From assembly GCA_036971615.1 (NCBI GenBank), contig JAYKKR010000008.1:682001-746000 (forward strand): DNA of 64,000 nucleotides. Direction: 5' to 3'. The notes under the pieces are model-generated. The model had not been told where the DNA came from, did no database searches, and saw only the letters and a list, made by a program, of their open reading frames with translations. Below are positions 1 to 64,000 of the stretch, one piece after another. Every line of letters begins with the position of its first letter. Position 1 is the first letter of the stretch. The DNA comes from Amyloporia xantha (taxonomy: Eukaryota; Basidiomycota; Agaricomycetes; Polyporales; Adustoporiaceae). The translations under genes and the position numbers were made by a program.

Positions 1-280
1 ACCTGTACCCGCACATTTGCTAATCTATCCATTGCAAGCAAGAAATGCACACCGCCTTCCTCCACGCTTCGAGAAGCCCTCCCCTCCGTCCCCTCCGTCC
101 CCTCCCAACCCACCTCATCTCGTGAATGTGCTTCCCCACAAAACGCACAAAGAACGCCCTCTCCGACGACTCCTCCGCCCCAAACAGCCCTCTAACAAGG
201 ATTTGAAGCCTACCTCTACGCCCTCCGCTCCCCCATCCTCTGCCCTCGCACCCGTTACCACTCCCGCACCCGCCTCAGCT

Positions 281-950
281 ATGGCCCCCAAGATTGCCAT
301 TGTCATCTACTACATGTACGGCCACATCGGCAAGAGTTCGTACCCCGTACCCCCCTCCCCCCCTTCCCCCGTCTATCCCGCTGACCCTCCCTTCCTTCAC
401 CAGTGGCCGACTCCGTCAGGGCCGGCGTCGAGGGTGCCGGCGGCGCAGCGACCATCTACCAGATTGCAGAGACCATCCCCGAGGACATCCTCGCCCAAAT
501 GGGCGCGCCCCCCAAGCTCCCCTACCCCGTCCTCGCCCCGGCCGACCTCCCCCAGTTCGACGGCTTCATATTCGGTGTCCCCACCCGCTACGGCACCATG
601 CCCGCCCAGTTCAAGGTACGCCCGTGTCCCTCTCCCCCCGTCTCCGCCCTGCATACATGCTACCCCCCGCTCCCCCAGGCCTTCTGGGACGCCACCGGCG
701 CGCTCTGGGCCTCCAGCGCGCTCGCGGGCAAGTACGTCTCCGCGTTCGTCTCGACTGGCACCCCCGGCGGCGGGCAAGAGGTCACCTGCTCAACATGATC
801 TCCACCTTCGTCCACCACGGCCTCATCTTCGTCCCCCTCGGCTACAGCGAGACCTTCGGCCAGCTCGCCAACCTCTCCGAGGTCCGCGGAGGTGAGTGAC
901 TGCGGTTTGGCGCGCATATATGCAATGCGCCGTGGCTGATCGCCTGTGTG

Positions 951-1012
<62 letters not shown>

Positions 1013-1155
1013 ACTCGTGCGATGCAGGCTCGCCATGGGGCGCAGGCACGTTCGCGGGCATAGACGGCTCACGCTTGCCCAGCGAGCTCGAGCTCGAGGT
1101 CGCCAAGAGGCAGGGCGAGCACTTCTACAGCGTGCTCGCCAAGGTCAAGTTCTAG
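281..1155 (+). CDS. NAD(P)H:quinone oxidoreductase, WrbA/Pst2 type (one-base frameshift)
   Basis: This family of flavodoxin-fold enzymes uses FMN to reduce quinones by two electrons in the cytosol; in wood-decay fungi such enzymes help detoxify lignin-derived quinones. Four exons read 281-335, 404-615, 679-891 and 1028-1155, all with GT-AG introns. The protein starts [18 protein letters not shown] and carries the family blocks [35 protein letters not shown] and [12 protein letters not shown]. The exons sum to 608 bases, one short of 203 codons. The break is in exon 3: after GGGQE-VT the frame runs into TGA at 796-798, while [20 protein letters not shown] continues one frame earlier. A missing C near 785-787 would restore a family-typical protein of about 202 residues. 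Either a real loss-of-function mutation or an assembly error explains this. Family assignment is very secure; functionality is not. Confidence 0.9.
951..1012. repeat. (CTTT)n microsatellite inside intron 3 of the quinone reductase gene
   Basis: About 15 uninterrupted CTTT units fill the 3' half of the 136-base intron (892-1027), directly upstream of the GATGCAG acceptor. The tract supplies the polypyrimidine stretch of the intron and is likely length-variable between strains. Confidence 0.97.
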
Positions 1156-2495
1156 AGGCGACGATGATGCATCGTGATCGTGTACGGGTCTGAACTATTG
1201 TCGCAAGGTTGTTGTATCGATACATACTCCTATATTCATTTTCTCAGTCTGCGAGCATTCGCGGTGACTGCGGGTGGTCGTGAGCTGCGTGCGCGAGCGC
1301 TGTGTTCGATACTCGGTGCCGGCTCTGGACCGGGGACCAGGGTATCGCTCAATCGTGTATGTAAGGAAGGTTTTATGCGCTTGCAGTTCATCCAGGTCCC
1401 TGAGGCTTGATGTCATGTGTCAAGGAAACACCCCAAGCAATGGTCAAGTTGCTGAAACGTGACAAGTCATTGCATGTTCAGGCTTTTGGTAAGCACTACA
1501 GAACGTCAAATTTGTGTACCGCCTGTTCGACGAGTCGGCTTATCGTCGACGGTGCCACGAAATGATACATCTTTAAACTGCATTCATGAAATTGGGAGTG
1601 AATATCCCATCAACATCCAAAAGTTGACAGCTGCGAGCTATTGCTGAACCGTGTATGTACGCGCTAGCGACACACGAGTAATCCAACGACACCTTGTATC
1701 CACATCGAATATCTCCCAGTAGGATTATCAGGCCTGCAGAGGAGCCCATGGTCTCGGACGCAGGCCTGGTAGGTCTCATCGCCCTGCCGGTCTCACCTGC
1801 AGCTGACGACTCACACTTGCGCATATTCGGGAAAACAAGTAACATTGGTATACTGCGCCTCTGAAAGCTAGTGTAACGTTTGGCCCGAATGATGCACTAC
1901 TACCAGGCATGGGACACACATCGATGAGAACGTGATGCGGATGAATATACACTCCATACCTCCCTGCGAGACAGGATGGCTCGTGCTCTCATCGAACGCC
2001 ATGGCTGTCTTTACAGACGGCCACACTGGAGTCTCGCGCCTTCGCGCCGTCACTCGTGGTCAAAGTAGCAATCAGTCGGGGATGATTGCATGGATGCACC
2101 AGCCGCTCGGGTTGACGATCAACGTAGCATCATCATCATCGCTATAGACCGGTGGGATGTGCTGAGAATCAGCGTGGCGACAATGGGCATCCCGGTCGCA
2201 CAATGTCCTCCGTTGACCGTTCCAGAAATAGCGTAGCTGGGATATCCCAATGGGAGAACTCTTGCAGACGTTACAAGAGAAGGGTTGGTCGCGAGATTGA
2301 TAGAAGTAAGATGGCGCAGTATGTAGTAACGGTCTGCTAAGGGTCACGTCAATTGATGCATCGTAGAGATTACTCGCGAGTGATATCAGCAGCGATTGCG
2401 AGAAGGGCTGCACAGCATGGCCAAGGAGTCGTCTGGTCCAGCGCTGGCTCGGACAGAATAGTGACATTGAGGACATTGAGGATCTAGAGAAGACG
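1156..2495. other. No supportable gene
   Basis: Frames are short and broken on both strands and I recognise no protein family here. Base composition is mixed, with none of the regular short introns seen in real genes of this window. Confidence 0.5.
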
Positions 2496-2852
2496 TCAGA
2501 TACGAAGACGCTCATTCGACAGAATGCACCTACCAGCATCTGCTAGGGTGGTCCAGAGATTATGCGGAAGTAAGTCCTCTGCCATAGGCGTTGTCTGTAG
2601 GTCTACACATACAAGACCCGCTGGGATCAACGACGGAAAGGACAAGTTGTGGTCTGTTGTAGAATCAAAGGTATTGTAATGGAGGGCAATACCGTCGGTG
2701 ATATGTGCGAGCTTATTAAGAGTGGACCGAGGACCAGCTCCAATACCTGGCAGATCAAGATAAGATGGCGAGCGGCGAGCATGGTCCACGGTGATGAGTA
2801 GGCTCTCCGTCTCAATTGAGTCGACTCTGCCCTGCCTTGTTCTTCTGGACAC
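2496..2852 (-). CDS. Possible exon of an unidentified gene or relic
   Basis: A minus-strand open stretch has coding-like composition, including segments such as ESLLITVDHARRSPSYLDLP and HNLWTTLADAG. It ends next to a plausible donor (GTAGGT after ...LADAG). A possible acceptor (TCTCTAG) near 2485 leads into a short downstream exon, but I could not extend it to a convincing start or stop. I do not recognise the family. It lies in the segment that is duplicated in diverged form at 40 kb, where the frame is not kept, so it may be a relic. Confidence 0.25.
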   Translation of the reverse strand: MSRRTRQGRVDSIETESLLITVDHARRSPSYLDLPGIGAGPRSTLNKLAHITDGIALHYNTFDSTTDHNLSFPSLIPAGLVCVDLQTTPMAEDLLPHNLWTTLADAGRCILSNERLRI

Positions 2853-5565
2853 TTCCTCAGCGCAGCGCTGTAAAACAGGTCATCGGCAGCGTGTGAAGCA
2901 GGCCGCTCGAGACGAACAACTCTGCCGTCTACTGCGTCGTGTCTCGCGCCTCTGCATGCAGCTTGACGGAAAGCTCGTGAGAGCCGTCAACGGTACGTCG
3001 GTGAATGAGAGATACGAGACGCGGTTTTACGGCACCTCATGTAGTCTACCACAACGCTGTGGATCACCAAGCAGGTCAGCGACATCAACAACCATAGTGA
3101 TCTACGCAGACACCGACTTGAATTCTGCCTATGCACAGCGAGTCAGACAGAAGTGTTCCTCGGTCACCTCATACCACATATGGTTATTCTCCCCGTATTC
3201 GCAGTCTCTGGCTATTCCGAGTATACCATAAGTGGTCTGAAAAGATGCCCATATCGGTGAAGGAGGTTCGCGATGTCCCCCAGTGAGTTGCGTTTTCTCG
3301 CTGCTATCCCTGGAGATGCATGGCAGTGGCCAATGGACGGTACGTCATAAAGCACATGCGCACGAGAATAATTTCTAAAACGAACGAGCAAGAGGATTGG
3401 CATAGGCATTGGGAGGAGGAAGGGCGAAGATCCATCTTGCGGTGCACAAGATATTGCCGTTACGTAGATAGAGTACGAGGATGAGGACGCCAACCGATGG
3501 AACCGTTGACAGAGCGAGAAATCCGATCTGACACAGTCGAGCGTCTGGACGATTCGATGCGGGGAGCTACCCAGCGGGCTCCAGCCATCCCCGCGCTATG
3601 CTAGTAGCATGACAGCGAGAGCGCAGCTGAGTCTATCACCCCCGCAGCCACGTTTGTACATCAATACCGCGAATAAAAACATCAGCCATAGTCCTATAGC
3701 TATCGATGCAGACAGACGGGATAAAGCCCACAGTTAGACGGACATGATAATCCTGCTGAAATCTCCGGCAGGCTGCAGCGCTCAGCGGGGATGGTGATGT
3801 CACAGAGCAAGAGATTAGGAGCACGTGGTCAGATCGAGGAATAACGCGATCATGGGCGTCTCTCCGCGCGTCCCATTGCATCGAAACCAAGTTCACGATT
3901 GTCCTGCGCTCTTTGTACTAGCTGCTGTCTATAACAACCATCTTCCAGCAACGTATTATGCAGCTCCGGGCCCACTACCTCCCGCGAATGCGATAGCTTC
4001 ACCCAGGGCCGTTCCCCGTAGAAATAAAAGCCCCTCGCCGTGTGCTTCTAGCTTCTACTGTGTCATGATCGAAACACCTCGCTTCTCGCCAACGACGCGT
4101 CCAGGTCGTATCTGAGGCAGTCAATGAACTTGTCTCAAAGCTCTACGATAATGGACGGCTTTGAAGTGCGAACTCGCGATTGGCAACCCCCGTCGGACTC
4201 AGACCATGGGTCCCGTTCTCATGACACGCAGACTGGCGGGGATGGCTGCTCTCATCGCTTGACGCCTTGCGAGCAGAAGACGTTAGGTACGACAACATCA
4301 CCTGCCTATTACGAGAAGCAGTCCTGGTCGGCCCAGTCCCCGTCTAGTCAATCTCCTGTTGAAGAGCACAGCCCTGTGGCATTGTATTACCGCACTTATG
4401 ATCTCTCCCCTAAGCTCCGAGTATCTGCTCGCCTTCTCATTACCCAGAACACCTCTCGCTGCATGATGCCCATGTCTTCACCTCGCCGGCTTCGCATACA
4501 TTCACGAGATATCATACTATGGGGCGACGCTGATACCAGAGTAGCGAACGGGTAAGTAGTAAGCACCGCATGCACTCGACTACCGCTCTCTTCTCTCATT
4601 GCCAGATCATTACCCGGGGTTATATCCAGTGCGGCCTCAAACAGTCTGGACGCGGGACATGATTTGTCATTGTCGTCTTCTTCGATCCCAGTCTTATATT
4701 CTCCACGGCTCCCTTGTCGCTCTCTGGTACTACGCCCACTACTTCGGCAATATCGTTGAAAGCGCTACTTCGGCGACCCACATACAATCACATGCAGGGC
4801 CTGGAATAGTATATCAGATGCAGCACATCCGACTCTTGCTCGTAGCGCCTTCCACACTCGATAGTTTGTTTCTCACCGCCATCATTCCTACCGTCCCAGC
4901 CATCTCTGAAGTTACTCATACCCACGTCCATCCCTAAGTGCGCGTACCTAAACCGGCAGGCCTCATTGTAGTTCATTGACTTGTGAAGCATGACGTGACA
5001 AAGGTGGACTGCGGTTGGAGGTATGGATAAGCGGCTATGGCAGTGGTATGCGTGCTGCAAGGGAGTGTGATCGACGAACGTCAGTGCCCGTGCTATGTCC
5101 ATCGGGCTCGCGCTTTCGCGTCTGCACACAGCTATGTGCGTCATGGCGCTCTTGTTCCATCACACACGCCCGGTCTATGGTAGGTTAGCGGGCGACTGCA
5201 CGCCCCAGTTGCCGATGCAGACACGCATCTGAGGGACTGGGCAACCCGACACACTGAAGCAGTGTACATACGAGCGTGTGACCTTGGGTGATGCGAGAGA
5301 AGAACGGAAGACACGACGCGGTGCGTGCATTCTGTACTCAGAGAAAGTCCGAGCTGATTCTCTTTCGGTGTAGCCTGCTTTCTTTTAATCGGCCCCTGTC
5401 TCGACGAGAGGGCTCCAATTCGGAAGCGCTGGGGGTCTTGTTTTGCCGTCCGCCTCCTCGTACGTGTTCCACTATCTCAAGCGTCTTCCGTTCTCAAGTC
5501 CTGCACTCTCTGCAAAGACTACTTGCACCAAGTCCAGGCAGGGGCCCATCGTCGCGTGAGTTCAT
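2550..5565. repeat. Segmental duplication S, copy 1 (partner 39970-42600)
   Basis: The order of recognisable sequence blocks matches 39970-42600 in the same orientation. Clear anchors include the block around 5288-5360 (GAAGAACGGAAGACACGACG) and the same block at 42448-42500, the ATTACCCGGGG block at 4609 and 41766, and the CCGATGCAGACACGCA block at 5210 and 42361. Divergence is high and frames are broken in both copies, so this is an old duplication without obvious selection. Confidence 0.8.
3212..3896 (-). pseudogene. Relic of a putative membrane-protein gene, copy 1
   Basis: Minus-strand fragments align with a hydrophobic-segment-bearing stretch in the second copy of the S duplication (40539-41050). 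HVRLTVGFIPSVCIDSY here corresponds to RVRLAVSIVTPSAGCVE there. This copy has several stops and frame breaks. The alternation of hydrophobic segments is compatible with a small integral membrane protein, but I cannot name a family. Confidence 0.3.
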
Positions 5566-7011
5566 ATGAAATGCCCATGCGATATCGTATTCTGTCTTGA
5601 CGCATTGGATTTTTCCTGAGCTCGACTGTGGGTTTCTGCCCTGCAAACACAACCTGCTAGCAGACTGACGCGCCAGGGGGAACTGATCACAGGTATGGCT
5701 GTGCTTTTAATGCAGGCAGCGTCGGCAGTGGCGCGTTTCCGCACTCTGGAAAACTATTAGGAAACATGTCCAGTAATACAATTCCGGAATACATGCCATC
5801 ATCCTTCCGTCTCGTTTTTTTACTATCGTGGTGGTTGTAAGATCTCACCGGGACCGTTTTATGGGCGATTGCGTTTTGGCATGATATCGATGGTTCCCAC
5901 CACCCATACTGTCATCCAACTTGCCGTCCGGCCCTTCTTACCCAATGGATCCGGAGCAGGTACGCAATTTACAGTCGATAAATGAAGATTCTCCACTACT
6001 GACAACGCAAAGATAATCAAGCACGTTGTGGAGAGCATGCTCTAATGACTCGAATGCATGACTTTTCTGTCACGTTGAGCACACCATCGGTTCGCTCTAC
6101 AAGTAGACCACGTTAGTAGGAATTCGTCGCTATCACCATTCCTGACAGACCCTAAAGGCTCCTGAGTCATAGCCTGCGGACTTGAGAGTGGTGGTCTTGC
6201 AGCTTCTCGCTGGGGCATCACAGGTTTTCTGGTAGTACCTTTGGACAAGACAATTGACAAGAGGTACATAGATCTGTCCGGGTCTTTCGACGGCCCTTGC
6301 AGTGTTTGATGGGGACCTTCCGAGCTTCGACTGGTATGTTCGCATGTCTCTCGCTTGAGGCTGTGTGTGTTGTCTAATAACAATCTCACGTCACAGCAAT
6401 AATCCAAATAGTCCATTGTGAGCGATAGGAATGTATACAGCCTAGCAAAGTATCTCGTACAGCTACATGACACTAGTATGAAACCAACACTGCCTGTAAA
6501 ACACAGAGGCCGTCAGTATAGTTACAAATATACACCATCCGATTGTGTCGTCGAAATTTCCGTAAAAGTAAGAAAGAACCGTACAATAGAACTATCATGA
6601 CTACCAGATCGTTTGCACTCTATGTTACAAGCCTGTATATATCTGCCGGAAGACGACATCGCATCCAGTGATGTTTCATCATATCTTGTGCCACGGACCA
6701 CACGTCGCGACATATTGAGAGGAAGTCCCGCTCCCGGCCTCGTGGCGGACCCTGCGTTGACAATCCACACGGGTGAAGGGCTGTGAAGGGCTAGACTGGA
6801 TGCCGTAGCGCGTATATGGTCGCCGACGTTCAGTGGAAGGCAACATGGCACGCAGAAGATAGAGTATCCGAGGAAGTGCAGACAATGAGAGCGGAATGTA
6901 GAAGAGGGTTTATAGAGTCTGCTGTCATCGTTTTTAGCGTGGCCAATAGTCACAATCGGCACTGTACGACGCGAGATTCAAGGCCAGGTCAAACATTAGT
7001 GAATCACGCAG

Positions 7012-7433
7012 CTACAGCAGAAGAAAAACACACCTCATGATACCTCGTTTGTGAAATGTAGGCATCTGAGACTGCACCAGTGTTTCCAATAGAGCCCTGA
7101 CTTTATTACCAAGGAACACAGCAGCACCTTCGTAAGATCGGACTGTAAAGTCAACCTTTGTGAGCTTGTCAAATACAGGGCGGGTAAAGATGTGGTCAAG
7201 TTGAGAACACCGGCCATGGAGAAGCCTTGTTAGGATCGCTCTAAGCTCCTCCTCAGGTATTTTAATCATCATGGAGTGAATATGGAGTGCTATGGTGATC
7301 TCCTTCATGACTTTGGACGTGAGCTGAGAGACGAGCTGAATTATGCAGCCAGTATTGAAATCCACATTGTCGATATGTATTGAGAGCCCAAATGTCGTGA
7401 GCTTTGTGTTATGGGAAATATCGATCGGATACT
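7012..7433 (-). CDS. F-box-like gene copy 1, exon 3 (separated from exons 1-2 by the 21.6-kb element)
   Basis: This exon encodes the C-terminal third of the F-box-like protein (EYPIDISHNTKL..., ...VDFNTGCIIQLVSQLTS..., ...QSQMPTFHKRGI). It starts after an AG acceptor at 7434-7435 in the same phase as in the intact copies at 48478, 35834 and 55217. The frame is fully open. Exons 1 and 2 of this copy lie at 29942-30316 and 29106-29892. Joined, the three exons make 1584 bases (528 codons), so the coding potential survives despite the interruption. Whether a 21.7-kb intron can be spliced in this fungus is doubtful, so the gene may be functionally disrupted. An alternative donor (AG|GTGTGT at 7032) could end the exon earlier. 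Confidence 0.8.
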
Positions 7434-7452
7434 CTGGGAGCATGAATCAGAC

Positions 7453-7459
7453 AGCTCCG
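7453..7459. other. Left target-site duplication of the giant element (AGCTCCG)
   Basis: AGCTCCG abuts the left terminal repeat and recurs at 29064-29070 abutting the right one. The F-box paralog at 48917-48923 has the single uninterrupted AGCTCCG at the same place of its intron 2, as expected for an empty site. One more base each side (CAGCTCCG versus AAGCTCCG) gives an 8-bp version with one mismatch. Confidence 0.85.
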
Positions 7460-7486
7460 TATGAAGGCCCTTATTGGACAAAAATA
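7460..7486 (+). repeat. Left terminal inverted repeat of the giant element
   Basis: It reads TATGAAGGCCCTTATTGGAC followed by AAAAATA. The right end, read inward, has TTGATGGGCCATATTGGAC followed by AAATATG. The match is strongest over ATTGGACAAA. An A-rich run follows on both sides. Confidence 0.8.
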
Positions 7487-7499
7487 GCCAAACACGGCC

Positions 7500-7840
7500 C
7501 CGTCACCATGATACTTGAGGATTTAGGTGGATACCCTGTGATATAGTGATATACTCGAGTATTCATCGTTATCTCTGAGGATCCCGGGTGATCGATCTCT
7601 CACATGAACTCATCCTAGCATGGCTCCCCCTTAATACCGGGTATTTGCCTCATTCCTTCTCGTCAATGTCACTTGTTGACCAATCACCTATACTCGTTTA
7701 TTCCTGAGTATTACAACCGCCTTGTGTATACCTGAGTATTCAGCATTATCTATGTGGATGGCATGATCCTCCTTTCACTTGTCTACCATGCATGATCCCT
7801 GTATATTCTCGAGTATTTCCAGGTATGAAAATTTGGGAAC
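7500..7840. promoter_or_regulatory. Left subterminal repeat cluster (TACTCGAGTATT family)
   Basis: Several copies or half-copies of a palindromic motif occur, including TACTCGAGTA at 7552, CCTGAGTATT near 7703 and 7731, and TCTCGAGTATTTCC near 7806. The same motif family is clustered at the right end. Such arrays next to terminal repeats usually serve as transposase-binding sites. They also lie just upstream of the HECT-like gene start, so a promoter role is possible. Confidence 0.55.
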
Positions 7841-7910
7841 CCCGTCTGACTGCCCCATCCGAACACTGTCTCGTTGCTGACCTGTACATTCGTCTTCGCT
7901 GCCCGCTATC

Positions 7911-10900
7911 ATGTCTGCGCTGAATTCCACTATCCCCACAGCCGTCGTTCTTTACATTCGTGATCTCTGTCTTGTTCCGGAATGCCTGTGCGCTGAATGG
8001 TGTAAGTCTATCTTTGGGCTCAGTGACATATCCTTACCGCAAACATCTGAGGCATGTTTGTTTTTCCCCGTCTCAATGCGCTCTACGTGCTCATAATCGT
8101 ATCTAGCTCCCGGTGACACCCACAGAGATTTGTGCTGCATGCCATCATCCGTGGTGGTCTCATTCAGCGCAGTCAGCGATTCAAAACGACCCTCGCCTAA
8201 GTCGTCTCTGTTGGAATAAAGGCGGCGGGCTGGAAGTCACACACTGCGGCGGTTTTCATCCGGTCTGTGCTGCTGCTTTTACCATGTGTTCATCAGTTAC
8301 TAATTCATTGATGTGCAGGCTCCGTCTGCAGAAAATGGTTCACCTTCTGCACCGTGCGTCTGTGGTGGCACGTGGGCAGCCCATCGCCGTGCCATGTATG
8401 TATCTTTTGTCTTCAGTCGGCTACTTTATTCATTAATCGCTGCCAACCCGTCATCTGACAGCTTGTCACATTTACCAACTCAGCCAGCGGTGCATTCACC
8501 GCTGCCTGTCACGTCGACTTTCCTCACAGGTGCTTCCACAAATCTCAATCCCCTGGTCATGCCGGCCGCTTCGCTCTCTTTGCTCCCTTCGCTCGGGCCC
8601 GTGGTCCCTCAATCTGATACCGCCTCTCAACGATCCTTACTCCAAGGTGTCTCTCCGGCCTCTCCTGCTCCTGTTCCACCTTTTGGCTCTCTGGCTTCTG
8701 CGCCTCCTATTGCTGCATTTGGAGGTCTACCTGCGGTCTCTTCAAACACTAATGTCGCCACCTTACGTCGCACTAGTGCCGCTCGTGCCCGGACTCAGGC
8801 TGACTCCCGTCGGCAAACTACAGGTCGGTCGCGCATCACATCTCGAACCCCATTCCCATCCACTCTCCCTCATATCCCTACCGCTCCCACACCACGCAAC
8901 TTAACTGTCAGTGTCATGCTGGTGCCCTGTACGGTATGTCCACGTCCAATTTGGCTTATTATTCATCACATAATTGCTCCTACTAGCTCATCAGCAAGTA
9001 TCACACCGACAAGCGCAAACCACCCTCATGTGGGGTTCGCAATGACGACGTCGGATTCATCATCAAAAGCGCGCAGTCTCATCATCTCTATTTCGATGTT
9101 TCAATTCCGCTCGATGGCCTCTCAGAGAACGCTGAAGTGTGGCATCCGTTCGCTGCCAAGGTTACGGAACACTTGCAGTCTCATCAGATCAGACTGCCGC
9201 CTCCCCCGGGTGGCCGCTCAGATGATGAATTTTCGACGCTTCGGATCACATTTCTGAAACGCAGTCAGCGCACGAGCATGCAAGACCATGAGACGTATCA
9301 GTTGAGGCATTGGTCAAAGGCAATTTCGGGGCCTACCGTTACGCCTAAGTTCCTAGATGAGACCGCAGCTCCATTTCTCCATCCCTACGCTCAGAACCAG
9401 CGTTTATTGTGGATTGGTGAGTTGTATTTTGTCGTCCAAATGCTTGACACTCACTGTGTTTGATCAGCACCCCGTTATGGGAACATCAGCGCTCCCATCC
9501 GCGATCTCATTGGTGACGACGAGCAATCATGCTTATGTCAAGTGTTCGACCATCCATGCTTTTCCTTCCGTTTTATGGCATGAATGTCCATGATGGAGGA
9601 TGAAGACTTCGATGGCTCCCCTTACTGCTGCAATGAAGACTGTCCCCCCTGTGAAGATTGTGGCCGCCGTGACTTTGTTCATGAGGCCATTCTGGCACAG
9701 CAAGAGCATGTGGGTCCAATTGCTCCTGGTGCTGCACCAGGAGCTTCCAATTTCACCTCAGCTCCGTCTCGATCGGCATGCAGATCCCCTCGTGATTCTG
9801 TAGGTCCTTGTGAGCCCTGCCTTGTCTCCATGACCTCACCGGGCTACATCTCCAGATTGACCTCAATCCCCGTCCTCTCTCTAGACCCCGTTTAGCTGTA
9901 TCGGTAGGTGGTCTGTCCGCATTTGCATTGTCTGCTGTTAATCACATTGATGCTGATGTCAGCCCACGCCGACTCAATCGATTTTTGGTCCGGCATTCTC
10001 AATGGCCCCGGATGCCCCATCCACCACTCCTGAACTCCCATTGACACGACCCACATCTGAGTCTGCAGCTCTTCCCATTGGAACGCAGGACTCTCTCAAG
10101 CCGGATACGCCGCTCTGTGAGAGGGAGAGCCGTGGTGACGATGTAGCCCAGGCAGATGCATATCCGTATCCTCTCGAGCCCCCCGTTTTAGCACCTCTTG
10201 CCGAGCTCATCGAGTGGCGTGCGACCCTTGCTCAAGCGCTCACAGGTCACGTATTTGAAGGACCTGACCTGGAGATTGAAGGCAAAGACATCGACACAGT
10301 AGCTATTTGCTACTTGCAGTATCTCGAACATCTTCACAAACAGTCACTGCGCCATTCCTCCGATACTTTCGACACATCACCTGAGGTCCACAAGTGCACT
10401 CAAGTATCCTTGGAAGCTTTTTACATGGGACATCGCCACTTCAAAGTGTGCGTACTCACGTCTTTCCCAGGCGATTATCTCATTCAGGCTGACATATCCC
10501 TCTGCAGTCATCGAGGGTCTGGCCCGGGCGTTGAGCTTTCGGTGCTTCATCGTGCCGTTCAATTCATGGCTGAAGACTTCAAGTACTGGTCTGATCGTGG
10601 CGACTCCAAAATTCCTAACTTTCAAGCGTTTTCAACTGCGTTGGATTCTCGCATTGCCCGTTGGAGGGCGTATGGGACTTTGACCGCCCTGTATATGCTT
10701 CATGTTCACGCAGGTCCACCTCCAATCTCGCCGTTGCTTCTCATCGCCGTCCTCACTGATGTTGATTCATTCATCCTTGATGAGCCTACTCTTGCGTTCA
10801 TGGATCGTGCCGCAGCCATTGTTATGCATCCTTGGTTACAGCTTGAGCCTGGGGCTCCACTTCCCACCGATCATCGACATGAGGTTGCCCAATTTCTAAT

Positions 10901-11831
10901 GGACAAATTTGATCTTCAAGTGAGTCGGGTCACATTTTGAGTGTGGGCCTGTTCACATTGCATCACCAGTTAGCTGACATCCGCGAGGACTGCACAACTG
11001 CCAAGACGCACCGTATATTCACGTCCTCATTTCTTGCAGGCACAGTCTTTGGTCTGCGTGATCTTTGGACCAATTTTGACTTCATGGCGTTCCGATATGG
11101 GTTTGACTTGCCCTTGAGTCCAGGCCTCGGCATGATTTCAGTACGCTTCTGCTCTTCTATGACCCATGTTCACTGCTTACTGGTGGCATTCCAGTTGTTT
11201 CGTGCTTGTTTTTCTGCCCCTACGGTTCCTGCTGTGATCGCTACAATGTGCGATCGGCGCGTCAAGTCCTCCACGGAGGTTACCAAGGCCCTTGACTGTG
11301 ATTTGAATGCATCGTCAACGCCGGAGAAACAATGCTTTCAACGGCTTTTTTACCACCGTTTAGTCAGATATCTGGAAGGTGTCGGTCATCCTAACCATCC
11401 TCTTATTGATGAAGTGATCGAGCACTCACCGGATCTGCTTTCCAAAACCGATTTCGACGCTCATCAGTATGATCCCCTGCTACGGGCCAGGCTCTTTCTC
11501 TTGGCGTTAACCGATGGTGATCTAGTTCCTGTGGACAAATGGTGGACCATCGCCGTGAGTGTCGTTCACATGAATGATGCAAGGGGGCTCATGCGACTTG
11601 TGTGTCTAGCTTGAATTCCAGCCAGAAACACTTGCAGCGCCGAATACCAATGGGGTGCAAGCGCTCATTATTCGAACCTGTATGTCATCCATCGATGTGA
11701 CGATCACCCCGGAGCTTGAGGAGCTCCTGCTATATTCACCTACATCATCGCATGAAGCGACGCGCTTCGATTGCTATGTCCATGTACAAGTTCTAGATGC
11801 TGCACGTAGACGGGAGTACAGTACTATCTAA
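7911..11831 (+). CDS. Cys-rich protein with HECT-like C-terminal region (giant-element gene A)
   Basis: I splice 14 exons: 7911-8001, 8107-8262, 8319-8395, 8462-8933, 8987-9416, 9468-9541, 9599-9709, 9741-9791, 9856-9903, 9963-10447, 10508-10919, 10970-11140, 11195-11554 and 11610-11831. Phases agree at every junction from exon 2 on (1023 codons). Exon 1 joins exon 2 one base out of phase, so the start is uncertain or frameshifted. The N-terminus has paired Cys/His clusters (EICAACHHPWWSH, CVCGGTWAAH), followed by a Pro/Ser/Ala-rich linker. A second Cys cluster lies near exon 7 (YCCNEDCPPCEDCG). The C-terminal half (GPGVELSVLHRAVQ; ATMCDRR; LFLLALTDGDLVP; and a final RTCMSSIDVT with ELEELLLY) resembles a HECT-type ubiquitin ligase, with the Cys of RTC in the catalytic position. 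That assignment is from memory of the fold's pattern and is moderate. TGA at 9581 lies inside the 57-base intron 9542-9598. Confidence 0.7.
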
Positions 11832-12249
11832 TGCAATAACCTACGTACTCTGCAATGATCGGATAGACGTGTGTTTGAACAGTGCGGCTGGGTACTACAG
11901 AATGTTGGCAGATGGTATTCACTCGCCGCTCCGCATGTAGGGCTCACCAAGGGGAGGTCAATGCTTCACCGCTGACGTCGGTACACCGTCAATTTCATGG
12001 CTAGCCAGTGAACTGTCAGCAACAAATCCAGATGCGTTGAGCATGCACTCGCACCAATGAGACAACAACAACGCATGACCCAATCAGTGGCAAGGTGGGT
12101 CAAAACCTGTCTGCAGATGTGGTCCCTAGACCGGAGTCCTTCACAAAGGAGCTGCGAACGTGTGCACGCGCATGACCAAAAGAATAGCAAACTCGGAAGT
12201 ATAGACTCAGCTGCACCAGCCTGCCACAGGTAAGCGCCGAAGGAAACTC
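11832..12249. other. Non-coding interval inside the element
   Basis: No convincing exon follows the stop of the HECT-like gene. The sequence is GC-balanced with short broken frames and leads into the first copy of the palindromic repeat. Confidence 0.5.
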
Positions 12250-12372
12250 GATTCTCGGGTGCTTTCTGGAGGGTTAGGTCTCAAAGCGGGTATTCGACAT
12301 GTTTATTTCAGCACTTAACTAGCACTCAAAATTGAATTGGGACAGATAGCCACCATATTAGGACTAATAGTG
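12250..12372 (+). repeat. Palindromic repeat family P, copy 1
   Basis: It begins GATTCTCGGGTG and ends with CAAAATTGAATT...CCATATTAGG. The start is shared with copies at 20222 and 23628, and the AATTGAATT...CCATATT half with 23628 and, inverted, with 15541-15625. See the entry at 23628 for the clearest copy. Confidence 0.7.
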
Positions 12373-15300
12373 TCGATAGCCATTGTGCAGTAGTAGGCGC
12401 CTCAAGCGCGCGCTGGTTATCATGCTCCCCTCCTCGTCCTTATGGATTGTCTGGTACACCCATGGGTTCCTTTTCGCCGAGACACGCTCCTGCTATGGTC
12501 AGTTCCAGGCATACTCATCTATCCCCCATGCTTATAGTCCTTCTCTCGTTCTCAGCTGATTCTATTCAATTCACTGCGCCCGAGCTCATGGGCTGCTCGT
12601 CATTATTGCGGTCCTTGACGACAAGATACTGCCGCGGTTCGAATTCGCTATCCGGCCCTTCGAATGCGCATTCACCGTCCGATGCTCACGCACGAGCCCC
12701 CATAGCCTGAATGTCGGCGCTCATGAACGCGAGCGTCGTCCGTCTCGCTTGTAGCTCCAAGCAGCGCACTTTGGTGGATTATGCAGGTGTGTACTCGCTG
12801 CAGCAGTTCGTTGGCTCCCGTTCACACAGGCCCGTGCAGGCATGTACGTCATCTATTCAGCTATTCAGCGCGTGTGTACACAATCTTATATATGCGAAGC
12901 ACACTAACCGGCGTCCTTCGCTGTGCCCCACTCCACTCTCGCAGATTATAACTATCCACCACCACGGGTATGGAAGATGCCCTCTCTCCAGCGTGTGCTC
13001 CCTTCCATCCAACACCGAGTAGGTATGTAGCATGACCCAGAGGTACGGGACGACGGCTAGCCGTCGCCGTCACGATTTGCATCACCAACACAGCAGCAGG
13101 CCTGCGAATAGAGACGGCGCACGGCACCACCAGACAACGCGTCCGGCATGCTGTCACACGCGATCGGATGCCCGGCCGCTCAGGTTCGACCAGGTACGTA
13201 CATACTACGCTATGTAATCTATCTGACCTGATATAGCCTCCACAGAGTAGCGAACAGCAGTCCGCAACTTGTCGGTCGAGTGCTTGGCACGCTGCCAAGC
13301 TCCTGCCAGTTACCTTGGGCTAGGCTGAGGGTCACGATCCGAGGATCCGAGGGCCAGCGGACAGAAAGGAAGGTGCGGGTTTGGCATGAGCAGGTAGATG
13401 GAGGATATAAAGTGGCTTGCTGATGTTCGAAGGTCAGCATTGCCTCTGTCCTGTCCTTTCCTCTACTACTCGCCCGGGGCTCCTCTCAGCGACCGACAGC
13501 CTGTTGTCGCTCTCACATTGTCTATTCTCCCTGCGGTGCTACTCACTCCCGCCCAAGGACATTCCACTGTCGAGGTAAGTCAGCGGGCAGACGTGGCTAG
13601 ATGGATTCTGCTGATCGTCCCGGCGTTGTTTAGCTATCACTCCGCCGCGAATGCAGACGAATCAGTAAGCTGCTCATCATTGACTCGTCTGGAAGCAGCT
13701 CTAACTGTACATGTTTGTAGAATGGACTGCCACTGGCACTTCATAGTGCACGCAGCCGGGCCTCGCCGTTCGGAGACGATCGACCCCCACTCCCGCGCAG
13801 ACTCGGGCATGTCCTGACACGTCATTCGTTCAGCGATGCGCTCGCAAAACCGCCCTCTATCACAATTCACAGGGTACGTATATGTATTGAGGTGATATTG
13901 CACAGCTAACGACTACACTGCAGACCGGCCCCGGAGCTCGCTGCTGCTCTATCTACGACTACACGGAGACAACAACATATGTTCTTTCCCGCCGGTGGTG
14001 TCTGTACCGAATAACATCATGCACGAGTCCGCGCGCCTCACCGCTGGACTTGTACAGCATGCCGTGAACATCGTGCACACGGCCGACGAGCTCTTCTGAC
14101 AGCTTCCTGCGTTCGTGTTCACGATGCCGGGGTCTTCATGGGTACGTATTGCTTTGAACCGTTCTTGTATATTCAATGTCAGTGATGGACAGTGCGGTAC
14201 GGACACAGAGTGTTACTATAAGATAAATGGACCCGCCCTCCCGGAACCACGCGCGGCACGACTCTGCTCGGGCTGCCAGTGAACCCTCGGCAGACCACAT
14301 CTCCACCATGCTGCATGTAGTTTTGATCGACACGGACGGCACAGACATAAATGGACACTGAGCTCCAGCATACCACGCATGGCGCATGCGCAATGGACGA
14401 TGGACGGGTGAACATGAACGGCGCGTTCACGACCGGGTCTCTTCCTCCGCGGAGGGTGCATCGGGTATGTTAGTATTGAATAGCCCTCATGGTGTAGCAG
14501 GTACATACCTGGTTGATACCTGAGCAGCAGTGTACCGGATCATAGTACGAACCACACTGGACGTGTTGTCTGGTTCTGACCGTGCGCTGTTCGTCATGCG
14601 CGCCCAATTGCAGGGCACATCACGCTGGATGCGTGGTTTGGGGCTGCAGGTGCGTTGTGGTACTGCTACATAGCTGCTATGTGCTGAACGAAGGGGAGCA
14701 AAGGCGGACGTCCTGGACGCGCATGCTGCGGAGCCGTCATCTCAGGCAGACGGCTGGAGACCTCATGGTGCTTCGAGAGGGAAGAGGGAATGTGTGAACG
14801 CGGACGGTCCACTCTGTTCGGCTGGCGCTGGGAATGACCTCCTGTGCAGAGTATGTACTGGCACGTCTCTGGAAACCACGCCGCTTGCAGTCGCGAGGGA
14901 AACAGACGATGCCGCCGTGCACGAGCACCGACGTCCAGTCCCCAGCAGTGTGGCTGTGCATGCGCAACCACCACGTCCGGTACAGTGTGCACGGATGCGC
15001 AGTCTGCTCCTGCCCCGCGGGTGTCCTGCCCAAATACCCAGTTGTCAGTGAAAAGAGAAGGCCAAAGTACAATACATACTGTGTTATAATACATACTGTG
15101 TTATAAGTGGACGTGTCTGTAGACTGCAGACCATCCAGAGATGAGGAAGGCACCCCTGAGCTGGACCACCACACGCACCAGGGCACAGACGACCCGACAG
15201 TGTGGTGTGCATGAGAGGGGCAACCAGGCAGGCCAGCGAATTTGCACAGTGATTCACAAGCTGGCTTCGCGTGCAATCTCAGGCTGCAGGACTCGTCGGT

Positions 15301-15540
15301 CCTGGCTGCCCTCCGCCCCTGCAGGTAAGTCAACAACAGTATGAACACGAGCGCACAGAGGAACAGACGTACACAAGTCGCTTAGAGCCGAGAGCGGTCA
15401 GCCTGTTAAGGCAGGTGGGGAGACGTGAGGGAGGTGGTTGAACCCCATTGAGTGAGGAAGCAATACAGGCTGCCCTTGAGGCAGGCTAGCAGCTGCAGGC
15501 CGCGAGCGATTTATGCAGGCGCCTGGCGCCTGTCGCCCTA
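12373..15540. other. Unresolved intron-dense cargo region I of the giant element
   Basis: The stretch has many GTACGTA/GTATGT donor-like and (C/T)AG acceptor-like sites at intron-like spacing. A few biased open runs occur, for example HGLLVIIAVLDDKILPRFEF on the plus strand near 12589-12650, but I could not chain exons into a protein and recognise no family. Being bounded by copies 1 and 2 of the palindromic repeat in inverted orientation, it may be a nested element of about 3.3 kb. Confidence 0.4.
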
Positions 15541-15625
15541 CTGGATCATGTCCATCGCCACTGTAAGCCCAAATATGGGGCTTGATGGCTCTAATTCAAT
15601 TTTGTGGGCTAGTTAAGTCCTAAAG
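15541..15625 (-). repeat. Palindromic repeat family P, copy 2 (inverted half)
   Basis: Blocks AAGCCCAAATATGG, AATTCAATTTTG and CTAGTTAAGT are the reverse complement of blocks in copy 1 at 12318-12362. Only the outward half of the repeat is recognisable. Confidence 0.65.
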
Positions 15626-17863
15626 GTAACATCTCTAATACATACTTTGTGCCCTATCGCCGCAGAAACCACCCGAGAATCCAAACCTCATGCGCGCTTA
15701 ACAGCTCGCGCCGACGAGCATGTAACCCAAGTCGCACCGTCCCGCAGAACCTGCACCCTCCCGCTTTTGTCGAGCACACAGCTCGACCGTCCACCCTGCC
15801 CTTTCCGCGTGTGTCCCACTGCGGTGCGTCTTCTCCCCTGCCCCATCCTTCTCGCAACTGACCGTCTATTGCTCCCAAACGCTGCGCATCCTCGCGCGCT
15901 CATTCTCTCCCGAGCGAACGCCCTCCATCATGTTCGCGACCTTCGCCGCGGTGCACGCGCTGGGGCTGGAATGGGATTTACCATCCGCGGCGTGCTCACC
16001 CAGCTGACCAAGTGAGCCTTCCGTCTTTTCGCTTACACTTTCCCCTGACTGGCGTGGTCACGTTCAAGGCTTTTCAGAGCATTGAACGCGAGTGGCCTCT
16101 TCAATCTCTTTCGCACCCACGCTGATGTGTCATTGGTTCCGCGCCGAGTTTCGGACATAGTGCATGCCCCACTACGACTCACAAAGTAAATTCCTATTGC
16201 TAGATATACTACTGTCACATGAAGCTAACAGATATCATACATAGGCTTGTCCTGTGCCCGTAGGCCTCTCTGCCGACTGACTGCGGCAGCTCGTTGCTAT
16301 GCCCTTCACCTCTGCATGCAGACGAGAACGTTCACCCAGCCGAACACGCCGTCCTCGCACTGGTTGTTCTGGACAGCGAGGACCCGCACTGCCGTGCTCT
16401 GCATCGGAAGTCTGGCCAGATTATGGAGGAAGTATAGGGCATGGCAGCGCGTAGAGTCCGGTATGTATTCAACATGTCTTCGCGCATGCTCTGAACTGGC
16501 CCGTGCAGTCGGCGAGGGTCATGACTACAAGCCACCATCAGCGCACGCTTGTGCTGGCCGTTCACACCTACGGTGGGCTCATGCCCAAGTCTTCACGCAT
16601 GGACTGCTGTCCGCCGTCACAGAGCGCGCCCTTCGTGCTCGCGGCGCCCCCCCTTCGCGCTCCATACTCTACACATCCCTGCGCACCTTCGGCGTAGCAC
16701 CCACCCACCTCCTATCCAGCGCGCTCGTCCCGTCGCCTACCGCTCTACGACGTCTGCTACGAGACTGTAGCTATGCGCAGAGGGGCCGCCAAGACATGCT
16801 ACGTTAGATATGTACGTATTCTACCTCTGTCTGGGCTCGTGCGCGAGTTGCCCCGCCCGTCCATCGCTGACGTGTCCGTGATGGGAGAATAGATGTGAAC
16901 GTACGCGTCCGCATGAGCATCCGCTTCCCCGTCATCCCCGCGAGTGCATCAAAGGTAAGTACGCCACATCGTCCGGATTCTCTGGGCGCATGCCCTCGAC
17001 TGCTCTACATGGCGTGTAGAGTAGTCTCAAATATATATCTGTCTCTTCTATGTCATCAGCTGTCCCCAAAGTGCAAACAAGACACGCGTACATTTCGTCC
17101 GCAGCACGCAGACGAGCATCGCGACTAGGTGCCGTTGCGGACGCGCATGGCTACGGACAAGTTCCATCCGGCCGCAGTGCACGCGCTGCTGCTGGAATGG
17201 GACTCACCATCCGCGGCGTGCTCACCCAGCTGACCAAGTGAGCCTTGCGTCTTTTTCGCTTACACTTTCCGCGTGTCGTGCATAACTGCCCACGCGATTC
17301 ACACAGCCCGCGCTGTCCTGGTGAAGATGGTATGTACTATGGATCTATTTTACCATTTCGGCCCACTCCTCATGATTCGGATGGGCAGGACGCGTGCGGT
17401 CTCTGAACGGCTTATTCATTCGCTTCGTCGGCTACTTAACATGGCGCAGGCGCAGGTGGCGCACACCACGACCGAGCCACGCAGAGGCGCTGCAGCCTGA
17501 AGTCTCCGGCGCTGGGGCAAGACAGGCGCGACGTCCGTCCCTTGAGACAGCCATAGCGGGACGGTGAACGCTTGGGATGTGCGCCGCATCGAAATGTAAT
17601 TATCATGTACTCTACACTAATAGACTACGAAGATACCTATCAGTCGAAATGAGCCGTGGCTAGTGACACGCGTAAGCGATATTCGAGCTGACCACACAGC
17701 GTGCATGAGCGTGACATACAGAGTAAGTAGGCGAGGGAGTGGATGGGCGGGACGGATCGACTGGACGAGAGACCCGCCCTTGCATGCTCTGTATGGTAAG
17801 TCTGGCCAGATTAGACAGGAAGTGGAGGGCAAGGGGTGAGACACTCCTACAAGCCTGTAATAT
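15626..17863. other. Unresolved region II with internally duplicated modules
   Basis: Two modules are repeated. The block GGAATGGGA(T/C)TTACCATCCGCGGCGTG...CACCCAGCTGACCAA is near-identical at 15968-16060 and 17188-17275. The block with GGTAAGTCTGGCCAGATTA at 17793 is matched at 16410 (CGGAAGTCTGGCCAGATTAT). Plus-strand frames there read ...HALGLEWDLPSAACSPS and ...LHRKSGQIMEEV. They look like small exons of a multi-exon gene followed by donor-like sites, but stops after SPS in both copies prevent a clean model. Confidence 0.4.
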
Positions 17864-19972
17864 TCATGCATGAGCATGTGTAATTAGGCTGCCAAGGCGG
17901 GAGGGTGCCGACTCACGTTGGCGCTTCTGGGAGCGGGTTATCCTGCCCACTGGCTCGCCAACTAGGGGACCTCGTTTTGCACCATGCGTCAGCTGGTCTG
18001 AGACGTGGTGATCTTGAACCAGAGACGCATCAGCAACTTCAGTGGGTTCCATGCCCCCCACGTCTTCTCGCGCAGCCGCGAGTTGAGCGGCACACCTGGC
18101 CCGTGCTTCACGCCCTATAGCAGCCCTTTTGCGAATGGTTGCCGCCTTCGGCCGCTGGCTGGGGCGGCCTGGGAGGCCAGTATGGATCTGCTCTATCCTT
18201 AAATCTCTGCGCTGACAGAGATTTCATCTGGGGAACACTCACCTTCGGGCGGCGTCCGGGCTTTTGAGGGCCTGAGCGTTGATCATATTGTGCTTGAGCT
18301 CCCTGAACTCGGCTGGGCCTACTGTAGTGCTGTAGCCTGCATGCCGAACATCCTCGGCGAGTGTCTGAATGTCCATAATGATCAGCGGAAGCAGTCTACT
18401 GCCAATGGCTACACTCACTCCATAGTCGTATGTGTATTTCCACTCCTCAGGGCGCTGTGCCCGAATTGCTGAATAGACCTTGGACCCTGCCTGTTGATAC
18501 ACGAAGACTGGGACCCATTTGAAACTCGGCGCCTTTGGAGCATAGGTATCGACTAATTGAGTGGGATCACATGTGTATGGTTGACCTAACATCAGGCTAA
18601 GGAATATATCAATGCATGCATGCGGCCGAGGTGACTCACCAATGATGTGGTCTTCATCGAACAGACCCTCGGCAACAAACTCATTGTACATAGCAGTAGG
18701 AATTCGAACTCTCCACTTGCGGAACACGTGCATATACTGGTTTATGAAATTGTCATCAGATCGATAGTAGAAGGCCATGGGGTTATTGTGGTTATGGAAT
18801 GAAGCAACTCGCTCGCGATATTCAGTCGAGATCCATTGATTCATGTATGAGATTAGGCCAGCCTCGAAACGCGCAAACTTGTGGTCATCATCGCAGACAA
18901 TAATTGGGGGCTCGCCTGGAAAGATGCGCAGGAGGTGTAGACAGTCATGGGCAGTATGCCGACCGAACCCATTGAAGACCAGCTGGTTCGCACACATCTC
19001 CTCAAGGAGGCTCATGCGGAATGCTTTGCCACGATCATGGAGGATAGTCGTGCGCCACGTTGCAAGAGCTGCGCGTGCCGTCTGTGTCTCATGGTTCCAG
19101 TCTGGCCCATGGTGGTGATCCCAAATGTATCCCCAAGGCTACAAATAGCTGATGTGAGCTAGATAGTGAGAAGAGCATGCACACATACCTCTGAGCCAGG
19201 TTCTAGATCATTGGCAGTCCAGTGGCGGTCAAGACTGACCACATGGATTCGGGCAATCCTGGAATGGTCGGTGAGCACAAAGACGCGATCCTTGCATACC
19301 ACAGCAAACAGAATGGTCATCCCACGCTCATGATCAGGCTCCCGTGAACCGACTTCAACTAGGTCAGGAGGAATCACAAAGAACCGCATTTTCTCAGCCT
19401 TGCCCTGCTCCGGGTTATTGCCCGCGGAGTCCTGGGCTGTAATCCGGTCGAAATCCATGCGGTTAATGCACATGAAACATGCCTCCAAACCCGCGTTGAT
19501 ACGCACACCATGCTGCAAACAGAGTGGGTATTCGTCTATGCTAGCATGTGGTGCGGACGGACTCACATAGCCTGCAGCAACAAACAACTCCTTGCCGCGC
19601 ACCTTAAAGAACACCGCACCAGGAGTGTGAGGGCGGAGCAGGTGTTTGTATGTAACACCGCGGGCAGCGGCGCGCTGCGTGTCATGCATGTTCGCGGCCC
19701 ACCCATCGGGGATTGGCTCCAGGGCTTCAACATAACCACGGCACTCAGCAGTACAACTGACCCATGCGCACCTCTTGGTCCCCACAGCGAATGTGCGGGA
19801 AATATCACCACCGCTCCTGCCAGGAAGTTGGTCACCCTCGGGTTCCTAGGAGTATGCTCAACGATGGAGATCCTCACTCACCAGTCATCTCCTCATTCCA
19901 TGTCTTTCCATAGTCCACCTTCAAGCGGTCACTGCCATACACCCACGCTTCGGTAATTTGCTCCTCAGGCAT
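17864..19972 (-). CDS. Giant-element gene B, large protein of unknown function
   Basis: From the 3' end, exons 17864-18206, 18243-18585, 18640-19138, 19189-19512 and 19567-19785 join with consistent phase (576 codons). An upstream exon from ATG at 19972 (MPEEQITEAWVYGSDRLKVD) ends at a strong GTGAGT donor near 19875. Its join to the next exon is unresolved, perhaps through a micro-exon. Distinctive blocks are RCAWVSCTAECRGYVEALEP, FFVIPPDLVEVGSREP, GYIWDHHHGPDWNHE and PYTCDPTQLVDTYAP. The last exon is basic and Ala/Arg-rich and ends near RITRSQKRQR, which looks like a nuclear localisation signal. I recognise no domain. The open, phase-consistent exons argue that it is maintained. Its orientation matches gene C and the integrase. 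Confidence 0.65.
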
Positions 19973-20221
19973 GTGTGTGTCCTGTAACAGTCCGAGTTCA
20001 TACACTAACAATCCTTCACACCAGACGGAGATCGGCAAGCCCAGCAGATGAGACTACTGTTGGAGTTGAGATAGCCACAAGAAGTAAGCACAGGGAGACT
20101 ACGGCTCGAGGTGTGAGAAGTCGGGGAGCCGGGGGGCTCGAATGGCGAAAGGTACAGGACCAGGATTGCCAGGATGAGGTGGCAAGCATGAACAGGAGCT
20201 TGACGAGCGCCGGGGTAAACT

Positions 20222-20338
20222 GGATTCTCGGGCGAGTTTGGCATGGACAAGCCCAAATATGGCCTTTGCAATTCCTTTTGTCAGCCATTACGGACCTGAG
20301 AAAATCAAATCCAGAGCGATAGGCCCCCTATTAGGTCT
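20222..20338 (+). repeat. Palindromic repeat family P, copy 3
   Basis: GGATTCTCGGGCGAGTTTGG is followed by AAGCCCAAATATGGCC, then AAAATCAAATCC and GGCCCCCTATTAGG, the same block order as at 23628-23745. It sits about 250 bases upstream of gene B's start on the other strand. Confidence 0.7.
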
Positions 20339-23300
20339 CCCAGTTAAATAACTACCTCAATCCACATGGCGCCTAAGTCAATACTCGTTCGGCCAATCTT
20401 TCTCTGGATGGTGCGTCCCTTGTTGCTCGTATTGTCACTCCTTCGAACATCCCCCATCCATCCTTCATTTGACAGGCACTCGATCGCCAGCCCCGTCGCG
20501 TTTTGCATTTCGCTCGATGGTCCACGTCTAGGTTTTCGTCGATGTCTTTCTTTCCTACACAGTCCTCCGCCTCCACCTCTCCCTGCCAACGCTCAGTGCC
20601 CTCCGCGCGGATGGCCCTCGCACTCACGCATCTGCCCGTCCGTTTCTGATTGCCATTCTTCAGCGGACGGAATCGTTGAGACTGGACAGAGACACGTGGT
20701 CCAGTATGCGTGGCGCCTGTTCGTGCCAGTTCCTGCATGCGTACCAGGACCATCCTACTGTCCGTCCACTCACAGTCCTGCAGAGGACGATGGCCCCTAG
20801 CTCCTGCTTCACCCACCGCACTCAGCGCCTCCTGAGCGAAGCGTGCTCGTTCAATACATGCACAGTGGCTTTAGACAGAGGCCATACCTGACCTTTGGCC
20901 CAGACATAACATGCGCGAGCACTGAGCCCGTCCAAAGTAAGTCATTAAACATATATATTCCGCTATAGCTTGAACAGAGCTAATTACATTAAGCCGTTTG
21001 GTAGCATGTCTACAGCTCCTCGTCATATTCGGCGTTCCCTAGACGTGCCCGTCCCGTTCCCATCCTTACCCCACCTCTCGCGCGCTCTCCAGCATCGTCG
21101 GCACCGGTATGCTCTCCGCGTGCGCGTCACCTCGACTGGTGTGGTTTTCCCCACCGTCCGGCGAACAACACAACGCGAGCACGCGACTATCTCGAGCAGG
21201 ACGTGTCTCGAGTAGCGAGATCTCGCTATCACGGGTGAGTCGTACACATTCCCTCTCTCTGTCTGTTTAGGGAACGTGCGAGGACTCTCAGACTTCGCCG
21301 AGCTCCCGCTACGCCTCCCCGCCCTCGTCGTCAATTCCTGCGCCGTCCAATCATACACAGTCCTTACATCTTCGTGCCCCCTGTGTGCGAATTCCCATCA
21401 CCGTCGATCACGGGCGCGAGCGGATGGACGGACAGACGCTTGGATGCTGATCTGCTCATCCGCGCGAGTCTGCGCAAGTCCTCCCGGCGCAGATTCGGAT
21501 GCACCGACGCTCGACGTCCGCGCCTCCTTCTCGACTAGGCGAAGCTACCGGCGAGCTCCACGTGTGCCGTCGCCATGCTACTACGTAGTACATGCACAAC
21601 ATAGGACAGCCCCTCGCTGTCTGTTCCAACACTAGGCTGTGCGTCCTCACGCTTCCTTGCAACTCGACGTACGGGTCGTTCGGACGGCGTCCCTTCACCC
21701 ATCGCCCATTAGCTCCGCATATCGAACGGCTCCCGTCGTCGATCACACGGTGCTACATAAACGGCCCGCATGCCCAGTCTAGCTGTAGGCTGTCGGCTCT
21801 TGTCCGCGAGTTCCAGGTGCAGCGTGTACGGCGTGCGGATGGCCCAGCACCTTGGGTCCATGAGCGATCTAGACAGTGCTTGGAGTACGGCGCTTGGGCG
21901 GGCGGGCAGATGGACGTCCGGCATGTACTGTCTCGCTCTCGGACGACGATCGGTCGGAGCATATAGGGGCGAAGGCAATTTCTAATTGCTGAGGTTTCGG
22001 ACGTCTCGCGCGCAGAGACATTGTGGGCGCGGACGTCCGCTGCGACGTTATGTACCCATCATGTAATCTACATACATAACAAAGAATAAATCTATTCATC
22101 AGAATTAGCTGTGGACGATGGGTCTTGTAAGCAGGATCCGAGCTTACCATGCGCCGCTCGTGCCCAAGCGTGAACCATCGCCCCTTGCCGGATGGGCAAC
22201 AGGCTCTTGGCACCTGTGCTCGTCCGTCATTCTCGTCCATTCTCGCCCATCACAACGTGGGCGACGATGCATCCGCATCGTCCGCTGCTGCAAACACCCT
22301 GTTCACGCGCATCTACGGAGCAGGGACGACTCTGGGTCTCTGCCTATATTTTGTGCAAGGAGACTTCAAAGACGCGACACGGCTCCCGTTCGCGATCAGA
22401 GAGCTACTATCAGCGATGTTGTGCGTACAATAACAACAGCAACATTGAATAAACACGTACCGTACCACGCAACGTGTGCCGACGCCGTTCGATGTGCATG
22501 TGGACGTATTCGGCCCACATATAGTACAGGTCGATCTTCATTACTCCACGCTGAGCGTGCAGAAACAAATATTCGAGAGCGCACGTACCTTCGTACACGT
22601 CAGGACAATCACTTCCCAACCGATTTGTCGCTCCATGCCAAGATGTGCGGGTCTAAATCGTTCGGATACAATCCGAACGACGACTGGCGCCCATGAAAGT
22701 GGGTGCCACGCTGTAGATATTTAGTTCATGTTTCGGACGCACCAGGTTGAGCGGATAGCGTGTTGCGCGAATCAGGAATGGACGCGCGACTCGACAGTCT
22801 CCTCGGTCGCAGAGGTGCTGCGGAGGTTGAAGGCGAGAATTGAGACGGCGGCAGTCGAATACATGGCACCGCCATTGCACAGGGTACTGCGCCGCTGTTG
22901 GGATGCGCAGCGCGTGGGCGTTGAACAGGCTGGTCTTGGTTCGCTTGACCGTACTCGCCATGCAGACGTTCACAGCTGCGAGAGGACCATAGATGGCGCG
23001 CGAATAGATGAGCGGAGGCTCGCCGGGGGCGGGAACGGGAATGTACGATCATGCGCGGAGGCCCTGGGGAGTAGACGACAGCTGACGGGCGCACTGCCCG
23101 GGCGAGCGTAGATGCCCAGAAGCCGCCTGAGTGGAGACGGTGCTCGCTGCACGAGAACGACTCCCCTCTGCCGAACGCGAACACGCTCTCGAGCTAGAGA
23201 AAGGAATATCCGCGGGTGAAGCGCCAGTGTACGAGGTCTCCGCCTATGTTTGAGTTCCTGGCGGTGATATGCTTGAGTGTTCAAGGTTTGGTTGTTTTTG

Positions 23301-23627
23301 TGATCCCACCGTAGATGATTCCGGAGCCTTCGTGGGGGGTAAGCTTGGTCCAGCTAACCAATTTTAATATGCGCACGGAATGTTCACCTTCGTTGAGACA
23401 GGCATGTTATTGCTTTGCTATAGACTAGTGGTCCTCTAAACTTTCGAGATAGAGATTGACAGATGAAGCGAGTGCAGTCCGTCTGATGATCACAGAGGGC
23501 AGTGCATGAGACGTAGAACACAAGAGTGCAGACCAGCCCTGAGGTGGAATAGGAGACACCGTTGAGTGCGAGAGCGTTTGGCGCCAGATTCGACCCAAGC
23601 GCCCAGGCCAAGCGCTGAAGCAAAAGC
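20339..23627. other. Unresolved GC-rich region III between two palindromic repeats
   Basis: About 3.3 kb of GC-rich sequence has many overlapping but short frames on both strands and scattered splice-like sites. No protein family is recognisable. Equal size and equal bounding repeats with region I suggest a second nested element, but I see no clear sequence similarity between the two interiors. Confidence 0.4.
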
Positions 23628-23745
23628 GGATTCTCGGGTGAGTATTGCATGAATAAGGCCCCAAATAGCCATTCCAGCACATTGTTAAGAAAGCTAAGTC
23701 CCTTACAAAATTGAATTTGGGGCCATAAACCCCATATTGGGCGAG
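23628..23745 (+). repeat. Palindromic repeat family P, copy 4 (best hairpin)
   Basis: GGATTCTCGGGTGAGT is followed by AAGGCCCCAAATAGCC, a short loop, then CAAAATTGAATTTGGGGCC and CCCCATATTGGGC. The two GGCCCC-containing halves are partly complementary, so the repeat could fold into a hairpin or represent two abutting element termini. Confidence 0.7.
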
Positions 23746-24035
23746 CCAGGTATTCTGCACGGTACAGCGTCTAACTGGCTCATGTGGCCTCGAGCTCGCC
23801 TCGGCGAGCCATGTAGGCCTGAGCCCGAGAACAATGCATACTACGCCTCGGCATGACATTGTAACCTGTACTATAATAGCCTGCTTGGCATCTAACAGTA
23901 GTGTAATTAAAGATTACGACGGTAATAATGTGCGTGCACAGGAGACAGAAGATCTTGAAATAATGGTGATTATTAGTTAAAACAGGCCTCACTGGGACGC
24001 AAACTTACCATAGCATGAGGGACGTTCGCCCGTGA
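23746..24035. other. Spacer after palindromic repeat copy 4
   Basis: I see no exon here except donor- and acceptor-like sites near 24004-24009. It separates the repeat from the end of gene C. Confidence 0.4.
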
Positions 24036-26160
24036 TTATGCATGCTCCACCATTTGCTCCTCGACTGCCTTGCGTAAGTCCTTCCACTTCGTCAAAGCCA
24101 TACGAGCTGCTTTCCATTGTTTCATATCTGTCTGCATACTTGGCTCGCGGGTCGGCACTGGCAGAAGCGGGGCTTGGTTGAACTGATGCATGACTTCGAG
24201 AACCGTCGTCTCATCGGCAGACAGGTTGATACCATCATGACGTCGGTCTAAGACATACTGGTATACCTTCAAATTTTGGTTCACCCAGGTGCGATAATTT
24301 CTGAATGTCTGGGGGATGTGTGCCCATGTGGCGACGGTGTCTGGCCCAATGGTCAGAGTCCGGTTGTTGTAGATGACTTGAGCAAATTGGGTCTTGCGTG
24401 CGGTGAACACAATACCAATCTGACCGCAGATATGGTGAAGCTCCCGCTCGATGATATGTCTTTTGTATGCAGTGCCATACGCTCCTTCAGCCATGAACTG
24501 ATTCAAGCCGTGAATAAAATGAGGGAAAGTGGCGGTGAGATATGCTGCCTCTGGGCTCTGAGTCATATCGAGAGACTCGGTGGATATTGCTCGTATGATA
24601 CCCGACCCTGGAGTAAGAGAAGTCGGGTCTGATCCCTGTCATGAACGAAGAGTCAGATGAGTGGAGCGCAAGTAGAGGCTGTCCATGTGCTCACTGCGGC
24701 ATAAATATATAGCACATAGAGAGGGCTGGATGAACTGAAGCGCGTAGCGACGTGAGATCGACCGGAAGGAGGCACAGGTGTGAGAGCATAAGTCGCGAGG
24801 GGGAGCTCCATTGCGTTTGCAAATTTGCCTATCTCGTGAAAGCCTGCATCGTGTGGCTGGTAGTTCAATTCGGCGGGGATAGCGCAATTGGACTCAGCGA
24901 CATAGAGACTCTCCTGCGCCTCTGACGTGCCGGTAATCTGTTCCAAGAAGCGGCCGACCAGGGTGTCTGATGTGAGCAAGAGGCGAAGGACATCTCCAAG
25001 TTGGGCATCGTTGCCTGAAGGCAAACGAAGATGATCTTCGGTGAAGGTACGGCGTGTATTCTTCATGTGTATCCCAATATAAAAGAGAACTGCTTGAAGT
25101 TGAATGATGTCGTACACATGCTACTAAGATGGAGGTAGCGACTGACCTGGCATAAGGGGATTACTTGACACAATAGCATGGCCTTCATCTTCCCACAATA
25201 CACGAGATAAGGGTGACCAGGGGGAGTCCTGCAAGGGAGAGAAACCACGCATGTAGTTCATCTCTAAAGACTCCTGGGCAGTCATGGGACTCTGTGTCTC
25301 GGAACCAGCAGTTGTCATCTATACATAAGTTCAAGTTCGAACTATCAGCTTGACAGCATCGTAGCACGCACGACATGTTCTTGAAGAAGAGTATTAGCTG
25401 AGGGTGTTGACGGAATACCTGCCCAGTTGGATAATAAGTGAGCGCTGTTTGTTTCTATATCAGGCCTGTCAAGTAGAAGCGGAGTTATGTGTTGATTTTG
25501 AGCGGTTGGAGCCTGCACTGGAAGCGACTCCGATTGAAGAGAGTGCATTGCCTTCCTAGCGTCCCGCTCATGTTCATTGATCATTGTCAAAAAGGACTCT
25601 TGGTCATCTGGGCTGAGATGGCGCAAACGCATAAGCTCCTCGATGCATTCATCGGCAGTGGCGGTGGAAATGTCAAGACCATGCTGTTCAACTGTGACTT
25701 GTCCGTCGGTGATATCGCTGATGATTGAGTTTTGCTCAATTACCAGAACTGAGAGAGCAACATTGGTTTGTGAGTATGTGAATCGAACCAATGGCCCTTA
25801 CCAGATGCGCGCTGAGTGGCATCGCTGGCCCCCGGGGAGTCAACTTGCGCTTCACTGACTATTCCAGAAGACTCGTCGGTTTGTGTGGTAATGACATGCT
25901 CCGGAGATGGATTTTGAGCCTCTGAGTGATGAGGTAGAAATGTCAATGAAGAGCTCGGGGCGCGGGCCCATTGGGAAATAGGGGTATTCACGAGCAAACT
26001 CACCATTACCCTCGGGACCTGCGGAGCAGTGAGAATTTTGGTGAGGGCAATTGTCATTGAAGCGTTACTCACCTCGTGCAGAAAAAGAGATGTATTCATC
26101 TGCACGTCGGGCAGGTGTACGGTGTCTAGTTGAACGACGGGGTGCGGTAGGAGCAGACAT
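24036..26160 (-). CDS. Giant-element gene C, unknown function
   Basis: ATG at 26160 opens an Arg-rich N-terminus (MSAPTAPRRSTRHRTPARRA). Short introns follow at GTGAGTAACG, GTGAGTTTGC, GTAAGGGCC and GTCAGTCGC donors. Readable exons include SDITDGQVTVEQHGLDISTA, a Glu/Asp-rich helix (ECIEELMRLRHLSPDD), ...EDEGHAIVSSNPLMP, FYIGIHMKNTRRTFTEDHLR and, in the last exon, AYLTATFPHFIHGLNQFMAE. The protein ends ...WKDLRKAVEEQMVEHA at TAA. The last two exons appear joined by an intron from GTGCTATAT to GACAG (about 24625-24710). Exon borders near 25360 are less certain. I recognise no family. Same strand as gene B and the integrase, between them, so it is probably a conserved partner of the transposase. 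Confidence 0.6.
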
Positions 26161-26787
26161 GGATTTCCAAGCAGACCGGGCAGCACTGCGTCGCCCAAAA
26201 GGGCCTCCAGTGGACGTTATTATAAATAATTGGATACTTTATTCACCGCGGTTAGGTTTCGGATGACATTGATCGAAGATCAATTATGTGGCCCTTCTAG
26301 TGGTCGACCGCGGACATTGTCCCTGAACTACTGGCTAGTATCTTTGAGCAATGAATAGGACCATTCGATTGCACATGGTGCTTGAGACATCCTAGAAGAG
26401 AGCACTCACATTTGGGATCGACAGAGAGCTCATTGCCACAAGGGAATTAAGTCGATATAGTATGCATTCACCAAGGTAGAAACCGATTCAAGCTATTCAT
26501 CGTTTGAAGTGTTATGACTCGAGAGATCAGCACGGTAGCCTTACTACTATATACTCAAGGATAATGGGTAGGTGTTCACGCTTGGAAGAGGGCCTAGCAT
26601 CTTGTGGCTATGTGGACCGTCATTAATTGGGAATTTACGTGCAGATAACTTGAACATATTTAACCACTCAAGGGTATCTTAATTGCACTGAACTTCACAC
26701 GAGAGAATCCAATATCGAGAAGAACATGATTCAATTGATATGGGTGGTTAAGCACGTTGGATCGACTCCGGCTGAGCATACATAATG
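26161..26787. other. AT-rich intergenic spacer between gene C and the integrase
   Basis: No open frame of note is present. It is richer in A/T than the flanking genes and should hold the promoter of gene C and the 3' untranslated region of the integrase gene. Confidence 0.5.
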
Positions 26788-28565
26788 TTACATATAGCTA
26801 GAGCATGTTCCCAGACTAATCGTCGTACCACCATAGACCCTCGAAGACAAATTGACTACTGAGGCGAGCTGAATATCCAAGTACTCTACCTGCTGAGGTT
26901 GTAAAGGCGCATCGGGCGGCTCACATGGCACATCGGATAATGTAGCTGGGCCTACCGTAAAAGGGTTCTCATCCGCCCAGTCCTGCGGGTTATTCTCTAA
27001 GAGGTGGCTCATGAGAACGGCATCGTCAGCAACATCCCAATCGATGCCATATGAGCCAGGATCCGCTAGATCTTCATCAGCAGCAGTACGTGCTATCGTC
27101 CGAAGGCCACGAGGACCATCTTGTATCATGCTGAACATGAACATATCACGGGGCTGCGCTCACGCCGCCACGTATCTGGAGATGATGGGAGTTCCACGTT
27201 GTCGCCCAATCTTGTGCATCTTGGTTGATTGATGGGAGAAAAAGGTGATGGAGGAGCCAAATGTGTCCAGGAAGGCGAGGATTGAGATGACAGTTGGCTT
27301 CGAGGTCCAGAAAGAAATTCTTCCATTTCTGGCCAAAGCCGTGAGTCACATCGTACCAGAGCCGTTCGATACGTGTATTGTGCACACTGCTGTATACAAC
27401 AGGAATAGACGTCAGTGGAGACTCAACTAGGGGACTGTTATCACTGACCGACCCCAAATGTAGGACCCCCGTCCTGATCCTCGGTGAGCGTCCATCCATT
27501 CAGCGACAAGCATATTCTCAGTGCCGTGGTCTCCACGCACACGACTGGGTACCCCATGCTGGGCAGTAGCATGAAGGAAAAGATCAAGCACAGTCTGCGC
27601 ACGATTGTTGTTGTTGACTTGAATGCCAGTGACGAGTCGAGACTTTCCATCGATGAAGCAGTGAATGACAATTTTGAATCGGATGAGGCCTGCAAACACA
27701 GAATGAATGGACAAGTCAAGAGAGGACAATCACGAGTGTTCTCACCATGCTGCCCGTCATGATGCCACAATGAATTAGCACCTGCAACGGTGTAAGCCCT
27801 CCGATGAATCGTCCTGTCACCGAATGCACCGGGGGCACCATGCACACGTATGTAGGAAGCGGCGATCCTGTCCCTCGGGACATGATGACCAGCAGCCTTC
27901 AGATGGCCCTTCAACATACGACGTCCGAATGAGGGGAATATGTTGAGAATGGCAGACACAAAGATATCGAGTTCGTCATCAGTGAGAGACGATACAGGAC
28001 GTGTAGTGGACTGATAAGTGCGCATGAATGAGCCATCGTCTTGAAGAGTGTCGAGGTAAACAGGCGGGGCAGGTTCAGCAAGATTATATTCGAGAGCACG
28101 TCGTCGGATGGTGCGAGATGAACACCCAAGAACCGGGGCAATAAGGGATGGTCCGCGCAGATCAAGAGCATGCGCTAGAAATTGAGGATCGATGGCTATG
28201 CGAGGCCGTCCTTTGCGACCAGTTCGAATGGGCTGAGAGACTATGAGAGTGTCGGAGTCAGGGAGATCAGAGGACTGATGACATGCGTCATCAAGGGCCT
28301 CAAGCATAGCAGTGATACTGTCACGGAGAGTAGCCAGCTCCGCAGGAGGGAAGTGCGCTCGATTCTGTATCAATGTCACGGTCAGTCAGTGATTTGTGGA
28401 AATGGAAGATTGCAGTACCGTTTCGGCCGCTTGAAGAAGTGACAGTGCCTGTCCCTTCGTTTCACCTAGGCGGGTAACATCACCTAACTGAGTCCTCAAC
28501 GCACGAAGGACTCGATCATTGAGAACCACATAAGCTGAACGAATATTCTGCAACGGTTGGGACAT
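26788..28565 (-). CDS. DDE integrase/transposase (rve superfamily), giant-element transposase
   Basis: Exons 28419-28565, 27746-28364, 27449-27689 and from 27386 downward join in phase. The N-terminal part has a helical region and a recognition-like RKGRPRIAID/SRTIRRRALEYNL stretch. The catalytic core shows W-HH-D-GQHG, IDGKSRLVTGIQVNNNNRAQ, RVRGDHGTEN and GRVHNTRIERLWYDVT, giving the three acidic residues D, D and E in the usual spacing. IWLLHHLFLPSIN follows. These blocks define the animal and basidiomycete integrase-core family with the GRSxHNxRIERLW signature. The C-terminal part MFMFSMIQDGPRGLR resumes one base out of frame after a CCCC run on the coding strand (27150-27153 on the plus strand). 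This is either a frameshift or a sequence error. It would cut and join DNA at the element ends; location at the right end of the element supports this. Confidence 0.85.
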
Positions 28566-28739
28566 AGAGATGAATGATGTAGTGAGCAGTGTACCGACTC
28601 AGAGAGGTCACACGGTCAGCTGGGACACCATCGAGGCGTGAGACATCGAGCTGTGGCCTGAGTGGTAATATGGGGTATACATATGGATGCCATTAACGAC
28701 TACAGGAACATAATAAAACAAGACAGAGCAAAGCCGAGT

Positions 28740-29038
28740 GTCCGAGAATGATACTCAAGTATAATAGATCAGGGGAAATGTCGATCTGATCGAGAGCGAT
28801 GTGTGATCTTGAACATGTGACCTTGATACCCAAGTATCCACGCTCACGAACCTTGGGTATACAGTAGCACATGCAAAATCGAACGTAGAGCAGTGGCTCA
28901 CCATGTGTGAATACTTGGAAATACTGTGATATTTGAGGAAATATACAAGTTTTGGAGCGGATCCTTGGGTATTTATGGGGATAATTGAGTATAAACGAGA
29001 ATTTAGATGGATAACACTGGTCAGTTATGAGTTACGAC
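28740..29038. promoter_or_regulatory. Right subterminal repeat cluster (TACYCRAGTAT family)
   Basis: Motif copies include GATACTCAAGTATA at 28750, GATACCCAAGTATCC at 28824, CTTGGGTATAC near 28851, AATACTTGGAAATACT near 28910 and CCTTGGGTATTTATG near 28962. They match the left-end cluster in type and palindromic form and lie between the integrase start and the terminal repeat. Confidence 0.55.
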
Positions 29039-29063
29039 ATATTTGTCCAATATGGCCCATCAA
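29039..29063 (-). repeat. Right terminal inverted repeat of the giant element
   Basis: Read inward on the minus strand it is TTGATGGGCCATATTGGAC followed by AAATATG, pairing with the left repeat with few mismatches. The duplicated AGCTCCG follows at 29064-29070. Confidence 0.8.
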
Positions 29064-29105
29064 AGCTCCGAGCTCGAGGATCGAGCAAGGAGTCGTGTGA
29101 CTCAC

Positions 29106-30316
29106 CGCCGGGCACCAGGCGCAGCAACAGTGTTTGAAGCGAAGCACCAGACGACTGAAGGAAACGCTGAATACTTCCGGACAGAAAATCTCTGGGGCAT
29201 AATGGACTTCCGGGTAGGCCCAGGCGCACGGAAGTCAACTTTGCAGAGATGCCCATAGACAGGAAGAAGCCTGTGATGTCGTCGAAAGAAGTCCTGTCCG
29301 AGTCATAGAGGGTGACATGCGAGAGCCACATCTTAAAAGCGTATCCGCGTGGAAATACAGCACGGTTGAAATGATGTGTCTTAAAGCGCACTCTGACGCA
29401 TGTGAGCTGCTCCAGGTCGGGGAGGGCGGTGGCGCAGATGAGCCGGCCGAATGTGGTAATGGAAGAGAACGTGACGTCATTGAGGTAGAGCGACGTGATC
29501 CCGGTGAACGTGGACAGATTGCGGAAGATGTCCGGCGGTATTCCCCAGGCTGGCCACTCTGCGTGCCAGATGATAAGGGACTCCGTCTTTGTCCACCTTC
29601 CGCCTAGCGTCGCTGCAAATGTGGCTAGGTTTGGGATGGATCCTCGCCCCTCAAAGATCACCTCGCCTGGACCTGTCCAGGTGCTTTTCATCCTTCCTAT
29701 GCGCACCACCTCCTTCCGATTCGAAAAAGTAACATAATCTTGTCCATACTCCGGCGGTATGTACTTATCAACTCTTTCGTTCCATCCGTGTTTAGGATAG
29801 GCCTCACCGTACGCTACCAGCGCATCCAGGTCACGTCGCAAGTAGGAAACGATGTGGTCCCAAAGTTCAGGTGGAAGAAATCGAGGAGTGGGCTGCAGAA
29901 TGGGTGAGTTGTATTCGATAGCTTTATGTAAATGTACCTGCCTCCCTTGGTTTCCTTGCCCTTCTTGCCTCGGGGCCGTTCCACCCTGCCAACTTCATCT
30001 TTTTCGCGCTTCTCTCGTGCTCCATCTCCATCAACCTCGGTATGACACCGACGTCGAGCTGTTGTAACCGCCCCGGGGACACATTACTGCGGTCCAGTAC
30101 CGCTGGTGTGTTGATCATGGCTATATCAGATGGACCCTCCACCAGCAGTGAGTCTGTGTCCTTGTACCCGTGCGCAATCATCGCGGTGCTCGTTTTTGTG
30201 CTGTTCCGTAGTATGACCTCCCTGGGGGTTGGATCACTTCCCGTCGGATTTTTACTTGACGCTGCAGGTTCCTTGTGATCCATGGGCAAAGAATAGTGCT
30301 CGGTATGGGTAGTCAA
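29106..30316 (-). CDS. F-box-like gene copy 1, exons 1 and 2 (gene split by the giant element)
   Basis: Exon 1 (29942-30316) encodes a Ser/Thr-rich, probably disordered N-terminus starting MTTHTEHYSLPMDHK and ending ...ARKPRE. Exon 2 (29106-29892) begins with the F-box-like block PTPRFLPPELWDHIVSYLR and continues with leucine-rich-like segments (GGRWTKTE, FTGITSLYLNDVTF, LEQLTCVRVRF). It ends ...LVPG at a GTGAGT donor in phase with exon 3 at 7012-7433. F-box proteins tether substrates to SCF ubiquitin ligases; that function is inferred from the fold only. Exon 1 ends with GC instead of GT at the donor position (GAG|GCAGGT). The same change is present in copy 3. Translation is fully open, so the insertion may be recent or spliced out. 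Confidence 0.75.
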
Positions 30317-32479
30317 GGAGTATGGAGATCGGACGTGTGTTCTCTAAAGTACAGAGAGTGAATTCCAGGAACTTGCAGGTCAGAGTGCGGTCCTGCGTAA
30401 CCGGTGCATATATAGCTCATCTGTCAGAGACCACAGCCTCATGGCAGTGTCTACTAGACGCAGAGTGTCTAATTCGGTTCTCTGATACACATGTGAACAG
30501 TGTGTTTGGCTCCAACTTTCTCTCGTTCTTGTCTCTGTTCATTACCAACTCAATGGTTCTTCTCAGCGGCCTGTCAAAACGTGCCGCGTGCCGTAACTCG
30601 CGATGACACGGATGCCTCAATCCTTCCCCAGGTCTATGTGGCAAAATGGCAAATCGGTGATCAACCACATTTCGAGCACTTGAGACCAGCGGTATCTCCA
30701 GGACTGCCCCCAAGAAGGCGACAAATACCCCTCGATTTCTGATTCGAAGCTTAAAAGAAGCTCTTAATTGAACCAGCCCCCTGCGTATAAGAGCGCTCGA
30801 AGGCTATCCTATGACCACCGGCGAAATTCGTGCACCAGCAGAGTACGTGACTGTATCTGCTGCAGGTTTAGAATGTCGTATTATCTTTCCTTGTTGCGGT
30901 CTATCGCCGCGGAAGTACCATTGTTGCAGACGACAAGGTTCCATCGGTACGCCAACTCCATGCCGCCCTCCAACATTGCAGCACTGTTTACGTGTTTGTG
31001 AAGCGGCAAATGCATTGACTCATGTTGTGGTAGCTGTGAAGTTGGCTGTGCACGTGTCAAATTTGTGGCTGACCAGTATGTACTAGGTATTTCCACTTGG
31101 CTAATTGAATGGGTGTCCTAGTGTGGTCGGTATAGCCTCAAAGAAGACCTGAAAACGCATTGGAATATGCATATCGATTTTAAGCGCCCATCACGCTCCG
31201 AGGACGCTTTCTACAGCTCTTCGGTAGACGCTCGAAACCCTGAATCACGTAACGCTGTCCTCGTCACCTGCATACGGTTACTATTAGGATTCGTGATACA
31301 TATTCCCATATATGCGGACTATCTCTTTGTGGAAAGTACAGTGACACAGACTGTTCTCTCCGTCTCTCCTGCGCTGGTCGTTACCCCTGATCTATCTGCG
31401 CAGACGAAGACACTAGTAGGTTCCAATTTTAGATTCCAAAATTTGTATCATTGCTCGTTCCGATACTTTTCTGATATTCCTCTGCCGGCCAGACAGTCAG
31501 ATTCAGATAACCGGATGCATCGATTGCATACTGTGGAGCCCTCCAAGGTCGAGCTGTTATCCTGCCGTTCCGTCCTTTCGCATCCTTGAACTCCCAGCTG
31601 TCGGCCTTCCTTTTTGGGAGCCGCATTCCCTCCCGGACCCTACAATCAGCACCCGCGGCGATATGTCGTGCTTGGGGGAATACCTGTACTCTCACATCCG
31701 CTAATCCACGCTTGTTGTTGCTAGGTATACTCGTTATTAATCAATTAATAGCCCACGGTGTTCCGGATGATGACAGACGCGGATGTCTTGACCTGATGGA
31801 CAATCTGCTCACTCGAAACAGGCCTTTTCATTCCGTCTACTTATTGCTCAAGAACGTGATTTATTTGTCCACGGCAGACATTCGGGTCATACCGAGGCTT
31901 CCAACACATTGCAGTGGAGATGCAGGAACACAGAAGGGTAGGCAGCGGGCTTTTCCCTGGTCTCTGGGCAGCACTCAGGTGCGACATGAGTCTCTCCAAC
32001 ATGGACGGTCTATCTACGAGATGGGGCGGCTCTTGTGGTGAGTGCTTCCGGTTTTCGGAGCTATGATTTATATGTTCTCGTATGGTGTCGACACGTCAGT
32101 CGGGACTCTCGCATTCTATGTGTATCCAGAGCTGTCCGGTCAGAACTTGCGGCCGTTGAAACAAATGCAACCATACGCCTTCCTCGTGTCATTGAGGCTT
32201 CCGTAAATGCAGAAGAACATACGAGAGAATTGGATCGTTCTACAACCCTGTATTATAACAGCCATACACATTCGCCGCAAGATGAAATGATATAGCGTGC
32301 TGTCACGAACCACGACAGGGTCCCAAGCTTTGTGCTGGATCCTACGCTGACGCTTCACATGGACAATGAGATGACGCGCCCGTACGCTGGCATATGAGTC
32401 AGCTAGGAAATGTAACTTGACATGAGATGCAGGTCACGCAGGAAGGGGAAGGAAAGGGTCTGACCCGTCCTGCCGTGAC

Positions 32480-33150
32480 GTGACGCAGGCCGAGCGGCGA
32501 GCTCAGAACGCTATCGAGATCCAGGACGCGCCATCACAAAGCACCAAGCGCCCAACCGATCTCCTCTGCGACGTCGACGACCGGCCAAGGCCTCGGCTTC
32601 TTTGCGTCGGAGGCAGTCCTGCGCTACAGACGGCGCCCTCACTCCCTCCATTCCATATATGCCAACATATTATGCCAGAGCTCACCTTCAGTTTCAACTC
32701 GCGCCTTGCTGCAGCTCTCCGTTTCTGACACTCGACTACCTCAACTAGCTGTGCCCTTTGCCTCCTGTCGTCCTCTGCATATTCTCGTCCCAGCACCTCG
32801 ACCATCTTCACCTACTATGTTCCCGCTCCTCCGACCTCTCTCAATGCTTCATCAATTACACCCGTTATTCAAACGAACGTGGAGACTCGGAGATTTGCTG
32901 CATGCAAGTAGTATTGGATGCATGCTGGCTTAGTGGTACGCACAAAAACTCTTGCGTTCTGCCTTTATGTCGCTCGAACATAACTGTCTGCAGTCCACCT
33001 CCTTGATCAATTTTACGACGTAGACAAGATCGCCAACCCCCCTGTCGACGCATGTCAAACTCTTGATCTTCTTGATACGTTCAGAGGAGACTTTGCACGC
33101 CTATATCTGCGTCAAGTCCTGCAAGGCTGGAAGCACGTCTGAGCACCGTA
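32480..33150 (+). pseudogene. Relic two-exon gene of the duplication unit, copy 1
   Basis: A plus-strand segment with AIEIQDAPSQSTKRPTDLLC and, after a 58-base GT-AG intron-like gap (about 32938-32996), HLLDQFYDVDKIANPPVDAC leading to LDTFRGDFARLYLRQVLQGW, recurs in diverged form at 42950-43580, 45080-45600 and 52670-53260. Frames differ between copies and stops interrupt most of them (for example ...VYLH* at 45550), so these are probably decayed copies of an ancestral gene that I cannot name. Confidence 0.35.
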
Positions 33151-35833
33151 GTGGTGCGTTATTGACCATGTGTGCGCTGCCTAACCCATGTCCGTCCTGG
33201 CTCCTCTGCTTTGACGAAGACAGCGTACCTCTTGTAAGATACGCGACCATTACATCATACGTTCTATGGATGAATTTACCTTATCTCTCTCGAGAACGAG
33301 TAAGGGTTTTCGTACAGTCAGGGTCATCAGAGCTTCGGCTGATGCGATCTTGACTCCTGAGGAATAAGGTACGCTCAACGCAGACGATTCGCAGGAATGG
33401 TATATATTCTATGCCGGTGACAGTTCCGCTGCCCGCTGGGCGCACCCGGCAGTTTCTTCCAAAAACGTCTACTTCCTGGCATCCCCAATTCTCCGTGCGC
33501 CATCTCATCCCTCCACCCCAATTCGCAACTTCCTCATCAATCAGCCCTTGATCCTCTGCGCCCGGGTCGCCCACACCCCTCCATGGGCATAGTTAGACAG
33601 ATGAGGCTAAATCTAGCAGAGAGGACTGATGTGATGATAGACCTTGTTAGGGCGAGCGGGTCTGCATACGGGACGGCAGGCAAAATCGATTCAAGGACAG
33701 GAATAGCTCGCTGTCGGTCTGCGCGGCTGTTCTTTCTTTCGGATCAGTGAGCTGGATGCATGCTCTGTCTCATTCTAGGCGAGGATACCTACTCCTGTCA
33801 TGCTTCGACTCTTGGCAACCTTGCTCTTGTCCACTCCGCGACTCTACATTGCTTTGTACGCCGCAGTGTCTCCAAGCTTTCACTCTGGGCGACTTCTATG
33901 GTCGCGTTGCTTGTGATTCGACTGTTAGCATGCGAAACAACGGCTGTCTAGGCCGAAGAATGGGCCTGCGTCGGTCTCATTGACCGTTGCTAAATGTTTT
34001 TGACCCATGCGTTGTAATTGCACTGAACATGAGCCCCGCCCTTTGTCGAGTGATGACTGGACCTCTTCGCGGCTTTCGGGACACGGCGATCATTTTCCTT
34101 TGTACATTCCATTATACCTGCCATCGTCTGAACAGGCCGACCAGAGTCCTCCAAGTCCTGCGAAACTTGATTATTGGACTCAGAGTCGCGCTCTTCAAGG
34201 GAGAGCTCGAAGGAGCGCGAGCAGGCGTCGCGGAGCAATGACACTACAATGCTGACGGTGAGTCGTATTCTCAACCTGAAACGTCGCGTCTAGCCGGGGA
34301 GTCATCGTCGTGTCAATTCATGTGAAATCTCCACGAGGTACAGTATCACATTCTATTTCGACATTGTATTATCTGAGCCCGATTATTGATTACTCTCCTC
34401 CAAATCAGTTTCGATCCAGCTTGATAGCTTGACGCGCCAGCGGGAATCGATCACACGTATGGCTGCACCTCTCATGCAGGCAATATTAATATCGGCAGAA
34501 GCACGTTTCCGGACTCTTCTCGCATGCTGGCACTGGCGAACTAACAAAGTTATATCGAATGATACAGTTCCAGAATATCACTCCGTCATCCTTCCGTCTT
34601 GTTCTGTTACTGCTGAAGTGCTACCGTCGCGGATGAAAAGATCTCGCCGGGGCCGCTTTATGGGTGATCACGTTTTGGCGTGGTGTCGTTGGCTCCCACC
34701 ATTAATACCGACTCAATGGTTGAGCGCAGAAGAGGAACTGTTTGGATGCCGTCATCCGACCCTCCTTACCGGAGACTTACCCAACGGATCCGGAGCAGGT
34801 GCACATTGTCAATCAGTCGAGGAATAGACAGTCATGCAGGCTGTGGAGAGCACGCTCAGATTACTCAATGCACGATTCCCTTGACATTTCTGCGATGTCG
34901 AGCACAAGATCAAGCTTTGCTCTGTAAGTAGACCACATTGATGTCAATTCGTCGTTATCACTGTTCCTGACGGCACCTGGGGCTCCCGAGCCATAGCCTG
35001 CTCGCCGAGCGGTCTTGAAAGTCATGCACGTGTCCTAGTCTTGTAGCTTCTTGCCGAAGCATCAAAGGTTGTCCGATAATACCTTTGAACGAAACAATTG
35101 ACAAGAGGTGCATACATCTGCCCGTGTCTTTCGACGGCCCTTGCAGCTTTCGTTGGGGACTTGTCAGGCTTCGACTGCCAGTATATTTGCACGTCACTCG
35201 CTTGTTCAGACTGTGTGTGTTGTTTGGCGATTTCACGTCAGATCAGCAATCTAGGTAGTCCGTTGTGAACAATAACAATGTATACAACCTAGCAAAGTAT
35301 CTCGAACAGCTGCATGACAATGGTATGAGAATCAGTACTGTGTGAAAAACTGGGGCCATTGATATAGTTACAGTGATCCAGTCCGATCGTGTCATCGAAA
35401 CTTCAATAAGTAAAGAAGAGCCGTACAATAGAACCGTCATAGGTACCAGATCGTTCACATCCCATGCTACAAGCCTGTATATAATCACGGGAAGACGACA
35501 TCGCATCCCGTTGTGTTTGACTGTCTCTCGTGCCACGGGCCACAGGCTGGGAGGTCCTGCTCCCGGCCTCGTGGCAGACTCTGCATTGACGATCCATATG
35601 GATGAAGGGCTAGAATGGATGTTGTGGCACGTATCTAGTCACTGACGGTTTGGCGGGATTCAACATGGCAGGCAGAAGACTGAGTATCCGAGGAAGTGCA
35701 GACAAATAGAGCGGGATGTGAAGGAGGATTGATGCAGTCTGTTGTCATCATTTGTGGTGTCACCAATCCGACAAAGTGGCACTGTACGGTGGGAGATTAG
35801 TGGGTTAGTCAAACATCAGTGAATCAACAACAG

Positions 35834-37567
35834 CTACAGCAGAAAAAAAACACACCACAGGATACCTCGTTTGTGTAACGAAGGCATCTGAGACTGCACT
35901 AGTGTTTCCCATAGAGCCTTGGCTTCGACATTAATAAGTGCAGCAGCAACTTTACCGCAATGGATTCCAAGCTCAACCTGTGTAAGTTTGTCCAATGCAA
36001 GGCGGGCAAAGATGTGGTCAAGTTGAGAATAAAAGCCAGGGGACAACATTGTCAGCATCGTGTCAAGTCCATCAGGTTTGCCGTTGGATATCATGGAACA
36101 AATATCGAATGCTATGCTGATCTCTTTCATAACTTTGGAGGTGAGCTGAGAGACGAGCTGAACTATGCAGCCAGTGTTGAAATCCACACCGTTGATATGT
36201 AGGACGAGCTCCAAGTTTGTGAGCTTCGTGTTATGGGAAATATCGATGGAGTATACTAGGAGCATATGGAATCAGACAGCTCCAAGGATTAAGCAAGGAG
36301 TTGTGTGGCTCACCGCCGGGCACCAGGTGCAGGGACAGCATTTGAAGTGAAGCACCAGCTGACTGAATGAGACGCTGCATATTTCCGGACAGAAAGTCTC
36401 TGGGGTGTAAAGGACACTTATCGAAAGGGACGTGTCGGCCCAGGCATATGCGAGTCAGCTTTGCAGAGATGTCCGTAGACACGAAGAAGCCGGTGATGTC
36501 GTCGATGGAAGTTCTGTCCAAGCAGCGGAGGGTGACGCCCGAGAGCTCCATCGCATCAGCGCATTGTGGAAATGCAGCGCGATTGAAATGATGCGTCTCG
36601 AAGCTCACTGCACTGCATTTGAGCTTTTCTAGGGCAGGAAGGGCGCAGACGAGCCGACCGAATGTGGCGATCGAAGGGAACGTGACGTAATCGAGACTAA
36701 GCTTTGTGATCCCGGTAAACGTGGACAGATTGTCGAAGATGTCCGGCGGTATGTCTCCTGCTCGCCACCCTGCCTGCTGAATGAAAAGGTCGCTCGTCTC
36801 CGTCCACCTTCCGCCCAGCATTGCTGCGAATGTGCCCAGGTGTGGGATGGGTCCTATGGACTTCCACTTCGAGCTCTCGATAGTCACCCTACTTGATCCT
36901 GTCCAGCTACTTTTCATCATCCCTATCCGCACCACCTCCTCCCGATTCGAAAACCTGACCGAATCTTGTCCGTATTCTGGCGGCACGTACTTGCTAGCTC
37001 TATCGTACCACACGCGTCCAGAGTAGGCCTCGCGGTAGGCCAGTAGCGCATCCAGGTCATATCGCAAGTACGAAACGATGTGGTCCCAAAGTTCAGGTGG
37101 AAGAAAACGAGGAGTGGGCTGCACGACGAAACACAAATTGTCGTGAGTTGGATTTGATAACGCTAGTTAAATGTACCTACCTCCCTTACCTCCCTTACCT
37201 CCCTTACCTTCCCTGCCTTTCTTACCTTCCTCGCCTTCCTTGCCGCCCTTATACTCCTTACCACCCTCCATCCAAGTCTGTTAACCAGCTGTTGCAGCTG
37301 GACACTGAAACTTGGGGACTCGTTACTGCCATTCAGTGCCGCTGTTTGGTCATTCAGGTCGACGTCAGAGCGAGCGTCCACAACTGGTCTGCCTGCATCC
37401 CGTCCGTGTCCGTGCTCGTGCGGAGCAATCGGGTTTCTGACTCTCGCGTTGGCCCGCCGCATGACCCCTGAAGAGGATGGGCCATTATGTATCTGATTCT
37501 GGCCTGGGGCCTCATCTTGATCATTGCACACATAACTGGACTTGAAACAAGACAGTAGAACAGACAT
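35834..37567 (-). CDS. F-box-like gene copy 2
   Basis: Exons 37181-37567, 36314-37118 and 35834-36255 join in phase to 538 codons. The F-box-like block PTPRFLPPELWDHIVSYLR opens exon 2. Leucine-rich segments (FTGITKLSLDYVTF, LEKLKCSAVSFETHHF) follow, and exon 3 carries VDFNTGCIVQLVSQLTSKVM. Exon 1 has a canonical donor (GAG|GTAGGT) and ends in a small tandem repeat REVREVREV, encoded by CTCCCTTAC units on the plus strand (37181-37210). Its N-terminus differs more from the other copies than the rest of the gene. It is probably a substrate-recruiting subunit of an SCF ligase; the substrate is unknown. Confidence 0.7.
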
Positions 37568-38937
37568 TTGAGGTTATCGGGTGCGATGGACAGTGAGCAA
37601 CGTGCTTTCTGCTGCCTTGGAATATATGTTACTCGTCTGTCAGGGACCACAGCCTCATGGCAACAGGTGATGAAAACCCTAATACGACCACCGGCGGAAT
37701 TTGCACACAATCAAGGTTCATGAAGCAGCTCCGGAATGTTGTGCAAACTTTGGTTCGTCCCGCTCTTATGCCGCCGAAGCGCTATCGTTGTCGATGTGAA
37801 GATCAACCAGAACTTCCGTTGCGCGCCCACACATTGACCCACGATGCATTATCTCAGAAACTCGACGGTGCATATTTAATTTCCGACTGATGACCGGTGT
37901 GTTATCAAATGACACCACCCGACTTATTAAGTGGGCGTCCCAGGGCGGTCGGCATAGCCTCCAAAAGACCCGAAGAAACAATTGCAGTGTGCACAGCGAT
38001 GCCTCGCGCAGCGTTTTCTGATACGAGAAGCGTCAAATAAAATAGACTCCAGTCCTCAGGGTACGTTCATTACGATCCCACGAGGCCTCGAGAGACACCA
38101 AAAAGCTACCACATCAGACAGGACCACACAGCCCATGGTGCAGCTCCAGAACGAGCAACTGTCTCCCCAATTGGTTTTAGGGGATACTCGCACACGGTTC
38201 ACTGAAGCCCCCGAAATCCCGAATCAGGTGAAAGCTATCTTCATCATTCGTATACGACCACTAGATTCATGATGCATGCTCCACCATCCTCAGATCGTCT
38301 CCGGTTGGACAATGTGGTGAGCTGGACCGTTCTCGTGGCCATTCCGGATGGTCATTGGCTGTAAGCGGTCTTTCTCTCATACGAAGACATTACTATGCAT
38401 TCAAGAGACAGCCTGCCCGACCTTTCCATATCGCGAGAAGCAATTCATTTTATGGCGCAAACTTTAACGCCCCGCTAGGCACTGACAATAGTATGGATGC
38501 GCCGAAGGCATATAGAAGGAACGTGACGTTGGCCAGGGGGGCAATTGTCTGTGCGGCATCCTCTTTGGCACCGGTAGTGGCACTTACGATACTAACTTAT
38601 TCACAATGAGAAGGCAGACTCTGTCCCCGATCATTACAATATACTGTATACTCGTTAGGCGAAAAGAACCCTCACACTCAGTAAAATCCACGACGGCTAG
38701 TCATCAGAACGCTGTTCACTAGCTATAGAAATCTAGTGGGCGAAAAGGCCCCGCAGACGTACAATTATTCGGCGGTGGTAAGTGGGTTGATGAAGTAGGA
38801 TGTGATCCAAATACTGTCGAATACAGAACGATACTTTACCCATGATCAGACCAACTCCACCAAAGAGCCGCTCCGCACCCCCTAGTTAAACACGACCTTC
38901 AACGCACACGCTCACGTCTAGGAAAACAAGAAACAAC

Positions 38938-39797
38938 CTATGATCGCAATCCACGCACGCCGCCTTCGACCTGTGTACTCGCCATCCACGGCTCGAACCG
39001 CACCTGCCCGCTCCTGACGCCGTCTTGCAGCTCCTGCATGTTCTTGGCGTCAAGACCCTGGAATGCATGCTGCAGACCCGTATACCAGTACGCAAGAACT
39101 TTGAGAGTGCTTCACGGAGCCTTTGTCCTAAACATCACCTGAAACGCCGGGTACAGCGTTCTCATGAGTCGTCGTTTCTTCTGGGTGAGACCGTTGCTGG
39201 GAACGCCATTGGCAGCAGAGGTGGGAGTAGGCTCGTCCTGTTCCATCATTCCCTGTTGCGCGGTTGAAGGGGGCAGCGTGATGGAGATCGAGCCAAGACC
39301 CATGCTCACGCAGAGCCCGCCCGCGCCCGCACCAATCAGCGATGCCGTCTGCTCGCGGTCGACGAGATTCTCAGCAACAGGTACTTTTCTTCGATCCAGC
39401 GGATCATCTCCTCGATCTGGAAGACAGAGTTACTCTGAGGAGGCCAGCTTCAACGAGCATGCCAAGTGGTGTGCGGTCGTCCAGACGCGCGCTGACGGCC
39501 GCAGCGGGTGCATACAACCTCTTGCGAGAAGGCAGTTTGGACGCGAGAGGGTGGTTTGGTTTTTGATCAGGTTGGAGCGGGCGAGAGAGGGAGATCTGCC
39601 TGCCTTTTGTGTCGATGATAGGCGGCTTGCCCTTTTTTTGGAGTCCCGCAGAATCTCCTTGACTTCGTCTAGTATGATGCATTTGGGCGCAGTGACAAGG
39701 TCTGGGTCATTGTTTCAGACAGGCCTGGCCGGAGAGAGGAACCGGATATCGCGATTTGTGACAATGCCGATCCATCTCCCACCAAGAACATTGGTAT
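38938..39797 (-). pseudogene. IMP dehydrogenase pseudogene (truncated, multiply frameshifted)
   Basis: IMP dehydrogenase converts IMP to XMP in guanine nucleotide synthesis. Recognisable blocks in order are GGRWIGIVTNRDIRF (end of the first CBS motif), LVTAPKCIILDEVKEILRDS, KKGKPPIIDTKGRQISL, NHPLASKLPSRKRLYAPAAA, LVEAGLL, EEMIRWIEEKY, ENLVDREQTASLIGAGA, MGLGSISIT and, at the end, YWYTGLQHAFQ, GQVRFEPW and TQVEGGVRGL. Frames change several times. The N-terminal catalytic part and first exons are absent. The family's active-site Cys (GSGSICIT) is Ser here, and the flap region between that loop and the C-terminus is reduced to about 200 bases without clear similarity. A stop truncates the last SYEKRLF-like residues. 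It is a dead copy; a functional gene should exist elsewhere in the genome. Confidence 0.9.
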
Positions 39798-39969
39798 CTA
39801 GATGCACGAGAAGCAGGTCATCAGGACGAGCAGAGAATCAAGTGCAAGTGAGACCTACCGATCGTGCAAAGAAAGCTCCTTACACTACAGTTAGTCTCTT
39901 AATACAACGCAGTGTCCGTTCTGCTTGACTAATCTCATCCAACGGTGATAATGCTACGACGGCCTTGCC

Positions 39970-42600
39970 TTGCGCCTCCAAACGCTTCCTCATTGCAACG
40001 TAGCCTATCACTATTGTCGACAGCGTGTGGCGCAGCATGCTAGTGACAAGTCAGTTTGTCGTCTGCTGAATGGTATCATGCCTGTCTTCGTGCAGCTTGG
40101 CAGCTGTCGCCTCCCGAGGTCCGGCCGCGACATAACGGGGACTGGTACTAGAGACGAGCCTTGTCGACATCCTAAGCGCTCGTATAATCCTCCGCTGCAG
40201 CATGTCAGCAGTATGAACGCGCGTGATTACTCGCCCAAGTCCTGACTTGTGTTCTGCCTGCATATGGCGAGCGAGGTAAATGCATTTCTGTGTCGCCGTA
40301 TACTAGATATGATTGGCCTCCCTCGTTCGCAGTCTTCAGCACTTCCAATTACACTGTCAGCAGCCGGCGAATGCGCCCGTAGACGAGAAGGAAGCTCACA
40401 ATGTCTCCGAGGGAGTCCTATTCTATCGCAGTCGTCCATGGAGATGCAAAGCAGTAGCTAGCAGACGAAGGAAAGCAGCACAAATGTGGGGGATGGAATG
40501 CACGGAGGAGGGAGGGCACAGATCCGCCGTGCGACGTATTAAGATAGCAAGCGGTGGCAAGGTGGATTGACGTGACGTAGAGAGAGAACGAGGATGAGGA
40601 CGCCGAAAAATGAGACCGCCAACAGAGCGAAAAAGCCGACAACGTCCTGCAAATGGGTCGATGCGCAGGACAGCCTAGTGAGTTTGAGCCATACTATGAG
40701 CTTCTCGCCTCTCAAGTGTTCACCGAGCAACCAGACGCGCTAAATCGAATATCGCATTGTATGCTGCTCATAGGTGATAGCCACAAGTGTGAAGGTAGCC
40801 CGAGGGTGTGATCCAGTATGAACGTCAGACAAGAAGAACCAAGTAGACCAGTCGCATGCATGAGGCCGACGAGCGCAGGTGCCCTGTCGAGGCTGAGTCT
40901 GTCACCGCCGCGGTTATATTCGTATGCCAATACAATACTTATTGCGAACGAAAACATTTCGACGCAGCCTGCAGACGGGGTAACGATGCTTACAGCGAGA
41001 CGGACACGACGAACCTGTTGGGATCCCAGCAGCGGGGATGGTGATGTCACTCAGATCGAGGAAGAACGCGATCACGATTCACGACCCCGGGCCTCTCTTT
41101 GCGTGTTCATCGCCACCCCAGCAGCTGCAGCCACGCCAGCCCAGCATCGAGCCCCCATCGCATCGAACCTAGGTTCACGATCACCCTACGCTCATTGTCC
41201 CAGCTGCTGTCTATAACGACCGTCTTCCACCGTGCCGTCTCCAGGCGCACCACCTCCCGCCAGTGCGACAGCTTTACCCGTTCCCCGTGGAGTTCCCTCG
41301 TCGTGTACATCTGGCTTCTGCTGTGCCACGATCGGCACACCTCGCTTCACGCCATCAATGCATCTAGGTTGTGTCTCACGCAATTCTCGACGGGAAGGGA
41401 CCGCACCGCAGTGCGAACTCGCAATTGGCAACCCTCTATCGGACTCAAACCATGGGTCCTGTTATCATGACTCACGGGGATGGTTGCACCCAGCGCTGGG
41501 TACTTATCAAGTACAAGACAGTATCTACGACATGACCATCCGCGTCTTGCGAGAAAAAGTCCTTGTCGACCTAGTTCATAGTTCGCTCCTGCCTCACCAT
41601 TGCCCAGAACACCTCCCTCTGCGGTGACGCCCACGTCTGTGCACCTCGCCTGCTTCGTACACATTCACCAGATATTGCACTACGAGACGGTGCTGATAGC
41701 AGAGTAGCGAACGGGTAAGTAGTAAGTACCGCATGCATTTCGCTACCGTTTTCTCATTGCCAGATCATTACCCGGGGCTGCACAAAGGGTCATACAACGC
41801 CAGTGCGACCTCAAACAGTCTCGAGACGGAACGTAATTTGTCTTCGGCATCTTCTTCGATCCCAGTCGTGTCTCCTCCACGGCTCCCTTGTCACTCTCTA
41901 GTACCACACAGACCACTTCGGGAATATGGTCGAAAGCGCTATAGCTACTTCGGCGACCCACACACGATCACATGCAGGGTCTGGAATAGTATATCACATG
42001 CGGCACACCCGACTCTTGCTCGTTCTCACTATCACCGTTCCTACCGTCCCAGCCATCTTTGAAGTTTGTTTTCACGTCTATCCTCAGTGCGCGACCTTAT
42101 CCGGCACGCGTCATCGTAATTCAGGGGCCTGTGAAGAAGCACGATATGACAAAGGTGGACTGTGGTTGGAGGTACGAATCAGCCGCGAAGGTAGTGGCAC
42201 GCGTGCTGCAAGGGAGTGCGATCGACGAACATCGGCACCCGTGCTGCGCTGCGCGCTACGTCCCTCGGGCTCGCGCCTTCGCGTCTGCGCATAGCTCTGT
42301 GCGCCACGACGCTCTTGTTCCATCACGCGTAGCTTTGCGGGCGGCTGCACGCCCCAGTTGCCGATGCAGACACGCACCCGAGTGACTGAGCAACCTGACA
42401 GACTGAAGCAGTGTACATACGAGCGTGTGGCTTTGGGCGATGCGAGAGAAGAACGGAAGACACGACGCGGTGCGCACATTCTGTACTCAGAGAAAATCCG
42501 AGCTGATTCTCTTTCGATGTAGCCTGATTTCTTCCAGTAAGCCCCTTTCTCGATGAATGGGCTCCGAATTGGAAGTGCTCGGGGCTTACTTCGCCGTCCG
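39970..42600. repeat. Segmental duplication S, copy 2 (partner 2550-5565)
   Basis: This collinear, diverged partner of 2550-5565 sits between the IMP dehydrogenase pseudogene and the next unit blocks. Its right border (GATGAATGGGCTCC near 42553) is also found at 54479 in unit 4, showing that S and the F-box units share junction sequence. Confidence 0.75.
40539..41050 (-). pseudogene. Relic of a putative membrane-protein gene, copy 2
   Basis: Minus-strand frames contain two hydrophobic stretches, VEMFSFAISIVLAYEYNRGG and VVGFFALLAVSFFGVLILVL, in separate frames. The homologous stretch at 3212-3896 is more broken. Alternation of hydrophobic segments suggests a multi-span membrane protein, but I cannot assign a family. 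No start or conserved motif supports an active gene. Confidence 0.3.
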
Positions 42601-42949
42601 CCTCCTCGCAAGTACACCGTCCGGTCGCGTTATCAAGGCTTCCGTGAGCGGAGAAGAATACACAGGATCATTGTCCCATCCTGTATCATAATGGTTGTAA
42701 GCATTCACCGCGAGATGAAATGATATTATGCGCTGTCACAAATGGCGACAAGGCGAGGGTCCCCCTCCAGGCTTTGTATAGCGGATCCTATGCTGACGCT
42801 TCACAAAGACAAAGAGGACTGATAAGATGACGTTTGCCTGTACGCTGGCCAACGAGTCAGCTGGAAATGCATGAGGAGATGGAGGGAGAGAAAGGAAACG
42901 GTCATGACCGGGATCTGTCGTGACGCAAGCCTCTAAGCTCACAACGCTT

Positions 42950-43580
42950 TCGAGATTGAGGACGCGTCATCGCTGCACAAGCGCTTGACCGATCTCCTCC
43001 GCGACGTCGACGACCCGCCACTTAAGGCGGCAAGGCATCGGCTTCTTCGCGTCCAGGTGAAGTCCTGTGCTCCAGACGGCCCCCTCATTCGCTCCATCTC
43101 CTATATACGCCAGCCCCGAGCTAATCCCAACCTTCAACTTCAACTTGCGCCCTTGGCCCGCACCTGTCCGTCTCTGATCGGAGTCTGACACGATCCTTCT
43201 CTAGTGCCAAATACACATGCGTATTCTCGCCCCTGTACCTCGACCATTTCTATCTACTTGGGTTCTTGCACTATTCGTCAACCGCTCTCAATGCTACACC
43301 AATCACGCCCGTTAGCCGAACAAAGTCGTGGGCAGATCTCACTTCGTGCACGTAGTATTGGACAGTGACTTGCTTAGTGGTACGTACAGCAACTCTCGCA
43401 TTCCTCCCCTATATCGCTCAAGTACAACACTCTGCGGCGCACCTCTCTGGCTAATTTTACGGCGCAGATGAGACGACCCACCCCCTCTGATGCATGTCCA
43501 GCTCTTGATCGTCTCGATACCCTCAAGGGAATTTTGCCAGGCGTACACCTGCATCAAGTCCTGCAAGGCTGAAGAACGTC
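42950..43580 (+). pseudogene. Relic two-exon gene, copy 2
   Basis: It carries the FEIEDASSLHKRLTDLLRDV segment and a downstream GVHLHQVLQG block, corresponding to 32480-33150. The intervening donor TGGTACGTAC at 43379 is kept, but the frame after the block stops immediately. Confidence 0.3.
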
Positions 43581-45079
43581 TGAATATTCTAGGGATGCGT
43601 CATTGACCATGCGCACTGCGTGGTCAATGTCCGTCACAGCTCCTCTGCCTTGACGAAGACAACACGCACTACCTTTATCTCAAAATACGGGTCCATTCCA
43701 TCGCGTTTCCGATCAACGAAATTATCTTGCCTCTCTCGAGAACGAATAAAACGTTTTTATACAATAAGAATTATCAGAGCTTCGGTGGGGGAAGGGATCG
43801 TGACATTTTCGATGTGTCATGTACGCTGAAAGCAGACGCTTCGCAGGAATGAGGTATACTCTGCGTTGGTATGTCGTGTTTGGGGGAATACCTGTACTCG
43901 CACATATGCTAATCCATGCTTGTCGTTGCTAGGTATACTCGCTGTTAGAAAAGTCGTCAGCTCAGCCAATAATCGAAACTCGTAGCTCCCGGTTCTTCCA
44001 GATAAGCTCTCGATCGTCGGTGCCACGCTATAGCTTCGCGCATGGACCTTTGTGATATTCAATTCCAGTCAGCATTCCGCCGTGTAGAACCCTGCCAGTG
44101 GTTCCTGGAGCTACCGCTTGCTCAAATTCCAACTGTCGAATGTCGAATGCCCGGCTTTCACTCATCTCCAGCTTTTCCGCCTGCTGACATGCTCAGACAT
44201 CTACCACGGGGTTTCATTCCGCCTCGAGGGGGCGGAGACAGGACTGTGCCTTTCTGAAGGTTCCTTATCTCAATATGGAATTCACGGCGTTTTGGATGAC
44301 GACCAGCTTGCCAGTCGTTTACGATGAGATTGCGAACGCGGATATCTCGGCCTGATGGACAAGCTGCACAGTCGAAAACCAATCTTTTCGTCACGTCTAC
44401 TTATTGCTCAAGAACGCGATTTATTAATCTCCGGTATGATTCGCAGACAAGCTGGGTCATACTGAGGCCCCCGCCACGTTGCAGCGGCGATGAGGAATGC
44501 ACGAAGGTAGGCAGCTGTATATTTCCTGGTCTCTGGGCAGCACTTAGGTGCGACGGAAGCCTCTCCAACAAGGACGGGACGGTCTGTCTACGAGATGGGG
44601 CGCCCTACCGGTTTTCGAGGCTATGAGTTGTAAGTTCACATATGGTGTCGATGCCTCACTTGGGACTCTCAGATTCTGTGCGTATGCAGAGTGGTCCGGT
44701 CAGAAAGGCAGGTATAGTATAGCCCAGGGGAAGCAGTTCGCGGCCGTGAATACAAATGCAATGATATACTGTTTGATCGCTTCATTGAGGTTCTCGTAAG
44801 CGCAGAAGAACGCGCAAAAGAATAGGATTGTTCTCCCATCCTGTATGATAATGGCCATAAGTATTCGCCGCAAGATGAAGTGATTCGCGAACCGCAATAG
44901 GGCGGGGATCCCAGTTCAGTCTTTGTAGGGCACCTTAAGCTGACGCTTCACACAGATAATGAGGACTGATCAGGTGACGCATACCCGTACGCTGGCCAAC
45001 GATTCGGCGGTGAAACATCAAGCTGGCATGAGATGCAGAAGATAGTCATGGCCACTGGCAGTTTGTGACGCAGGCTGAG

Positions 45080-45600
45080 CTCAGAACACTATCGAGATCG
45101 ATGACGCGTCATCGCTGCGCAAGCGCCCGACCGATCTCCTCCACGACGTCGACGACGCGCCAAGGCCTCGGCTTCTCCGCGTCCAGGTGAAGTCCTGTGC
45201 TCCCGCCAGCGCCCTCATTCGCGACATCTCCTATATGCGTTAGCACACCTTCCCCGAGCTAACCCTAACCTTCAATCCCAACTTCACCCTTGGCCTGCAG
45301 CTGTCCGTCTGATTCGTGCGGAAATCTCACTGCATGCACGTAGTATTGGATAGTCATTTGCTTGATGGTACGTAAAACGACTCTCGAAATCCGCCTCTAT
45401 GACATTCAAGTACGACACTTTGCGGCGCGCCTTTCTGGATAATTCTACCGTGACGACGCAGATGCTCGAGACGACCCACCCCCTTCTGGCGCATGTCTAG
45501 TTCTTGATCACCTGGATATCCTCAAAGAGTATTTTCCGGGCGTATACCTGCATTAACTTCTGCAAGGCTGAAGCGCGTATGAGTATCCTAGGGATGCGTC
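45080..45600 (+). pseudogene. Relic two-exon gene, copy 3
   Basis: It repeats the GACGCGTCATCGCTGC block and LDHLDILKEYFPGVYLH, followed by an in-frame TAA. It is a tandem duplicate of 42950-43580 within unit 2. Confidence 0.3.
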
Positions 45601-48477
45601 GTTGATCATGTGCGCACTGCCTAGTCAATATCCGCCACGACACCTTTGCCTCGACGAAGACAGCGTGCAGTACCTCTATGTCAAAATATGGGACCATTCC
45701 ATCGCGTGTTCAATCAATGAAATTATCTTGCCTCTCTGGAGAACGAGCAAGCGTTGTCATACAGTAATGATTATCAGAGCTTCGGCGGGGATGCGATCTT
45801 GACATATCAAAGGGAGACAGGTACGCTCAAAGCAGACCCTTTGCAGAATTTATGTATCTTCTGTGCTGAAAACCGTCCCGCTACCTACTAGACGCACCAG
45901 ACCGGCTCTTCCCAACCGTCCCCTTCCTCGCATCTAACTCTCCGTGCGCCATCTCGTTCCTCTGCCCCAAGTCGTAACTTCCTTGCCAATCGGCACCGGA
46001 TCCTCTGCGTTTGGCTCGCTCAAACCCCTCCACAACGGATGGGCTTGGTTGGATATAGAGGGCTAATCTGGTGATAGATGTTAGGGTCAGCGGGCCTGCA
46101 TACGGGATGGCATGGCAGAATGGACTCAAGGACGTGAGCTCACGGCATTGTCTGCCTTGTCCAGCTCGCTGTCGGCCTGTACAGGAACATCAAGCCGTTC
46201 TTCCTTCGGAGCGGTGGGCTGGGCGCGCGCTCTGTCTCGTTCTGGGCGGAGATATCCACTCCTGTCGCGCGTCGACTCTTGTCCAACTTTCGGCGGTTTC
46301 GCGACTCCACACAGCTTTGAACGCCGCAGTTTCTCAAAGCTTTCCCTCTGGGCGACTTCTATGGTCGCGTTGTTTGTGATCCGACTGCTAGTATGCGAAA
46401 ACAACGACTGTCTAGGCCGAAGAATGAGCCTGCGTCGGTCTCGTTGACTGCGTCTAGGCGGTTCCAACCCACACGTGGTAGCTGCACTGAATATGAGCTC
46501 TTCCTGCTGTCGAACGATGACTGGACCTCTTCGCGACCTCCCTTCTTTCAGGACACGGCAATCATTTTTCCTTGTGCACTCCATCATACCTGCCATCGTC
46601 TGATCAGGCCGGCTAGAGTCCTCGAAGACCCGCGCATGCGAAATTTGGTCATGGACTCAGTCTCGCTCTTCAATGGAGGGCTCGAAGGAGCGCGAGCAGA
46701 CATTGCGAAAACGCCAATACTACAAGGGGGTAAATCGTAATCCCGACTTGAAATTTCATCCAAAATCTGGCCGCGCTCACGCTGGACCTCGAGCAGCCGC
46801 TCCTGTATCATTATCACCATAGCCAACTTCGTTCACAGCATTTGGTCGTCATTATCGATGCTGTCGGATCGCAGGGAGTGAACCGTATTGCATGCAGCTA
46901 TCGACGTTCCCCCGATGGCCTGAGACATAGAAGAGGAGCCGACGATACCCACCGTGGACTGGAGCAGCCGTGTCCCGCTATTTCAAGTGCCTTCCCGTTC
47001 CTAGGTCCCGCATTATCTACACAGATTTCTATCACCACGCCCAGCCGGGGAGTCATCACTGTCTTGATGCATGGATTTTCCTGAGCTAGACTGTGGGTTT
47101 CTGCACTGCAAATCAATTCCGACCCAACCTGCTAGCAGACTGACGTACCGGTGGGAACTGATCACAGGTAGGACTGCGTTTCCCATGCGGGCAGCGTCGA
47201 TAGTGGCGCTTTGCCGCACTCTGGTAAACTATTAGGAAACATGTCCAGTAATACAATTCCGGAATGCATGTCATCGTCCTTCCATCTCTCTCCTTTTCTA
47301 TCGTGGTGGCTGTACAGATCTCATCAGAACCGCTTTATGGTTGATCGCGTTTTGGCGTGATATCGATGGTTCCCACCACCCGCACTGTCATCCAACTTGC
47401 CGTCCGGCCCTCCTTACCCAATGGATCCGGAGCAGGTACGCAATTTACAGTGGACGATTGAAGATTCTCCACTACTGACGACGCAAAGATGATCAAGCAC
47501 GTTGTGGAGAGCATGCTCTAATTACTCGAATGCATGACTTTTCTGTCACGTCGAGCACACCATCGGTTCGCTCTACAAGTAGACCACGTTTTTAGGAATT
47601 CGTCGCTATCACCGTTCCTGACGGACCCTAAAGGCTCCTGAGTCATAGCCTGCGGACTTGAGAGTGATGGTCTTGCAGCTTCTCGCCGGGGCATCACAGG
47701 TTATCTGGTAGTACCTTTGGACAAGACAATTGACAAGAGGTAAATAGATCTGTCCGGGTCTTTCGACGGCCCTTGCAGTGTTTGATGGGGACCTTCCGAG
47801 CTTCGACTGGTATGTTCGCACGTCTCTCGCTTGTTCAGGCTGTGTGTGTTGTCGAGTAACAATCTCACGTCACAGCAATGATACAAATAGTCCATTGTGA
47901 GCGATAGGAAATTATACAGCCTAGCAAAGTATCTCGTACAGCTACATGACACTAGTATGAAACCAACACTGCCTGTACAACACATGGGCCGTCAATATAG
48001 TTACAAATATACACCATCCGATTGTGTCGTCGAAATTTCCGTAAAAGTAAGAAAGAACCGTACAATAGAACTATCATGACTACCAGATCGTTCGCACCCT
48101 ATGTTACAAGCCTGTATATATCTGCCGGAAGACGACATCGCATCCAGTTATATTTGATCGTATCTTGTGCCACGGACCACATGTCGCGACATATTGAGAG
48201 GAAGTCCCACTCCCGGCCTCGTGGCGGACCCTGCGTTGACAATCCACACGGGTGAATGGCTGTGAAGGGCCAGACTGGATGCCGTAGCGCGTATATGGTC
48301 GCCAACGTTCAGTGGAAGTCAACATGGCATGCAGTAGAGCGTGCGGATAATGAGAGCGGAACGTAAAAGAGGGTTTATAGAGTCTGTTGTCATCGTTTTT
48401 AGCGTTAGAAAACATAGCAATAGGCACTGTACGGCGCGAGATTCAAGGCCAGGTCAAACATTAGTGAATCAACGCAG

Positions 48478-50162
48478 CTACAGCAGAGAAAACACACACC
48501 TTAGGATACCTCGTTTGTGGAATGTAGGCATCTGAGACTGCACCAGTGTTTCCCAAGAAGCCCCGACTTCTTCATCGTTAAAGAACACAGCAGCACCTTT
48601 GAGAGATCGGACTTCAAAGTTAACCTTTGTGAGCTTGTCAAATACAGGGTGGGTAAAGATGTGGTCAAGTTGAGAACACGGGCCATAAAGCAGCCTTGCT
48701 AGGATCGCGTTAAGCTCCTCAGATCTGTTAATTGTCATGGAGCGATTATAGAGTGCTATGGTGATCTCCTTCATGACTTTGGACGTGAGCTGAGAGACAA
48801 GCTGAATTATGCAGCCAGTATTGAAATCCACATTGTCGATTTGTATGTTGAGCTTAAATTTCGTGAGCTTTGTGTTATGGGAAATATCGATCGGATACTC
48901 TGGGAGCATGAATCAGACAGCTCCGAGGATTGAGCAAGGAGTCGTGTGACTCACCGCCGGGCACCAGGCATAGGTCTAGGTGTCGAAGTGCAACAGAAGA
49001 CTGAAGGAAACGCTGAATACTTCCGGACAGAAAATCTCTGGGGCATAATGGATATCCGGTTTGGCCCAAGCAGACGGAAGTCAGCTTTGCAAAGATGCCC
49101 ATAGACAGGAAGAAGCCTGTGATGTCGTCGAAAGAAGTCCTGTCCAAGTCATAGAGGGTGACATCCGAGAGCCACATCTTAAAAGCGTATCCGCGTCGAA
49201 ATACAGCACGATTGAAATGACGTGTCTCAAAGCGCACTCTGGCGCATTCGAGCCGCTCCAGGTTGGGGAGGGCGGTGGCGCAGATGAGCCGGCCGAATGT
49301 GGCAATCGAAGGGAACGTGACGTCATCGAGATAGAGCGACGTGATCCCGGTGAACGTTGCCAGATTGCGGAAGATGTCCGGCGGTATTCCCCAGGCTGGC
49401 CACTCTGCGTCCGCGATGACAAGGAAATCCGTGTTTGTCCACCTTCCGCCTAGCATCGCTGCAAATGTGGCCAGGTGTGGAATGGATTCTCGCCCCTCAA
49501 TGATCACGTCGTGCGGTCCTGTCCAGCTGCTTTTCATCCTTCCTATGCGCACCACCTCCTCCCGATTCGAAAAAAGAACATACTCTTGTCCATATCCCGG
49601 CGGTACGTACTTATCAGCTCTTTCGTACCATCCGTGTTTAGGGTAGGCATCACCGTACGCTACCAGCGCATCCAGGTCACGTCGCAAGTAGGAAACGACA
49701 TGGTCCCAAAGTTCAGGTGGAAGAAATCGAGGAGTGGGCTGCAGAATGGGTGAGTTGTATTCGATAGCTTTATGTAAATGTACCTGCCTCCCTTGGTTTC
49801 CTTGCCCTTCTTGCCTCGGAGCCGTTCCACCCCGATAACTTCATCTTTTTCGCGCTTCTCTCGTGCTCCATCTCCAATAACCTCGGTATGACGCCGACGT
49901 CGAGCTGTTGTAATCGCCCCGGGGACACATTACTGCGGTCCAGCACCGCTGGTATGTTGATCATGGCGATATCAGATGGACCCTCCACCAGCAGTGAGTC
50001 TGTGTCCTTGTACTCATGCGCAATCATCGTGGTGCTCGTTTTTGCGCTGTTCCGTAGTTTGACCTCCAAGGGGGTTGGATCACTTCCCGTCGGATTTTTA
50101 CTTGACGCTGCATGTTCCTTGTGATCCATGGGCAAAGAATATGGCTCGGTATGGGTAGTCAA
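48478..50162 (-). CDS. F-box-like gene copy 3 (uninterrupted paralog of copy 1)
   Basis: Exons 49788-50162, 48955-49738 and 48478-48899 join in phase to 527 codons. The order is a Ser/Thr-rich N-terminus (MTTHTEPYSLPMDHK), the F-box-like block PTPRFLPPELWDHVVSYLR, leucine-rich-like repeats (FTGITSLYLDDVTF, LERLECARVRFETRHF) and a C-terminal domain (VDFNTGCIIQLVSQLTS). Intron 2 is only 55 bases and contains AGCTCCG at the point where copy 1 carries the 21.6-kb element. The first intron starts with GC rather than GT (GAG|GCAGGT), as in copy 1. GC-AG introns can be spliced, so the gene may be functional. Confidence 0.75.
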
Positions 50163-52669
50163 GGAGTATGGCGATCGGACGTGTGTTCTCTTAAGTACAG
50201 AGAGTGAATTCCAGGAAGTTGCAGGTCAGACTGCGGTCCTGCGTAACCGGTGCATATATAGCTCATCTCTCAGAGACCACAGCCTCATGGCAGTGTCTAC
50301 TAGACGCATGGTGTCTATTTTAGTTCTCCGATACACATGTGAACGGTATGTTTGGCTCCAAGTTTCTCTCATTATTGTCTCTGTTCTACCTACTCAATAT
50401 TTCTTCTCAGCGGCCGCGTCGTCGCGAGTTACGGCACGCGGCACGTTTTGACACGATGCCTCCATGAAAGTGATCAACCACATTTCGAGCACTCGAGACC
50501 AGCGGTATCTCCAGGACAGCCCCCAAGAAGGCGACAAATACCCCTCGATTTCTGATTCGAAGCTTAAAAGAAGCTCTTAATTAAACCAGCCCCCTGCGTA
50601 TAAGAGCGCTCGAAGGCTATCCTGTGACCACCGGCGAAATTCACGCATCTGCTGCAGGTTTAGAATGTTATATTATCTTTCCTTGTTGCGGTCTATCGCC
50701 GCGGAAGTACCATCGTTGCAGACGACAAGGTTCCATCGATATGCCGACTCCACGCCGCCCTCCAACATTGCAGCACAGTTTACGCGTTTGTGAAGCGGCG
50801 AATGCATTGACTCATGTTGCGGTAGCTGTGAAGTTCGCAGTGCACGTGTCAAATTTGTGGCTGACTAGCATGTACCAGATACCACCGCTTGGGTTATCGA
50901 CCGGGCGTCCTAGTGTGGTCGGTATAGCCTCAAAGAAGACCTGAAAAGGCCTTGCAACGTGCACATCGATTTCACGCGCCCGTCATGCTCCGCGGATGCT
51001 TCCTACACCGCTTCGATGAAGCGCTGGAGACTCTGGATCACGTCAACGCTGTCCTCGTCACCCACATACAACTACAATTAGGGTTCGTGGTCCATGCTCC
51101 TCTATGCGCTGATCATCTCTGTTTAGACAATTCAGTGAGCTGGACCGTTCTCTCTGTCAATCCTGCACTGGTCGTTAGCTGTCTTCGTAGATGGAGACCA
51201 CTAGTAGCGTTCCAACTTTAGGATCTAATATCTCCTGTATCATTGCGCGTCGTTCGGTCTGTTCCTTGTACTGCCTCGGCGAAGCATCCCACAGTGCTTC
51301 AAGGCCACTCTTCCGGTCACAGAACTAACAGTCGGATTCATGCACAGGTATACACGGATTGCATATTGTGGAGTCCCACAATGTCGAGCTGTTGTCCCGC
51401 TGTCCCATCTTCTGGTGTTGCTGATCTCCCGACTGTCCGTCTCTTTCCAGACACGTGTTGAGACCTCCGCTCGTAGGGGCCGTGTTCCATCAGATAGCCC
51501 CTACGTCGCTACGTCATGTTTTGGGTAATGGATGTACTCACACATCCGCTAATCTATGCTTGACATTGTTAGATACTACACTCGCTTTCAGCAAATTCTT
51601 CAGCTCAGCCAATGAACGAAACTCGCAGCTCCCGGTGATTCCAGATAAGCTCTCGATGCTATAACTTCGAGCATGGACCCTTGTGATAAGTGATTGCAGT
51701 CAGTCTTCCGTCGGGTAGAAAGCTGCCAGTGGTTCTTAGTTGGGGTTACCGTTTGCACGTCACCAAATGTTGAATGTTGAATGTCCGGTGTTCACTAATT
51801 GACAGGTTTTCCTCCTGCTGACATGTGTAGACATCTACACGATTTCTCAATCCGCCTCGAGAGGGCAGAGACAGGAGCATGCCTATCTAAAGATTTCTTG
51901 TCACTGCATATAGTCTAGACACCATCCTGATAGAAGATCTGCACTCTGGATGCGAGTTTATTCGTTGCGTCGTCTTCTGCTAAGAGAGCAATGTGTCGAT
52001 CTCCGACATAACTCACGGACAATCAGGGTCATACCTAGGCCTCCAACACATTGCAGCGGAGATGCAGGAGTGCACAAAGGTATGCAGCTTTAAATTTTCT
52101 CCCTCTGGTCAGAACTCATGCGTAACATGTGCGTGGGTGCTCAGCCCCTCTTGCATGATTGGTCTTCCTATGAGGCAGGACGTCCCTTGTGTACGCCACC
52201 GATTACTCGTGCCTATGGCCAGTACATTTAGGCAAAGCGTCGACGGGTGACTTAGGAATCTCGCATTGTAGTGTATTTCTAGTGGTCCGTGCAGAAATGC
52301 ATCCATAACCTAGCCTCTAGTAGCTGGAGGAGCTTGCGCTGTGAATACAGTTGCAACGATATACCGCCCTATGGCGCCGCTGAGGCCTCTGCAAGCGGAG
52401 AATAATGTAAAATGGAATCAAATTGTCCTCCCATCCTGTATGACAAGGGTCGTCAGTATTGGTCGCAAGATAAAATGATGTTGAGCTAGACTATGCTGTC
52501 ACGAACCGCGACCGGGCTGGGATTACACTTCAGGCTAGTACTGTCGCTTTGTACAGATGATGACGCGGACAGCTGATCAGATCTCAGATGAGGCACATAC
52601 GCCTGTACGCTGACCAACGATTTAGCTGGGAAGTGGAACTCGATCGACATGAGGTCATTACATGCGTGA

Positions 52670-53260
52670 CGCAGGGCGAGCTCAGAACGCTATCGAGATC
52701 GAGGACGCGTCATCCACGCTGCACAAGCGCCCGACCGATCTCCGACGACACAGGTGAAGCCCTGTGGTGACACCCTCCCCGAGCTAAACCTAACCTTTAA
52801 TTGCGCCCTTCACCTGCAGCTGTCCGTCTCTAAATAGAGTCTGACACGATCCTTCTCTAGTGCCAAATACCTCCTGTCTTCACATGTATATTGCCGTCCC
52901 AGTACCTCGACCATTCACTGACCTGCTTGCAATGTTCTCGCACTCTTCCTCGACCGCTCTCAATGCTACACTAATCACGCCCGTTAACCGAATCAATTCG
53001 TGGAGAGGTCTCACTGCATGCAATAGTATTGGATAGTCACTCGCTTAGTGGTACGTACAACGACTCTCGCATTCCGCCTCTATGTCGTTCAGGTGCGACA
53101 CTCTGCAGCGCGCCTTCCTGGCTAATTCTACCGCACACATGCTCTAGACGACTCACCTCCTTCTGACGCATGTCCAGCTCTTGATCACCTGGATATTCTC
53201 GAAGGGGTTTGGCAGACGTATACCTGCATCAAGTCCTGCAAGGCTGAAGCACGTCTGAGT
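52670..53260 (+). pseudogene. Relic two-exon gene, copy 4
   Basis: The blocks ACGCTATCGAGATCGAGGAC (52688) and ALDHLDILEG (about 53178) are kept, but the first-exon part is shortened and frames are broken. It corresponds to 32480-33150. Confidence 0.3.
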
Positions 53261-54380
53261 ATCCTATGGATGTGTCATCGACCGTGTGCGGACTGCTTGA
53301 TGTCCGTCACGGCTCCCCTGCCTTGAAGAAGACAACACAAAGCACCTCTATGTCAAAATATGGGACCATGCCGTCGCGTGTTCGATCAATGAAATCATCT
53401 TGCCTCTTTGGAGAACGAGCAAATGTTTTTATGCAAGAGGAATTATCAGAGCTTCGGTTTGGGACGGAATGTTGACATATCCGATAAATCAGGTATGCTC
53501 AAAGCAGACACTTTGCTGGGACGATGTATACTCTGTGCTGACCACCGTCCCGATGCTCACTCGACGCACCCGACGACCTCCGCCAAACCGTCCGCATCCG
53601 ACCCTCCGTGTGGATTGCGCATACCCTCCACGTTACCCTCTACGTTGTTCGAGCACCGTGAAACAGGCGGGGCTAAATCGAGCATTCAGGGCTGATTCGT
53701 GCTAGACATTGTTAGGGCCAGTGGATCTGCGAATGGGACAGCGGGCAGTGTGGACCCAAGGACATTCGCATCTAACGGCGCTGTCTGGCTTGGAGCAGCT
53801 CGCTGTCGGTCTGTACAGGAGCTTCGAGTCAGTGAGTTGGACGCGCGCGTTCTACCTCGTTCTCGGCAGAGGTGTCTACTACTGTCGCGAATTGACTCTT
53901 CTTGTCCAATCCAGACGTCGCATTGATCTCGCCGGTGCAGTGTCTCCAAACTTCCGCTCGGAGCGACCCCTTTGGTTGAACTATTCGCGATCCGACTGTC
54001 AGTATGCGAAACAATCCCTGTCTGGGCCGAGGAATGAGCCTGCATCGGTCTCATGGACCGTGTCTACATGTTTCTGACCCACGCATAGTAATTGCCCTGA
54101 AAATGATCCCGTCCCGTTGTCGAGCCGGAACCGGTCCTCTTCGCGGCCTCCCTTCTTTCGGGACACGGCGATCACTTTTCTTTGTGCATTCCATCATACC
54201 TGCCATCATCTGATCAGGCCGGGCAGAGTCCTCGAAGACCCGCACATGCGAAAACTGGTCATGGACTCAGTCTCGCTCTTCAAAGGTGGGCTCGAAGGAG
54301 CACGAGTAGGCGTCGCGGAAACGACAATACTACAAGGAGGTAAGTTGTAATCCCGACCTGAAACGCTATCCAAAATCCTG

Positions 54381-57300
54381 GTCGCACTGACGCTGGACTT
54401 CGAGCAGCCGATCCGGTATCAATGTCATCGCAACTACAGCCAATCAGCCTGCTTTCTTCCAGTCAGTCCCTGTATCGATGAATGGGCTCCAAATTGGAAG
54501 CACTCGGGGGCTTACTTCGCCGTCCGACTACTCGTAAGTACACGACGATTGCATTCGGTGGAGGTGTGCATCATCGGTCACTGGAGATTTTGCACCGCAT
54601 ACCCATGGGCGGTTAAGCGAGCCGTGGAAAGCACGTTCCTATTGCGCAATGACAAAGTTCGTCCTGTAGACCACATCAAGAGGTAATCCGCCAGTTTCAC
54701 CGTTCCCAGTAATGCCTTTAGACAACTGACAAGTGGTACATATTTCTGTCCTCATCTGCCGACAGCCCTTGCGGCGTTAGTTGGGGACTTGCCAGGCAGG
54801 CTGTGAGTGAAATATTCGTATGTCCCTGGCTTGTAAAGATTGCGGTTGTTATTGTCACAGTATATACATTACTGAGGGTGTCAATATAGTTCCAATCTTA
54901 AACCGTGCGATTGTGTCGTCGAAACTCCTGTAAGTAAAGAAGTGGACAATAGAACCGTAATAACTGCCAGCTCATTCGCATCCCGCTGTGTTTGACTGTA
55001 TCTCGTGCCACGGGCCTGAAGGGCTAGACTAAATGCTGCTACGCGTATCTGGTCGCCGACGGTTCAGCGGCACTGACCGTGGCAGGCAGAAGATTGAGTA
55101 TCCGAGGAAGTGCAGACGATGAGGGAGGGTCGACAGGGTCTGTTGTCATCACTTGCGGTATCATCGTTACCGGAGAATGGCTCTGTACGGTGTAAGATTT
55201 ACGGGTAGGTCAAACATCAGTGAATCAACGGCAGAAGAAAAACGCACCTCAGGATACCTCGTTTGTGTAATGTAGGCATCTGAGACTGTAGCAGAGTTTC
55301 CCATAGAGCCTTTGCTTTGTCATCAGAAGGCGCAGTAGCACCTGCAATGTATCGGAGAAAAAAGTTGACCTGTGTGAGCTTGTCAAATACAGGGCGGGCA
55401 AATATCTGGTCGGATTGAGAATAACAGGCATGCGACAGCCTTGTCAGGATTGCATTGTGCTCCTCATGTCTGTTGACTGTTATAGAACGGATATCGAGCA
55501 CTATGGTGATCTCCTTCATAACGCTGGAGGTGAGCTGAGAGAGGAGCTGGGCCATGCAGCCGGCATTGACATCCACATTGTCAATATATAGGACGAGCTT
55601 CAGGGTTGTGAGCTTTGTGTTATGGGAGATATCGATTGGATACTCTGGGAATATGAATCAGACAACTCCAAAATCGAGCAAGAAGGCGTGTGGCTCACCG
55701 CCGGGTGCCAGGTGTAGGGCTATGTTTTGAAGTGAAGCACCAGCCGACTGAACGAGCCGCTGCATACTTCCTGACACAAAGTCTCCGGGGTGTAAAGGAT
55801 AGATGCTGTTGTAGCGGCATTGGCCCAGAGACATGCGAGTCAGCTTTACAGAGATATTTGTACTAGACAGGAAGCCCGTGATGTCGTCGACAGAAGTCGT
55901 GTCCAAGTCGTAGAGGGTGATATCCGAGAGGTTCATCTTATCAGCACATCGCGGAAATGCAGCGCGGTTGAAATGATGCGTCTCGAAGCGCACATTGCTG
56001 CAGATGAGCGTCTTCAGGGCGGGAAGGGCGCAGACCAGCCGTCCAAATATGGCAATCGAAGGGAATGTGACGTCATCGAGGTAGAGCAACGTGATCCCGG
56101 TGAACGTGGACAGATTGTCGAAGATGTCCCGCGGTATGTCTCCCGCCCGCCACTCTGCCTGCTGGATGTAAAGGTCTTTCGTCTCCGTCCACCTTCCGCC
56201 CAGCATCGCTGCAAATGTGCCCAGGTGTGGGATGGGCCTGCCCTCGATAGCCACGACACTTGGTCCTGTCCAACTACTTTTCATCATCCCTATCCGCGCC
56301 ACCTCCTTACGAGTCGAGAACCTGACGGTGCTTTGTCCGTATTCTGGCGGTACGTACTTATCTGCTCTTGGGTACCATCCATGTACAGCGTAGGCCTCGC
56401 GGTACGCTAGCAGCGCATCCAGGTCATATCGCAAGTAGGAAACGATGTGGTCCCAAAGTTCAGGTGGAAGGAATCGAGGAGTGGGCTGTGGAATGGGTGA
56501 GTCAGGCTCGATAGCTGTAGCCGAATACACTCACCCCCCTTGCCGTCCTTGCCGTCCTTACTTCTATTGTCTCGGGGCGGTTCCACCCTGACAACCTTAT
56601 GTTTCTTGCGCTTCTCCCATTTTCCGTCCCGGGTGAGTTCTGTGCGATGCCGTCCTCAAGCTGTAGCAAACTGTTACTTCGACCTTTGGATTTGTTACTG
56701 TGGCCCGATGCCGCTGGTAAGTTGACCTTGGCGATATCGGACGGACCTGCCACCAGCAGTGAGTCTGTGTCCTGCTGCTGTCCGTTCGCAATCATCGTGC
56801 TACTCGTTTTTGTGCTGTTCCGTAGTGTGACCTCCAAGGTGGATGTACCACTATCCATCCGATTTCGACTTGACGCTGTAGGTCCCTTGCGATCCATAGG
56901 CAAAGGATGGCACTATTTATGGTGGTTGTGAAGGTATATGACGACTGGAGGTGCAAGTGAGCGACTCCACATATGATTCCTAGGGTATGGGGAGACTATT
57001 CCAGACAGTTCAGGCTGCAGCTCTGTGTCACCCGGTGCATATAGAGCTTGTTCGTCAGGTGCCACAGCCTCATGAGCAGACGCATGATGTTTATTTCAAA
57101 TAAGCTGTGACAAGCGTGTTTGGCTTCGGATGTCCCATTCTTACCTCTGTTGATCAAAAGCTCACAGATGCTTTCTAGCGGCCCGGTACCAAGCGTCATG
57201 ACTTGCGATGATAGGAGTGCCTCACTTTTTCCAGGCTTATGTGACAAAATAACGAAATGGCGATCTAGCACTTAGATAAAAGGTCTGTCCAGAGCAGCAC

Positions 57301-59340
57301 AAGAGAAGACGTTAAATATCCTTTTGTGTGTACATTGACAAGATGCGCAGCCCGTTTCCAAGCTTACAAGAAGCTGTCCATCAAGTCAGCCTTCAAGTGT
57401 ATGAGGCGCCCAGAAACTCTCGAAGGCCATCCTGTGGCCACCAGCAGAATTCGCGCGCTATCGGAGTACATAATTGTACCGGATGCAAGTTTAGAACGTC
57501 ATATTGTCTTCCCATATTGTCTTCCTTGGTTGCGTTCTATCGCCGCGGAAGCGCTATTGTCGGGGACGAGGAGTTTTCACCAGGACGTCGCCCTCGACAT
57601 CACGGCACAATTCATGCGGTAGGTTATCACCGACTGCGTTTACTCGTGATGCGTTAGCTGTGAAGTCTGCAATGCAAGCGTGACATTTGAGGCTGACCAG
57701 TATGTACCAGGTACTGCGACTGGGCTTAACGAATGGGCGTCCTAGTGTGGTCTATATAGCCCCAAAGAAGACCTGAAAACACATTGCAATATGCATATCG
57801 ATTTTACGCGCCCATCGTGCTCCGAGGACGCTTTCGACATAGAGCACCCGAAACTCTGAATCACGTAGCGCCGTCCTCGTCACCCGCATACGGCTACTAT
57901 TAGGATTCGTGATTCATATTCGCATATGTTCGGACCATCTCCTTGTGGACAATACAGTGAGCTGGACCGTTCTCTCCGTCGCTCATGCACTGGTCGTTGG
58001 CCCCAATCTGTCTTCGTAGACGAAGACCCTACTAGGTTCCAATTTTAGATTCCAAAATTTGTATCATTTTTCGTTCTATTTTTTCCTGGTATCCCTCTGC
58101 TCAGCATCTGGCAGCGCTTCGGAATCGCTCTTCCCGCCACAGAGCTGACAGTCCGATCCAGGTAACTGTATACATGGTTTCAAATGCATAGAGTCCCCAA
58201 AGGTCGAGTTATTATCCTGCCGTTCCGTCCTTTCGCATCCTTGAACTCCCAACTGTCGGCCGCATTCCCTTCCGGACCCTCCGATAGCTCTCGCTATTGG
58301 TCAATATATAGTCCACGGTGTTTAGGATGACGACCAGCTTGCCAGCTGTTTACGATGAGATTGCAGACGCAGATGTTTCGACCTGATGGACAATCTGCAC
58401 ACTCGAAACAGGCCTTTTCGTTCCGTCTACTTGTTGCTCAAGAGTGCGGATTATTGATCTCCGACATGATTCGCAGACAATCCGGGTCGTACCGAGGCTT
58501 CCGACACATTGCGGCAGGAACACACGAAGGTAGTCAGTTGCATATTTCCTGATTTCTGGGCTACACTTAGGAGCGACATGAGTCTCTCCAACATGGACGG
58601 TCTGGGGCAGTGTGTGCTGCCGTTTTCCAAAGTTATGACTGGTATGTTCTCGCATGGTGTCGACGCGTCACTTGGGACTCTCGCGTTCTATGTGTATTCA
58701 GAGTTATCCGGTCAGAAAGGCAGGAATACATGTATAGCTTAGCAGAAGCAACTCGCGGCCGTGTATACAAATGCAACGATACGAAAGAGCCAACTGTCTA
58801 GGCCGAGGAGTGCCTGTACCGACGCAAGTGCTTTCTCGTGGATCGTGTCCAGGTGTTTCCGACCCATGCATGGTGATTGCACTGAATGTGAGCCCGTCTC
58901 ATTGTCGCTCAATGACTGGATCCCTTCGTGGCCACACTTGTTTCAAGACACGACGATCTTTTCTCTCTTCTGCGTTCTATCACACCTGCCGTCGTGAGGC
59001 TAGCCAGAATCCTCGAAGACCTGTGAAATTTTCTCGTTTGAACTCAGTCTCGCTCTTCGACAGAGGACTCGAAGGAACATGAGCAGGTGCTGCGACGTGC
59101 GTTCTAGCGACAATCCCAACCTGAAATGTTGCCCTAAATCCATTTACAATCACATTGGAAGTCGAGCGGTCAATCCGGCATCATCACTATCCTAAGTAGC
59201 TTAGTTCACAGCATTTGGTTCCCACAATCTATGTCACCTGCAGTATCGGTGCTGTCGCATCGCGCGGAGTGAACCATATGGCATACAGCGATCAACGTTC
59301 GCTCGATGGTCTGAGACATACAGGAGACGACGCGTCTTTG
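54381..59340. repeat. Segmental duplication unit 4
   Basis: A shorter, more diverged version of the unit holds F-box-like gene copy 4. Its right border (GAGTGAACCATATGGCATAC near 59269) matches 46877 in unit 3 (GAGTGAACCGTATTGCATGC). No intact gene was found between 57300 and 59340. Confidence 0.8.
55217..56903 (-). CDS. F-box-like gene copy 4
   Basis: Exons 56535-56903, 55699-56485 and 55217-55644 join in phase to 528 codons. It starts MPMDRKGPTASSRN; exon 1 has the canonical donor GGG|GTGAGT. Exon 2 opens PTPRFLPPELWDHIVSYLR and continues with LFLYLDD-like leucine-rich segments (FTGITLLYLDDVTF, LKTLICSNVRFETHHF). The C-terminal exon reads VDVNAGCMAQLLSQLTSSVM. A weak alternative donor (AG|GTGCGT near 55248) would shorten the end. 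All features agree with the other three copies, so this is a maintained gene family rather than a set of decayed fragments. Confidence 0.75.
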
Positions 59341-59344
59341 TCAG

Positions 59345-59952
59345 TTATTGAGGATAATCTTTGCTTCACTAGTGTCAAAAAATCGCATCATCTTGCTTCA
59401 TTAGTGAAGCAACACTATATAATACGACGCTTATCTGTGCTTAATCTGAAGTTAATCCTGTTGACATTAGATGATCTTCAGTCTGGATTATATAGTTCTG
59501 GCTTGATTATGTTCAATTGAGTTAGTAACTATGCTATCATAAGATTATCTCACAAAGTTAATCTCAAGAAGTTAATCTTCAAGATTATCCTCAACCACAC
59601 CAAATATAAGAACAAGGTCTTATGACATTAACTCTTTGAGCACAATTTGAGTAGCCTAGACATAATCTAAAACTAGAAGACATTGAGATAATCTGAAGTA
59701 GATCAAATCAAGATTAGAATCAAGGATTATAGCCAATTCAAAAAAATAAATAAAGATCAACAAGAGACTCTTTAGAATGAAGGATTATAGACAGATTAAA
59801 AGAGATTAAAAAGATAAGATTAAAAAGATAAGAAGAGATTAAATGAGGGATTATCAACAGACTAAAAAAGATAAGAAGAGCTTAACTGAAGGATTATAGA
59901 CAGATTAAAAAAGATTAAAAAGAAGAGATTAACTGAAGGATTATCCACAGAT
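59345..59952. repeat. AT-rich island with minisatellite
   Basis: Sequence composition shifts sharply to A/T. From about 59775 a unit close to GAAGGATTATAGACAGATTA followed by AAAAAGATAAGAAGAG recurs four or more times with small changes, and one more unit lies beyond the foldback element at 60684-60735. Nearer 59350-59620 runs of GATTATCTCAAG and GTTAATCT alternate on both strands, and CTTGCTTCATTAGTGAAGCAA at 59394 can form a hairpin. Confidence 0.8.
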
Positions 59953-59954
59953 TA

Positions 59955-60681
59955 CAGCCGTTTGCAGAACATACGGCGCGTGATCGAAATTTCTTTTTTT
60001 GGACAAATATATACATTCTACAGTATATCTGTATTAGCTCAGTCAATACATGTTGGATTGTCTTGAAAATTGGAGCAATGAAATGGCATTGTGAATCCAG
60101 AGGGGATGGTCAACTCAGATTTTTAAAATAATAAGTTTGAACACTTTACAAAAAAGTCATCATGTAAAGTCAATATATCTGGATTTCTGTGGTTCCTGGG
60201 TCTTTCTCGGCTTATCCCTGAATATACATTGTCCATACCACTCATATAAAGGGGACTGCAAATTTATTTTGGCTCTTTGTAACCTTTTCATATGACCTGT
60301 GGTTCTTGCACTGTTCTATGCCAGGATTCCATCTTTCCAGAAACCAACAGAAATATTGTACACACAAAATAAATTTGCAGTCCCCTTTATATGAGTGGTA
60401 TGGACAATGTATATTCAGGGATAAGCCCAGAAAGACCCAGGAACCACAGAAATCCAGATATATTGACTTTACATGATGACTTTTTTGTAAAGTGTTCAAA
60501 CTTATTATTTTAAAAATCTGAGTTGACCATCCCCTCTGGATTCACAATGCCATTTCATTGCTCCAATTTTCAAGACAATCCAACATGTATTGACTGAGCT
60601 AATACAGATATACTGTAGAATGTATATATTTGTCCAAAAAAAGAAATTTCGATCACGCGCCGTATGTTCTGCAAACGGCTG
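59955..60681. mobile_element. Foldback element / long-TIR MITE (727 bp)
   Basis: Two arms of about 317 bp (59955-60271 and 60365-60681) are inverted copies that agree almost perfectly; I see a single clear mismatch near 60211/60425. The spacer is 93 bp. The ends read CAGCCGTTTGCAG, and the flanks duplicate TA (59953-59954 and 60682-60683). Removing the element plus one TA restores the local minisatellite unit. It encodes no protein of note. TA duplication suggests mobilisation by a Tc1/mariner-type enzyme supplied in trans; high arm identity indicates recent activity. Confidence 0.92.
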
Positions 60682-60771
60682 TAAAAAAGATAAGAAGAGA
60701 TTAAATGAAGGATTATCCACAGATTAAAAAGATGTTCAGAAACATTAACTAGAGGCCAATAGACCAGATTG

Positions 60772-63389
60772 CTAATGCCGTGCACGTTTGCCTCCGCGTG
60801 AATTGAGATTTGGCTCGCTTGCATCCACTTTGCGCTTCAGCCCTTCACTCGTTTCTGCAGGGCTATGATAACCGCAGTGAGCTAATTGATTAGGTGAATG
60901 ATAATGATACATACATTGCAATGGCAGCGGTTTTGCTACCGAGTCTAGCTGACTGGCGAACAGGGCCCTTGCGAGTGTCAGCAGGAAGACTGCCCAGTGC
61001 CGCTATCATGCTCTCGTCAGCATAGAGATTTACACAAAGCAATCATGTAGTGACTTACCATTCTCAATATTCTGAGCATAGTCCTTCTTGCTCTTCCTAC
61101 CACGCTTCTTTTTGCCACTCTTTGTTGGCTCCTGCTCTGCCTTCTCTGTGTCGATAGCCCCCACGGCCTTCCCATCGCCATCCTCCTTCTCCGCCTTCTC
61201 CACACCAACAGCTATCTTGAGGATCGGAAGCACAGTGATATCATCGTCTTGACCAATCGTCCCTGTCGTCACTGCTCGCATTGGGGAAGATTCTCCAAGG
61301 TATCTGTAATCGTCACCAGCATCCTCGCTCTCTACACTCTCGTCGTCGCTGCCGCCGATAGGACTACCCACAGAGGGGGTGAGTACAGATGGTGATTGTG
61401 CAACCTCGGCTGGTGGGTCTGGTGACTTTGCAACAGTGTCGGAGGATGGGTGAGAGGGGGTGAGTACAGATGGTGATTGTGCAACCTCGGCTGGTGGGTC
61501 CGGTGACTTTGCAACAGTGTCGGAGGATGGGTGCGGGGATGCGCCGACATCAGAGGGAGTGTGCGTCAGCTTTGCGATAGTCTCAATGGATGCGCACGAG
61601 GACGATGTGACGTCGGAAGGAGCAACCGGAGTCCGCACAAAGGTCTCTGAGGATGTGTGCGGGGAAGACGCAACATCAAGAGGGGGGCCGACGGTCTTCG
61701 TCACGGTCTCGGATGATGCTGGTGGGGACGCCACAACCATGGATGAGACAACTTGAAGGGCGGGGTCTGCTGATGACGCGATGGCCTCAGGGGGTGCACA
61801 CGTGGATGTTACGGCTTCGAGAGGCATGCTCACAGACGGAGCACCTTGAAAGGAAGCATTCGCGTCGACGGGTTGTATATGGAACATCAGCGCCGTCACT
61901 GTTCCCTGCGTGGTGTGAATCTTGAGGTATAGCTGTATGACGTCCATCGGGCTCATTGCGGCGATATTGCCAAGGTTCTCGCTGCACCACATGGGGGAAA
62001 GGACATTCTTCATGGGGTCTTGAATATAATTCCAGTCCATTAGCGGGGGATCTTCTCCACCACTGAGCCCATGTGCAAAGCCTAATCGTCATCAGTCAGA
62101 TTTGATAATGTAAGAATCACATCTATACGTACTCCAAACACCTTCCATATACGCCTGCAGCCTGCTTACGAGGATGCTTATGTCAATTTGATCTTGTAAA
62201 GGCGGTAACAATGGCATCTTGTCTTCATTATAGCTAATGCCCACGTGGATACCAGGTAAAGGCCGTGCTGGTGGACATTGTTAGTTTTTATTCTAAGGAT
62301 CCGAGTCATTGTTCAAACTTACGTAGGGCATCTACTATGTAACGAAGCCACTGTGCATCTTCAGCACTTGAGTACAGGCTGCCTTCATATGATGTGAAAG
62401 GAACACCGTTTGCTTCGCGTCCTATCGAGAACCTTGCGAAGTCTTATTAGATTGATGCGCGAAGAAGTGTTAGACGGCGGCGGACTTACTTCCGGGTGAC
62501 ACGTTCACCTTTAGGATTCATGTATGCAACTCTAAGCAAGAACGTCGCATCTCCGACCTGTCGCGGCCCAAAGCCCACTAGGTCATTCAGGTGCTGAGCA
62601 AGGTATTGGAACAGGTTATCCTGATTCCTGAGCGGAAATTAGTATTAGTATGTGGACCACAAGGAATTCAAGACAATTCAACATACTGTGCCACTGTCGC
62701 CAGTTTGGTTGTCTCGGTTGATGATTCAGCCGAAGGTACCCTCGCCTTCTGGTAATATTTCGCCTTAGTATCCGCGTCTTGCTGATTGAACAGGCCTGCT
62801 CGAATCTTGGCAACTTGCCCACCGACGCACCGCACTCCCGTAGCGTCGATAGCTGTCTGCATCTCAGGTTGATGATCCATGGCCCATAGCTCAGATGCTC
62901 CGTAGCTATGTGTTTGTTTGCCTAGAAATGCAGACGTCTTGCGCGATGTCGTGGCAGAACTCCCTGACGGCGCAGGTTGAACATCTTTGCCTTTACGGTT
63001 CTTGAAGAAATTAGCAAGGGCCTATCAACCAAAGCACTGAGTCTCTTTTCACAGTGTTGAGGAATTGAACATATACATACAGCTCTTATTGGCGTGTCTT
63101 GTGTCCATTCCCACTTGCCGAGAAAGGCAGACTCAATGCCATCCTGGATGGTTGCTTTCATGCCGTCGGAATCAGCTGCGTGCCAGTCGTTCATGTGCTG
63201 CATGAGCCAATCTTTTTGCTCCGGGGACCACACTGTCCTACGATTGCGTTGCTTGAGTGAACCTGGAGGCGGAGCACCCGGAGGTGCTGGAGCCACGCTT
63301 GAGGATGGCTCTTCTGGTGGCACCGTGAAGGGAGGGACTGCTGCCATTGGAGGTACTCGATATCTCTTTGCAAGTGCTGCGAAGGCCAT
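60772..63389 (-). CDS. Nuclear-type protein of unknown function with internal repeats (gene E)
   Basis: Eight exons (63081-63389, 62687-63021, 62490-62627, 62323-62432, 62133-62267, 61059-62081, 60915-61002, 60772-60862) total 2229 bases, exactly 743 codons, with all phases matching. The N-terminus is Pro-rich, followed by a helix-rich segment RRTVWSPEQKDWLMQHMNDW that resembles the start of transposon-associated agaricomycete proteins, then ANFFKNRKGK. The large exon holds a Ser/Thr/Pro/Val-rich domain of degenerate repeats of about 25 residues, two of which are exact copies. An acidic stretch (DDESVESEDAGDD) and a basic AT-hook-like tail (KSGKKKRGRKSKK) follow. I do not recognise the family. 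Composition suggests a chromatin- or DNA-associated nuclear protein. Confidence 0.8.
61372..61533 (-). repeat. 81-bp tandem duplication in gene E
   Basis: AGAGGGGGTGAGTACAGATG recurs at 61372 and 61453, and the 81-base units are identical apart from one T/C change (GGGTCTGG versus GGGTCCGG). It encodes two copies of a 27-residue unit that includes SSDTVAKSPDPPAEVAQSPS. Period and frame agree (81 = 3 x 27), so the repeat extends the protein without breaking it. Confidence 0.92.
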
Positions 63390-63788
63390 TAGGTTAGTAA
63401 GAAGTACACATTAAGAGGGGCGGACCATACCTCCGACCACAGAGACACTGTGCATACGTGGTGGTCGTCGTAGTCGCGGTCGCAGTGAGACTGTCAGGAC
63501 GCAAACACCTGACTAGTCAACGGTCTGGGTCTGAAATGTTTCGGCCAACATGGACTGTTTCTCCACCACCTATTTCACAATCTGGGCGGGGAATGTCGTC
63601 CGACACCTGCAAGCGCACTCGAGAGGCCCTGACACAGGAGAAATGAATTAGACCACGGCGGAAGCAGTCGGTTAAACGTTTACTGACATTGCACCATCAG
63701 CGCACAAGCGCAATCACGGATCTCGCCCTATTTAGCCTGTCGGGCACCGAACACATCTCCATTATTGTCGAGGTAATCTCGACTACCT
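63390..63788. other. Intergenic region upstream of gene E
   Basis: About 400 bases lie between the gene E start and the 3' end of the next gene. No exon is supported. Both genes are on the minus strand, so this should hold the promoter of gene E and the terminator of its neighbour. Confidence 0.5.
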
Positions 63789-64000
63789 CTAATCCGAGTC
63801 TATCTCGATGACTTCTACCACCTTGCGCGATCCGCGCCCTATGATCTCCACGTCACTGTCTCCGCTCTCCAACATCTCCCAGTCACTGTCATCTTTCGCC
63901 TTTCCTTTTCCTTTTCCTTTTCCTTTTCCGATACTCTTACGCCTCTTCACACTCCCCCTCGTTACAACGCCTTCATCTCGCTTGCGCTTAGATCCCGACG
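63789..64000 (-). CDS. 3' end of an unidentified gene (partial)
   Basis: A minus-strand frame enters from the right edge and stops at TAG (63789-63791). It is basic first (SKRKRDE, VKRRKSI), then has a GKGKGKGKGK run. It ends in an acidic, hydrophobic tail (DSDWEMLESGDSDVEII, VVEVIEIDSD). The pattern suits the C-terminus of a nuclear protein, with the last hydrophobic-acidic motif resembling a SUMO-interaction motif. The family cannot be told from this part. Confidence 0.6.
   Translation of the reverse strand, partial: SGSKRKRDEGVVTRGSVKRRKSIGKGKGKGKGKAKDDSDWEMLESGDSDVEIIGRGSRKVVEVIEIDSD
63897..63930. repeat. TTTTCC hexanucleotide repeat
   Basis: About five TTTTCC units run in-frame inside the partial gene and encode the GKGKGKGK stretch on the minus strand. 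Confidence 0.9.

Follow-up and report, generated by a model that had tools for sequence, protein, structure and literature searches.

On the evidence of the assembled sequence, four genes of Amyloporia xantha, here called A, B, D and T, are shown to move together as one unit with exact ends, in three independent insertions. The unit occupies 21,605 bp (7460..29064) of the 64,000-nucleotide stretch of DNA that was analysed, hereafter the window, and is very probably an IS3EU-like DNA transposon of 21.6 kb that moves by cut and paste. A single large multi-gene mobile unit had been proposed at this place by the original prediction, and the proposal is upheld by three near-identical copies, by a distinct 6-bp duplication at each of them and by an uninterrupted counterpart of each target site.

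Ends, copies and target sites

Two more full-length copies are present in the same 46.8-Mb genome, on contigs C12 and C3, with 99.64% identity to the window copy over 21,611 columns and 99.76% over 21,616 columns, respectively. The long BLAST alignments of both copies run from window position 7460 to 29064 and then stop (plus strand only, matches longer than 60 bp listed); the remaining matches belong to one internal repeat. When the 2-kb flanks on each side of the three sites were compared, no similarity between sites was found at E 1e-3, and the sole cross-match was an inverted repeat inside the C12 flanks.

The left terminal inverted repeat (7460..7485, plus strand) begins TATGA and reads TATGAAGGCCCTTATTGGACAAAAAT; the right one (29039..29064, minus strand) begins TTTGA and, read inward from 29064 to 29039, is TTTGATGGGCCATATTGGACAAATAT. 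These repeats of about 26 bp are identical in register at 21 of 26 positions. Among 200,000 random pairs of places within the window a single pair reached 21 or more matches, and this best pair, matching at 26 of 26, was an inverted repeat elsewhere in the window, so that the predicted terminal repeats are real. The element is flanked by GCTCCG on the left (7454..7459) and on the right (29065..29070), and 6-bp duplications are perfect in all three full copies, with CAGTGA at the C12 site and TATTTC at the C3 site. All three copies terminate in ...TCAAA, the final A being the element's own base. A 7-bp duplication of the AGCTCCG type, as originally suggested, is consequently ruled out, since the seventh base is the terminal base of the element in all three copies; the duplication is the 6-bp GCTCCG. 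The repeat alignment register, together with the extent common to the three copies, likewise places the right boundary at 29064, one base further than the predicted 29063, while the predicted left boundary of 7460 stands.

A genome-wide pattern search with the two ends, allowing at most 3 mismatches, gave 15 matches in the 46.8 Mb, both ends of the window copy included, and none with a backward-read control. Six matches are the ends of the three full copies and two are those of a small derivative of 455 bp on contig C30 that retains both ends; the other seven, on C1, C2, C8, C12, C13, C42 and C59, are single ends or weak matches. On C12 there is also a lone left end of 120 bp between two CACTTC sequences. 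The left 828 bp are found on C8 at 93% identity as a partial copy, with no additional element match within the 20 kb examined there. The transposase exon has two other genomic copies, on C12 and C3, 99-100% identical. Terminal repeats and integrase therefore occur together on C12 and C3, in line with the co-occurrence that a search with the ends had been proposed to reveal.

The uninterrupted counterparts of the three target sites are paralogs or alleles from the same assembly, not from another strain. The window insertion interrupts a member of a large gene family, which by eye we take to be F-box-like; the first half of this host gene (29074..29931, minus strand) and the second half (7030..7422, minus strand) lie 21.6 kb apart, whereas the halves adjoin in paralogs. 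The joined flanks align with an uninterrupted paralog at 48465..49819 (minus strand) as one 1,371-bp block of 90% identity that spans the junction, and with 55228-56502 and 35820-37123 at 78% identity. The junction is 6-7 bp shorter in these three paralogs than in the joined flanks, so the target may have held a small earlier duplication, possibly a footprint, before the insertion. The C12 copy interrupts an inverted repeat in one of its arms; about 1.8 kb away, the opposite arm carries the same sequence without the element and with a single CAGTGA. At the C3 site the joined flanks match C7:777841-778175 at 99% across the junction, with one TATTTC.

Inside the ends lie subterminal arrays of palindromes and half sites, at 7511..7816 on the left (e.g. 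ATACTCGAGTAT) and at 28673..28992 on the right (e.g. ATACTCAAGTAT, ATACCCAAGTAT). The palindrome TAYYYRRRTA occurs five times in the 64 kb, four times within 370 bp of an element end, and the half site RRGTAT occurs 11 times in the left 401 bp and 9 times in the right 465 bp; 2,000 base shuffles gave mean half-site numbers of 0.9 (left) and 1.1 (right), with a maximum of 6. The palindromic subterminal arrays of the original prediction are thus confirmed as an enrichment of both motifs near the ends, and they are probable binding sites for the transposase or a regulator.

Genes of the element and its middle region

The DDE integrase expected at one end of the element is encoded by gene T at the right end (26788..28565, minus strand, four exons, 3' end approximate at about 26.8 kb), a transposase/integrase of the rva_4 type related to IS3/IS481 enzymes. 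The spliced window protein has 410 aa up to a frame break. In Pfam it matches rva_4 (E 4e-58) and, below the cut-off of that family, rve (E 2e-6); in NCBIfam it matches IS481 with E 4e-9 and IS3 with E 1.6e-4, scores that lie far under the curated thresholds for genuine members of these families. Of 17 aligned homologs, 15 match the IS481 model and 15 the IS3 model at E<=1. Invariant motifs of the alignment assign the catalytic triad to D252, D309 and E344, the last two separated by 34 residues. The protein database holds 950 homologs at E<=0.001; among the best 120 the top one is from Sparassis crispa (69% identity), and those with organism names are all from what we take to be mushroom-type basidiomycetes.

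The Sparassis homolog was modelled with a mean pLDDT of 70, and the structure resembles IstA of IS21 and retroviral integrases, with a best E of 3.5e-5 and low TM-scores, mostly below 0.5, only the core being aligned. The modelled fold would not by itself single out IS3EU, for its matches include retroviral integrases beside IstA. A sequence search of the T profile against solved structures gave no match, and a scan of IMG/VR for relatives of T gave 100 pattern matches, none of which was confirmed. Within the assembly the weaker matches to T, other enzymes of the IS3 type on C20, C5 and C25, have 35-38% identity over part of the query, and apart from C12 and C3 no match exceeds 38% identity (7 matches from 8 candidates).

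Three further multi-exon genes had been predicted, and they are supported as gene models that rest on reading frames and on introns mostly of the GT-AG type, with several of the exon borders approximate. Gene A, leftmost in the element (7911..11831, plus strand), encodes at least about 990 aa in at least 10 exons and has a Cys-rich N-terminal part; the ATG at 7911 is a possible start, and the exon models before 8319 are uncertain. Gene B (24036..26160, minus strand, about 600 aa, about seven exons, some borders approximate) lies downstream of T. Gene D (18242..19981, minus strand, at least 534 aa, about four exons) lies in the middle of the element. Spliced models of A, B and D match no Pfam family at E<=1, nor do the C-terminal half and middle part of A or the C-terminal part of B at E<=10; ten single open reading frames scanned at E<=0.1 gave integrase/DDE-type families, if any, and no others.

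In the genome, a 545-aa part of A and the C-terminal 341 aa of B match only the three element copies. For A, 7,994 top word-sharing candidates from the protein database were scored and none had E<=0.001, an absence that is weak evidence since the search reaches only fairly close relatives. Against solved structures, the matches of the C-terminal half of A were all weak and unrelated (best E 0.075). The protein at this end had been described as Cys-rich and HECT-like. The Cys-rich start is seen by eye, but the HECT identity is not supported: PF00632 is absent by Pfam from the whole A model at E<=1 and, at E<=10, from the two parts scanned separately, the C-terminal half and the middle, and the four loci with PF00632 in the genome, on C12, C15, C45 and C20, all lie outside the element copies.

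By these searches gene D is a rare family. Its relatives within the genome lie on C16 and C37 (42% identity), with a further short relative on C24, and the protein database contributed a single homolog, encoded on a 2.3-kb metagenome contig, which shows 66% identity across 42% of the query. A weak match of D to KEOPS Pcc1 subunits (E 0.006 over about 60 residues) was taken as chance. A fold prediction for D made from two sequences had a mean pLDDT of 33 and is meaningless.

Modelled exons cover 37% of the element's length. No gene was recognised in two middle stretches, 11901..18000, which contains diverged repeats, and 20201..23900, whose repeat units at 20206-20346 and 23610-23752 are related to an inverted pair of the first stretch (12231-12393 and 15538-15700, 73% identity). 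There is also a direct repeat pair of 93% identity at 15945 and 17171. Fragments of the middle resemble scattered sites in the genome at 67-90%, the element contains one tandem repeat, and no RNA family was found in the window at gathering scores. We read the approximately 12 kb in the middle as mostly old non-coding repeats, debris that would be carried along, plus gene D; the 21.6-kb size is owed in part to this region.

Age and state of the copies

Counting the columns in which a single copy departs from the other two, and leaving out those with three states, gives 41 substitutions (24 in the window copy, 10 in C12 and 7 in C3). C>T and G>A changes account for 35, of which 30 fall at CpG (24.6% expected, p 5e-14). 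Only 11 of the 41 are non-CpG substitutions over three 21.6-kb copies, which suggests that the insertions are very young. Since the C>T and G>A changes concentrate at CpG, the host probably methylates the copies at CpG, and they are probably decaying. This bias fits the CG methylation that has been reported for transposons of Agaricus bisporus (cited in PMC12730594, section 4.2); RIP-like hypermutation, according to the same section, has not been detected in Agaricomycotina.

As assembled, all three copies carry a frame break in both T and A. Each copy has its break in A at a different position, and the stop codon at 9581 is confined to the window copy. In T, a single base at 27149 that C3 has is missing from both the window and the C12 copy; the window copy has an extra 1-base frame break at 27165, and C3, open at 27149, is broken at 27831. 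Gene D has an open frame in the window model but is frame-shifted in C12. Many of these breaks are 1-base indels and may be assembly errors. Broken in T and A as they are assembled, none of the three copies is shown to be autonomous.

Relatives, proposed mechanism and alternative readings

Starships, the large elements of ascomycetes that carry extra genes, are moved by a captain that is a tyrosine recombinase (DUF3435). The present element resembles them as a large fungal element with extra genes and differs in having a DDE enzyme and inverted repeats; no Starship-type tyrosine recombinase was found by Pfam in the four modelled proteins or the ten open reading frames, and Pfam likewise gave no PolB or capsid family, as Polintons carry, in the modelled proteins and reading frames scanned.

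The element points instead to the IS3EU/GingerRoot superfamily, because it combines an IS3/IS481-related DDE enzyme with 6-bp duplications. Members of that superfamily have an IS3/IS481-related DDE transposase and 6-bp target duplications, and TA..TA termini are stated to be constant in complete IS3EU families (Repbase; Kojima 2023, PMC10045372). Enzyme type, 6-bp duplications, terminal inverted repeats and the left TA are shared with the element described here, whose right terminal dinucleotide differs, being AA in all three copies, so that one of the four terminal bases deviates from TA..TA. For this reason we call the element IS3EU-like rather than strictly IS3EU.

Two multi-gene fungal relatives are in print. 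Styx of Zymoseptoria, as presented in the excerpt of PMC10853768, has an IS3EU-related DDD/E transposase and four open reading frames in 7.9 kb, and shares with our element the number of genes, 6-bp duplications, conserved terminal inverted repeats, single-end remnants and recent activity. It is, however, the only IS3EU-type element whose length was compared, 7.9 kb against 21.6 kb here, and the GATA, CCHC and DUF3577 domains that the same excerpt gives for its accessory genes were absent from A, B and D (Pfam, E<=1) and from the three parts of A and B (E<=10). IS3EU elements bearing TET/JBP and alpha-kinase genes are described for rusts and Tuber (Kojima 2025, PMC12730594); they too are fungal and have several genes, with 6-bp duplications in the rust families, but the rust elements have TAYGG..CCRTA ends and terminal inverted repeats longer than 30 bp, against about 26 bp here, and no TET/JBP dioxygenase or alpha-kinase family was found by Pfam in the A, B and D models at E<=1. 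Repeat surveys of Ganoderma (PMC8955403) and Phlebopus (PMC12411881) list IS3EU in the parts consulted. Among the matches listed from open-licence literature, no 21-kb basidiomycete IS3EU is named. The original claim that no comparable fungal transposon has a name therefore does not quite hold, given Styx and the TET/JBP elements, although the accessory gene set does differ from both as far as the excerpts describe them. What is new here is the 21.6-kb size, an accessory gene set unlike those of the two relatives, and very complete evidence, from a single assembly, that the element moved recently.

We propose that the DDE enzyme would bind both to the short inverted repeats at the ends and to the subterminal arrays of palindromes, excise the entire unit by cut-and-paste chemistry and place it in a target cut with a 6-bp stagger, the repair of which would then leave the 6-bp duplications. 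A and B may have helper or protection roles, and D with its surrounding non-coding DNA more likely represents later gains travelling along.

How much the size means functionally is a separate matter. The starting point may have been an IS3EU-like element of the ordinary kind, about 9.5 kb long and made of A, B, T and the ends, which nested insertions of unrelated old repeats and D then swelled; its size would in that case be functionally meaningless, and we lean slightly towards this view. It is favoured by the lack of a recognised gene at 11.9-18.0 and 20.2-23.9 kb, where repeats are 62-93% alike, by the 67-90% matches of middle parts elsewhere in the genome, by the low share of modelled exons, and by left and right parts that together come near the size given for Styx (7.9 kb, excerpt of PMC10853768). 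On the other side, no clean nested ends or target duplication were seen in the middle, where four repeat units were compared by eye, and the same middle in all three copies argues that it moves with the unit. Such swelling is compatible with the IS3EU-like transposon that we favour, and lowers the claim of a cargo-carrying class. That claim in its fullest form, a separate giant IS3EU-like lineage of mushrooms that is driven by a DDE enzyme and gathers cargo as a counterpart of the ascomycete Starships, with A and B, proteins that have no known relatives, needed for moving or protecting a load of at least 20 kb and D as cargo, we hold to be doubtful.

The state of gene T also invites the reading that none of the copies is autonomous and that they owe their movement to an enzyme acting in trans, whose gene either lies elsewhere or has since been lost. 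This is possible, if unlikely: every copy has a frame break in T, the base loss at 27149 common to the window and C12 copies could predate one of the movements, and Styx copies with a broken transposase do move (excerpt of PMC10853768), yet no break is common to all three copies, the assembly offers no further close match to T, and the single-base differences could stem from errors in the assembly. That the element is a Polinton/Maverick, or some other element of viral derivation, appears highly improbable. Polintons also combine 6-bp duplications with an integrase-like enzyme (excerpt of PMC10045372), and the modelled fold would suit retroviral integrases too, but integrase/DDE types are the only Pfam families in T, A, B and D (E<=1) and in the ten reading frames (E<=0.1), the enzyme matches the IS481/IS3 models, and IMG/VR gave no confirmed relative of it. 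Segmental duplication or a chance composite in place of transposition has a negligible probability. Three near-identical long copies could by themselves arise in that way; the alignments, however, end at the same two bases, each copy has its own 6-bp repeat, and the targets have uninterrupted counterparts, so that this explanation is already refuted unless the assembly is wrong.

The IS3EU-like element is thus an unusually clear example of cut-and-paste elements of very large size, offering within one assembly three young copies, exact ends, 6-bp duplications and, for each of the three targets, an uninterrupted counterpart. Its defined ends and enzyme provide a way to ask how an IS3-type integrase moves 21.6 kb, and which functions accessory genes have in fungal elements of the IS3EU-like kind. 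Furthermore, the CpG-biased decay in copies this young suggests methylation as a mark that the host sets on such elements.

The interrupted gene family and the insertion junction

The host gene split by the 21.6-kb transposon belongs to a large and clustered family, which we take by eye to be F-box-like genes. Within the window this family comprises the two halves of the split gene (7030-7422 and 29074-29931) and three uninterrupted paralogs (35820-37123, 48465-49819 and 55228-56502), and it also fills much of the region between 411 and 760 kb of contig C59; a genome search, in which 100 of 208 candidates were scored, gave at least 101 matches. At the insertion junction (29065-29085) the window site contains 6-7 bp that are missing from all three paralogs; the window site reads GCTCCGAGCTCGAGG, and the closest paralog reads GCTCCGAGG. 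The additional base pairs are possibly a footprint from a previous excision event at this position.

Also in the window, an AT-rich stretch at about 59001-61000 (GC 0.37-0.39, against about 0.5 in its surroundings) holds an inverted repeat, where 59915-60295 and 60242-60727 give the same peptides on opposite strands.

The C12 insertion site and relatives of gene D

On contig C12, the full copy of the transposon is inserted into an inverted repeat with nearly perfect arms: it lies within one of them, and the opposite arm is about 1.8 kb away. Two relatives of gene D, the middle gene of the element, lie on separate contigs (C16:574747-575460 and C37:35731-36444), with equal score and identity to D.

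Reduced elements

Contig C12 also carries an element reduced to its left 120 bp (190349-190468), with CACTTC on either side. The piece looks like a remnant of excision or repair whose end falls precisely at the right boundary. On contig C30, a 455-bp element (287919-288373) has both termini of the transposon's family, and its 6-bp duplication is imperfect (ACTTTC/CCTTTC); it is a miniature, non-autonomous derivative.
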